A DNA stretch of 64,000 nucleotides from Manis javanica. Taxonomy: Eukaryota > Chordata > Mammalia > Pholidota > Manidae. Within the stretch, counting starts at the first letter, position 1, and each line of letters opens with the position of its first letter. Both the position numbers and the translations under genes were made by a program. Location of the stretch: assembly GCF_040802235.1 (NCBI RefSeq), contig NC_133165.1, positions 44,591,629-44,655,628 on the forward strand. Reading direction: 5' to 3'. A model generated the notes under the pieces. It was not told the DNA's origin and searched no databases. It was given only the letters and a program-made list of their open reading frames with translations. This document shows positions 1 to 64,000 of this stretch, one piece after another.

Positions 1-531
1 GGAGACAGTACTCAGGATTCGCCTGAGCCCTCACCCCCACAGGAGGATGATTGGGCATTGCAGTTCAACTGGGGAGAGGGGGATCAAAGTCTCCAGCATG
101 GGGGACAGGTAGGGAACAGAGGCCACATGTAGAATTAGCAATTCATCAGTCCCCTGTGAATGTACAATGTGTCTTGGTGCTGGTGGACACAGGAGCTGAG
201 TGTTCTCTGATTCATGGCAACCCTGAGTGTTTTCCTGGGACCCCTGCTGTGATAGATGGCTATGGGAGTAAGGCAATCAGAGTGAATAAAGCCTGAATCC
301 CATTGGGGATATGGCATTTACCCCCAAAGGAGTATACCATGTACATTTTTCCCATCACTGAATATATTTTGGGGGTAGATATCCTGTAGGGCCTGTGGTT
401 ACAGAACATAGCAGGTGAGTTCAAACTGAGGGTAGATGTGGTAAAGGCAGTTCTGAGGGGATATGCTGAGCACCCACCTGTAGCTCTGCCTGTACCTCGG
501 CAGATGACAAATACCAAGCAGTATAAATTGC

Positions 532-1010
532 ATGGGGGGCACAAGGAAATTGGAAAAAACTCTAAAGGAGCTGGGGAGGGTGGGCATCCTAAAGCCCACT
601 CATAATCCTTTTAATTCCCCAGTGTGGCCGGTGAAAAGGCCAAACAGCTCCTGGTATATGACCGTGCACTACAGGGAATTGAATAAAGTCACACCCCCTT
701 TGCATGCTGCTGTCCCCTCTATCGCAGACATTCTCAACACCCTCAGCCATGAGCTGGGAACATATCATTATGTAGTAGACCTTGTTAATGTTTTCTTCTC
801 TACTGACATAGCACAGGAACAGTTTGTCTTCACATAGGAAGGCCGACAGTGGACATTCACTGTCCTTCCTCAGGGATACCTCCACAGTTCCACCGTCTGT
901 CATGAACTTGTAGCCCAGGACTTGGCCACATGGAAGAAACCACAAATGGTGCAGTTGTATCACTACATTGATGATATTATGCTTACATCTGATTCTCTTT
1001 CATATTTAGA
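532..1010 (+). pseudogene. ERV-L-like reverse transcriptase fragment
   Basis: The reading frame runs from 532 to an in-frame TAG at 835-837, then continues in the same frame through an LPQG motif to YIDD at 964-975. The catalytic box is visible but the stop and later frameshifts make it a relic. Confidence 0.75.
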
Positions 1011-2419
1011 AAGGGGCAGTTCCTAGACTGTTACAACATCTACAGGAAAAAGGATGGGCTGTAAATAGCACCAAGGTTCAGGGACCTGGTTGTCTGTAAA
1101 ATTCTTGGGGGTTGTCTGGTTGGGTAAAACTAAAGTTGTTCCTGAAGCAGTCATAGACAAGGTCCAGGCTTTCCACACCCCTACCACTGTGGCAGTATTA
1201 TAAGAGTTTTGGGTCTTTGGGGATACTGGAGAGTGTTTATCCTGCACTTGGTACAAATTCTGAAGCCCTTATACAGGTTGGTATGAAAGGGCATCAGGTG
1301 GGACTGGGCTGAGACATGTGCAGCTGCTGTTACTGCTGCCAAGCAGGCAGTCAAGGCCATATAGGCCTTGAATGTAATGGACTCATCAGGCCCTGTGAAC
1401 TAGATGTTCATGTAACTGAAGATGGTTATGGATGGGGTCCTTGGCAGCAGCTTGAATGGACATGCCAACCTACTGGATTCTGGTCACAACTATGGAAAGG
1501 AGCAGAGGTCTGGTACACCTTGATAGTGAAGCAACTGGCTGCTGTGTACCATGCCTTGCTGCCTACAGAGCCCTTTGCCAGAACAGCTCCAACCAAGGTA
1601 ATAACAACCTATCCCATTGTGGGGTGAGTGTGAGACTGGACCCAAAGGCCATGGAGTGGCATGGCACAGATACCTACACTGGCCAAATGGGGTGCATATT
1701 TACAGGAGCACAGCACCCTCTCTACTAGTCCTTTAAGTGGAGAACTCCAATGCTTTCTGGGGCCAGTGGAAAGCAGGAAGAACTTGCTTTTGAGCCATTG
1801 GTAGCTGAGAGTCCTTATCAGGAGGGGAAAGCTCCTATACCTGAAGATGCTTGGTATACAGACAGCTCCAGTCATGGGCAGCCCCTAACGTGTAGGGCTG
1901 TGGCTTTCCATCCTAAGACTGAGACAATATGGATGGAGGGTGGAAAGGGGAAGAGCAGTCAATGGGCCAAGTTGTGGGCAGTATGGCTCATGATCACCCA
2001 GGAGCCTTCCCCCATAGTTATCTGCACTGACAGCTGGGCTGTCTATCAGGGCTTGACCCTGTGGTTACTGACATGGTACCATGCCAGCTGGATGATTGGT
2101 GACTGATCCCTTTGGTGGCAAGAGTTGTGGCAAAACCTATGGGCCTCTGGTAAGACTAAGACTGTTACAGTATATTATGTGACTGGCCATTTGCCTTTGG
2201 TATCCCCAGGTAATGATGAGCATTCACATGGGCCCAGGTGCACTGGCTAGAAGGAAAGCCTGCCTCTGATGTGGCCCAATGGCTACACCAGCATTTGTTG
2301 CATGTGGGGCAAAAGGTAATGTAGGCTGTAGCCCATAGGTGGGGCTTGCCATTGACCTTTGAAAAAGTCAGCAGATCCCAGAAGGAGTGCCTTGTGTGTT
2401 CCCACAGCAACACGGGACA

Positions 2420-2990
2420 ATAGTAAGGGGGCTGATACCCCTTGTCAGGTGGTAAATAGACTATTTTGGGTCTCTGCCCATATCAGAAGAATATCAGTGT
2501 GCTATGACTTGTGTGGACACAGCTACTGGACTATTGGTCACTTCTCCTGCACATTGTGCAGATTGGAAAACCACCAAGAGGGGCCTAGAGTGTCTCTTTG
2601 TAGCCTATGGTCAGCTGCAGGTGATTGAGAGTGATCAAGGCAACCACTTTGCTGGACATGTGTTACAAGAATGGGTGCCACAATTAGGAATAAAGTGGAA
2701 ATTTCATGTACCATATAATCCTAGTGGGGCAGGCATGATAGAGAGATACAATGGTTTGTTGAAGTTGGACACCAATAGTCTATGGGGCTGGTCAGTTCGT
2801 CTATGGACAGTGCTGTGGCATTTGAATGAGAAACCACGTAAAGGAGATTTGAGCCCTGTGGATATGCTCACACACCTTGCTGCCTCTCTTAGACAACTGT
2901 ATGTGCAAACCAAAGAAGAGTTATTGAAGCCAGGATATGGCCAGCAGAACAACATCCCGTTGCCAGCCCCAACTGCAATAAACCCTGGAG
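2420..2990 (+). pseudogene. ERV-L-like integrase core fragment
   Basis: Open from 2504 to 3025. It shows the three acidic residues of a DDE integrase in context: VDTATG, ESDQGNHF and GMIERYNG. The upstream HHCC zinc region is not clear and is frameshifted. Confidence 0.75.
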
Positions 2991-3136
2991 ACAGTATTGA
3001 ATGGATGTGGCCCTGTATGTTTTGACACATGGACCAGTGATGGCTGGCCCTTCTAGCACCTTGGGGAAAAGGCCTGGAAGCTGGCCTCATCTGTATTGCT
3101 GGAGTAACAGCAGAGTGGCCCCCAAAGATCACAGTA

Positions 3137-3538
3137 GTGTACCCAAAACATCCAGGAGGTAAGAGCATCTTATGGGGAAGTTTTGTTTTATCTTTATGGC
3201 CAGTGCATGTACCTCCCTTAGCCATATATGTTGACCCATCTGTAATTCCCACAGGGAGAGGGGTGAAAGTCTGGTATACTAGACCAGGACTGCTGGGAGC
3301 CATGCTACTCAAGCTGTGTAGCAAAGCTCAGGCTGGAGGAAGACCCCCACAAAGCAGGGGCCTTTGCAGCTGGGTCCCCCTATTACCCACCTTGATTTTG
3401 TTATTCTTCATTATACTATTGGCTTTCTTTTTGCTTGCATTGTTGCCAAGGGCTAAGCTAACCTTTGCTAAGCAGCACGGAAAGGAGGAGAACATAAACT
3501 TCCCAGAAGCTTTTCAGGACAGTGGTCCTGAAGAATAG
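3137..3538 (+). pseudogene. Open frame after ERV-L integrase with a C-terminal hydrophobic helix
   Basis: A 133-codon open frame follows the integrase in a different frame. Its N-terminal half contains VWYTRPG, like the basic tail that follows integrase in ERV-L pol. Around residues 91-112 there is a strongly hydrophobic run (LILLFFIILLAFFLLALL), then a charged end. It could be a relic of an envelope-like or accessory frame, or chance. No surface-subunit motif or CX6CC is seen. Confidence 0.4.
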
Positions 3539-3540
3539 AA

Positions 3541-5235
3541 CATGCAGAGGCCAGATGGCAATCTTGGCATAGAATACCACAACCTGCAGGTAACTAGTCA
3601 AACATTGACTACCCCATCTTCACCTAAGTGGGAATGCCCCCCTTTTTTGTAATGCTAGTGAAATTAGTGATAAAGAGTTTTATAGGAAAATTAGAGAAAT
3701 AGAGTTATAGGGGAATACTGAATAGAATAACCCTGTCTGACACTTAATCTTCTCATGTTTTCTTCCCTCTGTATTTCTATAATTTTTCTTCTACCTTCCT
3801 AATTACAGCCCTTTACTAGAATTTGTGCCTCATACATGAAATTACCAAGTACCATAATTCTTCCAAGTGATAAAAATACCTCAAGACAAGTGCTGGGCAT
3901 AGAAGACATGGGGCATAAATCTGCAAAGTAAAAAGCGAACATTTTCAAAGAATATTGCTTCTCTCTTACTTACCAGCTTTACATCTCCCTGTATGGCCCC
4001 GGAAAATGGCTGGTTAGCCAGAGACAGGTAAGATTCCTCATGGGAGGAACAACCTAAGAGAGGCACAGTCGCAGGGGGGCCATCAGGTGAGAAAATGGGG
4101 GCCAACAGAGGTGAGGCTTAGAACCTCATCCCCCCAGTTTTGAGAGAAATTGTCTACACCCATGGATGTTTTGTTGCCTTTGTCTGGCTTGAATTAATAC
4201 CTAGTCTATAGGCACATACCTGATCATCTACACTTGCCTTCTTACAGCACTAAATCATGCATTCTATCTTTATCTTGCATCTACCTATGATAGAATAAAT
4301 ATTATGAGGAGATAAAATGTACCCATTGCATTAGAAATATAGGTGATGATACCTGCCTAGGTAACTGTAGTAGTGAGTGACCTGTATTTCACCCTGAGCT
4401 GATAGACTCCATAGTCACTGCTACATGCTGCACGTTTCTGTGGTCACATGCATTACTTAGAAATCGCTTTGCATAGAAACAAGAAACACGATAAAGTCCA
4501 TGTTGCTGAGAAAAGTTTAGGTCAAGGAACAGAAAAAAATCACCTAACACTTGGCTAACCATGTATAGATTAGAAGGAAATAGAAAGTAAAAGCTTACCT
4601 ATGCTTGTTAATCAAAAGAACAAATAAAAAATAATCATATCCTTGTGCAAAATGGTATAAATAAAGCTGTCATCGGCCCTTTGTCAAGAGACCACCTCCA
4701 TCTGACTCTGTCCATGCACAAACTCCGTCTCATCCTTTCGGGCTTCACAACCCCTCCGCTGGAGCTGGACTCCGGCACAGGACAAGGTCCCATTCCTGCC
4801 ACTGTTTTATCACAGGACCACTCTCTTGCATGGACCCTACCTGATGGACAAGATTTGTCTATTCTGGTATCATTAAAACATGTATCTCATCTCCCTTAAG
4901 GTTATTTTCTTCTACAGTCCTTGTGGCTTGAATATGCCAGCTAGCTGCAAGTGCTGCATGATGATTACTCTGAACCCCCTACCTCTTCAGCTACTTCCTG
5001 CCTATGGTATCAACAAGCTTCGGACTTAATCTTCATAAGACTGAGTCTAGCTGATTCCTCCAGCTTGATGATTATCATGATTTTCTTTCTGTTGCTATTG
5101 TATGTCATTGGTCTGGTCGCAATGCTCCAGTTTTCTTGCCCAGGGACCATTGCAGAAGAGGGAGAATGAGTAGATCGTAAGGTGAGATTTCTGGATGGGT
5201 GACCTGTGGGTAAAATTATAGTATTTCCAGAATAT
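3541..5235 (+). other. Probable LTR remnants, not classified
   Basis: No cellular gene seen. A TATAAATAAAGC box near 4654-4665 followed by a pyrimidine-rich stretch looks like the promoter/poly(A) part of an LTR. A 72-codon open frame at 4951-5169 has a hydrophobic run (MIIMIFFLLLLYVIGLVAML). The class is undetermined. Confidence 0.35.
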
Positions 5236-5239
5236 CTGG

Positions 5240-5500
5240 CCTGGATTTAGTACATATGCATATCAACAGGCATTTCTCAGGGGTGGGAGAAGTTCATCTC
5301 CATATCAAAGAGTATTATCTGGGCAACTAAGGGCTTATCTGAACCTGAGATGTTAGGGGGAAGTCCTGGCTTGCTTCTGCCCGAGCAGGAAAGAGATGGC
5401 CCTGGACTTCCGTTTGTAAGCAATCAACAGTTTTTAAACTGTATTTCTCCCTTTGACTGATTTTGGTTTCAAAGGCATTTTGCCCCAGGATTTTCCCCTT
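5240..5500 (+). mobile_element. LTR fragment, same family as the one at 49170-49472
   Basis: Segments such as CTCAGGGGTGGGAGAAG, TTCATCTCCATATCAA and TTTCTCCCTTTGACTGATTT recur in the same order on the minus strand at 49170-49472. That copy also has AATAAA. Two dispersed copies in opposite orientation with a poly(A) signal argue for a retroviral LTR. Confidence 0.6.
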
Positions 5501-6239
5501 GGAGTTACAGCCATGACCATCTCAGTCATCTGGGTAATAGGCATATTCATAAAGTAGCTATCTCAGTCATTAGAAAGCCATAATTACATAGCTTGCATAT
5601 AAGCATCTCTGCAGCTTCATCTGGGTGTCTCCTTGGCATGCAAAGGGGGTGATGGACAGTCCTCCTTCTCAGAGTAAGGAGACCTTACCATGGCCTTTAT
5701 GCTGTCCACCAGGCTGGCTGTTCCATCAAGAGTAACTTTCTCTGTGTCTGGATCACTTATAGCCATCAGTGAATGTTCCATGGTGAGTAGTGGAAGAGTA
5801 GTACCAACCCAAACATGCTCTTTATCTCTGAAGCATTCAGAAACAAAGTTAGACACCAAACTAATTACTGTCATAATCAATTTTAGTGAATGTTCCCTCA
5901 GGAAACTGATAATACCAATCAACAAAATCAAACAACTCCTCTACTATTACCCCTGGTTTAATGGTTTCTTGGTTTTGTCCTTCCTCCACATTGACTACCT
6001 TTCTTGGTGACCAGAGATCTTAGAGGTACTTTCTGTTGTCCCTGTACTAGGCAGGAAAATAGATATGAGCAGGGTGGAAAGAAAATAAGGCTAGGAAAGC
6101 CCACTAAAAAACCCAGAGTTAATCAGTTAAAGCTCAAAAACCAGGAGCAGCTTGGCCTGGAATGTTTGAATATTCCCCAGATAAAGGAGGGTATCTCAGA
6201 ATAGCTCATGTCATTATTGTGTTAATCATGCAGCATCAG

Positions 6240-6970
6240 CTTATTTTTTAACTTTACCTATATATGTTGTTTTTTTTCTCCTCCAGCCCTAATCAAGTAG
6301 TTTGCTACCTAGGCAACTAAGTTAGCACACACAGGCCTAGCTGTCAACAACATAGTAAAAGGCAGGAAGGATTCCATCTTAAAAATTGCATTTTAACACC
6401 CAGGAAGTTAAGAAGTAAGCTTCTTAACTTACTCTTCAGCAAAAAAACAGTAACTCAGTCCACCTTAGGGGCTGGGCAGGCAGTCTTGTTTGATATGCTC
6501 CCAGACCCAGAAGCTGATTATCTCAGGAAGAAACCAGAGCAGTAAATTTTTTGTTAAATTAATTCCAAATATTTAAAGACCATTAACAAGTCTCCACCCC
6601 AAGCCCATGGTCACATTTCTGAAAAATCCTTAAAAGGGGGATCCCCCAACCTATCAGGGCATTCCTCTCTCAGTCACCCGCACTTTCTAAGTAACCTTTT
6701 AATCTTAACCTTTTCCCAACCTTTAGAGGTGCCTCTTAACCTTTTAAGCTTTAGAAGTGCCTCTTCTCTGGGGCAGCCTACACTCCCCTTTCCCCAAGTG
6801 TGCTCCTTTTTGCCTTAAATAAACTTCTCACTTAAACGCATTGTCTCTGCGCCTTTCCAGTGGTGTTTTATTACTTTGCTTTGTCATTCTAATCCTCAGG
6901 ATTTCGGCTTAAACCTTCACTCTCTGTCCTATCTCAGACAAGTAGGGAGGGGCTGCTGAGAGCTCAGATC
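6240..6970 (+). mobile_element. Probable class I-type LTR with AATAAA
   Basis: A pyrimidine-rich stretch with AATAAA at 6818-6823 and a downstream GT/T-rich segment resembles the R-U5 part of a gamma-type LTR. The edges are uncertain. A short perfect hairpin lies at 6405-6430. Confidence 0.45.
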
Positions 6971-7524
6971 TGGGCCTGCAAATTACTGTCACCTAGGTGA
7001 TGGGGAACTGCAGTTTACAGTCATGCTTTTTAGTAACCTGCCTGAAAGTCTCCCTTCTTTACCTATAGGAAGTTCACAGAACTTAATCTCACTCCATCTA
7101 GTGCTCTTCAAGTCCCCCAAAACCTGGGGTGGTAGAGACTTAGTTCCCACCCTGTGCAGATCCAATCAATCGCTGGATGCCAGGTGACACTGGCTTGAGG
7201 TGTTAGCAGCAGTTGTGCCCCACGCTGAGTAGCTGTTCAATGAGCTTCCTTTATTCTATTCTGTTATTCCCTAACTTTAATGAATTCCTTCCTCACCTGG
7301 TACTCTGACTTCCCTGTGACTCCCAATGGAACTCCCCACTAACACCTGCATAGTTTTTCCCAAGGTGGGTGGCTTTGAGGCTACTGGCCAAAGCTCAGAC
7401 TTACCCAAATCTTGCTTTAGCATCATGTCCTAAGCCAGCACTTTCTTTAACTTTCATTTAGCTATAGCAGATGACAATAATCAAAGGATTGTATATTTGG
7501 CATGCTTATTCTCTCACATTTCCT
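6970..7524. other. No gene or recognised repeat
   Basis: I found no open frame with family features, RNA gene or clear mobile-element signature here. Confidence 0.4.
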
Positions 7525-7995
7525 TTTTTTGAAGTGTAGTTAATGTATAATATCAGATTGCTTTTCAGTGTACAACATAGTGAATTGACAATTATGTACA
7601 TTACAAAATTCTCACTACAGTAAGTGTAGAATGTGATGCCATACAATGATACACAATATTATTGACTATATTCTCTATGCTGTGCTTTTCATCCCAGTGA
7701 CATATTTATTATATAGTTGGAAGTTTGTACCTATTGAGTCCCTTCATCTATTCTACTCAACCTTCATCTGCCTTCCCTATAGTAACTACTAGCTTTTTAT
7801 ATTTATGAATCTTATTTATGCTTTGTTGTATTGTTCATGTTTAATTTTTTTATATTCCACATGTAAGTGAAATAGTATGGTTTTTGTCTTTGTCCAACTT
7901 ATTTCACATAGTATAATACACTGTAGGTTCCTCCATGTTGTTACAATTTCATTCTTTTTTGTGGCTGACTAATATGTTACTGTATGTATATATGA
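7525..7995 (-). mobile_element. L1 3' end fragment (older copy)
   Basis: Reads on the minus strand as the L1 3' untranslated region and ORF2 tail. The plus strand shows GTGAATTGACAATTATGTACA and CATGTAAGTGAAATAGTATGG, L1 terminal sequences. The next L1 begins at about 8000 in the same orientation. Confidence 0.8.
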
Positions 7996-7999
7996 CTTC

Positions 8000-9220
8000 T
8001 TTAAAATTTTTTTGAAGCATAATTGATATACAATATTATATTGATGTCAAGTATACAGCATAGTGATTTGACAGTTATATACATTATTAAATGTTCATCC
8101 CAACTAGTGTAGTTACTGTCAACATAGAAAGATGTTATAGAACTATTGACTATATTCTCTTTGCTGTGCCTTCAACTCCATCACAAATTTGTATTATGAT
8201 TGAGATTTTGTGCCTCTTTATGTCCTTCACCTATGTCACCCACCAACCCTAACCCCTTGGTAACCACCAGTCATTTCTCAGTGTCTATGAGTCTTTTGCT
8301 GTTTTGTTCATTTTGTTTTAGTTGTTTTTAGATTCTACATATAAGTGAAATCATATGGTATTTGTCTTTCTCCACCTGGCTTATTTCACTCAGCGTAATA
8401 CCCTCTCAGTCTATCCATCTTCTCACAAATAATAGAATTTCTTTCGTTTTTTACATCTAAGTAATATTCCATTGTGTATCTGTACCACTTCTTCTTTATC
8501 TATTCATCTATTGATGGACACTGTGATTGCTTCCATACCTTCGAATCAGGGATTTTGTTTTCTTTCAATACATTACTAGAAGTGGAATTACTGGGTCATA
8601 TGGAATTTCTATTTTCTGTTTTTTAAGGAAACTCCATACTGCTTATCATAGAGGCTACACTAATTTACATTCCCATCAACAATGCATGACAGTTCCCTTT
8701 TCTCAGCACATCCACACCAATATTTGTTATATTGTGTCTTTTTTATACTGGCCATTATAACTGGTATGAGGTGATATCTCATGGTGGTTTTGATTTGCAT
8801 TTCTCTGGTGATTAATGATGTTGAGAATCTTTTCATGTGTCTGTTAGCCATCTGTATGTCTTTTTAGAAAAATGTCTGTCCAGGTCTTCTGCCCATTTTT
8901 TCATCAGATTACTTGGGGTTTTTCTTTTCTTTTGTTCTTGCTGTTGCTCTCTGTGTTTTTTATAGGTTTTGGATACTAGTCCCATGTTATATATGTTATT
9001 TGCAAATATATTCTCTCATTCAACAGGGTGTCTTCTTGTTTTGTTGATGCAAAAGCTTTTCAAATTAAGGTAGTACCACTTATTTTTGCTTTTATTTCAC
9101 TTGCCTGGAGTGACATCTGGAAAAAAAAATTCTAATGCAACTGTTCAAGAGATACTTCCCTATATTTTTTCCTAGGAGTTTTATGATTTGGGGACTTACA
9201 TTAAGGTTGTTAAATCGAGA
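8000..9220 (-). mobile_element. L1 3' half (ORF2 C-terminus and 3' UTR)
   Basis: The L1 3' end starts near 8000 and reads leftward out of ORF2. The ORF2 C-terminal zinc-knuckle region lies at 8660-8851. Its sequence is clearly diverged from the 3' end of the L1 at 32961-33874, although the 5' part joined to it at 9221 is nearly identical to that element. The junction skips part of ORF2. Confidence 0.8.
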
Positions 9221-12200
9221 TTTTACTTAATCCAGTCATTAGTTCTAATAGTTTTTGGTGGAGCCTTTAGGGTTTTCTGTGTATATAACATTATGCCATC
9301 TGAAAACAGTGACAGTTTTACTTCTTCCTTGCCAGTTTGGATGCCATTTATCTCTTCATCTTGCCTGGTTGCCATGGCTAGGACTTCCAGTACTATGTTG
9401 AATAAAAGTGAAGTGAATGGGCATCATTGTCTTTTTCCTGGTCTTAGAGGAAAAGCTTTCAGCTTTTTGCCATTGAGAATGATGTTAGCTCTAGGTTTGT
9501 CATATATGGCCTTTATTATGCTGAGGTACATTCCCTCTATACCCATTTTGTTGAGAGTTTTTATCGTAAGTGGATGTTGAATTTTGTCAAGTGCCTTTTC
9601 AGCAGCTATTGAGATGATCATGTGGTTTTTATCCTTCCTTTGGTTAATGTGGTGTGTCACATTGATTGACTAATGAGTATTATTGCCATCCTTCCGTCCC
9701 TGGAATAAATCCCATGTGGTTGTGATGGATGGTCCTTTTGATGTATTTTTGAATTCAGTTGCTAATTCTTGAGGATTTTTGCATTTATATTCATCAGGTA
9801 TATTGGTCCATAATTTTCTTTTTTGTAGTGTGTTTGGTTTTGGTATCAGAGTGATGCTCGCCTCACAGAATGAGTTTGGAAGTATTCCCTCTTCTTCTAC
9901 ATTTTGGAATACTTCAACTACATTTTGGAATAGCTCCTCTTAAATGTTTGGTAAAATTAGCTATGAAGCCATCCAGTTCCGGCTTTTGTTTGTTGGAGTT
10001 TTTGATTACCAATTCGATTTTGTTACTGGTAATTGGTCTGTTCAGGTTTTCTGTTTCTTCCTGGGTCAGTGTTGGAAGCTTGTACTTTTCTAGGAATTTT
10101 TCCATTTCTTCTAGGTTGCCCAATTTATTGGCATATAATTTTTCATTGAATTCTCTAATAATTCTTTGTATTTCTGTGGTGTCAGGCCTGATTATTCCTT
10201 TTTTGTTTCTGATTTTGTTTATTGTGCCCTCTAGCTTTTTATTTGCTTAGATGAGTCTGCCTGGGGGTCTGATGTTTTGTTTATCTTCTCAAAGAACCAG
10301 CTCTTGGTTTTGTTATTTTTTTTATTGTTTTTCTCTCTATTTAATTACTTCTGCTATGATCTTATTATGTCTCTCCTTCTATTAACCTTGGGTTTCATTT
10401 GTTCTTCTTTTTGTAGTTTCTTTAGTTGTGAGTTTAGGCTGTTTATTTGAGATTGTTCTTGTTTCTTGAGTTAGGCCTGTACTGATGTGTTCTCAGTGGT
10501 TCCCTCTTAGAACTTCCTTTGTGGCATCCTACAAAATTTGAACTGTTGTGTTTTTGTTTTAATTTGTCTCCACATATTGTTTGGTTTCTACTTTGATTTG
10601 TTCATTGATTCATTGATTATTTAGAAGCATGTTGTTTAGCTTCCATGTGTTTGGGGTTCCTTTGTTATCTTCATGTGCTTTATTTCTGGTTTCATTCCAT
10701 TGCGGTGTAAGAAGTTGCTTAATACAATTTCAGTCTTTTTGAAATTATGGGGCTCTCTTTGTGGCCTAGGATGTGACCTATTCTGGCAAACATTCCCTGT
10801 GCACTTGAGAAAAATGTGTATCCTGCTGCTTTTGGGTGGAACATTCTGTATATATCTGTTAAGTCCATCTGGTCTAATGTGTCATTCAGTGCCTCTGGTT
10901 CCTTATTTTCTGTCTAGATGATCTGTCCATTGGTGTAAGTGGTGTATTAAGCTTTCCTAAATATGATTGAGCTGCTGCCTATTTCTCCCTTAGTTCTGTT
11001 ACTATCTGTTTTACATATCTAGGTGCTCCCAAGTTGGGTGCATAGATATTTATAATTGTTATATTATCCTCTTGTTGGACTGATTCCTTTATCATTATGT
11101 CATGTCCTCCTTTGTCTCTTGTTACTTTCTTTGTTTTGAAGTCTGTTTTGTCTGCTATAAGTACTGCTACTCCTGCTTATTTCTCCCTATTATTTGCATG
11201 AAGTATCTTTTTCTATCCATTCATTTTCAGTCTGTGTCTGTCGTTGGGTCTGAAATGAGTCTCTTCTAGGCAGCATATAGATGGATCTCCTTGATCAGTT
11301 CTGCTACCCTGTGTCTTTTGATTGGTACATTCAATCCATTTACATGTAAGGTAGTTATTGATAGATGTATACTTATTGCCAATTTATTTTCAGTTTTCTG
11401 GTTGTTTTTGTAGTTCTTCTCTATTCCTTTCTTCCTCTCTTATACTCTTGTGCTTTGATGGTTCTCTTTAGTATTGTGATTGGATTGCTTTTTCTTAATT
11501 TTTGTGTATCTATTATAGCTTTAGGTTTGTGGTTACTATAAGGTTCATGAATAGTTTCCTGGATATAGAGTAGTCTATATTATCTTGATGGTCACTCTAT
11601 TTCAAACACAATCTGAAAGTATGTTTTTTCTTCTTCTTCTTCTTTCTCCACACTTTATGTATTAGATGTCATAATCTGAATTTTTTTGTGTATCCCTTGA
11701 CTGATTTGGTGTATAGTTGTTTTACTATTTTTGTTTAATTTCATACTTGCTTGGTATGTAATTGGTCTACTACCTTTACTGTGTGTTTACTTTCACTGGT
11801 GAAATCTATTTAGGCTTAAGAACAGTTCCATCTGCAGAAGTTCCGTTAACATATCCTGTAAGGCTGGCTTAGTGGTGGTGAATTCCTTTAACTTTCATTT
11901 ATCTGGGAAACTTTTAATCTCACCTTTAATTCTGAAATGATATCCTTGTTGAGGAGAGGATTCCTGGTTGAAAATCCTTTTGTTTCAATACATTAAGTAT
12001 TTCATGCCACTCCCTTCTGGTCTGTAAAGTTTCTGCTGAGAAGTCTGCTGAGACCTCGATGGAGTTTCCCTTAAAAGTAATTTTTTTACCTCTTTCGAGC
12101 TGCTTTCAACACCCTCTCTTTATCCTTAATCTTTGTCATTTTAATTGTTAGGCCTTCGTGTTGTCTTCCTTGGGTTCCTTTTGTTAGGGGCTTTCTGTAC

Positions 12201-14003
12201 TTCCAGGATCTGGGTGTCTATGTCCCTCCCCAGGTTGGGGAAGTTTTCAGCAACTATTTCTTCAAAGGGACTTTCTACTCCTTTGTCTCTCTCTTCTCCT
12301 TCTGGGACCCTATTATGCAAAATATTTTTTCATTTGGAGCTGTTATATAGCTCTCTTAACATCCTCTTGTTTCTAGAGATTCTTTTTTCTCTCTGTTCCT
12401 CGGCTGCATTGTTTTCCTATTTTCTGATTTCCATCTCTTTGTCTCCTCTACTTACAGCAATCTATTAATCATTCCCTCCATTGTATTTTTCATTTCAGTT
12501 AACTGTATTATTCAGTTCTGAGTGGCCCTTTTTCAACTCTACTGTCTCTTGTTGAAGTCCTCCCTGAGATCATCAACACTTTTCTGAAGATCAGTGAGCA
12601 TATTTATGACTGTTACTTTGAAATCTTTATCAAGAAGATTGGTGATCTCTGTTTCATTTAGCCCTCTTTCTGGTGTCTTACCCTGTACTTTTGTTTGGAA
12701 CATGTTCCTCTGCCTCCTTTGTCTGTGTTTCTGTGTTTCTTTGTATTAGATACATCTGTTATGCTCCTGAATTAGAGAGCAATGGCTTTATGAAGAAGGT
12801 GTCCCGTGGGGCCCAGAAGCTCGATTCTTTACTCACCAGTGCCTGGTTCTCCTTTGAGGTGGAGCTCTACTTGCTGTTGGTGGGCTATGGGTGGAGCTGC
12901 CTTTCTGCTGTCAGCAGTGGCTGATCTCTGTCAGCAGAGGCCCTTTGTGAGCCAAGCAGTGGCACTAGTGCTAGGATCATTGTGGGTGGGGCCTGCCCTT
13001 TACCTGCCCTGTAGCTATGGAGGTGCTGCTGGGCTGTCTGGGTAGGATGGGCAGGTGTGCAGTAGAGCATGGCATGGGGCTGGACCACCAGCAAGGAGGA
13101 CTGAGCATTTGGAGTTGGCTCCCTCTGCCTGAAAAGGCAGCAAAGTCTGACTGCTGCTTCACCAAGGGTGCTGGATGGACTGGTGGGTGTGCAGGGAAGC
13201 ATCTCAGGACTGAGCCACCAGCAAGGAGGATGGAGCATCTGGGGCTTCCACAAGCACCTGACCAGTTGGGGTGAGGGAGGGCTGGGGAAGCTTGGTCCAC
13301 CTGCCCTTTCTCCTCCAGAGAGAGCTCTATCTAATGCTCGTCTCTCTGGCATCCTTCCCACTGCTGATAAATCTTTCAAACTGCCACCTCTGTGGTGGGT
13401 CTCAGTGGGATCACCTGAGCATGCCTGTCCTCCACAAGCAGCTGGAGTCTCAGCCTCTCAGAGTGCTGTGACTTTCCCTGGCATCCAGTCCCATTAACCA
13501 CCAAAGCCTAGTGCAATGTGGACTCGTGTTCCCAGAGCAGATCTCCAGGGCCAGGTGTGGAGAGTTCCTGAGCACTTATCCGCTTCCCACTCTGTTCCTC
13601 TCCCTCCTACTCATCAGCTGATATGGGGAAAGGGCTTGGGTCCCGATCGATCACAGCTCTGACACTTCACCCTTCTCTGTGAGGTCTTCTCTTCTCCCCC
13701 AGGTGTAGATGGCCTGTTTAGCCATCTTCAGGTCATCTTCAGGGTTAGTTGTATTTGCTTTAGGTGCTTCCTTGGTGTGTGGAGGGGAGGGGTTTCTGTC
13801 TTGCCGTCTTTTCCGCCATCCCTGGCATAGTTTTTCTTATAAAGGGCAGGAGAGTAAATATTTCAGTTTTGTGGGCCATACAGTGTCTGTCACATCTGCT
13901 CAACTCTGCGTTCACGAAGTGAAAGCAGCCATTGACTATATGTATACAAATGAGCATGGCTGTGTTCCAATGCAACTTTATTTATAAAAATTGGTGGTGG
14001 GCT
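9221..14003 (-). repeat. Left arm of 4.78-kb inverted repeat (L1 5' part plus MER5A part)
   Basis: Near-perfect reverse complement of 25067-29849. Matching positions x and 39,070-x hold from 9424 to 13987 with no net indel. One substitution is visible near 13914 and one small difference near 9377. It contains L1 ORF2 (RT near 9424-9660), L1 5' region and MER5A (13823-14003). Identity stops at 9221 inside ORF2 and at 14003, exactly where an L1 is inserted. Confidence 0.93.
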
Positions 14004-16575
14004 GATGAACATCAATGCAAAAATACTCAACAAAATATTAGCAAACCAAATTCAAAAGTACATCAAGATGATCATGTACCATGACCAAGTGGGATTCATC
14101 TCAGGGATGCAAGGATGTTACAACTTTCAAAAATCCTTCCACATCATCCACCACATCAACAAAAGAAGGACAAGAAGCACATGATCATTTCCATAGACGC
14201 TGAGAAAGCATTCAAAAAAATTCAGCATCCATTCATAATAAAAACTCTCAACAAAATGGGTAGAGAGGGCAAATACCTCAACATAATAAAGGCCATATAT
14301 GATAAACCCACAGCTAACATCATATTGAACAGCGAGAAGCTGAAGGCTTTTTCTCTAAGATCAGGAACAAGACAGGGATGCCCACTCTCCCCCACTGTTA
14401 ACATAGTACTGGAGGTCCTAGCCACGGCAATCAGACAAAACAAAGAAATGCAAGGAATCCAGATTGGTAAAGAAGAAGTCAAACTCTCACTCTTTGCAGA
14501 TGACATGATATTGTACATAAAAAACCCTAAAGAGTTCACTCCAAAACTACTAGAACTAATATGTGAATTCAGCAAAGTTGCAGGATACAAAATTAATACA
14601 CAGAAGTCTGCTGCTTGCCTATACACTGATGATGAACTAGCAGAAAGAGAAATCAGGAAAACAATTCCATTCACAATTGCATCAAAAAAAATATAATACC
14701 TAGGAATAAACCTAACCAAGGAAGTGAAAGACCTATACCCTGAAAACTATGAAACAATCTTAAGGGAAATTAAAGAGGACACTAGCAAATGGAAACTCAT
14801 CCCATGCTCTTGGCTAGAAAGAATTAATGTTGTCAAAATGGCCATCCTGCCTAAAGCAATCTGCAGATTCAATGCAATCCCTATCAAAATACCAACAGCA
14901 TTCTTCAATGAACTGAACAAATATTTCTAAAATTCATATGGAACCACCAAAGACCCCAAATAGCCAAAGCAACCCTGAGAAGGAAGAATAAAGTGTTGAT
15001 ATTGCTTCCCTACTTCAAGCTGTACTACAAAGCCACACAGTAATCAAGGCAATTTGGTACTGGCACAAGAACAGAGCCACAGACCAGTGGAACAGAATAG
15101 ACTCCAAATATTAACCCAAACATATATGGTCATTTAATATACGATAAAGGAGTCATGGACATACAATGGGGAAATGATAACCTCTTCAACAGTTGCTGTT
15201 GGCAAAACTGGACAGCTACATGGAAGAGAAGGAAACTGGATTATTGTCTAATCCCATACACAAAAGTAAATTTGAAATGGATCAAACACCTGAATGTAAG
15301 TCATGAAACCATAAAACTCTTAGAAAAAAACATAGGCAAAATCTCTTGGACATAAACATGAGCAACTTCTTCATGAACATATCTCCCCAGGCAAGGGAAA
15401 CAGAAGCAAAAATGAACAAGTGGGACTATATCAAGCTGAAAAGCTTCTGTACAGCAAAGGACACCACTAATAGAACAAAAAGGCATCCTACAGTATGGGA
15501 GAATATATTCATAAATGACAGATCTGATAAAGGGTTGACATACAAAATATATAAAGAGCTCACACACCTCAACAAACAAAAAGCAAATAATCCAATTAAA
15601 GAATGGGCACAGGATCTGAACAGACACTTCTCCAAAGAAGAAATTCAGATGGCCAACAGACACCTGAAAAGATGCTCCACATTGCTAATCATCAGAGAAA
15701 TGCAAATTAAAACCACAATGAGATATTACCTCACACCAGTAAGGATCACTGCTACCCAAAAGACAAACAACAACAAATGTTGGCGAGGTTGTGGAGAAAG
15801 GGGAACCCTCCTACACTGCTGGTGGGAATGTAAATTAGTTCAACTATTGTGGAAAGCAGTATGAAGGTTCCTCAGAAAGCTCAAAATAGAAATACCATTT
15901 GAGCCAGGAATTCCACTCCTAGGAATTTACCCTAAGAATGCAGCAGCCCAGTTTGAAAAAGACATATGTTTATTGCAGCACTATTTACAATAGCCAAGAA
16001 ATGGAAGCAACCTAAATGTCCATCAGTAGATGAATGGATAAAGAAGAGGTAGTACATATACACAATGGAATATTACTCAGCCATAAGAAAAAAACAGATC
16101 CTGCCATTCACAACAACATGGATGGAGCTAGAAGGTATTATGCTCAGTGAAATAAGCCAGGCAGAGTACCAAATGATTTCACTCATATGTGGAGTAAAAG
16201 AACAAAGCAAAAACTGAAAGAACAAAACAGCAGCAGACTCACAGAACCCAAGAATGGACTAACAGTTACCAAAGGGAAAGGGACTGGGGAGGATGGATGG
16301 GAAGGGAGGCATAAGGGCAGGGAAAAAGAAAAAGGGCATTACGATTAGCATGTATAGTGCATGGGGGACACAGGGAGGGCTGTGCAACACAGAGAAGACA
16401 AGTAGTGAGTTCACAGCATCTTACTATGCTTATGGACAGTGACTGTAATGGGGTTTGTGAGGAGGTCTTGGTGATGGTGAGAGTCTAGTAAACATAATGT
16501 TCTTTTTGTAATTTTAGATTAATGATTTAAAAAATTGGTGGTGGGCTATAATTTGGACATCATTGTTCTAGAATA
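13823..16575 (+). mobile_element. MER5A (hAT-Charlie) remnant split by an L1
   Basis: 13823-14003 and 16548-16575 together read as MER5A: GGGCCATACAGTGTCTGTC, TGCTCAACTCTGC and TGCAACTTTATTTATAAAAA are landmarks. The pieces are separated by the plus-strand L1 at 14004-16527, flanked by the duplicated AAAAATTGGTGGTGGGCT. Confidence 0.75.
14004..16527 (+). mobile_element. 5'-truncated L1 with target-site duplication
   Basis: Starts inside ORF2 RT. An open frame at 14115-14696 includes the RT box FADDMI. The ORF2 C-terminus is at 15346-15864, then the 3' UTR. Direct repeats AAAAATTGGTGGTGGGCT flank it at 13986-14003 and 16530-16547. It is absent from the corresponding point of the right arm. 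Confidence 0.88.
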
Positions 16576-18318
16576 CAGAACTAGGACCACAGGGAGTCAA
16601 AGAGAAACAGATTTTTAACAAAAATTTTTTTATGAATAATGTTAAAGATGTGCAAAAGTGGAGAGTCATTTTGCTGTCTTCTCTATATTTAATGATAAAA
16701 TTAATTTTAGATGGGAAAATAATATGTTGCAGTTTTTCTAAGATGTCTGAAACATTATTATACTTTGTTTGAAAGTTGCACAAAAGGTTTGACAGCTCTG
16801 TGCCATTATTTGACAAAGTTTCTTTATGGACAACAGCCTAGGAACAAATAGCTGAACCCAAAAAATCCAATTTTCTGATGGCATCATATTTTCTATATAT
16901 CTTAGATTTTTCAATATATCTTAGTTTTTTTGACTCACAATCACTTATCCCAGCCTTTACAACTCTATCCTAAATGCACACTATAACCATATTCAATATT
17001 GATTTAGATGACATTATTCTAAATTGCAACAATTATTTTATTATTTTAATCACAACTTTCATAATTTTTCAATTTTTTTTGAACCATTCATCTATTTTTT
17101 AAATTTAGGAATATAATACAACAAAATAGCAAACCCAGAAATGCAAATATAATATAACCAATAACACACAAAGGGAAATTATATGAAAACAGCACCTGTT
17201 GCCTGCATGTTAGACAGGCGCCCACTGCAGTCTCTGGAGTTCATGGACAACCTTAAAGAACACAATAACTAAAGATACAGCAGGATTCTGTGAAAGTCAC
17301 AAGTTTAAAATGTGTGAGATATACAGGTTTAAAATAGTTTCTTGCTATTTTTCTTTTTCACTAAAACTTAGCACTTAGGAGACCACCAGTGGTTCGTGAA
17401 ACACATTTTGAGAAACAATGTTCTAAAGCAGATTCTTACAAAGTCTAATCTGAAGCCTTCCTTGAGTCTATTGAACAATCATTGGTCTTTCTGGAGACCA
17501 AAGCTTCAAAATTCAAAGGAATTTTGGACTTTGTGGTGGTGGATAGGGGAGATAATTAGGGGCAAAGATGAAGAGTCAATTTCCAGTTTCCCGTCAGATC
17601 ACATGATCAACTGCCTCCCCCTTCTTCTTAATTAAATCATCCACATGGCTTGAGCACTTTGGAGGTGGCAACAGCAGTGAGATCACTAAAGGGAAGGGAA
17701 TGGCCTGCTATGTGTTGACTCTCAGCTCAATGCCAGGTACCACTTTCCGCTTTATGCTGAGATGGATGGCAAAATAATAATGACCTTACTGGGTGCGTAT
17801 GGAGGCAGCAGAACCCTGATATGGGACTTCAAACTGCTCTCCAATCACTAACTATATGCAAATAATGGCCCCTTCAACACCTCCCAAGATTTCTAAGAAA
17901 ATCTGTGTATTGGTTTACCCAGCTTGGCAAGCAGCTATTGAGGGCTGTCCTTCTTCTTGTCCCCATATAGCCCCATCAGCTTCTTATTAGTGAAAGCCTT
18001 GAGAATAAAATTTTAATATGTTAAGAGGTCATTTTATCCCCACTATAGGGATGTTCATAACCTCCATTCTGTTTAACCACCTTGTCCTGGCCTCGGGCCT
18101 GGTCAAGATCCACGATGGTTAGGGGACACCAGAGGTGCCATTTCCAAGACTCATGTCCACAAAAGGCTTTAATTTTAGATTTTTGACATATTTCCCAGTA
18201 AAGGTATATACATCTTTTTGTACTAATTTGTTAATGCAAACTTTTAAAATACACAGTATAACCATGTAAGGCATTTTTCCATTCACTGTATTTGGAATCT
18301 CAAAAATAAAAGTGGAGG
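16576..18318. other. Downstream flank of ITGAX, no gene recognised
   Basis: The first part (to about 16660) is similar to 24960-25040 in reverse complement. The rest is AT-rich with no coding signal. ATTAAA candidates on the minus strand lie at 18168-18173 and 18012-18017 and could end the ITGAX transcript, but this is not shown. Confidence 0.4.
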
Positions 18319-18319
18319 A

Positions 18320-18480
18320 AGGCAGTATAGCACAGAGAAGACAAGTAGTGACTCTGTAGCATCTTACTACACTGATGGACAGTGAGTGTAATAGGGTATG
18401 TTGGGGGGACTTGGTGAAGGAGGGGTTCTAATAACCACAATGTTGCTCATGTAATTGTATATTAATGATACCAAAAAAAA
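18320..18480 (+). mobile_element. Very short L1 3'-end insertion
   Basis: Matches the L1 3' UTR at about 16380-16530 (GCACAGAGAAGACAAGTAGTGA, then GATGGACAGTGA and ATTAATGATA) and ends in an A-run. It lies about 1 kb beyond the ITGAX stop, antisense to the gene. Confidence 0.75.
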
Positions 18481-19438
18481 GACACAAAGCAGAAATTCTA
18501 GGATCTGTGACAGTCTCTAAGAAACTCTTGGGTTTGAAAACACAATGAAGCAACTTCTATCAACAACAAGCAAATAATGGACGTTAAAATGATATCAGTA
18601 TTAGATAAACACATACATATATGCATGCACACACATACATATATATGTAGAAATACATTTTAAAATAAGAACAAGTGTTTTTAGAAAACTATATTGTATC
18701 TTGTCATTTAAACATAGCCTAAATAAACTGAAAGTTGTATCTTTAAAAAAGAAAGTGGCCTGAGCCTCTTGGTCTCTGAAAGACCCTGGAGCTTGTTGAG
18801 TCCAACTGGCACTGGAGTTCCACTCCTCTTTCCCAGCCAGCAATGCTAATCAATGGTAGTAAGCTAAGTTTACAATTCCAGTGTAAGATATTCCCAATTC
18901 TCTTTGGGATATTTGGACTAAAATCCTCAATATAAAGTTAAGAGCTGATATTGACAGTATTTTACTAGAAATGAGGATGATAGGGAGGCATAGAGCAACT
19001 CATGACATGTGCATTGAGGCCCACCTTTGGAAGTGGAACTGGATTCCAGACATCAAGTTGGAGAGTTCAGATGTTATTCTGTAACAAGCTGGATGAATAC
19101 TGTGTTTTAGAAAGATCATTGGTGGCTAGTAAAGGAAGGGAAATTGGAGCTTGAGGCTTTTGCCCATGTATTTCTAGGTAGAAATTCCAAGTGAAGGCAA
19201 CCAGAAGGCATGGCAGGAATCCTGTCATGGGGTTTCCAGATGGAGCCTTAACATGACAAATGGCCTTTCCCAGGCAAGGTTCTTCGTACAAACACGCTGT
19301 ATTTCCTCAAAGGGAGAACGCAGCCTGATCCTAGCCCCATCATGTGGAATATGTATGTCAGGATCTCAGGAAAAAGGTCAGGAGGGTCAGGAAACTTCTC
19401 AGAAGAAAGAAGGTCCAAAGAAGAACAAAAGGTAGTTC
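18481..19438 (-). other. ITGAX 3' UTR and immediate downstream
   Basis: Directly follows the TAA. There is no AATAAA on the minus strand in this stretch. A CA/TA-rich tract lies at 18605-18650. Confidence 0.5.
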
Positions 19439-19537
19439 TTATTGGGAAACTTGGGGGTCTGATGTCCCATTTTCTGGGACAGTCTGTCCATTTGCTTCCT
19501 CCATCATTTCCTTGTACTGACGTTTGAAGAAACCAAC
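19439..19537 (-). CDS. ITGAX: ITGAX exon 30: cytoplasmic tail and stop
   Basis: A 99-bp terminal coding exon of 32 codons plus TAA. It opens with VGFFKR, the membrane-proximal clasp that holds integrins inactive, and continues [12 protein letters not shown], which separates CD11c from CD11b and CD11d. The last residues (DPQVSQ) differ from the human tail end. The acceptor is CCCTACAG at 19538-19545. Confidence 0.95.
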   Translation of the reverse strand, partial: VGFFKRQYKEMMEEANGQTVPENGTSDPQVSQ

Positions 19538-22500
19538 CTGTAGGGCAGGAAGGAGAAAAAAATCAGGAAGTCCTGCAGAAGACAGGAAAAGAGATGACTG
19601 GACGAGGGGCAAGGATCACCATTTCTGGAACCCCTACTATGTTCAAGCACTATCTTAGGAACTTATCCACAATATGTCATTTAGATTTTACCATAATTCT
19701 GTGGGATGGGTATAATGAGAAACCAAAACCCAGTGTGGACCAAGCACTTGCCTACAATCACAGAAAAAAAATCACTGGTGGTGTCAGCATCCAATCCAGG
19801 GCTCTGCTTTTATGTTATAATTTGCTATATGTTATAATTTCAAGGAAAATGTAGAAAGGCAGAAAAAAGTGGAAAAGAAAGGAGGACAGAGTAGAAGAGG
19901 TTTGAGAATAAGATAGGAAGGCACAAACATGGGAGACAGTTGGGGAGTAGTGATGTCATAGGTGAGAGGGGATCTCTCACATGCAGTGACTTAGCAAGAA
20001 TGTTTACCTGTCTCCAAGGTGACCTCTTTCTTACACTGTAGAAAAAGTAGGATCAATGCTGGTGATGCCAAGAGCAGGATGAGAACACTCACCTTGTACA
20101 GGATGGCTGTGATGAGAGCCAGCAACAGCAGTCCTCCCACAGAGCTGCCCACAATAACAGGAACAGGGTTGTAGACCTCATACTTCTCCAGCACTATCTC
20201 CATCTAGAGTGGAGATGACCCCATCAGAAAGCATCTGGCCTCTTGTTGTATCTTCCCAAATGCCCAACCTTTAACTACAGGCCTTATTTGAAGGGATGAG
20301 AGATACAGAAGATACTCACAGGCTTTTAGGGACAACTGTCCTACCCAGAGACCTACATTCCTCCTCCCTCAAGACTTACAAGCCCCCCACCCAGCATCAC
20401 AGTTTTAGTACCAGGAACCCTGTGGCCAGCCTGGCCACTGCCTACTACACAGTCACTACCTTGGTTCTCAAAAATGTCTCCTGTCCTGGAAGCTGGGAAA
20501 ACTCAGATTTGTTGAATGTGATTTCAGCTTCACTCATGACCAATATCTTCTTCTTCAATGTCTGCAAAAGAAAGGGTGAGAGCTGGGGAACCAGCTCTGG
20601 GAAAGGCTCAGAATTCAAGAAATATCCTGGCTTGAGGATGGGCTCAGACACATCAGGTATGATCTGAATCCAGGGGAGGGACTCAGCTGTTAGGTCTACA
20701 CACCTGGCTGACCCAGCTGAAGCTGAGATTGCCCTTCAGGATGAAGTCAATTTCCTCCTGGATACCAAAGGAGGGGATGTCACAGCGGAACCTCAGGCAG
20801 TCAGCAATAGAGCAGTCCTAGGGACAGAGAAGTAGTAGCATCAGGCCAGAGAAAGACGGGTTTGAAGGTAGAAGACAGAATTGAACAGTCTGATATGAGG
20901 GGAGAAGACACATCTGAATTCAAGAGGACTGTTCAGCAGATGACCATCAGAATGTTAAAACGGATTCCTGAACTAAATTCCTCTAATATGTGCCTTAAAG
21001 TGGGAGAGAGGCCAGAGCCCTTCTCACCAGCACAGGATTCTTCTGAAAGTGAGTCAGGAAGTTGGTCTCTGTGGGTGATATTTTCCCTGAAGAGCACTGA
21101 ATTGATGGGTTCTAGGAAAAAACAGAGAGCAAGCATCTCAGGGGAACCATCAAAGATTCAAGAGAGACCCAGGGAATCCACGTAAAGGGCATTACACTGT
21201 ACTTGCATACCTGGGGGTGAAAGACCTCTATCTCCTTCCACACAGCCACCTGGTTCAGCTCCACAGGCACTGAGAAGTAGATGCTGACAGGCAGGACCCT
21301 CTGTCCCAGGTTGTTCACCTGTACACAGGGCAGTGAAAGCAAAGACCACACAAAACCCCACATCCCTCATCCCAATCTCTGGTTCCTGGGCCCTGCCATC
21401 CCCAGCCCATGCTCTTGAGTCCCCATCATTTGCCTGGTATCTATGCTGGGCCATGCTGCTTTCTTCTCCCTCTGAGTCTGAGAAGTTGAGGTACCTGGTG
21501 GATTGTTCATGGCTGGGGAGAAAAGAGGCATGGGTAGATTTGAAATTCCACAGGGGCCTCTTGAGAAGGCTCTGGCTGGAAGCATGACAGAATAAGTGGT
21601 CAGTGGGGACTCGGGGTGGCCTGGAATGAGATATGTAGCTAACTTGGGGTAATAAGAGGATTTAGAGAGCAGGGCTGGGCATCAAGCTGGATGTAAGGTA
21701 TTTATAGAAGCTGCCCACAGAGGAAACTTCCAAGAATGCTGGACTGGAGACTGAGAGCTCTGCCGCTGACTCTTTGGGTGAGCAGGGGCCAGGGCCTGTC
21801 CCTCTCTGTGCCTCAGTTTTCCTTTCAAGCCTTCATGGGCACGGAGGATGCTGGATGGGCACATAGGACAGGCAAAGGTTTGGGGAGACTCAGGCTGTTG
21901 CTGAATGTCTACTGGACACGGCTGCTGTCTGACTTCTCACAGGCCTTTCCTTGTGCCATTCCCTTCTATGTCCTTGGTTTTTCTGGGCCTAGGGCTTTGA
22001 AGTGAAGGAGGGTCCAACAGCAGACTCTTCACTGGGTCTCAGTGTAACAAGGCCTCCTGAGGCCTGCCTAGGCCTATACCTGGACACCCAGTGGCCAGCC
22101 TTCCCCTCCCTGCTCCACTCCATGTGTACCTGTCCTTTGCCTGCACAATCCAAATTCTAGAACACCACTTCTACTCTGAAGTCTTATCCCTCCTCTGCAA
22201 GAGGCTCCACCAAAATGCCCAACCTCATCCTGGGGTCTGCTCTGAGTACCCCCACCCAAAGAGTCACATTTGATTAGCACAGCTCCGTGGGGGACCACAA
22301 ATGCGTAGATATGGTATGCCCTGGCCATTGGTTCTCTGTAAGGAGGAGTGACACCAGTGAACACTCCGGCAAGAGAGCTTAGAGCATGTACCTGACCAGC
22401 CTGCTGGGAGCACCCAAGGGGCAGGTATGAAGGAGAGTGTGAAACTCTGGGCATGAAGAAGACATCCAATGAAGCAAGTAGGTGAAACTGGCAGGGGAAT

Positions 22501-25500
22501 GTACCCAAGCTAAGCCTCACAGGCCCGCCATACATCACGAGTTCACATACCCAGCAGACACAAGGGTTTTGATTAGACATAATAGAGGCTCAATTAACCT
22601 TTGAGTATCAAGTGAATTTATGGAAAGCATCCACAGTTAGGTGTCTGGAACAAAACAAATGCTAGGAAGATATTTGTTGAAAGAAAATATCTACTCAAAC
22701 ACTTGACTTAACTGAATTTCAAACACCTCCTCTGTTCCTCCATAGCAGCATTTTAAGGCCTTTTCCTTTTTTCCAGTATTTCTGACACCCAGCCTCTGCA
22801 GCAAACAGGTCCCTATACTACAGGACTTATCCTTCCCAAAGGGGACTAGGAAAAGGAGAAGTGGTTCTACAAGCCCTGTAGAGGTAGTGGTTCTAAGAGT
22901 AAGGTGTAAATCTGTTCCTTACAAAGAACAGCTGTCTCACCCAAAGGCTAAAGGCCCTTTGAGAATCACTGTTGGACTTTATACATTTAGCTGATGAGCT
23001 TATACATTTTAGCTTGACAGAAGGCCCTAGTCACTTTCAGAAATTCACATAGCCTCAGGGTACAGAACCACAGAAAGGCCCTTGATGAGATTCTGCCTTG
23101 GATTGGGGTAACCTCCCTCCCCAGTAAGGCTGTAAGACCATTAAGACAGACATATCTCAGTATTTCTTAGGGAACCCAGGAGAATCTTGGTGCTTTTGAG
23201 AAAGCCTTCTGAGAACTGTAACCTTTATTAAATGTATGATGTAATGGTAATAATATCACAATTGTTACCTCAGCTAGCCCAAAATAAACATTCAATGATG
23301 GATTAGTAAGTGCTGCTAACAATATCATCTACCAATTGAAAGATAGGTGATAAAACCTAAATTGCCCAGTTGTTCAGCTGCTACAAGGAGTGAAACCCTT
23401 TTGAGGTTGTGGTGTAGCACCTGCTGATCACAGTGTAGACAGCATACTTCACCGGGAGCTCTAGTTGGAAGGTAGTCTTGCTGGTCCTGGGAGTGTTATT
23501 CTCACTGGGGAAAGAGGAAGAGCCCAGTTGGAGGAGGCTGGGGGCATAGAGATGTTGCCCCCAGTCTGGTCCAGCTCACCTGCTCACATTGGCCATCAGA
23601 TGCAGCCGGTCTCCCAGATTAGCCTTTGAAGAGACATCAAAGGTGGCTGTAAAGATGATCTGAGAAAGAGGAAGGGATCAGAGAGATCACTGAGGAGTGA
23701 GTCAGGTTGGGGACAGGGCATAGGGGGTGGGCAGAAGCAAGGCTGACCTGATCACCCTGGTGGAAAATGAGGTAGTTGATGCTACAGCAGGTGCTCAGTG
23801 TGCCCTGGTCTCTGGCTGGGGCACCGTCACAGGTCAGACGTGGGGAGCGAGCCTGCAGCTGATTCTAGGCAAAGGTAGGTAAAAAAAAAAAAAAGGCAGG
23901 TAGGAAATTATTAGTGTTCCAAAGAGATTCCATCAAATAGTGACAGTTTTCTGCAATCTACCTTAAGGTTATGTTTTTTTGAAATCCTTAGATATTATCT
24001 AGTCAAATTCTTCCTAATATGGAAACAAGATTCATAAGAATTTCCCCCTTTTTTATTTATTACTCTTTTTAAAAGGCTTTATATTATGGAAATTATTATG
24101 CAAATTTTCAAACATACTCAAAAGTAGACAGACTAGATAAATCAACAACCGTGTACCCATAACTCAGCTTAAATTACTGACATTTTTCTACTGTTGTTTC
24201 ATTCAGCTATTCTCGACTTTTTTTTCTCAATAACTTAAGCTCATTCTGAACATCATATCATTTCATTCCAAAATACTTCAGTGTATACTACCCAGAGATA
24301 AGGGCACTTTTTAACATAACCAAAAGACTCAAGAAATTACACCCAACAAAATTAACATTAACTCTTTAATATTAGCTAATATCCAAGTCATGTTCAATAT
24401 TCCTAGATTGTCTCCTAAAATGTAATTTTACACCTCATTTTTTAAAAATCAATATCCAACAAAGGTCTACATATTGCATTTGATTTGGTTAAGGTGTCTA
24501 GCAGTACTTTCAGTGACAGGGCACTCACCCCTCATGCAGCTGGAGCTTGCCATTCCTAGCCCATTCCTTCTGCTCCCATTTGGAACAGTAATAACCTAAC
24601 AGACACAGGAGACCAACCATCCAAATGCCATGTGTGGACCTAGTTTAGATACTGGTTCAAATAAACCAAGTATAAAAAGATATTTTTGAAGCAAGTAAGG
24701 AAATTTGATTACGGTTTAAATACCAAGAATTCATACATTTCTTTGGGTGTGAGAAATAATAACACTGCAGTCATAAAAGAAGCCCTCACCGTCTAGAACT
24801 ATAGAGTAAAACAGGGAGGAACACAATAACATTAAGTTACACATTTAAAATACTTCAGCTAAAGGAAAAAAAAACAGATGAAATGAATGTGGTGAAATGT
24901 TGATAATTGTTAAACATGGGTGATAAATATTGGGGAACTTTATTGAACTACTTTATTTTTGCAAATGTTTAACATTTTTCATAATAAAATTTTTGTTAAA
25001 AATATGTTTCTCTTTGACTCCCTGTGCTCCTAGTTTTGTCTTCTACAACAAGGATGTCCAAATGAGAGCCCACCACCAATTTTTATAAATAAAGTTGCAT
25101 TGGAACACAGCCATGCTCATTTGTATACATATAGTCAATGGCTGCTTTCACTTCGTGAAAGCAGAGTTGAGCAGATGTGACAGACACTGTATGGCCCACA
25201 AAACTGAAATATTTACTCTCCTGCCCTTTATAAGAAAAACTATGCCAGGGATGGCGGAAAAGACGGCAAGACAGAAACCCCTCCCCTCCACACACCAAGG
25301 AAGCACCTAAAGCAAATACAACTAACCCTGAAGATGACCTGAAGATGGCTAAACAGGCCATCTACACCTGGGGGAGAAGAGAAGACCTCACAGAGAAGGG
25401 TGAAGTGTCAGAGCTGTGATCGATCGGGACCCAAGCCCTTTCCCCATATCAGCTGATGAGTAGGAGGGAGAGGAACAGAGTGGGAAGCGGATAAGTGCTC

Positions 25501-28500
25501 AGGAACTCTCCACACCTGGCCCTGGAGATCTGCTCTGGGAACACGAGTCCACATTGCACTAGGCTTTGGTGGTTAATGGGACTGGATGCCAGGGAAAGTC
25601 ACAGCACTCTGAGAGGCTGAGACTCCAGCTGCTTGTGGAGGACAGGCATGCTCAGGTGATCCCACTGAGACCCACCACAGAGGTGGCAGTTTGAAAGATT
25701 TATCAGCAGTGGGAAGGATGCCAGAGAGACGAGCATTAGATAGAGCTCTCTCTGGAGGAGAAAGGGCAGGTGGACCAAGCTTCCCCAGCCCTCCCTCACC
25801 CCAACTGGTCAGGTGCTTGTGGAAGCCCCAGATGCTCCATCCTCCTTGCTGGTGGCTCAGTCCTGAGATGCTTCCCTGCACACCCACCAGTCCATCCAGC
25901 ACCCTTGGTGAAGCAGCAGTCAGACTTTGCTGCCTTTTCAGGCAGAGGGAGCCAACTCCAAATGCTCAGTCCTCCTTGCTGGTGGTCCAGCCCCATGCCA
26001 TGCTCTACTGCACACCTGCCCATCCTACCCAGACAGCCCAGCAGCACCTCCATAGCTACAGGGCAGGTAAAGGGCAGGCCCCACCCACAATGATCCTAGC
26101 ACTAGTGCCACTGCTTGGCTCACAAAGGGCCTCTGCTGACAGAGATCAGCCACTGCTGACAGCAGAAAGGCAGCTCCACCCATAGCCCACCAACAGCAAG
26201 TAGAGCTCCACCTCAAAGGAGAACCAGGCACTGGTGAGTAAAGAATCGAGCTTCTGGGCCCCACGGGACACCTTCTTCATAAAGCCATTGCTCTCTAATT
26301 CAGGAGCATAACAGATGTATCTAATACAAAGAAACACAGAAACACAGACAAAGGAGGCAGAGGAACATGTTCCAAACAAAAGTACAGGGTAAGACACCAG
26401 AAAGAGGGCTAAATGAAACAGAGATCACCAATCTTCTTGATAAAGATTTCAAAGTAACAGTCATAAATATGCTCACTGATCTTCAGAAAAGTGTTGATGA
26501 TCTCAGGGAGGACTTCAACAAGAGACAGTAGAGTTGAAAAAGGGCCACTCAGAACTGAATAATACAGTTAACTGAAATGAAAAATACAATGGAGGGAATG
26601 ATTAATAGATTGCTGTAAGTAGAGGAGACAAAGAGATGGAAATCAGAAAATAGGAAAACAATGCAGCCGAGGAACAGAGAGAAAAAAGAATCTCTAGAAA
26701 CAAGAGGATGTTAAGAGAGCTATATAACAGCTCCAAATGAAAAAATATTTTGCATAATAGGGTCCCAGAAGGAGAAGAGAGAGACAAAGGAGTAGAAAGT
26801 CCCTTTGAAGAAATAGTTGCTGAAAACTTCCCCAACCTGGGGAGGGACATAGACACCCAGATCCTGGAAGTACAGAAAGCCCCTAACAAAAGGAACCCAA
26901 GGAAGACAACACGAAGGCCTAACAATTAAAATGACAAAGATTAAGGATAAAGAGAGGGTGTTGAAAGCAGCTCGAAAGAGGTAAAAAAATTACTTTTAAG
27001 GGAAACTCCATCGAGGTCTCAGCAGACTTCTCAGCAGAAACTTTACAGACCAGAAGGGAGTGGCATGAAATACTTAATGTATTGAAACAAAAGGATTTTC
27101 AACCAGGAATCCTCTCCTCAACAAGGATATCATTTCAGAATTAAAGGTGAGATTAAAAGTTTCCCAGATAAATGAAAGTTAAAGGAATTCACCACCACTA
27201 AGCCAGCCTTACAGGATATGTTAACGGAACTTCTGCAGATGGAACTGTTCTTAAGCCTAAATAGATTTCACCAGTGAAAGTAAACACACAGTAAAGGTAG
27301 TAGACCAATTACATACCAAGCAAGTATGAAATTAAACAAAAATAGTAAAACAACTATACACCAAATCAGTCAAGGGATACACAAAAAAATTCAGATTATG
27401 ACATCTAATACATAAAGTGTGGAGAAAGAAGAAGAAGAAGAAAAAACATACTTTCAGATTGTGTTTGAAATAGAGTGACCATCAAGATAATATAGACTAC
27501 TCTATATCCAGGAAACTATTCATGAACCTTATAGTAACCACAAACCTAAAGCTATAATAGATACACAAAAATTAAGAAAAAGCAATCCAATCACAATACT
27601 AAAGAGAACCATCAAAGCACAAGAGTATAAGAGAGGAAGAAAGGAATAGAGAAGAACTACAAAAACAACCAGAAAACTGAAAATAAATTGGCAATAAGTA
27701 TACATCTATCAATAACTACCTTACATGTAAATGGATTGAATGTACCAATCAAAAGACACAGGGTAGCAGAACTGATCAAGGAGATCCATCTATATGCTGC
27801 CTAGAAGAGACTCATTTCAGACCCAACGACAGACACAGACTGAAAATGAATGGATAGAAAAAGATACTTCATGCAAATAATAGGGAGAAATAAGCAGGAG
27901 TAGCAGTACTTATAGCAGACAAAACAGACTTCAAAACAAAGAAAGTAACAAGAGACAAAGGAGGACATGACATAATGATAAAGGAATCAGTCCAACAAGA
28001 GGATAATATAACAATTATAAATATCTATGCACCCAACTTGGGAGCACCTAGATATGTAAAACAGATAGTAACAGAACTAAGGGAGAAATAGGCAGCAGCT
28101 CAATCATATTTAGGAAAGCTTAATACACCACTTACACCAATGGACAGATCATCTAGACAGAAAATAAGGAACCAGAGGCACTGAATGACACATTAGACCA
28201 GATGGACTTAACAGATATATACAGAATGTTCCACCCAAAAGCAGCAGGATACACATTTTTCTCAAGTGCACAGGGAATGTTTGCCAGAATAGGTCACATC
28301 CTAGGCCACAAAGAGAGCCCCATAATTTCAAAAAGACTGAAATTGTATTAAGCAACTTCTTACACCGCAATGGAATGAAACCAGAAATAAAGCACATGAA
28401 GATAACAAAGGAACCCCAAACACATGGAAGCTAAACAACATGCTTCTAAATAATCAATGAATCAATGAACAAATCAAAGTAGAAACCAAACAATATGTGG

Positions 28501-31500
28501 AGACAAATTAAAACAAAAACACAACAGTTCAAATTTTGTAGGATGCCACAAAGGAAGTTCTAAGAGGGAACCACTGAGAACACATCAGTACAGGCCTAAC
28601 TCAAGAAACAAGAACAATCTCAAATAAACAGCCTAAACTCACAACTAAAGAAACTACAAAAAGAAGAACAAATGAAACCCAAGGTTAATAGAAGGAGAGA
28701 CATAATAAGATCATAGCAGAAGTAATTAAATAGAGAGAAAAACAATAAAAAAAATAACAAAACCAAGAGCTGGTTCTTTGAGAAGATAAACAAAACATCA
28801 GACCCCCAGGCAGACTCATCTAAGCAAATAAAAAGCTAGAGGGCACAATAAACAAAATCAGAAACAAAAAAGGAATAATCAGGCCTGACACCACAGAAAT
28901 ACAAAGAATTATTAGAGAATTCAATGAAAAATTATATGCCAATAAATTGGGCAACCTAGAAGAAATGGAAAAATTCCTAGAAAAGTACAAGCTTCCAACA
29001 CTGACCCAGGAAGAAACAGAAAACCTGAACAGACCAATTACCAGTAACAAAATCGAATTGGTAATCAAAAACTCCAACAAACAAAAGCCGGAACTGGATG
29101 GCTTCATAGCTAATTTTACCAAACATTTAAGAGGAGCTATTCCAAAATGTAGTTGAAGTATTCCAAAATGTAGAAGAAGAGGGAATACTTCCAAACTCAT
29201 TCTGTGAGGCGAGCATCACTCTGATACCAAAACCAAACACACTACAAAAAAGAAAATTATGGACCAATATACCTGATGAATATAAATGCAAAAATCCTCA
29301 AGAATTAGCAACTGAATTCAAAAATACATCAAAAGGACCATCCATCACAACCACATGGGATTTATTCCAGGGACGGAAGGATGGCAATAATACTCATTAG
29401 TCAATCAATGTGACACACCACATTAACCAAAGGAAGGATAAAAACCACATGATCATCTCAATAGCTGCTGAAAAGGCACTTGACAAAATTCAACATCCAC
29501 TTACGATAAAAACTCTCAACAAAATGGGTATAGAGGGAATGTACCTCAGCATAATAAAGGCCATATATGACAAACCTAGAGCTAACATCATTCTCAATGG
29601 CAAAAAGCTGAAAGCTTTTCCTCTAAGACCAGGAAAAAGACAATGATGCCCATTCACTTCACTTTTATTCAACATAGTACTGGAAGTCCTAGCCATGGCA
29701 ATCAGCAAGATGAAGAGATAAATGGCATCCAAACTGGCAAGGAAGAAGTAAAACTGTCACTGTTTTCAGATGGCATAATGTTATATACACAGAAAACCCT
29801 AAAGGCTCCACCAAAAACTATTAGAACTAATGACTGGATTCAGTAAAAAGCCAGGATACAAATCAATATACAGAAATCTGTTGCATTCCTATATACTAAC
29901 AATGAATAGCTAAAAGGAGAATCACTAAACAATTCTATTTACAATTTCATCAAGAAAGAATAATATACCTAGGAATAAACAAAACCATGGAGGTGAAATA
30001 CCTGTACTCTGAAAACTATAAGACATTGGTAAAAGAAATTGAGGATGACACAAATAATGGAAAGCTATTTCATGGTCATAAGTGGAAGGATTAATATTGT
30101 TTAAATTGTCATATGACCAAAAACAACTTATGGATTCAATGCAATCCCTTTCAAAATACCAAAAGCATTTTTCACTGAACTAGAGCAAATGATCCTAAAA
30201 TTCATATGGAACAACAAAGTCCTCAAATAGCCAAAGCAATCTTGAGAAAGAGCAAAGCTGGGCATATTACACTCCCTGACTTTATGTTATATATACTAGA
30301 TAGCTATAATAACCAAAACAGTATGGTGTTGGCATAAAAACAGACCCATAGATCATTGGAACAGAATAGTCAGAAATAAGGCTAGGCATATATGGCCAAT
30401 TAATATGCTATAAGGGAGCAATGAATATACAATTAGTTAAAAGTCAATCTCTTCAATAAACGGTATTGAGAAAATTGGACAGCTACATGCAAGAGAATGA
30501 AGTTGGATTATACTGTCTAACTCTACATAAAAGTGAACTTGGAATGGATTAAAGACCTAAATATAAGACATGAAATGATTAAACTTCTTTTTTATTTTGG
30601 TATCATTAATGTACAATTACATGAACAACATTATGGTTACTAGACTCCCCCATTATCAAGTCCCCACCACACACCCCATTACAGTCTCTATCAGTGTAGT
30701 AAGATGCTGTAGAATCACTACTTGTCTTCACTGTGTTATACTGCCTTCCCCATGCCCCCACTATATTATGTGTGTTAATTGTAATGCCCCCTTTCCCCCC
30801 ATATCCCTCCCTTCCCACCCATCCTCCCCAGTCCCTTTCCCTTTGGTAACTGTTAGTCCATTCTTGGGTTCTGTGAGTCTATTGCTGTTTTGTTCCTTCA
30901 GCTTTTGCTTTGTTCTTATAATTCACAGATGAGTGAAATTATTTGATACTTGTCTTTCTCCAGCTGGCTTATTTCACTGAGCATAATACCCTCTAGCTCC
31001 ATCCATGTTGTTACAAATGGTAGGATTTGTTTTCTTCTTATGGCTGAGTAATATTCCACTGTGTATATGTACCACCTCTTCTTTATCTTCTCATCTACTG
31101 ATGGACACTCAGGTTGCTTCCATTTCTTGGCTATTGTAAACAGTGCTGTGATAAACATAGGGGTGCATATGTCTTTTTCAAACTGGGCTGCTTCATTCTT
31201 AGGGTAAATTCCTAGGAGTGGAATTCCTGGCTCAAATGGTATTTCTATTTTGAGTTTCTTGAGGAACCTCCGTACTGCTTTCCACAATGGTTGAACTAAT
31301 TTACATTACCACCAGCAGTGTAGGAGGGTTCCCCTTTCTCCACAACCTCGCCAACATTTGTTGTTGTTTGTCTTTTGGGTAACAGTGACCCTTACTGGTG
31401 TGAGATGATATCTCATTGTGGTTTTAATTTGCATTTCTCTGATGATTAGCAATGTGGAGCATCTTTTCAGGTGTCTGTTGGCCGTCTGAATTTCTTCTTT

Positions 31501-34500
31501 AGAGAAGTGTCTGTTCAGATCCTGTGCCCATTTTTTAATTGGATTATTTGCTTTTTGTTTGTTGAGGTGTGTGAGCTCTTTATATATTTTGGATGTAAAC
31601 CCTTTATCAGATCTGTCATTTATGAATATATTCTCCCATACTGTAGGAAGCCTTTTTGCTCTATTGATGGTGTCCTTTGCTGTACAGAGCTTTTCAGCTT
31701 GATATAGTCTTGCTTGTTCATTTTTACTTTTGTTTCCCTTGCTGTACAGAGCTTTTCAGCTTGATATAGTCCTGCTTGTTCATTTTTACTTTTGTTTCCC
31801 TTGCCCAGGAAGATATGTTCATGAAGAAGTTACTCATGCTTATGTCCAAGAGATTTTTGCCTATGTTTTTTTCTAAGAGTTTTATGGTTTCATGACTTAC
31901 ATTCAGGTGTTTGATCCATTTCTAATTTACTTTTGTGTATGGGGTAAAACAATGACCCAGTTTCATTCTCTTCCATGTTGCTGTCCAGTTTTGCCAATAC
32001 CAGCTGTTGAAGAGGCTGTCATTTCCCCATTGTATATCCATGGCTCCTTTATTGTATATTAACTGACCACATATGCTTGGGTTAATATTTGTAGTCTCTA
32101 TTCTGTTCCACTTGTCTGTGGGTCTGTTCTTGTGCCATTACCCAATTGTCTTGATTACTGTGGCTTTGTAGTACAGCTTGAAGTTGAGAAGCGAGATGCC
32201 CCCTGCTTTATTCTTCCTTCTCAGGATTGCTTTGGCTATTTGGGGTCTTTGGTGATTCCATATGAATTTTAGAACTATTTCTTCCAGTTCATTGAAGAAT
32301 GTTGTTGGTATTTTGATAGGCATTGCACTGAATCTGCAGACTGCTTTAGGCAGGGTGGCTATTTTGACAATACTAATTCTTCCTAACCAAGAGCATGGGA
32401 TGAATTTCCCTTTGTTAGTGTCCTCTTTAATTTATCTTAATAGTGTCTTGTAGTTTTCAGGGTATAAGTCTTTCACTTCCTGGATTAGGTTTATTCCTAG
32501 GTATTTTATTCTTTCTGATGCAATCGTGAATGGAATTGTTTTCCTGATTTCTGTTTCTGCTAGTTCATCATTAGTGTATAGGAAAGCAACTGATTTCTGT
32601 TTATTAATTTTGTATCCTGCAAGTTTGCTGAATTCACATATTAGTTCTAGTAGTTTTGGAGTGAAGTCTTTAGGGTTTTTTATGTACAGTATCATGTCAT
32701 CATGTCATCCGCAAATAGTGACAGTTTGACTTCTTCCTTACCAATCCGGATGCCTTTTATTTCTTTCTTTTGTCTGATTGCCATGGCTAGGACCTTCAGA
32801 ACTACGTTGAATAAAAGTGGGGAGTGAGGGCATCCCTGTCTTGTTCCCAATCTTAGGTGAAAAACTTTCAGCTTCTCATTGTTAAGTATGATGTTGGCTG
32901 TGGGTTTGTCATATATGGCCTTTATTATGTTGAGGTACTTGCACTCAAAACTATTAAACTTTTAGAAGACAACGTAAGCAAAAATCTCTTGAACATAAGC
33001 GTGAGCAATTGTTTCTGGACACCTGTCCACAGGCAAGGGAAACAAAATGAAAAATGAAAAAGTGGGACTACATTAAACTAAAATCTTCTGTACAGCAAAG
33101 AACACCATGAACAGAACAAAAAGACACCCTACACTGTGGGAGAATATATTTGTAAATGATTTATCCAATAAGGGATTAAAATCCAAAATATATAAAGAAC
33201 TCATAAGAATCAACACCAGAAAATGAGTAGGCTAATTTAAAAATGGACAGAGGACCTAAAATGACATTTTTCCAAAGAAATACAGGTGACCAACATGCAA
33301 ATGAAAAGATGCTCCACATCACTAATTACCAGGGAGATGCAAATCAGAACTACAATGATATATTACCTCACACCAGTTAGAACGGCCACTATCAGAAAGA
33401 GAAGAAATAAAAAGTTGGTGAAGATGTGGAGAAAAGGGAAGCCTCCTACAGTGTTGGTACAACAACATGGATGCATCTAGAGGGTATTATGCTGAGTGAC
33501 ATAAGCCAGGTGGAGACAGACAGATACCATATGATTTCACTTATATGTGGAATCTAAAAACAAAACAGACTCATAGACACCCAGAAGTGACTCATGGTTA
33601 CCATGGGAGAGGGGTTGGAGTAGGTAGGTGGGTGGGGCAGATAAAGGGCCAAAAAGTTTCTCAATCATAATATAAGTTGGTCCCAGGGATAGAAGTTCAG
33701 CATAGAGACTATACCCCCAATGGTTCTGTAATGTTGACACATATAACTGTGTTAGTTGGGTAAGGATTTAATAATATGGGTAACTGTTGAACCAGTTTAT
33801 TATAAACTGAAACCAATATAGCATTGTATATCAACTATAATTCACTAAAAAAGGAAAGAGAGGAATTTAAAAAAAAGAAAAACTATGCCAAGCCCTGATC
33901 CAGAGCCACCAATAAAGTGAACTCCTTCTTCTACAGAACAGTGTTTTAAAATATTTTTGAAGGGAGGTGTATTTTCTTTTGAAAGATATTGATATGATGT
34001 GGAACACTAAGAAATTGAAAGCAGAGTCCCCTGTCTCTCCACATTAGCAGTCCTGTGGGAACTCATTCCTGATAGTCAGTGTCCTTGAAATGTGATACCC
34101 AAATTTGAACACAGCATTAGCCAAGGCAAGTCCCAGACAACACTAACACATCCATCCAACCATGATCAGGCCCAGACCTCTTGGCATACAAGAAGCTGCT
34201 AAGCAGTAATGGTCTGAGCTTTAAACCCAGCACAGGAGTATCTACAGATCTACAGCTGTCAGACGCTTCCTTACCCCAAAGGAATAATACCTGGCTCCCT
34301 GCCACACGTCGGTAAGACAACCCCGGTGGGTAGAAGAAGGTGACTGTGGTTCCATAGGAGTCCTCACCATCATTACGCACTGTCACATTCATGTCCAGCT
34401 CCAGATTACTCCCCACCACTAGGGTCTTCAAGCTAGGAGTTGGATTAGAGGATAGGAGATGATTCTGTGACCAGGGCTAGCAATGGTCTGGGAATGAAGC

Positions 34501-37500
34501 ACAGAGAGGGGTGGTCGGGCAGAGATGGGGGACAGGATGTCTGGCTTCTGAGAACAGGATGGAAATGTTAGGGAGAGCCAGAGAACAACCTCCAGGTTCC
34601 AGGAGGAGGCAGGGAGAGCAGAGCAGGTCTACGGAGGTGGTAGCTCACCCTGAGACACCGAAGGAGATGGCGAGGTCGTCCTGGCAGACATGGTCCATCC
34701 CGCAGTTCTTCTCAAAGGGAAGCTGAAAGGAAAGGCAAAACAGGGTTTCCCCAAGATAGGGAGTCCTTACCCTCCATCCCTTCTGGAAGACACCGACTCC
34801 AGGACTCACAGAGGCCGTGAAGTATCTCTGAGCATCCACAGCCAGCATAGGCCGGAGGTTTCTGGAGGAAGGAATAGGCATGCCCACCAGGGAGAAGTTG
34901 AGACGCAAGGTGATGGGAGTCACTGAGTCCTCCACACAGGCCTAGAGGACAGACATTGAAGAGAACAGGTGACTAAGGAATGTACCTCCATAGCCACTAG
35001 CTTTGTCCCTTCTCCTCATCTGTAAAATGGGGTAATACCGATGCCTAGCTGTGCTGGATACATGCTCATTGCTACGATTCTGCCACGCAGAGCCTCTGCT
35101 TTGTCTGTCTTCTGCCTTGAACTCCCTCTCCCCAGCCTCCCACACTGCTCATTCACCCTATTTAGGGCCTGTATCAGAGGAGTGGCTCCTAAAAGAAGAC
35201 CTCTCACCCCTTAGCTCTGAAACAGCCATACTCTCCTTCCTGAAATCCAGTTGTGCAGTCTCTGGCAATTGTAGCCAATCCACGCGTTCATTTATTCACT
35301 CACTCACTCATCTGGCTAACAAATGTAAAACACTACCTACATGCTAGGTGCTGTGCTAAGGCAAACACTAGAGCACACCCCACTTCTTCCTTGCCCAGCC
35401 TCAGAATGGCTCCATCCCTAGGACTCTGAGGCCCCTTTACCTGGAAGAGCAACTTCACGGTCTCACAGTACTGTCTCAGCCCAAGGATTCGGACACGAGT
35501 CAGATTCCGGGTCTTTGTCTCCTCAAAGGTGGCACGGGGACTCAGGCGGCCAGGGTCAAGGGTCAGGTCAAAGGTCACAGAGCTTTGGAGGTCACCTGTA
35601 GGGGAATGTAGGGGATGGGGAGGGCTAAGAGAGTCAGGAACTCCTCAGGTAGGCAAGGGGCAAGGCATGAGACAGAAGTCCTGGGCTGAGGAACTCTAGG
35701 GGTCAGGGTATGTTAGGTCAGAGAGGAAGGGACTCACCCAGCTTGTTCTTGGGACTTTCATAAATGTGAAGGCAGACATTGGCATCACCCAGTGTCCGGA
35801 CAGAGGGTTTCTGCTCTTGACACTCAAACACAGACCTGGCAATTTCTGCAGGTATGATGCGGATGTTCATCCACACCCTGAGCACAGGTCTCGTCCTGTA
35901 GGCAAAACACTGAGTTGAGGACAAGCCCTTAGTTCTAAGGGGACAACCTGGGATGGGGGAGGAAGGGAAGTGTCCCAGGCAGACTTAAGACTACCTGGAG
36001 AGTGTCTGAGGAAGACTGTTCTCACCTGAGTAGAAGCATGTGCCCCTGGGCCCCTACAGCCAGGTCCACCAGTCCATCCATTGTGAGGTCCTGACCCCCA
36101 CTCAGTGACTGCCCAAAATACTGGAGCTTGGAAGAGAGCTGGGAACCTGCAATCCTCTGGCCAGAGAGGGAAGGGCAGGTTAGGTTGGGGGGTAAGGGAA
36201 ACAAGTTGGAAATCAGCAACAAGAGGAACAGAGAGGTAGGAATGTGGGACACAGTAAGAGTCAGTAGTGGAAAATCTCTTGCCAAAATGTCCCTAAAATG
36301 AGGAGGTAGAGTGGGGAAATTTTGACTAGAGAAAGGAAAGATTCCTAAGATAAAAGTGAAATGGAGATTAAAGGACTGGCATGGTGACCTGTCATTCATT
36401 CATCTAATTAGCCTCAGATTCCAATTCTGGCTCCTCTGCCTGTAACTCATAAGGTCTTGGGCCAGGATTCACTCTTACTGTACTTCAATTTCCTCATCTT
36501 TCACATGGGGCCCAGTGGATAGCTACCAGTCAATCACTGATTCTGATGAGCATTAGGGCAGGTAGGGATTTCAGAGCACATGCAGCCCCACCTCCCACTG
36601 TGCCAGAACCACTTAACCTTTAAGTACTGAAATCAGATCCTCTGACCCCACGCCCAAGGCCTTGTGTTTTTTCCCTGTGGCCACCCTGTCTCTTCAGAGA
36701 GCAAGGAAAGACCACATGGGGATGAGAAGTGACTGTATCCACACAGATTCTGTGCTCCAGCCCTTACCTCCTTTCTCTTTTTTTTCCATTGCTTCTATAA
36801 TGACCAATCCCTTGGAGAACATCCCCTTTAAATCTCTGGGCACTGCTAAGACTGGTAGACATTAAGAGATGGAATAATAAATTGAAAGGGTAATTTACCA
36901 ATTACTAAGGAAGTCTAGGAAGGAAGAGGTGGGTAGAGATAGTACAAGCACAGTCAAGGGGCCCCACACCCAGGGAAACTGATGCCACCATATCCTCAAG
37001 TTGCTGTGTGGGCCCATGGGGAAGGAGGCAAGCCCTTCTCAGGCAAGTATGTGGCTAGGACACATCATAGAGAGAGGAAGGACAATCATGATGGGCCACT
37101 GCATCTGGAAAGGTCCCCTCTTGGAGTCAAGCCTTAGAGGTATTATCTCAAGTGATGCTTGCAGTTCAGGGTCTACACAGACAGGCCTCTAAGCTGCTGC
37201 AGCAAGGGGAGTTAAGTTTGTGCACTGAATACAGTTTCATGACAAGTAGGCTCTTGTTATTCTCAACAAAGCTTTTCACACTCTTCTTAAAGTTTTGAGT
37301 TCTTTAGAACTCCTTCAGTTGTTAAACTGTATTAACAATAATCGATTATGATAATATAACACCTGTTATGTGCCAGGCACAAATGTGTATGTGTATTCTA
37401 TACATACTCTAGATGTGCTAACTCATTTAATCCTCACAGCAGCAGCTCGATGACATTGACTCTATTATTATCACCATTTTACAGATGGAAAAAAACAAGC

Positions 37501-40500
37501 ACAGATAAGTGACTAATGACCAAGATGACATACCTGAGAAGTGACAGAACTACAGGGATCTTTTTTGACATTGTTTTCCTAACAACTTTTGAGACACACT
37601 TCACATACTATACAATATATCCTTTTAAAGTGTACAACTCAATGACTTTTAGGCTGTTCATGGAATTATGCAGCCATCATCAAATCAATTTTAGAACATT
37701 TCCAACACCCCAAAAAGAAACTCCCTACCCCATAGTAGTCACCCCATGTTCATTTTCCTGCACCTCCTAGCCCTTGATAACCACTAATCTACTTTCTGTG
37801 TCTATGGATTTATTATTCTGGACATTTCATATAAATAGAATCATACAATATGTGGTTTTTCTTGACTGGTTTTCTTTCACCTGTTTTCATTGTTCATCCT
37901 TGTTGTAGCTTGTGTTTGTACATCATTCTTTTCATGGCCAAATAATATCCCACTGTATAGGTATGCCACATTTTACTCATCTATTCATCAACTGGTGGAG
38001 ATTTGGATTGTTTCCACCTTTTGGTTATTATGAATGTCACTATGAACACTCACTTATAACTTTCTGTGTGGACATATGTTTTCAATTCTCTTGGATAGAA
38101 CTGCTGGATTCCACAATAACTCAATGTTTAACCTTTTGAGTAACTGCCAGACTGCACCAAAGTAGCTTTACCATTTTTCCTTCCCACCAGTAATGTTTAA
38201 AGGTTCTCAGTTCTTCATACCCTCATTAACATTTGTTATTATCTATTTTATTCTAGCCATCCTAGCAGTTGTGAAGTGGTATCTCCTTGTGGTCTTGAAT
38301 TGCTGATGACTAATGATGTTGAACACCTCCTCATGGGCATATTGGTCCTTTGTATATCATCTTTGGAGAAATGTCTATTCAGGTCCTTTGCACATTTTTT
38401 AATTGGAGTGTTCCTTGACTTTGCCAGGGGAGTAGCCCTCCCTTCTCAAGTAGCACTGTCTTAGTGGGTGGAGGGCTCCTGCCTAGATGGGCATTTGGCA
38501 GGAGTACTGATGGTGGGAGAGAATAAAGTCATGTAGCAACCAGGAACACAAAGGGGTATGTGGACAGGCAGACTGAGGCAGCCAGGCCTAAACTGATTGG
38601 CAACAGGAGCCGCCAAGAGATACTGAGCACTGAGTTAGAAGTCAGGAGATGGAACCTCCCTCATCACCATTCCTGATTCACTCTAAACTTTGGACAAGTC
38701 AAGTTACTTACGTTCTCCATGCCCCTGATTTCATCTCTAAAATGGACTTGCTAGTGCCTGGCCTAAGTACCTTGTAAAGCTGCTGGGGAGTTAAAGGCCC
38801 TGGGTGGGAAACCAACTCAAAAGCTCCTGTACAAAGATGGGAACATATCAGTTAATGTTTCTGTTTCTCAAATTCCACAGGTTTTGTTTGCTGCTTACAA
38901 AGGGCCCAGTGCTGGGCAGAGGTAAGATAAAGTAAAAAAGAACTTTCCACGTGGCAGTGTGAGAGACAGGGAGAAGCAAGGAGGAGACTGTTGTAATAAC
39001 AAGATCTGTGACCTGGCCTCACCTGGCTGTGGGAGGGGCTGATGCCCAATTCTGTGGTTCCATGAAATATGTAGACAGCACCCCTGTTCTCCTGCTCTCC
39101 CGGGGCTCCGATGGCCACGTCCGTCAGCTTGTCCCCATTCACATCCCCCAGCACTGTCAGGGCTGCCCCAAAGCGGCCCCAGGGCTGGCCCTGCACCCCA
39201 TGGAGAACAGCCTCACACTGCCACCTAGCCCTCTGCAGAACAAAACCAGTGTCAGGCCCTAACCTGGCCAACCCCCACCCCACACCCAACCCCCACCCAA
39301 TACCCAGTCCAGGCCCCATCAGCCACTCACCCCCTGGGGCAAGGGGCACACAGACACCTCACCCCCTTGGGTCGGCTGGTAGTAATGAGGAGCCCCGATG
39401 AGGACCAGGTCAGAGCTGCCATCTCCATCCACGTCCACAGAGCAGAGGGAGGCCCCGAAGTAGGAGCCAACCTGAAGGCAGAGCCTGAAGCCATCCTGCC
39501 TGCCCCTTCTGAGCCAGGGCCTGCCTCTCTCCACCACTCAGACCTCTCCACATGGGCCCCAAATCCCCCTCTTCTCCTCCCTGTCCACCCCTGGAGCCCC
39601 TGCCACCCTCACGTTCCACACTGGCTTCCTCCACACCCAACCTGGGTCCCTGTAACTTCAGCCTTCGGCCTCCATTGCCCGGACACCTGGGTGAAGATGA
39701 CAACCTTCCCGGTGTGCTGGTGGCGGGGGGCGCCTAGGACCAGGCTCTGCACACCCTTCCAAAGGACCAACTCTGTGGAGTAACCTGAGGGGGCCGGGCC
39801 TCAGCACAAAGGCTCCCCTCCCAGTCCCAGGGTCCCTGCCCTTCCCAGGCAGCCCACCTCCCACCTGTCCTCCTAGCCACAGTCTTTTCTCACCCAGATA
39901 AGAGTCCCTCATGTCCACATTTTCCTGAGACATGTTGATGAAGGTAGGCCTCATATTTGGGGGGTACAAGAAGGCACCTCCAGACCAGCTAAAGCTCCCC
40001 ACAGCCCCCAGAACTGGTCCATCCTAGGGGGAAAGGATTCCAGGGCTCAGCACACTGGGGCAAGAAGACAGGCTATTCCACAGCAACGCCACCAACTCCA
40101 CTTACCCATCTGACACCCACCCTTACCTTCCCTCCTCCCTCCTCTCCCTCATCCTACATTAGTGTCCTGAAAGGGGCTCCACTCACAGGCGTGATCAAAG
40201 CGCTAAAGCCCTCCTGGGACATCTCCAGTTCAAAGGAACTACTGCTTATTGTCCGTGTACCTGGGGGAAGGCAGGACACCTGGTTTCCAGGGGGAAAGAC
40301 AGGCTTTTCCTGGTCCAAGAAGGACACCTCAGCATTAAAAGGATCTAATATTGGAGACTAATACCCAAATGGAGGGTTTGGTGCCCGTGATGTTGGAGAC
40401 CAGGTTCAAGACAGAAAAGCATTTATGGGTATGGGTTTCTGGAGCACGTAGTTCCATCTCTGACTTACCCTCAATGGCAAAGATCTTCTCTTTCAATTGG

Positions 40501-43500
40501 TTTTGAATGTCTCTCAAAGCATCAAAATTCTCCACTTTAAATATATGTTCATGGGAGGGCTTCGATGCAATATCATTTAATTCTTTCCAGGAACGAGTAT
40601 TTTGAAAAGCCAATCCCACCTGTCCCCAACAAAGACCAACTCAGTGAAAATAATCATAAATCTATTATGCCTTCCATGTGTTGGATGCTGATAGCCTCCA
40701 AGGTCAGTATTTTATAATAATTATAATATTCTATAATATACATATGCAATTATATTATGTATATAATATACCATATACAATATAATAATCATAATACTAC
40801 TGACCCTACAAGTCAGTGTTACTGCACCCAGTGTACAGGGGAGGAAAATGAGGCTCAGACAACACCAAGGAGTTTAGTGAGAAGGATCAGTTCCCCCAGG
40901 CTGAAACAGAGTTTTCATCCTGAATGCAGTAAAAAGCTGACAGAGCTGTGGTTTCTGTCCTTGAAAGGGAAGTTCCCTTAAGAGGAAGCAAAGGGAGGGC
41001 ATCCCCATATCGTACCCCGACTGCATAGCGGATGATCCCTGCTGCCTCGGCCTCAGGAATGACCTCCTCATATTTGAGGTGGTCACCTTGTTTCTGCCCG
41101 TCAGTGATGATGATGAGGATCTTGGAGATATCCTTCCGGGCCCCACTGGGAGCAGTGAACAGTTGGTTTCTGTCAGGGAAGAGGAGGGTCCAGAGGCCTG
41201 GGAACAGAACTGAGCTAGCCCCTGATGCCTTTGTGAAAAAGGCCACCCAGAGGCCCCCAACTTGGTGAGGAGACTGCAGGCTGCATTTCAGTCCCCACCT
41301 GTCCCATTGTCATGGGAACAAATGAAGTCCAGAGGAAAACCAGATGCTTTGGGGAAGGGCCTGGGAGAAGTCAGGACTCACATGACCCTTCGGATGGCTG
41401 TGGCTGTGTGAGTGTACCCTCTCAGCTGAAGTACAGAATCCAATAGGCCTAGAGGGTCAGAGCTGCGCATGAAGTCTTTGAAAGTGAAGTGCACCCGGAA
41501 TTTATCGGAGAACTGCATCAGGGAGAACTGAGAGAAGCAGGGTGGAGGGTGCAGTGCTGTGGCCAGGCTGCTTCGCTAGAAGTGCCCACGCACGTGCACA
41601 GCTGCCCCAGGGGGCCCCGCACACTCACCTCCCCCCTGCCTGAGGGCATACCTGCGTGCTGGGCCTCTGGAACTGGCTCATCACAGCCTTCACGAAATTC
41701 AACATCTTGGCAAAATCAGTGAAGGAGATGCTGCCTGATCCATCAATGAGGAACGCAATGTCCTGCTCCTGCCTCGGGCACTCTGGGAAAGGAGATGACA
41801 GGCTTCTGGGCACAAGAACTCAGCCACCCCCCAGGGGCTTCCCTGCCTGAAGCAAGGCCCTTCAATCTCCTAAAGTCTCTAACGAGGCTACATCTGTGAT
41901 TCAGCTGCTCACATCTGCTCTGCCAGCCTGGCTGATAAAAAAGTGAAAATCCCTCCAATCCAGATGGTAAGAAGCTGGGGTCCCTTGTTCTACCCTCCAC
42001 TGCGCCCCTCCCACTAACCATTACCCCATCTCTTCCCCCAACATCCCTCTAATCCAGCAAAGAAAGGATCCTGCTCCAACCCCTGGCCAGGGTCAGTCAG
42101 TGCCAAACTGTAATTTTGTTAAGTATTTCACCACTGGCAACAGCCACGCAATAGGCCTTATTCTGTTGGCTTAAATACAGTTCCCCAGTCCCTCCTGAGT
42201 GAATGCAGAATCTGTCTTCAGGAGAGGAAGCTCTCCTAGCTCTCCGAGATGAGACACCATGCTATTCCTATCTCTCAGCTTCCACTTTCTGCCCCAGAGA
42301 ACTGCCACCAGAGGGAGTGGATATCCTAGGCATTCTGATAGAAACTGGGAGGTGCTGGAAGGGCACCTTATTCAGTGTCAGTCTCCTCAAGGGCTTGAGT
42401 GTGAATGTGAAACCAGGAGGAGGCCTCAGCCTGCTGGGGGCTGGGTCTGAAAAGCTCACTGTTCTTCCTCATCTCCCATCCCCATCAGCACCAGGGAAGC
42501 AAGGCCCTGTGCTTCAAGGTGCACACACACATAGCATACACACACATACATACACATGCATATACATATACACAAACATACACACACAGGCATGCACACT
42601 GCTCAAACTGTCTGCACCCCTATCACCCTTTCTCAGCCTGCTGCACAAATCAATTGGTTATACCCCAGGATACATTTGGTGAACATAAATTACCTTCTTT
42701 CTACAAAAATTGCAGCTGGCATTAACTGAGCCCTCACCATGTGCCAGGCGCTAGGCTAAACCCTGTGTTACTGTAAGTGTTGGGTGTGTCATTATCCCCA
42801 CCTGACAAAGAAACTGAAGCTCAGAGAGGGTAAGATCCTGCAGTAGGATGGTGAAGGGGCAGGGTATGAAAGCAGGCAGTGACTCCCCAGCCCATGTTTG
42901 GAACCACTATACCATCCAGTACATTTTTTTTCCAGATACCTTTTTTTTATCCACTTCTGACAACAGTGTCTATGGCCCTACTGGACTCCCAATAAGATGT
43001 GGGTGGGTTCCTTCAAGGACCCAGTAGCCCCAAGCACTCACCCTGCAGGGCAGCTGGGAGCCTCTGGGCCTGCTGTAAGTGGGAGGCCAGCAGGAAACAA
43101 AACCCAGTCAAGTACATGTTCTCCCTGCATGCATGGTGCACAGTGGGGCCGCAGGCCTAGGGAAAGAGGAACCTTGTGGAAGGGACTACTCCTTCTTCTG
43201 TTCCACCTTCTTATCCCAGGATGTCCACTCTCCACAAGACCCCAGCAGCCCCAGGTCCCCACTCCTTCCCTCAGGACACTGCTGTGACCCAGGGCAACTC
43301 ACAAGCAGCTGAGAAGTGTTAGTGGAGACTGCCAGGGACAGGCCCAGGGACATGTTCACAGCCTCTGGGGGAACTGAGGAGTAGATATGAGAATGGTTAC
43401 CCTCAGGACAGGAGGCTGTATGAGGTCTACACAGGGGTCCCTCAACCTTGGAAAACAAGGACGCATAAAGGGGGCTTTCAGGTCTTGATGGAGCTGTTGG

Positions 43501-44973
43501 GGTGCAGGTGTGTGACAGGCAGGGATGACTTGAGGGGCTCAGAAGCCTGTCTGAGGGTGACAGTCTGCAGACAGAGCCAAAGCTAGGAAGTGGGTCTCCT
43601 GTACCCCACCAGGGCCCCAGAGCATGGAAAGCTGGCCCTGGGTCCCAGGGCGGGACAGTGACTTACCCTGCAGGTGGATGGGCTCACACATGGCTGTGCT
43701 GTAGTCACACTGGTAGAGGCCGCCTGTTTGGTTGACAGCCTTTATCTCCTGGGGGGCTCCAACAACCACCCTGCAGGGGTCAAAGAATACTTCAGTTAAG
43801 ATTGTGGACATGGAGCCATACTGCCACTTGGCAATTTTGCTTCACCTCCCTGTGCCTCAGTTTCCTCATCTGGAAGGTGGAGATTAGTAATTTAAATTCC
43901 ACACAGGAGGGATTTTTGTCCATTTATTCTCTGGTGTATGCCTGGCTCCTGAGACATATAGTAGTAGGAACTCAATAAATACTTGCTGGGTTGTTGTTTT
44001 CTATGTCATAAGGTCCTTGTGAGGACTAAATCAGTGCTCACATACAGGGTGCTCAGTGCTTGGCAAGTGCTTGATAAATGTTAGCTGTGATTATCGAGAT
44101 GGCAAGGTAGTACCTGCTTTCAGTCCAACTTATAGCCTTGGAAGAATTGCCACACTAGACAGACAGGAGGGTTTCTGAATGAAGGGAGGGGTCGAGGGAG
44201 GGACAGGACCCTGCACAGGAGAGGAGCTCTTGAAAGCCGAAGGCCAGCCAGCACCAGGCCCTTACCAGGAGCTGGCATACTGAACGACACTGGATCCAAA
44301 CCCAGCACTGTCTATGAAGAAGGTTGTTGGCTGGTCAGTGTCCAAGTTGAAGCAGAGGGAGGAAGCCAAGGCTGGGGAGGAGGGTGAGAAGAGAAACTTT
44401 GGAAAAGGGTCTTCCTCCTGCTCCATCTCCCCAGCCCCAGTCTCTACTCTCTCCTCTAGGCCCAATGCCCCAGTGGCTCCTGGTATTCCAGACCCCCAGG
44501 CTCAGGCCTCCCTCAGCCCTCTTCCCTCCTTCAGGTGGTCCAAAGACAGCTCTTCACCCACTGATCTGCTGGCAAGTTTCAGTTCTCCATTTCTGCAAAG
44601 CAACACCCAAGCTCTAAATAACCTCCTTCCCCACCTCTAGGGAGAATCCAGGAAAACTTGGGGTCAAGGGGACCCCATGCAGAGAGCACAAGATGACTTG
44701 TTCTACCTACTTGAGAAATTTAGGGATTGTCCAGGCAACTGGCCTCTCTTCCAGCATCTCTTGAACTCCCCTAAAATTGGGTCCCCAATATCCTCTCCCA
44801 CAAAATCCAGATCCCAAACCCTATGTAACTCTAGATCCTTCCCCTAACATCTGAGTCCAAAACATATGCATTCTCAGCTCTCTCCCTACCTGGAACCCAA
44901 AACCCTCATCCCTCTTCACTGGTGCCCCTGACTTACCCATCAACAGGAGGAAGGATGTCCTAGTCTCAGTCAT
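19439..44973 (-). CDS. ITGAX: Integrin alpha-X (CD11c), complete 30-exon gene
   Basis: Alpha chain of the leukocyte integrin CD11c/CD18 (p150,95), a surface receptor of myeloid and dendritic cells that pairs with ITGB2 and binds iC3b, fibrinogen and ICAMs. Coding exons (minus strand, in order): 44937-44973, 44266-44371, 43667-43770, 43303-43373, 43042-43156, 41652-41782, 41382-41527, 41016-41169, 40469-40619, 40187-40260, 39894-40023, 39642-39784, 39331-39471, 39023-39232, 36026-36156, 35738-35895, 35441-35595, 34810-34941, 34649-34722, 34291-34432, 23748-23864, 23580-23659, 23421-23504, 21434-21512, 21211-21318, 21028-21111, 20704-20817, 20460-20561, 20093-20203, 19439-19537. Phases agree at every junction and the total is 3483 nt (1160 codons plus stop), close to human ITGAX. 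Introns are GT-AG except intron 24, which has a GC donor. ITGAM and ITGAD are close paralogues; the tail motif [14 protein letters not shown] is the CD11c type. The 3' UTR end is not defined. Confidence 0.95.
19605..19850. repeat. MIR-like SINE in ITGAX intron 29
   Basis: Shows MIR landmarks: ACTATGTTCAAGCACTATCTTAG, then TTTACCATAATTCTGTGGGAT, then GCACTTGCCTACAATCACA. Confidence 0.6.
20093..20203 (-). CDS. ITGAX: ITGAX exon 29: transmembrane helix
   Basis: A 111-bp, phase-0 exon of 37 codons beginning [12 protein letters not shown]. It contains the membrane-spanning run [20 protein letters not shown] and ends at YK before a GTGAGT donor. The small-residue GSSVGG stretch is typical of beta-2 integrin alpha chains, where it packs against CD18. 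Confidence 0.95.
20460..23864 (-). CDS. ITGAX: ITGAX exons 21-28: calf (stalk) domains
   Basis: Exons 23748-23864, 23580-23659, 23421-23504, 21434-21512, 21211-21318, 21028-21111, 20704-20817 and 20460-20561 encode about residues 836-1091. Recognisable segments include [55 protein letters not shown] and [10 protein letters not shown]. Exon 24 ends with CAG followed by GCAAAT, a GC donor. All eight exons lie in the spacer of the large inverted repeat. Confidence 0.9.
21513..23420 (-). other. ITGAX intron 23, no feature recognised
   Basis: A 1.9-kb intron without recognised repeats or coding signal. Longer open frames here have no family features and are treated as chance. Confidence 0.6.
23865..25066 (-). 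other. 3' end of ITGAX intron 20: old L1-like fragments
   Basis: 24050-24480 resembles an old L1 3' untranslated segment (ATAAGGGCACTTTTTAACATAACC and ATATCCAAGTCATGTTCAATAT). 24840-25010 resembles another old L1 end (GGTGAAATGTTGATAATTG, TTTTTCATAATAAAA). 24960-25066 is the diverged counterpart of 16548-16660. Confidence 0.5.
25067..29849 (+). repeat. Right arm of 4.78-kb inverted repeat, inside ITGAX intron 20
   Basis: Mirror copy of 9221-14003. On this side the L1 is structurally intact across both arm ends. ORF2 continues normally past 29849, and the L1 is bounded by a target duplication in MER5A. This arm is therefore the likelier source and the left arm the copy. Confidence 0.93.
25248..33874 (+). 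mobile_element. Near full-length L1 in ITGAX intron 20, itself interrupted
   Basis: L1 5' region from 25248, ORF2 through 30586, interruption by a minus-strand L1 (30587-32940), then ORF2 end and 3' UTR to an A-rich tail near 33874. The 16-bp target duplication AAGAAAAACTATGCCA occurs at 25232-25247 and 33875-33890, inside MER5A. About 6.3 kb once the insertion is discounted. ORF1 and ORF2 are full of stops and frameshifts, so it is long dead. It is antisense to ITGAX. Confidence 0.88.
30587..32940 (-). mobile_element. 5'-truncated L1 nested in the intron 20 L1
   Basis: Poly(T) at 30587 marks its 3' end. ORF2 fragments read leftward (30916-31287, 32138-32323, 32432-32695). The flanks end alike (GATTAAACTT at 30577-30586, TATTAAACTT at 32951-32960), a decayed target duplication. 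An internal 62-bp unit is duplicated at 31679-31802. Confidence 0.85.
33891..34290 (-). other. 5' part of ITGAX intron 20
   Basis: The end of the MER5A remnant, then about 390 bp of intron leading to the exon 20 donor at 34289-34290. No further element recognised. Confidence 0.5.
34291..36156 (-). CDS. ITGAX: ITGAX exons 15-20: last propeller loop, thigh and start of calf region
   Basis: Exons 36026-36156, 35738-35895, 35441-35595, 34810-34941, 34649-34722 and 34291-34432 encode about residues 572-835. Exon 15 has the third calcium-type loop, with [12 protein letters not shown]. Later exons carry thigh and calf strands such as [28 protein letters not shown] and [10 protein letters not shown]. 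Exon 15 starts at the outer acceptor so that codons for RIAG are kept. Exon 20 is the last exon before the L1-filled 10.4-kb intron 20. Confidence 0.9.
35265..35370. repeat. MIR-like fragment in ITGAX intron 17
   Basis: TTCATTTATTCACTCACTCACTC followed by CTACATGCTAGGTGCTGTGCTA is a typical MIR segment. Confidence 0.55.
36395..36610. repeat. MIR-like fragment in ITGAX intron 14
   Basis: Contains TCCAATTCTGGCTCCTCTGCC, then TTGGGCCAG, then TCAATTTCCTCATCTTTCACATGGGG, in MIR order. Confidence 0.55.
37345..37550. repeat. MIR element in ITGAX intron 14
   Basis: TTATGTGCCAGGCACAAATG, CTCATTTAATCCTCACAGCAGC and CACCATTTTACAGATGGA are diagnostic MIR segments. Confidence 0.75.
37560..38415 (-). mobile_element. 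Old L1 3' end in ITGAX intron 14
   Basis: The plus strand reads as the reverse of an L1 3' end: CTTTTAAAGTGTACAACTCAATG, TTGATAACCACTAATCTACTTTC, CATATAAATAGAATCATACAATA and GTGAAGTGGTATCTC in order. Strongly diverged. Confidence 0.8.
38416..39022 (-). other. ITGAX intron 14, proximal part, with a MIR-like segment
   Basis: 38620-38780 has a MIR-like stretch (TGATTCACTCTAAACTTTGGACAAGTCAAG, then ATTTCATCTCTAAAATGGAC). Nothing else recognised. Confidence 0.45.
39023..40260 (-). CDS. ITGAX: ITGAX exons 10-14: remaining propeller blades with calcium loops
   Basis: Exons 40187-40260, 39894-40023, 39642-39784, 39331-39471 and 39023-39232 encode about residues 339-571. FG-GAP features are clear: VGSYFGASL followed by the calcium loop DVDGDGSSD (exon 13), and [19 protein letters not shown] followed by IGAPG (exon 14). 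Exon 12 extends to the donor at 39641 rather than an in-frame GT at 39686, because the following codons are needed to reach the VTGTQ junction seen in the family. Confidence 0.92.
40469..41782 (-). CDS. ITGAX: ITGAX exons 6-9: inserted (I / von Willebrand A) domain
   Basis: Exons 41652-41782, 41382-41527, 41016-41169 and 40469-40619 encode about residues 145-338, the ligand-binding I domain. The metal-ion-dependent adhesion site is intact: DGSGS (about residues 158-162) in exon 6, the Thr in GYTHTATA in exon 7 and the Asp in IIITDGQ in exon 8. Exon 9 carries the C-terminal helix region with FKVENFDAL and KEKIFAIEG, the helix that moves on activation. Nothing suggests loss of metal binding. 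Confidence 0.93.
40705..40805. repeat. AT-rich low-complexity tract in ITGAX intron 8
   Basis: A dense TATAAT/ATATTA tract of about 100 bp. A MIR-like tail (GGGGAGGAAAATGAGGCTCAGA) follows at 40838-40859. Confidence 0.75.
42518..42600. repeat. CA/TA-rich microsatellite
   Basis: Imperfect (CA)n with CATA interruptions over about 80 bp in intron 5. Confidence 0.8.
42715..42930. repeat. MIR element in ITGAX intron 5
   Basis: CCATGTGCCAGGCGCTAGGCTAA, CATTATCCCCACCTGACAAAG and TGAAGCTCAGAGAGGGTAAG are well-preserved MIR segments. Confidence 0.8.
43042..44371 (-). CDS. ITGAX: ITGAX exons 2-5: N-terminal beta-propeller blades
   Basis: Exons 44266-44371, 43667-43770, 43303-43373 and 43042-43156 encode roughly residues 13-144. 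Visible landmarks are [27 protein letters not shown] and NMSLGL, the opening blades of the seven-blade propeller, with several Asn-X-Ser/Thr sites. Exon 4 uses the outer of two possible acceptors (AG at 43374-43375), because this keeps the VPPEAV segment typical of the family. Exon 5 begins ACGPTVHH and leads into the I domain. Cys codons at family positions are kept. Confidence 0.9.
43845..44110. repeat. MIR-type repeat(s) in ITGAX intron 2
   Basis: CTGTGCCTCAGTTTCCTCATCTGG begins a MIR. Further on are CAATAAATACTTGCTGG and AGTGCTTGATAAATGTTAGCTG, typical of the other end of MIR-like copies. Confidence 0.7.
44937..44973 (-). CDS. ITGAX: ITGAX coding exon 1: start codon and first part of signal peptide
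   Basis: Twelve codons plus one base, starting [11 protein letters not shown], followed by a GTAAGT donor. The split codon joins exon 2 and continues a short hydrophobic leader that ends just before FNLDT, the usual mature N-terminus of CD11 chains. The ATG has G at -3. This start is chosen because its phase joins exon 2 and it matches the CD11 leader pattern. Confidence 0.88.
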
Positions 44974-45069
44974 GACTGGAAGGTCAGACGTGGGCCTCCA
45001 AGCTCCTGAGCTACCGGGGGAACAGCTGGACCAAGGTGCTGAGGGAGCAAGTAAACTGAGCGGTGGTCA

Positions 45070-45230
45070 GGAGGCTGGAGGCAAGGAGGGAAGTTGTCAG
45101 CATGACTCAGAGGTAGAGGGCGGAGAATACAACTAAAATAAGCAGAGAAAGGGGGCTGAGGTGGCCCACACACTCCAGGCCCAGAAATGACTTAGCTTTC
45201 TTCTCTTGACTCACCAATGTAGGCTTGGGT
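45070..45230 (-). promoter_or_regulatory. Putative ITGAX proximal promoter
   Basis: The minus-strand region just upstream of the ATG lacks an obvious TATA box. It has two exact AP-1 type heptamers (TGACTCA) at 45103-45109 and 45207-45213 and a purine-rich AGGGAAG/CTTCCCT stretch near 45087-45094 that could bind ETS or PU.1. AP-1, Sp1 and PU.1 control of the CD11c promoter is established in human. The start site here is not mapped, so the call rests on position and motifs only. Confidence 0.4.
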
Positions 45231-45239
45231 GAATGCAAA

Positions 45240-48210
45240 TCCCCTGCCCTCCCAGTTTACCTACTTGTACTGGCAAAAGGTTCCCCTTGACCTTGAAACT
45301 TCAGTTAGCCTGGAGAAGGGGAAGGAGCCAGGGTGGGGCCAGGGTTCTATAGGAGACCTTGATGGGAACCCTCCACTTCAGATCTGGAAACTTCTGGGCC
45401 AGAAGTCATGCATCTGGGCCTTAAGAGGAGTACAGAGTAGATGTTTACTCACATATGCCTCATTTATTCAACAAGTCTAATTTGAGGCTAATCGTGCACA
45501 CCTTCTGTTAGCAGAGGAAGAAAATGCAAACCACAAGGCCCCAGCCCTGGGGTCAGTGGAGAAAGAAAATGTGTAAACAGCAAGATGTTGCTATAAGAGG
45601 GGAAGCACATTGACCACAGGCTGGAAGGGTGTGGATTTCCGGGAAGGCTTCCTGAAGGAGGTAGCACTTGAGCTGAGTCTTGGAGGCCAACTGATTATAG
45701 GTGAGCATATTTCAAAAGGGGTGACCAAAAGGGCATGATATAGGTGGGCCTCTGGGGAAGTCAGTGATGGGAACCTGAAAGTGGAAGGTGGGAAGTAGCA
45801 AGAGATGAGGTCAGTGCCATGGGGGAGAAGAGAAAGAAGAAGCAGCCCCCAGGGTTAGAAAGCCCTCACAAGGCATGCTGATTTTATCCTGAGGGCAGAG
45901 GGAAAAACTGAAGCAAATTGCAAAGGCTAAGATCTCCAAATTTACATTTTGGAAAGCTAGAAAGAAGGGCAGTATGGGTCATGATTTCCTTGAAAACTAA
46001 CTGGAGACAAATCGGTTGGGAAGAAGAATGGGGCCTGTGAGGTGAGCTAGTGGCCATGGCGATGGACTGAAGACTGCCTGGTCACCAAGGGAAGGACAGT
46101 GGTGAAGGTCCCTGAGCTAGAGAGTCCTAGAGGAGAGGTGGGGTGATGGGCTAGGCCAACTTTGGTTTTGGGAAAACCAAAATGTAGTATTTAAAAGCTT
46201 GGGTTCTTTCAACCTCTCTAGGCCTCAGTTTCCTCATCTGCAAAATTGGGGTGATAATAAAAGTACACACATCCTATGGTTGCCAGGAAGGTTGGGTTAA
46301 TCAATGTGAACTGCTTAGAAGAATAAGAGCTTCTATTATTGGCTATACTATTGGCATTACTATACTATGATGATTATTGTGTCAGGTCTGGGGAGCCTGA
46401 GGGCCTTCCAAGAGGGGATGTCCTGGAGGCAGTTGGATGTGTGGGAGAAAAGTCTGGGTTGGAGATGAGTTTTGGAACCATCAGGAAAAGTGCTAGATGA
46501 GATCCTGGTGAGAGTGTAAGGAGGGAGAGAAAGACAGGTCCTGGGTGGGTCCCAAGGAAATGCCAGTGTTGGCGTCAGAGCAGAAGCCCATGAAGATTGA
46601 GAAGGAATGAGTCCTCAAAAAGGGAGAATGAAGCCCAGGAGAGAGAAGGGCATCATGGAAGGGCAGTCTGGAGAGAAGAGGTGTAACAGTGTCACAGGCT
46701 GCCAGACATCAAGTGAGTTAAGAAACAAGAAAGCCCCTGTATCTGGCAGCCAAGTCTGTGGGTAACCCTTGAGTGGGTGAACCAGGGTAGTAAGAGGAAC
46801 CAGTGGTGAGGAACATGGGCAGCAGTATCAGGCAAGCAGCCCTGAAGGGACCTCAGACACAATATGGCTGGAGACAGGCTCTCAAATCCTTGGAGATGAA
46901 GAAAATTTAGGGGGATGTGGCATAGGGGGTGGTTAAATTCCAAGAAGGAAATGGTGACAGAAAAACCCAATAAAGAGAATGGAGAAGTGGTCTAGATTCT
47001 AGACTGGATAAAAGACCAACCAGAAATGGCTCACCAGAAGTCTGGGAGTATCAGGGCTGGTCTTACACAGAGGTCCCCAGCCTTAGAAGGTGCTTTGAAT
47101 CCTGGCCTTTCTGTTGCACCTTTTCCTCGAGCTTGGGTCCCACCCTTGGTGGGTGAGGGTGGACAAGGCAAAAATACTGGATGAGTAAGAGTCCATGTTG
47201 TTTTCTCTCAAGCTGCTCAACATACTTCCATGATACTTCAGAGAAAAGCCCAGATAAAGCACCTCACCTTTGACAAAGATAACTGGATCATGACGGTATA
47301 GAACAGGATGTGTCCTTAATTCAATCCACCCATTTTACATATGAGGGTGGGGAGGCTCCAGCTAGCACCTAAGGGTGTCTTAAACTCACAGCCCCACTTC
47401 AGTGAGTCATGACTGTGACATTTCCAGAAAAAGGATGACAGCTAAGGGGGATGATATAAGCAAGGAAGGAGTGGACACCAAAGTTACTCATCTCCTTAGC
47501 TCCATGGGAGAATGAGTCAGTCACAGTTAGCCTTGTGTATATGATACCTCTAGGATATTCAGAGCCCAGGCTGAGCCCATGGCAAGAGGTCAGGGCACAG
47601 GGATGGTCTGGGGAAGCTTAGAGGGCAGCCAGTCTACGTGCTGCTGGCATTTCTGCTCTGTCCCCAAGCCTAAAGGTGCTGACTGAAGAAACTCCAGCAG
47701 GGTGGTAGGGAACAAGGGACTGCATCTACCACATATTGGGGCAAGACTGAGGCATGAATAAACCAAGACAGAGGTGCTTTATTTCAGGTCTGATATAAGT
47801 AAGATAAGTGAAACTGGATAATTTTGGATCTGTCTTCTAGGTTGTATCTTTTCCATGGGAAGAAGAGAACAGAAATCTGGTAAGCAGAAACCCTCAGGTT
47901 TCTCAGTTCATTTACACCCCATATGCCCAACCACAAGGAATGGGTCTTTTTGTACAGAAAAATCCAGTAGTTCCCATTTCAGTCACTGTCTAACTTAGGT
48001 GCCTGGAAAATAGCACTTGCTGCTGGTTGTTAGCTGAGGACAAGGTGGAGAATTAACAATCAGTCTTCCTTAGTGAGGAATAAAAGATGACACCCTCTCT
48101 ATCAGAGTTCTTTGAGAGCAGATATTCATTTCTCCTTGCCTCTGCAAGGATGAGCATTAGCCCTAGAGTAACACAACCAGGGTCACACCTGTCTGTTAGG
48201 TATATGGATG
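45240..48210. other. Upstream flank of ITGAX, no gene recognised
   Basis: No exon of ITGAM or another neighbour is recognised. A MIR lies at about 46195-46380. AP-1 type heptamers (TGAGTCA) occur at about 47403 and 47513 and could be distal elements; this is only motif-level. Confidence 0.45.
46195..46380. repeat. MIR element upstream of ITGAX
   Basis: AACCTCTCTAGGCCTCAGTTTCCTCATCTGCAAAATTGGGGTGATAATAA is contiguous MIR sequence (46210-46260), followed by a decayed MIR end. Confidence 0.75.
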
Positions 48211-48214
48211 GAAG

Positions 48215-48335
48215 GGTGATCGACATGTAGATGAGTGGGTATGAACAAGTGAGGGGGTGGGTGTGTGGGTAGATGGAAGGATGGGCGGGTGGGTGAATAA
48301 ACAGACAGGTAGGTGGGTGGGTGGGTGGAAGGGGG
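48215..48335. repeat. (TGGG/GATG)n microsatellite upstream of ITGAX
   Basis: A G-rich imperfect tetranucleotide tract, about 3.3 kb upstream of the ATG. The G-runs could form quadruplexes on this strand. Confidence 0.8.
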
Positions 48336-48339
48336 ATCT

Positions 48340-49165
48340 GCACAGATTTTAAGTTAATGGACTAAATGCTCAGCCCAGATCACCCTGAGGCTTGAAGCCT
48401 GCTCAATATTTGCATAAATCAGGATGCCTCAGAACAAGACAGAAGCAACTTTTCTACAAGGCAAGCTGACTCAGTGAGGAAAATTAGGATAAAACAGGGA
48501 ATTGTTTCTGTTAACCTTAAAAATAAAAGTCTAGCAAGTTTACTAGCAAAAATGGATTTATTCAGTGGAGAATTGCAATTCAGGACATGTAAGCTACAGC
48601 AAAGCCATAGGCCTGTCCAAAGGAGAGGATGGCTCTTTAAGAGAGGAAAGGGCCAAATTGGGAAACCTGTTCTCAGCAAACAGTCCATTGGAGGAAACTG
48701 AGAGTTCTACATTTTGTGGCTTCTAATTGGTTCAGTTCTGACAGTGTTTCATTGGCTGGGCTGTTGCTGGGTTGGGGTGAGGAAACAGAAACTTCCCTTC
48801 CTCCCACTGAGTAGTAAAGCAGGCTTTACTACTTCCTGAAACCTGCAATTGATGAGTGGTAGGGTGTGACTGCAGGCTCGGGTTTACAACTGCTGTCCCA
48901 GGATAAGTATGACCTCTTCATTCTCCAAAGTTGCACTTCCTAATCACACAGTGAGCTGGAGTTAGGTAGCCTGTGTTTAAGCAATATGGAGAAAAAAACT
49001 GAAAGCTACCATAGACTTTCTGACCAGGTTCTCCTGTGTTTCCAAAAATGACACCCCACACACATACATCTACTTCCCCTTTTCAAGTTTATACAAGATT
49101 TAGAATTGCCAGCTCCTTTAAAAACCAGAAGAAGATTAATACACTTCTGAAAATGCAGAGGGGGT
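48340..49165. other. No gene recognised
   Basis: Intergenic sequence between the microsatellite and the LTR fragment. Short open frames have no family features. Confidence 0.4.
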
Positions 49166-49169
49166 GTAA

Positions 49170-49472
49170 GTCTCAGGAGATGAAATCCCGGGGCAAAATA
49201 CCTCTAAAAACTGAAATCAGTCAAAGGGAGAAATAAAGTTTAAAATACATTTATTGCTTACAAAACTGCAGTTCGGCCCATCTCTCTCTCCTGCTCCAGA
49301 AGCTGCAAAACCGGCCCTCCCCCTCACTTCTCAGGTGCAGCTAAGCCTTCCCTTGCCCAGGTAATTACCCATTGATATGGAGATGAACTTCTCTCCACCC
49401 CTGAGGAATGATGCAAATGCACTGAAGCTATACTTCTTTCCATCTCTGAATGCCTATTGGTATGCAGATGTA
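49170..49472 (-). mobile_element. LTR fragment abutting the truncated end of provirus A
   Basis: Minus strand: landmarks shared with 5240-5500, plus AATAAA near 49248. It begins exactly where provirus A loses similarity to provirus B (A 49473, B about 60271), so an insertion or recombination at this LTR probably removed the env body and 3' LTR of A. Confidence 0.6.
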
Positions 49473-49522
49473 CACTGCTAGTGAACACTTTGGTGGAGGG
49501 AGGAAAGTGGAGGTATAAAGGC

Positions 49523-51400
49523 TCAGAGCAGCTTTTCAGAGGGCAGTCTGGTGTGGCAATGAGGGCAGTAACTTTTGTTTGATGCTGTGTGTAAGTCTCT
49601 CTGAATCACCATACAAAGGAGGCTGGGGTGGTGGGGAAGACAATAGGAATGAGGAAAAAAAGCGAGAGAACAGTAAAGGAGGAAAAAGTCATGATTCGGG
49701 TATGGATGGCAAAGGGGGTGAATGGGATTTCGGAGGAAAGAGGACAGTAAGGTCAGGAGTCTGGGGGGAGAGAGAGTCTGTAAACTTTTGTAGGTTAAGA
49801 GATCTTTTAGGTGATGTGGGGACAGAATGGTAAGGGGTGCCCTGAATGTCAGTTTATGAGCTTCTTTCTGCAAGAGCTGTCTAGCGGCTAATGCTCTTAG
49901 GCAGGGGGCCCATCCCCGAACTGTGGGGTCCAATTGCTTGGAGAGATAAGCTACTGGGGCAAAGGATGGGCCATAATATTGGCTTAGGACTCCTAGAGCT
50001 TGACTGGACCTCTCATGAATGTATAATGAGAAGGGCTTCAACAAATCAGGAAGATGGAGAGCTGGGGCTTCTACAAGGGCTTGACAGAGCTTAATGAAGG
50101 AGTGTCGGGGTGAGGAGGATAATGGTTTTTTAGGAGGGCTCTTGCTGAGGTCTTATAGGGGTCTTGCCAACAGGGAGCAGGGAGAAGTTAGGGATCTACG
50201 CTCTAAAATATCTAGCCAGGCCTAGAAAGGAAAGGATTTCTGTCTTGGTTTTGGGAATGGGGAGGTCAGAGAGGACCTATTTTCTGTCTAAGGTAATGGA
50301 CTTTCTTTGTTGAGATAGAAGGAATCTGAGGTAAGTGACAGAAGGGGAAGAGATTTGAGCTTTGACAGGGGATACTCGGTAACTTCTGGAAGCTAGAAGG
50401 TTAAGTAGGGAGGCGGTGTCAAGTTGAGACTGTTCTCACGAGGGACTGCAGAGTAGAAGATTGTGTATGTATTGTAATAAGGTGGACCTGGAGTGATCAT
50501 GATGAAACTGTTTGAGGTCCTGAGCTAGGACCTATCTAAAAATATGGGGACTATCTCGGAAGCTTTGTGGCAAAACTGTCCAAGTGAGTTGTTCAGAATG
50601 TCTTGTGTATGGGTCCGTCTAGGTGAAGATGAAAAAATCTTGGGAGCAGGGGTCTAGAGGGATAGAAAAATGGGTCCTTGAGATCTAGGACTGAGAAGTG
50701 GGATGCTGAGGCAGGGATTTGCGATAAAAGGCTGTATGGATTTGGAACTAAGGGATGGATAAGGACAACGGCTATGTTGATGAGGCTTGGACAACGCGGA
50801 AAGATCCGTTGGTTTTTTTAACAGCTAATATGGGGGTATTAAATGGGGAGTGAGTGGGTCTGAGGTAATTTATGTTTAAGAGATCTTGAATGATGGGTTG
50901 GAGGCCTATGAGGGCTGAAGTGGTTAGTGGGTATTGGGCCTGACAGATATACTGAGAGGGGTCACATAATTTGATAGAGGCAGGAGGACATAGAGCCACG
51001 GAGGGCTTGTAATGTCCCAAACTTTGGGATTTACAGGGTGTATGAGGGCAGAACCAGAGCTTTCATTGGGTAGAGGGGGTTGTCAGCTATGAGGGCCATC
51101 AGAAAGGGAGTACTGGGGGCTGTGGGATTGGATATAGTTATGGAAACGTGGAGGAGGGAAAGGTTGTCTCGTCTTAGTAAAGGGATGGGACACTGGGGCA
51201 AAACTAGGAAGGAGTGGGAGAAAGGTATGCGACTGTCTAGGATTGTGCATAAAAGGTGGGGGGGTTTAATGGGAAAATCTGTTTACCTCTTACCCTGACT
51301 ATAGGAGTAATGGCAGGCATGGTAGGGCCCCGGTATTCTCACAAGACTGAGAAGGTGGCTCCTGTGTCTAGGAGGAAGGAGATGGGGCAAACGTCTACTG
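49523..51400 (-). pseudogene. pro-pol remnant and env leader of provirus A
   Basis: RT fragments at 50772-51020 and 49523-50044. The position of the catalytic YVDD in B reads YIHN here. RNase H and integrase are absent. The pol frame runs straight into sequence matching the env leader of B. A keeps about 45 bp at the junction that B lacks. Confidence 0.8.
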
Positions 51401-51483
51401 TTAAAGTAACGCTGGGCTCCTGTTGATGGAAATGGTCGGGCGAGAAGCCCCCAGGCCCCGTCAATCTTCTTCTGCCAGCCCCA

Positions 51484-53496
51484 CTACGGCGGGCTTAGGA
51501 TGGGGGTTGTTCGTCCAGCCTCCCCTTCAGGTGCTTGGACAATCAGACCCCCAGTGGCATCTGGGGCATGGGGTGGTAGGAGATCTGGGGGAGGGGCACG
51601 CCCTTGACCAATGTCCCTCTTTTCCACACTTGAAACATGCTCCTGGGGGGGGGGCTTGTTTGTAGAGGGGCGCCCAGGTTGTGGTTTTATCAGCTGGGCC
51701 AACATTTGAAAATTGGCCTGATCAGCCTTTTGTTTACGGCGTTCTTTCTCCTCCTCCCGCTTATGGAAGACTTTAAAGGCCACTGTTAGGATCTCAGTCT
51801 GTGGGGTAGCAGGGCCCTGTTCTAACTTTTTGATTTTAGCTTTAATGTCGGAGTAGCCTTGAGCTAGGAAGTATGTCATAAGGACATGTCTTCCTTCAGG
51901 TGTTTCTGGGTCCAGGCTGGTATACTGTAATAGGGCTTGAGTGAGTCTGTCTAAGAACTCGGAGGGGATTTCATCTCTCTTTTGAATTATGTCTTAGAGC
52001 TTTTGAAAATTGACTACTTTACAAGCTGCCTTTTTCAGACCTGCTATTAAGCAGGAGGCAAAAATATCTCGAGAGCGGAGACCCATGGCGGTGTTATAAT
52101 CTCAGTGTGGGTCTTGTTCGGGGACAGCAGTGGGGCCAGGGGGATAGGTGGGGTCAGTCTTGTGGGTTTCGGTAGTGTGCGTTTGGGCAAAGTCCCAAAC
52201 TCGTCTCTGCTCTTCAGGGAGGAGAGTATTGGCCAGGAGCATGAAAATGTCATGATGTGTGAGGCTGTAAGACTGGAGGGTCCATTGAAACTCCCTGATG
52301 TATGTCGTGGGATCAGTGGAAAAGGAACTTAGGCATTTCTCAAGTTGGGCTAAATCTCCTAAGGAGAAAGGGATGTGAACGCGCATGATGCCTTCGGATC
52401 CTGCTACCTCCCGGAGGGGGGCAATAATTTTGGGAGGCTCTCGGGACTGGGTCTGAGGGGGACTGAAGGGTTCTGGCTCAGTCTGTGGGGGAGTGACGTG
52501 GTCTAGCCACGCCAAGTCGAGCAGGTCCTGAAGTGTGGAAGGGGGCAAAGAAAATAAAGAAAGATAGAATCGGACCCACATGTTGCCAACTAGCAGCCCA
52601 GCTGCTTCCCTGTACTGCTCTAGTTGGGCTTGAACTCATGACTCTGAGGTTAAGAGTCCCAGGCTCTACTAACTGAGCTACAGCAGGGCTCTAATTAGTT
52701 GCTTATGGAATGCATAAACAGAATATTCTTTGTTCTCCATTCCTGCCACATGGCAAGTGGGTGATGGGCATAGCTATAAGCAGGGGCGGTGTTTCTACAC
52801 ATCTTCAAGGTCTCCCTATTTTCAGAGTGAGGAGTCTTGGCAAGATATGTTTTTGTGGACAGATAACTTCTAAGGACTGCACCGGTTGTTCTTTAGCTTG
52901 TGCTTTCCCATGGTGCATTCAGACATGGGGGAGGGTGCTTTCCCATTCTCTCTACAAACATGTGAGAAGATAAAAGTGGTCCCTAACAGGGGAGAAACAG
53001 GTGATGAGGGCAAAGACAGAGGAGGCTCTTGGGACCTAGTTAAAGGGGGGCTGAAAGGCTCAGGCTTAATCTGTGGGGGATGAAGGCGGAGGAGGTGAGA
53101 TGGGGGAGGAGATGGTGGGGGAGGAAGGGAGAAGGGCTGTTGTAGGAGAAGAAGGGAAGGGAGTGAACGGGAGTCTTCTGCGGGGGGCGGTGGCTTGCAG
53201 GCTAGGAGAACTTGGGAGGGGGCGGGGGAGGAGGAGGCGGAAAGCTTCGATATAGGGAATCTCCTTCCATTTTTTCAGGCGCTGGCAGTAGTTAAAAAGA
53301 TCGCGAGTGATGTTAGGATCAAGAGTTCCCCCTGCGGGCCATTGGTTGTTATTGTCTGGGGGTATGTCGGCCAATCTTGGGAGCTATATTTACGGAGAAG
53401 TTTTGGTTTTATATCAGGCATCAGGGAGAGGGTAGCCAGATGCTTAAGCAGGCATTCAAGAGGTGAACTTTCAGGGAGGGATGAGGAGGCTCCCAT
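51484..53496 (-). pseudogene. gag of provirus A
   Basis: Starts with ATG at 53494-53496 followed by GASSS, a typical N-myristoylation start of matrix. A proline-rich stretch follows in another frame (53066-53374), then the tRNA-Lys-type insertion, then capsid (52102-52581: PFSLGDLAQLEK, DPTTYIREF) and nucleocapsid near 51484-51650. Several frame breaks. Confidence 0.8.
52612..52690 (-). repeat. tRNA-Lys-like SINE piece inside gag of provirus A
   Basis: Minus strand: tRNA-like with A box (TAGCTCAGTTAGTAGAGC), anticodon-loop ACTCTTAAC (CTT, Lys) and B box (GAGTTCAAGCCC). The same insert is at the same gag position in provirus B. Confidence 0.75.
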
Positions 53497-53802
53497 GGCT
53501 AAAGGACAGAGAAGGAGACAAACAGGGGAAGATGAACGGAGATCCTCGGACTGGAAGCAGACCGCAAGGAGACAAAGGGCGTCCCCGATGATCCTTGGTG
53601 GTCTGTGGAAACTCGTATACGAGTCAGAATTTCTTAGGAAGTGTGGGTCGTCACCCAGACTTCCCTAAGAAGGCAGAGTGCCGGAGTCACGAGGTACCTA
53701 GCACTAGGCGTTTTCGGCAGACAGAACAGATTTCGGTGGACAGAACAGAAGGAGGAGGGGGCGGGGAAAGGGAGCGTTCTCATCTGCAAAGTAGTCACCT
53801 CA

Positions 53803-54350
53803 TTTATGGCTGTTGGAGGTGGGGGCCTGAGAGTCTGCCGCAGCCGTGAAGGCCTGAGGCAGGGATTTATGGCTGTCAGAGGAGGGGCCTGAGGGTCTGC
53901 CGCAGCCGTGAAGGCCTGAGGCGGGGATTTATGGCTGTCGGAGGAGGGGCCTGAGGGTCCACCGCAGCCGTGAAGGCCTGAGGCGGGGAGAGTTCCCTCC
54001 TCGTCCCCGAGTGTCAGGGCCTTGCCGGACGATCACTGTCAATGGCACTGTGATAGCTTGGAGAAGAGTGGCCCACCCCGGGGAAATTTTGCTTAAGTTT
54101 CAGCAGTGATGGAAGGGACGGTGAATGCGTTTATGACTGTTGGAGGAGTGGCCTGAGGGTCCGCTGCAGCCGTAAAGGCTTGAGGCGGGGATTTATGGCT
54201 GTCAGAGGAGGGGCCTGAGGGTCTGCCGCAACCATGAAGGCCTGAGGCGGGGAGAGTTCCCTCCTCATCCCCGAGCATCAGGGCCTTGCCGGACGATCAC
54301 GGTCAATGGCACTGCGATAGCTCAGGGAAGAGTGGCCCACTCCGGGGGTA
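53803..54350 (-). repeat. Expanded tandem repeats in the leader of provirus A
   Basis: A unit of about 62 bp (TTTATGGCTGT ... GCCTGAGGCGGGGA on the plus strand) occurs three times at 53803-53985. After a longer unit that includes GAGTTCCCTCCTC..., it occurs twice more up to 54247, and the longer unit is repeated. Provirus B has a single copy of each. The leader of A is about 375 bp longer than that of B. Confidence 0.85.
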
Positions 54351-54471
54351 AAACTTACCTAAAGGCCAGAGAGGAGTGGTGAGTGTGATGAGCCAGCGCC
54401 AGAAAAACAGGACGAGGGCAAGCTGCTGCTGGTGTCGGGGGGAAGACGGGGCCCAGTTGGGGTGTCCCGTC

Positions 54472-54489
54472 TCCTGGGTTTCGGCACCA
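54472..54489 (-). other. Primer-binding site of provirus A (tRNA-Phe type)
   Basis: TGGTGCCGAAACCCAGGA begins one base after the LTR. It matches the complement of the tRNA-Phe 3' end with one mismatch (A in place of G near its end). Confidence 0.75.
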
Positions 54490-54490
54490 A

Positions 54491-54729
54491 TGAAAGGAAA
54501 GGAGCGACACATAGCAGCAATTCCGCTTTATTAGGGAAAGGTGCTGGGTTATATAGGAAGGGGCATGAATTGATTGAGGTGTCACTTCTACGGGGCTGGT
54601 GGCTGTTGGCTAGGTGCTGGGATTGGGAGCGGGGGTGAGAGGTGATTGGGCTTCAGGTGGCGCCGGCGGGAACTGAGGACCCCCGAAGAGAAGCCGGAAG
54701 TTTGCCATCTTACTGGTGGGGACCCTTCA
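54491..54729 (-). mobile_element. 5' LTR of provirus A
   Basis: 239 bp, starting TGAAGGGTCCCC and ending CTTTCA (TG...CA). It has TATATAA, an intact AATAAA and about 90% similarity to the LTRs of B. It lacks a 14-bp segment between GCGGAATT and GCTGCT that both B LTRs have. Confidence 0.9.
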
Positions 54730-55402
54730 CTCGTGCCTAGTGAAATTAAAGCAAGTGAGTCTTGATATCAAGTGCACAATAAAATTAGAATCTCATTTCC
54801 AGTTAAACAGTTTTCTTTAACTGTAAGTCTGCTCTTAATGTTGAAAGATTGCAAAAGGTTCTCTAATTGTTTTATCAAAGCAGTTTCTCATGCTTAAAGT
54901 CTCAGTGAGTTGCCAGAATATTTTTAAAAAATGAAATCTTAATATTAAAAAGACTAAAAGTTAAAGTTTGTTAACAACTGTATAACCTTTATTTGCCTTT
55001 GAAATATTTTGTTATTGAAAACGATTGCATGGCATGAGAAATTGAATTATTTATTCCATATATTTTTATAAGTGGAAAAATCTCTAACCAACAAATGATT
55101 AAAGTTGTTACTGATTATTTGTTTTCTTAATTTATCCTCCTAAGCAGAATAGTAAAAAAGCTTTTTTCAGCTGATTAAATGCACTTAGTTAACAAACCAA
55201 AATTTATTCTTAAAAATTAAACTGTAGAATCTGGACAAGATTATGTTTCTCCCAGAAAAACAGGTTTCACTGTAAGGGTTTAGATGGACAAACGTGTGAC
55301 CACTTTTGAGAAAAGTTGTAATAGATTTTTTTGAGAACCACCAGGTCTTCTTGTTTAATTTATATGCTGTAGATATGTTTGTATGTTTTAAAAAACATGG
55401 AG
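54730..55402. other. Spacer between the two head-to-head proviruses
   Basis: 673 bp, AT-rich, no gene recognised. Its last five bases, TGGAG (55398-55402), are the left copy of the target duplication of provirus B. Confidence 0.6.
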
Positions 55403-55655
55403 TGAAGGGCCCCCACCAGTAAGATGGCAAACTTCCGGCTTCTCTTTGGGAGGGGTCCCCGGTTCCCAGTGCCACTTGAAGCCCAATCACCTCTCACCAC
55501 CCCCCTCCCAATCCCAGCACCTAGCCAACAGCCACCAGCCCCATAGAAGTAACACCATAATCACCCTATGCCCCTTCCTATATAACCCAGCACCTTTTCC
55601 TAACAAAGTGGAATTCTCCGGTGAATTGCTGCTGTGTGTCGCTCCTTTCCTTTCA
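55403..55655 (+). mobile_element. 5' LTR of provirus B
   Basis: 253 bp, TGAAGGG...TTTCA, with TATATAA. The poly(A) signal of the 3' LTR (AATAAA) reads AACAAA here. Confidence 0.92.
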
Positions 55656-55656
55656 T

Positions 55657-55674
55657 TGGTGCAGAAACCCGGGA
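55657..55674 (+). other. Primer-binding site of provirus B (tRNA-Phe type)
   Basis: TGGTGCAGAAACCCGGGA matches the complement of the tRNA-Phe 3' end with one mismatch (A for C at the seventh base). A and B each have one different mismatch, so the ancestor probably used tRNA-Phe. Confidence 0.8.
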
Positions 55675-55783
55675 GATGGGACACCCCAACTAGGCCCCGT
55701 CTTCCCCCCAACACCAGCAGCAGCTTGCCCTCGTCCTCTTTTTCCAGCGCTGGCTCATCACAGTCACCACTCCTCTCTGGCTT

Positions 55784-55793
55784 TTAGGTAAGT
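55784..55793 (+). promoter_or_regulatory. Candidate major splice donor of provirus B
   Basis: TTAGGTAAGT in the leader matches a consensus donor and is kept in provirus A near 54346-54362. It is upstream of gag, where the donor for spliced env RNA lies in class I ERVs. Confidence 0.5.
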
Positions 55794-56259
55794 TTTCCCC
55801 CCCAGAGTGGGCCACTCTTCCCCGAGCTATCGCAGTGCCATTGACCGTGATCGCCCGGCAAGGCCCTGACACTCGGGGATGAGGAGGGAACTCTCCCCGC
55901 CTCAGGCCTTCACGGCTGTGGCAGACCCTCAGGCCCCCCTCCAATAGCCATAAACAAGGTGACTCCTTTGCGGATGAGAACGCTCCCTTTTTCCCCCCGT
56001 CCTCCTTCTGTTCCATCCGCCGAAATCTGTTCTGTCTGCCGAAAATTCCCAGCACTAGGTACCTCGTGACTACGGCAAACTGCCTTCTTAGGGAAGTCTG
56101 GGTGACGACCCACACTTCCTAAGAAATTCCAACTTGTATACGAGTTTCCGCAGACCACCAAGGATCATCGGGGATGCCCTTTGTCTCCTTGCGGTCTGCT
56201 TCCAGTCCGAGGATCTCCATTCATCTTCCCCTGTTTGTCTCCTCCTCTGTGCTTTAGCC

Positions 56260-58300
56260 ATGAGAGCCTCCTCATCCCTCCCTGGAAATTCACATCTTGA
56301 ATACCTGCTTAAGCATCTGGCTACGCTCTCCCTGATGCCTGATATAAAACCAAAACTTCTCCGTAAATATTGCTCCCAAGATTGGCCGACATACCCCCTA
56401 GACAATAATAACCAATGGCCCGCAGGGGGATCTCTTAATCCTAACATCACTGGCAATCTCTTTAACTACTGCCAGCACCTGAATAAACGGAAGGAGATTC
56501 CCTTTATCGAAGCTTTCCACCTCCTCCTCCCCCCGCACCCTCCCAAGTTCTCCTAGCCTGCAAGCCGGCGCCCCCGGCAGAAGCCTCGCGTTCACTCCCT
56601 TCCCCTTCTTCTCCTACAACAGCCCTTCTCCCTTCCTCCCCCACCATCTCCTCCCCCATCTCACCTCCTCCACCTTCGTCCCCTGCAGATTAAGCCTGAG
56701 CCTTTCAGCCCCCCTTTAACTAGGCCCCGGGGGCCTCCTCCATCTTTGCCCTCATCACCTGTTTCTCCCCTGTTAGGGACCGCCTTTGTCTTCTCACATG
56801 TTTGTAGGGAGAATGGGAAAGCACCTTCCCCCATGTCTGAATGCAGCATGGGAAAACACAAGCTATAGAACAACCTGTGCAGTCCTTGGAAGTTATCTGT
56901 CCACAAAAACATATCTTGTCCTCGAAGACGAGCCAAGACTCCTCACTCTGAAAGTAGAGAGACCTTGAAGATGTGTAGAAACACCGCCCCTGCTTATAGC
57001 TATGCCCTTCCCCCACTTGCCGATGTGGCAGGAATGGAGAACAAAGAACATTCTGTTTACACATTCTATAAGCAATTACTGGAGCCCTGCTGTAGCTCAG
57101 TTAGTAGAGCCTGGGACTCTTAACCTCAGAGTCATGAGTTCAAGCCCAACTAGAGCTGCAGAGGCAAGCAGCTGGGCTGCTAGCTTGTGACATGTGGGTC
57201 CAATTCTATCTTTCTTTATTTTCTTTGACCCCCTTCCGCACTTCAGGACCTGCTCGACTAGGCGCGGCTAGACCACGTCACTCCCCCACAGACTGAGCCA
57301 GAACCCTCAGTCCCCCTCAGACTCAGTCCTGAGAGCCTCCCAAAATTATCGCCCCCCTCTGGGAGGTAGCAGGATCCAAAGGCATCGTGCGCGATCACAT
57401 CCCTTTCTCCTTAGGAGATTTAGCCCAACTAGAGAAACGCCTAGCTTCCTTTTCCGCTGATCCCACGACATACATCAGGGAGTTTCAATGGACGCTCCAG
57501 TCTTACTGCCTCACACATCATGACATTTTCATGCTCCTGGCCAATACTCTCCTCCCTGAAGAGCGTAGACGAGTTTGGGACTTTGCCCAAACGCACGCTA
57601 CCGCAACCCGCAGGACTGACCCCAACTATCCCCCTGGCCCCACTGCTGTCCCCGAACAAGACCCACACTGAGATTATAACACCGCCATGGGTCTCTGCTC
57701 TCGAGATATTTTTGCCTCCTGCTTAATAGCAGGTCTGAAAAAGGCAGCTCATAAAGTAGTCAATTTTCAAAAGCTCCAAGACATAATTCAAAAGAGAGAT
57801 GAAACCCTCTCCGAGTTCTTAGACAGACTCACTCAAGCCCTATTACAGTATACCAGCCTGGACCCAGAAACACCTGAAGGAAAACATGTCCTTTTGACAT
57901 ACTTCCTAGCTCAAAGCTACCCCGACATTAAAGCTAAACTCAAAAAGTTAGAACAGGGCCCCACTACCCCACAGACAGAGATCCTAACAGTGGCCTTTAA
58001 AGTCTTCCATAACCGTGAAGAGGAGAAAGAACGTCATAAACAAATGGCTGATTAGGCCAATTTTCAAATGTTGGCCCAGCTGATAAAACCACAACCTGGG
58101 CGCCCCTCTACAAACAAGCCCCCCAGGAGCTTGTTTCAAGTGCGGAAAAGAGGGACATTGGTCAAGGGCGTGCCCCTCCCCCAGATCTCCTACCACCCCA
58201 TGCTCCAGATGCCACAAAAAGGGCCACTGGGGGTCTGATTGCCCAAGCACCTGAAGGGGAGGCTGGACGAACAACCCCCATCCTAAGCCCGCCGTAGTGG
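56260..58300 (+). pseudogene. gag of provirus B, interrupted
   Basis: Matrix begins at ATG 56260 but the second codon is Arg (MRASSS) where A has Gly. Matrix is open to 56556. A proline-rich part follows, then a non-gag insertion with a tRNA-Lys-like SINE (about 56770-57190). Capsid lies in two frames (57387-57671, 57687-58055), with QKRDETLSEFLDR near the major homology region. Two CX2CX4HX4C knuckles of nucleocapsid are intact at 58132-58173 and 58201-58242 in one frame. Confidence 0.85.
57084..57160 (+). repeat. tRNA-Lys-like SINE piece inside gag of provirus B
   Basis: Starts GCCCTGCTGTAGCTCAG, has ACTCTTAACC (anticodon CTT) and the B-box GAGTTCAAGCCC. The acceptor stem does not pair fully, so it is a SINE or tRNA pseudogene rather than a working tRNA. 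Shared with provirus A. Confidence 0.75.
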
Positions 58301-58329
58301 GGCTGACAGAAGAAGATTGACGGGGCCCG

Positions 58330-60040
58330 GGGGCTTCTCGCCCGACCATTTCCATCACCAAACAGGAGCCCAGGGTTACTTTAACAGTAGATGGTCGCCC
58401 CATCTCCTTCCTCCTAGATACAGGAGCCACCTTCTCAGTCTTGTGAGAATACCGGGGCCCTACCACGCCAGCCATTACTCCTATAGTTGGGGTAGGAGGT
58501 AAACAGATTTTCCCATTAAACACCCCCCCCCCTTTTATGCACAATCCTAGACAATCCCATACCTTTCTCCCACTCCTTCCTGGTTATGCCCCAGTGTCCC
58601 ATCCCTTTACTAGGATGAGACATCCTTTCCCTCCTCCACGTTTCCATAACTATATCCACTCCCACAGCCCCCAGTACTCCCTTTCTGATAGCCCTCATAG
58701 CCAACGACACCCCCTCTACCCAATGAAAGCTCCAGTTCCACCCTCATACACCCTGTAAATCCCAAAGTTTGGGACATTACAAGCCCTCCGTGGCCCTATG
58801 TCCCCCTGTCTCTATCAAATTACGTGACCCCTCTCAGTATATCTATCAGGCCCAATACCCCCTAACCACTTCAGCCCTCATAGGCCTCCAACCCATCATT
58901 CAAGATCTCTTGAACAAAAATTACCTCAGACCCACTCACTCACCATTTAATACCCCCATATTAGCTGTTAAAAAAACCAACGGATCTTTCCGCCTTGTCC
59001 AAGACCTTCGCCTTATCAACATGGCCATTGTCCCTATCCATCCCTTAGTTCCAAATCCATACACCCTTTTATCACAGATCCCTGCCTCAGCATCCCACTT
59101 CTCAGTCCTAGATCTCAAGGACGCATTTTTTTCTATCCCTCTGGACCCCTCCTCCCAAGATTTTTTTGCCTTCACCTGGACGGACCCATGCACCAGACAT
59201 TCTGAACAACTTACTTAGACAGTTTTGCCACAAGGCTTCCGAGATAGTCCCCATATTTTTGGACAAGTCCTAGCTCAAGACCTCAAACAGTTTCATCATG
59301 ATCACCCCGAGTCCACTTTACTACAATATGTAGATGATCTTCTACTCTGCAGTCCCTTGTGGGAACAGTCTCAACTTGACACTGCCTCTCTACTTAACCT
59401 TCTAGCTTCCAGAGGTTACCGGATATTCCCCGTCAAAGCTCAAATCTCTTTCCCTTCTGTCACTTACCTTAGATTCCTTCTGTCTCAACAAAGTCCATTA
59501 CCTTAGACAGAAAATGACTCCTCTCTGACCTGCCCGTTCCCAAAACCAAGACAGAAATCCTTTCCTTTCTAGGCCTGGCTGGGTATTTTAGAGCATAGAT
59601 CCCTAACTTCTCCCTGTTGGCAAGACCCCTATATGACCTCAGCAAGGACCCCCCTGAAGAACCATTATCATCCTCACCCCGACACTCCTTCATGAAGCTC
59701 CGTCAAGCCCTTGTGGAAGCTCCAGCACTCCATCTCCCTGATTTGTCAAAATCCTTCTCACTATACATTCATGAGAGGTCCAGTAAAGCTCTAGGAGTCC
59801 TAGGCCAATATTATGGCCCATCCTTTGCCCCAGTAGCTTATCTCTCCAAGCAATTAGACCCCACAGTTCAGGGATGGGCCCCCTGCCTACGAGCACTAGC
59901 TGCTAGACAGCTCTTGCAGAAAGAAGCTCATAAACTGACATTCAGGGCGCCCCTTACCATTCTGTCCCCACATCACCTAAAAGATCTCTTACTGTCCTCT
60001 TTCCTCCAAAATCCCGTTCACCCCCTTTGCCATCCATACC
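58330..60040 (+). pseudogene. pro-pol remnant of provirus B
   Basis: Protease has LLDTGA with DTGA at 58417-58428, then a TGA five codons later. RT is open at 58769-59218 (stop TAG 59216-59218), continues in another frame with LPQGF and an intact YVDD at 59327-59338, and a connection region at 59617-60000. The frame then jumps into env. RNase H and integrase are missing, as in provirus A. Confidence 0.88.
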
Positions 60041-60046
60041 CGAATC

Positions 60047-61661
60047 ATGACTTTTTCCTCCTTTACTGCTCTCTCGCTTTTTTTCCTCATTCCTATTGTC
60101 TTCCCCACCACCCCAGCCTCCTTTGTATGGTGATTCAAAGTCAGAGAGACTTACACACAGCATCAAACAAAAGTTACTGCCCTCATTGCCACACCAGACT
60201 GCCCTCTGAAAAGCTGCTCTGAGCCTTTATACCTCCACTTTCCTCCCTCCACTGAAGTGTTCACTAGCAGCTACCCTTATTCTCCCTACCTCTGCTTCCT
60301 CTATGACCAAAAACAAGCCTATTGCAGGCGATGGCCAGACACCTACAGGAGATGTCCCTACTGGTCTTGTGCCATTCACTACATGGGTAACTTCCAGTAC
60401 CCACAGTATTACTCCTCCAACCGTTTCATGAAATATCCCAACAGCTCATTCTCCTTATCAATCCCAGATCCCTGGGACTCTCGATGGGCTGCCAGAGTCA
60501 CAGCCTCAGTTTACCATGGGGGGTCCTCGACCCCCCACGGTACCCTTCATATCTCTCGAAAGTATGTTTCCTCTCATTCTCAGATCTCTCAAGTTGCATC
60601 AGATATCAGACATTCCGAAAAAGTCATTATCCAAACTCTTGATGGCGCCTCTTCGTCTTCTTATCCCCGCCCCTCTTCCCATTTCTCCTACTCTTCATTA
60701 CAGCTCATTCAGGACACCACCATCTTTCTCAACCACACCCTTAACACAGCCAATTGTTTCTTGTGCGCATCACTACAGTGCCCACTGCTGGCCGCCATGC
60801 CCCTTAATATTTCCAACTACTCCTTCCATGCAGAAAGACAACCCCTCTGCCCCCTGCAGACATACCCCTATGGGAACCAGAATACGCAGATAATCTCACC
60901 ATCCACCACTGTGTAGGCCCGACTCCACCCCCTTCCAGCGCACTTCACTGCCTCCCAACTCCAGCACACCCTGCATTCTCATCACCTTAATCCCACAGCT
61001 TACACTTTACAGCATGGCAGAATTCCTTGAGCTCCAACCTCCCTTGCCCTCGCGCACAAAAAGGGCTGCTTTCCTTCCCATCATGGTCGGTATATCTTTG
61101 ACCACCTCAGCCATTGGGGCAGGGTTTTTGGGAGAAGCCTTGGGTCATTACTCTGTATGGGCAGTTAGGGATCTCGACGCCAAACTTGAGGGAGCCCTGA
61201 CATCCACTGCCGATTCCCTAGCCTCTCTCCAAAGACAGGTCACTTCGCTAGCTAAAGTCACCCCTCAAAACTGGCGGGCCTTAGATCTGCTTACAGCCAA
61301 GAAGGGCGGCACCTGCGTCTTCCGCCAGGAAGAGTGCTGCTATTACATCAACGAATCCGGCATTGTAGAAACTGACTTCACCAAACTCACTGACCTTGCC
61401 TCCAGTCTCCACTCTGCTTCCAATTCCAACCCATTCTCTTCAATACTAACAAACCCCCTCCTCACATGGCTCTGGCCCATTGCAGGCCCCATAATAATCA
61501 TTCTTCTCGCCTGTCTCTTCTTACCCAGTATAATAAAGTTCATCAAATCCCAAGTCGGAAAAATCTCTAATCAAGCTTTCAACCAGCTTTTACTCAGGAA
61601 CTACCAGCTTCTGGCCACAGAAGATCCCTCAACCTCATGTGACCTCCTCACCACACGCTGA
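60047..61661 (+). pseudogene. env of provirus B, surface part broken, transmembrane part open
   Basis: A gamma-type envelope. The leader ATG is at 60047 with a hydrophobic signal, but an in-frame TGA occurs at 60131-60133. The surface part is open at 60257-60916. The transmembrane subunit is open at 61014-61661 (215 codons). Within it are a furin-type RTKR (61053-61064), a hydrophobic fusion-peptide-like stretch, the disulphide motif CX6CC (61314-61340) and a membrane anchor near 61470-61545. As a whole the gene is disrupted. Confidence 0.88.
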
Positions 61662-61947
61662 GATGGACCCCTCTCTCCGCTGGAAACTGTTCCTAGAAAC
61701 AATGGCGACAGACACCTGGCTTCTGGCACCCGTATCCTCCTGGCACCACCATTAGAATCAACAAGTCCTTGACCTATAGTTACAGGAACCTTCATTGATT
61801 TCCAACCTGAAGAAGTCCACATCTACTCATCCTTACTGTGCCGAGTTCTATCAATCCTTTCCTCCCAATCCTCAAGCCCTCACTCCCTTCTCCACCCCTG
61901 TTCAGCAGGAAGCAGTCAGAGAGAAAGCAACGTCCACAACCCCATAG

Positions 61948-61963
61948 AGGAGAAAGGGGGGAA
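61948..61963 (+). other. Polypurine tract of provirus B
   Basis: AGGAGAAAGGGGGGAA directly before the 3' LTR, the expected plus-strand primer. Confidence 0.85.
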
Positions 61964-62215
61964 TGAAGGGCCCCCCACCAGTAAGATGGCAAACTTCCGG
62001 CTTCTCTTCGGGGTCCTCGCTTCCTGCCGGCGCCACCTGAAGCCCAATCACCTCTCGCCCCCCCCTCTCAATCCCAGCACCTAGCCAATAGCCACCAGCC
62101 CCACAGAAGTAACACCACAATCACCCTAAGCCCCTTCCTATATAACCCAGCACCTTTCCCTAATAAAGCGGAATTCTCCAGTGAATTGCTGCTGTGTGTA
62201 GCTCCTTTCCTTTCA
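61964..62215 (+). mobile_element. 3' LTR of provirus B
   Basis: 252 bp with TATATAA and AATAAA. Ends TTTCA, followed by the target duplication TGGAG (62216-62220). Confidence 0.92.
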
Positions 62216-62220
62216 TGGAG

Positions 62221-64000
62221 GACTCTCCATATTTTTTAATGCAAATGATCTTATAAGCTGCTATGCAAATTCTATTAAAAGCTCTATCTACTATTAAAGA
62301 GTGAAACATTCTTGAAGCTTTCAGGGAAGACCTGTAGACTTAAGCACTTTCTCTGCTTTTTTGTATCTGGTCTTAAACACTTATGCTGAGTTATGTTCTT
62401 ATTATTTTCACTGTTTGTAAGCTATTGATTGTATATAATCTTTAAACCATCCAAATACCCAGCATACATTTCCATGTCACCACAACCCACTATTGACTCC
62501 ATGAATGAAATGGCTGGTTAGAAAGCCAAAGGTCATCATTTCTCAATCCCTAAATGAAGAAGTAAAATGCCTGATCTCTGTCATCTCAAAGCATATTTCT
62601 GGTCAGATCTGAATATCTGTGTGAAGGAAAGAGACATTTAAATTTGAGATTCTGCTTAAACTTTTAAGTTGAATTTGACTATAGCCATATTCATTCTTTG
62701 TATGTATCTCTAACAGGTCTTTTGTATCCCTAGTGATATTATACTCTGCCTTGAGTTTAGACAGTTCTTTCAGCTAAACGTGAATTCTTATCGTAGCTTT
62801 TTTTCCCTCCTGAAGATGAAAGCAGAGGAATCTACCATTTGCTACCATTCTCTCAAGAATGCTTAGCAACCTAGAATTATTTTGACTTTCTATATATTGT
62901 CTTTAAAAACTGACAGCACCAGTCTCCCCTGCTGCCCCACCTTTTTAAAGTATCTCGTTTACTGTGCTGGGTATATAGACAATAAATGTGTAATGATAGA
63001 CAGTTCTAAAAGAATTAAATGCAAAAAAGTGCTTTTACCTCTAGTTAACTCTGGTATTTTCCAGAAGGCCCCTAGAACATGTCAGAAGAATTTTTTCTGA
63101 TTAGAGAAAGTATTAGACTAATTTGGCTTATTTATCTGATATATATATATTATATTTACCAAGAAAGCACTGTCAAAGAGAATGATGCTAAACTTTGTTA
63201 CTGAATGTTTTGTATTACAGAAATATCAGAATTTCCTTATGTCGACTATCTTACAATAAGCTCTCATCAGATCTTTAACCATTGTCATTTGTAAGTCTTT
63301 TGTCATTTATAGTCACTTTTATTATTCCTAAACTAGTAAAGAACTAGATTTGAGCAGAACAGGTATTAGTTACATAAGTTTACATAAACTAAAGAGAATA
63401 ATTTTGTGTCTTTTTGTTTCAAATGTTGCTGATAAAGTGTTTAAAGCTTGTTCTCTTAAGCTGACAGTTTAGTAAATGACTGTCTTTATGAGCAGAATTG
63501 AAACATCCTTCTCTCTACCTGATCCCTCCAGAGTTTAAAAACTTTCAGTGACTATTTTTGTATTCCATGGCAGTATGTTTATTTGCACGAGTTCAATAAG
63601 AATCTGCTTTCCTTGTGAGAAGACTAATTAAGAACACCGGTTATACTGCCAGGGCTTTGACTGGAATGTCATACCTGAGAGACATGTGCATGGACTCAGA
63701 TGTGAACAACTTTAAAGAACTAAGATTGACTTTATAAAGCCAACAAAGCCCCTTAGAAGAACTGGCCTAGTACCTTGCTTACAGAGTTCCCAGCAGCCTT
63801 ACCAGGTGAGTAAAGAAAGCTACTTCCTGGCAGGTACAGAGACCTTGAGAAGAGAAGAATTCATCCAAATCTACAGGTACTGCAGGCAAAGCCTGATGGC
63901 AAGTCTGGCTTGGCTGTCTAGCCTCAAGAGGCCTTTAAAAGTTCAATCTGAAATTCCTTACAAAAAGTTCCAGCAAAGCATATTTAAAAGAGCCTGTGTA
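62221..64000. other. AT-rich flank, no gene recognised
   Basis: Continuation of the pre-insertion sequence beyond provirus B. A short (TA)n lies near 63140. The last about 300 bp look like a decayed interspersed repeat but I cannot name it. Confidence 0.4.

Follow-up and report, generated by a model that had tools for sequence, protein, structure and literature searches.

The window analysed here, a stretch of 64,000 nucleotides, contains the gene ITGAX and a long inverted repeat, one arm of which is situated inside the gene. Comparison of the minus-strand translation, with X at stop codons, to solved structures places ITGAX on the minus strand and covers it from mature residue 1 as far as the cytoplasmic tail, with residues about 911-1000 not separately placed. 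Residues 769-817 are encoded by an exon with a GT donor at its end, 34291; the next exon starts at 23864 after an AG acceptor, and the right arm of the repeat lies in the intron between them. The gene and the repeat are arranged as follows.

9221 to 14003, minus strand: left arm of the inverted repeat, consisting of the 5' part of an old L1 and its 5' flank (the L1 sense is minus); 99.92% reverse complement of 25067-29848
19439 to 23864, minus strand: downstream ITGAX exons, situated in the spacer and encoding the protein from mature residue ~818 through the cytoplasmic tail, with the stop codon at 19441-19439
23865 to 34290, minus strand: ITGAX intron holding the right arm, 10,426 bp, read from the splice sites
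25067 to 29848, plus strand: right arm of the inverted repeat, the same segment in opposite orientation, part of a long L1 of about 6.3 kb without its insert
34291 to 44351, minus strand: upstream exons of ITGAX, which cover mature residues 1-817; the signal-peptide exon is not placed

From the ITGAX stop codon to the left arm is a distance of 5.4 kb, and the spacer between the arms (14004-25066) measures 11,063 bp. The spacer exons run from mature residue ~818 on, in agreement with a preliminary description of this DNA that had located the repeat around the 3' third of ITGAX. One arm is intragenic, within an ITGAX intron, and the other is extragenic; the two are inverted and nearly identical, which is the layout of the F8 Inv22 type. 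A flipped spacer in the present sequence was also considered and is ruled out, since 23 of the 23 placed ITGAX matches follow in order on one strand, the minus strand; the orientation in the one sequence is the non-inverted one.

The inverted pair is real in this assembly. Self-BLAST of the window aligned 9221-14003 with 29848-25067 as a minus-strand match of 4,783 columns at 99.916% identity, with 3 mismatches and 1 gap. The substitutions are T at 9228 against G at 29841, G at 9368 against A at 29702, and G at 13910 against T at 25160, and the indel is a single base at 9364 that is absent from the right arm. The near-perfect 4.78-kb inverted repeat of the preliminary description is borne out, in that the identity stays at 99.916% over the 4,783 columns of the pairwise alignment and 4,541 interior bases are identical, and several of its details are to be corrected. 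The right arm ends at 29848 rather than 29849, because the sums of paired positions, which amount to 39,070 inside the indel, drop to 39,069 outside it. The reported absence of a net indel arose because the landmarks used had started at 9424, inside the indel, and the two small differences become three substitutions and one 1-base indel. The uninterrupted interior delimits the minimal homogenised tract.

9369 to 13909, no strand assigned: difference-free interior of the left arm, 4,541 bp with 0 differences to the right arm

In 264 contiguous kb (the window plus 200 kb to its left, 0 N), searched with 28-base words, the arm pair is the only one at 99% identity or above among 19 pairs of at least 500 bp at 90% or above; the runners-up are at 98.1%, a gene tract, and then at 96.0%. 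A genome search with a 1.2-kb arm probe, for which 40 of 9,463 candidates were scored, gave 100% matches at two places, namely both arms, and the remaining places reached at most 82% among the matches listed. No match was obtained when the window was scanned for tRNA genes and against Rfam at the gathering threshold.

None of the three substitution sites is more than 146 bp from an arm end (P 2e-4 under a uniform distribution), and the two that remain without the junction base 9228 are clustered likewise (P 3e-3), the tests being on two or three sites and done after the sites had been seen. Differences near the arm ends and none inside are what a collapse with edge-anchored reads would leave, that is, an assembly artefact in which the assembler or polisher gave both arms a single consensus, although they differ or one does not exist, the true differences being left near the unique edges. 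In one assembled sequence, an error that put the letters of one arm in place of the other would give much the same picture. Nevertheless, the assembly comprises 2.56 Gb in 63 contigs, nine nearby pairs of 4-7 kb at 91-96% identity stay separate, and 4.8-kb arms with an 11-kb gene-bearing spacer are unlike a fold-back read. The edge at 9364-9368 also argues against the artefact: the base missing from the right arm is kept in 11 of 11 other L1 copies, and A stands at the position of the left arm's G in the same 11 of 11 (12 copies were listed, and the weakest, at -4275, was left out), so both arms carry private changes there, unlike the interior 9369-13909, which has none. The symmetric assembly error that had been put forward as an alternative is weakened by the separately kept pairs and by the absence of N from the 264 kb, and is still a live rival, though an improbable one; assembly collapse is less likely than gene conversion.

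The L1 nature of the arms, recognised earlier, is supported by the outermost 0.6 kb of the right arm together with its continuation, which are ~76% identical to younger L1s in self-BLAST, and by the GC-rich 5' part of the arm, which has dispersed copies in the genome, fitting L1. The younger L1 on the right matches L1 ORF2 protein. The elements at and around the arms, and the outer junction, are listed below.

7847 to 9220, minus strand: 3' part of another, older L1, joined to the left arm
9221 to 9228, no strand assigned: outer junction, where TTTTACT (9221-9227) agrees with the arm as well as with the old neighbouring L1, and T at 9228 with the old L1
13824 to 13838, minus strand: left-arm copy of the 5' target-site duplication, lacking a 3' partner
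25232 to 25246, plus strand: AAGAAAAACTATGCC, the target-site duplication that bounds the right L1 at its 5' end
30590 to 32946, minus strand: younger L1 inside the right L1 and outside the arm, in opposite orientation, with approximate bounds and an ORF2 match
33875 to 33889, plus strand: partner of AAGAAAAACTATGCC at the 3' end of the right L1, from a search that tolerated up to 2 mismatches

The right L1 starts after AAGAAAAACTATGCC at 25232, runs up to the repeat of these 15 bases at 33875, and has an own length of 6,271 bp without the younger insert. The left side of the window yielded no such 3' target-site duplication at up to 2 mismatches. Because the right L1 possesses target-site duplications at both ends and the left only the 5' one, the right copy is most simply taken as the original and the left as the copy; a later loss of the left 3' end could alternatively account for the absent duplication. 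That both arms are mostly L1 sequence would agree with two independent L1 insertions that are alike by chance, but the same 5' flank accompanies both arms, and the other copies of the arm L1 reach at most 82% among the matches listed, 40 of 9,463 candidates being scored. Such a pair of insertions was rejected, as the 5' target-site duplication is common to both arms and its 3' partner occurs only on the right, and is to be regarded as extremely improbable. The older L1 at 7847-9220 matches the 3' part of the right L1 at 69 and 70% in the two longest matches and at 78% over 100 bp, and can be traced to about 9228. TTTTACT at the outer junction reads as a 7-bp microhomology, and the T at 9228 may lie outside the arm.

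At its inner side, the arm ends exactly at the entry point of a young L1, past which the homology continues. The extent given in the preliminary description holds for the arms and falls short of the whole homology, which runs longer by 107 bp at 90.7% identity.

13986 to 14003, plus strand: first copy of the 18-bp target-site duplication AAAAATTGGTGGTGGGCT
14004 to 16529, plus strand: younger 5'-truncated L1 splitting the left copy, with an 18-bp target-site duplication, 88.6-88.7% identical to the L1 at 30602-32946
16530 to 16547, plus strand: second copy of AAAAATTGGTGGTGGGCT, perfect
16548 to 16657, plus strand: remnant of the duplication past the young L1, left copy
24957 to 25066, minus strand: remnant of the duplication, right copy

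The BLAST core of the remnant pairs 16551-16657 with 25063-24957 (10/107 differences), and inclusion of the first three bases gives 12/110 differences. The remnant keeps its order beside the arm, and no third copy of it was found in the 264 kb. Past the remnant, no homology was found between 16656-17500 and 24100-24960, with a local score of 19.8 against a mean of 18.8 and a maximum of 26.3 for 60 shuffles. The reverse-complementary copies thus consist of L1, its 5' flank and ~110 bp that lack a third copy in the 264 kb, which is the composition of an inverted segmental duplication.

Remnant and arms differ in divergence, with 10/107 against 3/4,783 differences (Fisher P 4e-15). Within the tract, 0/4,541 bases differ as against 10/107 in the short remnant, so that the tract is far more alike than the duplication that flanks it, as in gene conversion. 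At an assumed 1-4.5e-9 substitutions per site per year, the arm divergence of 0.08% corresponds to ~0.1-0.4 My and the remnant divergence to ~11-50 My. The two younger L1s, 11.3% apart, correspond at the same rates to ~14-61 My, a range that serves as an upper guide, as the 11.3% includes the divergence of the L1 sources. The main argument for conversion is the remnant: an old duplication and a later homogenisation are suggested because the sequence past the young L1 is only 90.7% alike, the age argument being based on ~110 bp and on a copy number taken from 264 kb.

A single recent inverted duplication, in which the right locus was templated into the left no more than a few hundred thousand years ago and conversion played no part, would agree with the ~0.1-0.4 My obtained from the arms, with the microhomology at the outer junction and with the presence in the left arm of the 5' target-site duplication but not of its partner. 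It is insufficient, because the arms have a 9%-diverged continuation, one without a third copy in the 264 kb, and because the arm end coincides with an old insertion, at the entry point of the young L1. The position of the differences near the arm ends also speaks against it, and we consider it quite unlikely. A mixed version, in which a recent copy invaded at a pre-existing older pair, is possible.

Recent copying or gene conversion had been proposed from the outset; with the 90.7% remnant, the data favour conversion on an older inverted duplication. Probably, the inverted segmental duplication is old, and gene conversion has recently rendered its two copies identical. The first step would have been the copying of ~4.9 kb of the ITGAX intron, comprising single-copy-looking sequence, the L1 5' flank and the 5' part of the old L1; placed downstream of ITGAX and inverted, the copy would have ended at the 7-bp microhomology in another L1. 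The younger L1, whose insertion is demonstrated by its target-site duplication, would have entered the left copy next and isolated ~110 bp on the inner side. The pattern of differences then points to a third step, in which the uninterrupted 4.78-kb block would have gone on pairing with its partner and been overwritten, from the young L1 to somewhere near the duplication breakpoint. The isolated ~110-bp piece would have escaped and retained its ~9% divergence.

The divergence at the edges is below that of the remnant (3/242, P 6e-4; 2/234, P 2e-4 without 9228), which suggests that the homogenisation took more than one round, and one old duplication followed by one conversion appears to be too simple a model. 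According to one study, conversion tracts in mammals mostly span a few hundred bases and seldom exceed 1 kb, with events up to 22 or 53 kb suggested (PMC3961182). Another gives a mean minimal tract of 2,068 bp and a maximum of >9 kb for the human Y palindrome P6, and tens of bases to 1 kb for mammals elsewhere (PMC3723533). Because mammalian tracts are usually a few hundred bases, an identity over 4.5 kb would need a long tract or repeated events.

An independent tract connects ITGAX with a paralog. Exons and introns at 39016-40106 are 98.1% identical, in direct orientation, to a paralog tract 65 kb left of the window, and the flanks of the tract show 35-56 matches per 100-column window in a global alignment. 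Because this tract sits amid other ITGAX/paralog matches of 66-84% (at -75 to -55 kb), the region has most likely also undergone conversion between genes. The downstream paralog has an I-domain exon that we take to resemble ITGAD. A literature search for ITGAX, ITGAD and gene conversion together found no paper. The papers found that join ITGAX, inversion and segmental duplication concern, as far as their titles indicate, human inversion supergenes and lupus.

The structure is of a known kind. Its nearest analogue is the int22h-1/int22h-3 pair of F8, known from the intron 22 inversion of haemophilia A, where 9.5-kb repeats are 99.9% similar over >8 kb and the inversion proceeds via homologous recombination (PMC3211038). 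Common to both are an intronic arm with a partner outside the gene, inverted orientation, ~99.9% similarity and a crossover that would cut off the terminal exons (PMC3211038). The ITGAX pair differs in its arms, which are 4.8 instead of 9.5 kb and mostly transposon, in its 11-kb spacer, and in that only the non-inverted orientation is known, from one sequence. ITGAX is also presumably autosomal, unlike F8. With P6, the pair shares an arm identity of >99.9% that is ascribed to conversion, with multi-kb tracts inferred (PMC3723533); P6 is larger and lies on the Y chromosome, in contrast to the small ITGAX pair around leukocyte integrin exons. High-identity inverted repeats around an interval are likewise found at human recurrent-inversion loci, where 11 of 16 analysable inversions between inverted repeats carry signs of recurrence (PMC3961182), unlike ITGAX, for which one orientation is known.

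What the ITGAX pair adds to this known kind is an informative internal clock: the young L1 leaves a small unconverted piece, from which the age of the duplication and that of the last homogenisation can be read separately at one locus. The arms could also make this stretch of ITGAX prone to flipping. A crossover between them is predicted to invert the 11-kb spacer and to part the last ITGAX exons from the rest. An active locus, with repeated conversion and crossover and with inverted ITGAX alleles, their transmembrane and tail exons turned, segregating in the species, is a tentative and rather unlikely extension; if true, an immune gene would offer a natural parallel to the haemophilia inversion. 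Provided that the arms are real, recurrent inversions that would break ITGAX, a leukocyte integrin gene, are predicted from this layout.

Two provirus-like copies lie in inverted orientation at 49475-53927 and 55894-60954 and are ~92% alike, and further copies, at 90-96%, are found within the 200 kb to the left of the window. Both are presumed to be proviral on the basis of their frames, several of which are broken. Two open frames, 189 and 165 aa long, occupy 2456-3538, and the first of them appears integrase-like. The younger L1 on the right side contains a tandem duplication of a 62-bp unit at 31673-31804, with 97% matches.

The cytoplasmic tail of ITGAX (19537-19439) terminates in SDPQVSQ, which follows the conserved GFFKR part, and this tail presumably differs from its human counterpart. 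Farther upstream in the gene, 39016-40106 matches, in direct orientation and with introns included, a tract of a related integrin gene, which is assumed to be ITGAD, with 98.1% identity over 1,091 columns. The counterpart is located ~65 kb to the left of the window. This segment of ITGAX is most likely an interlocus conversion tract.
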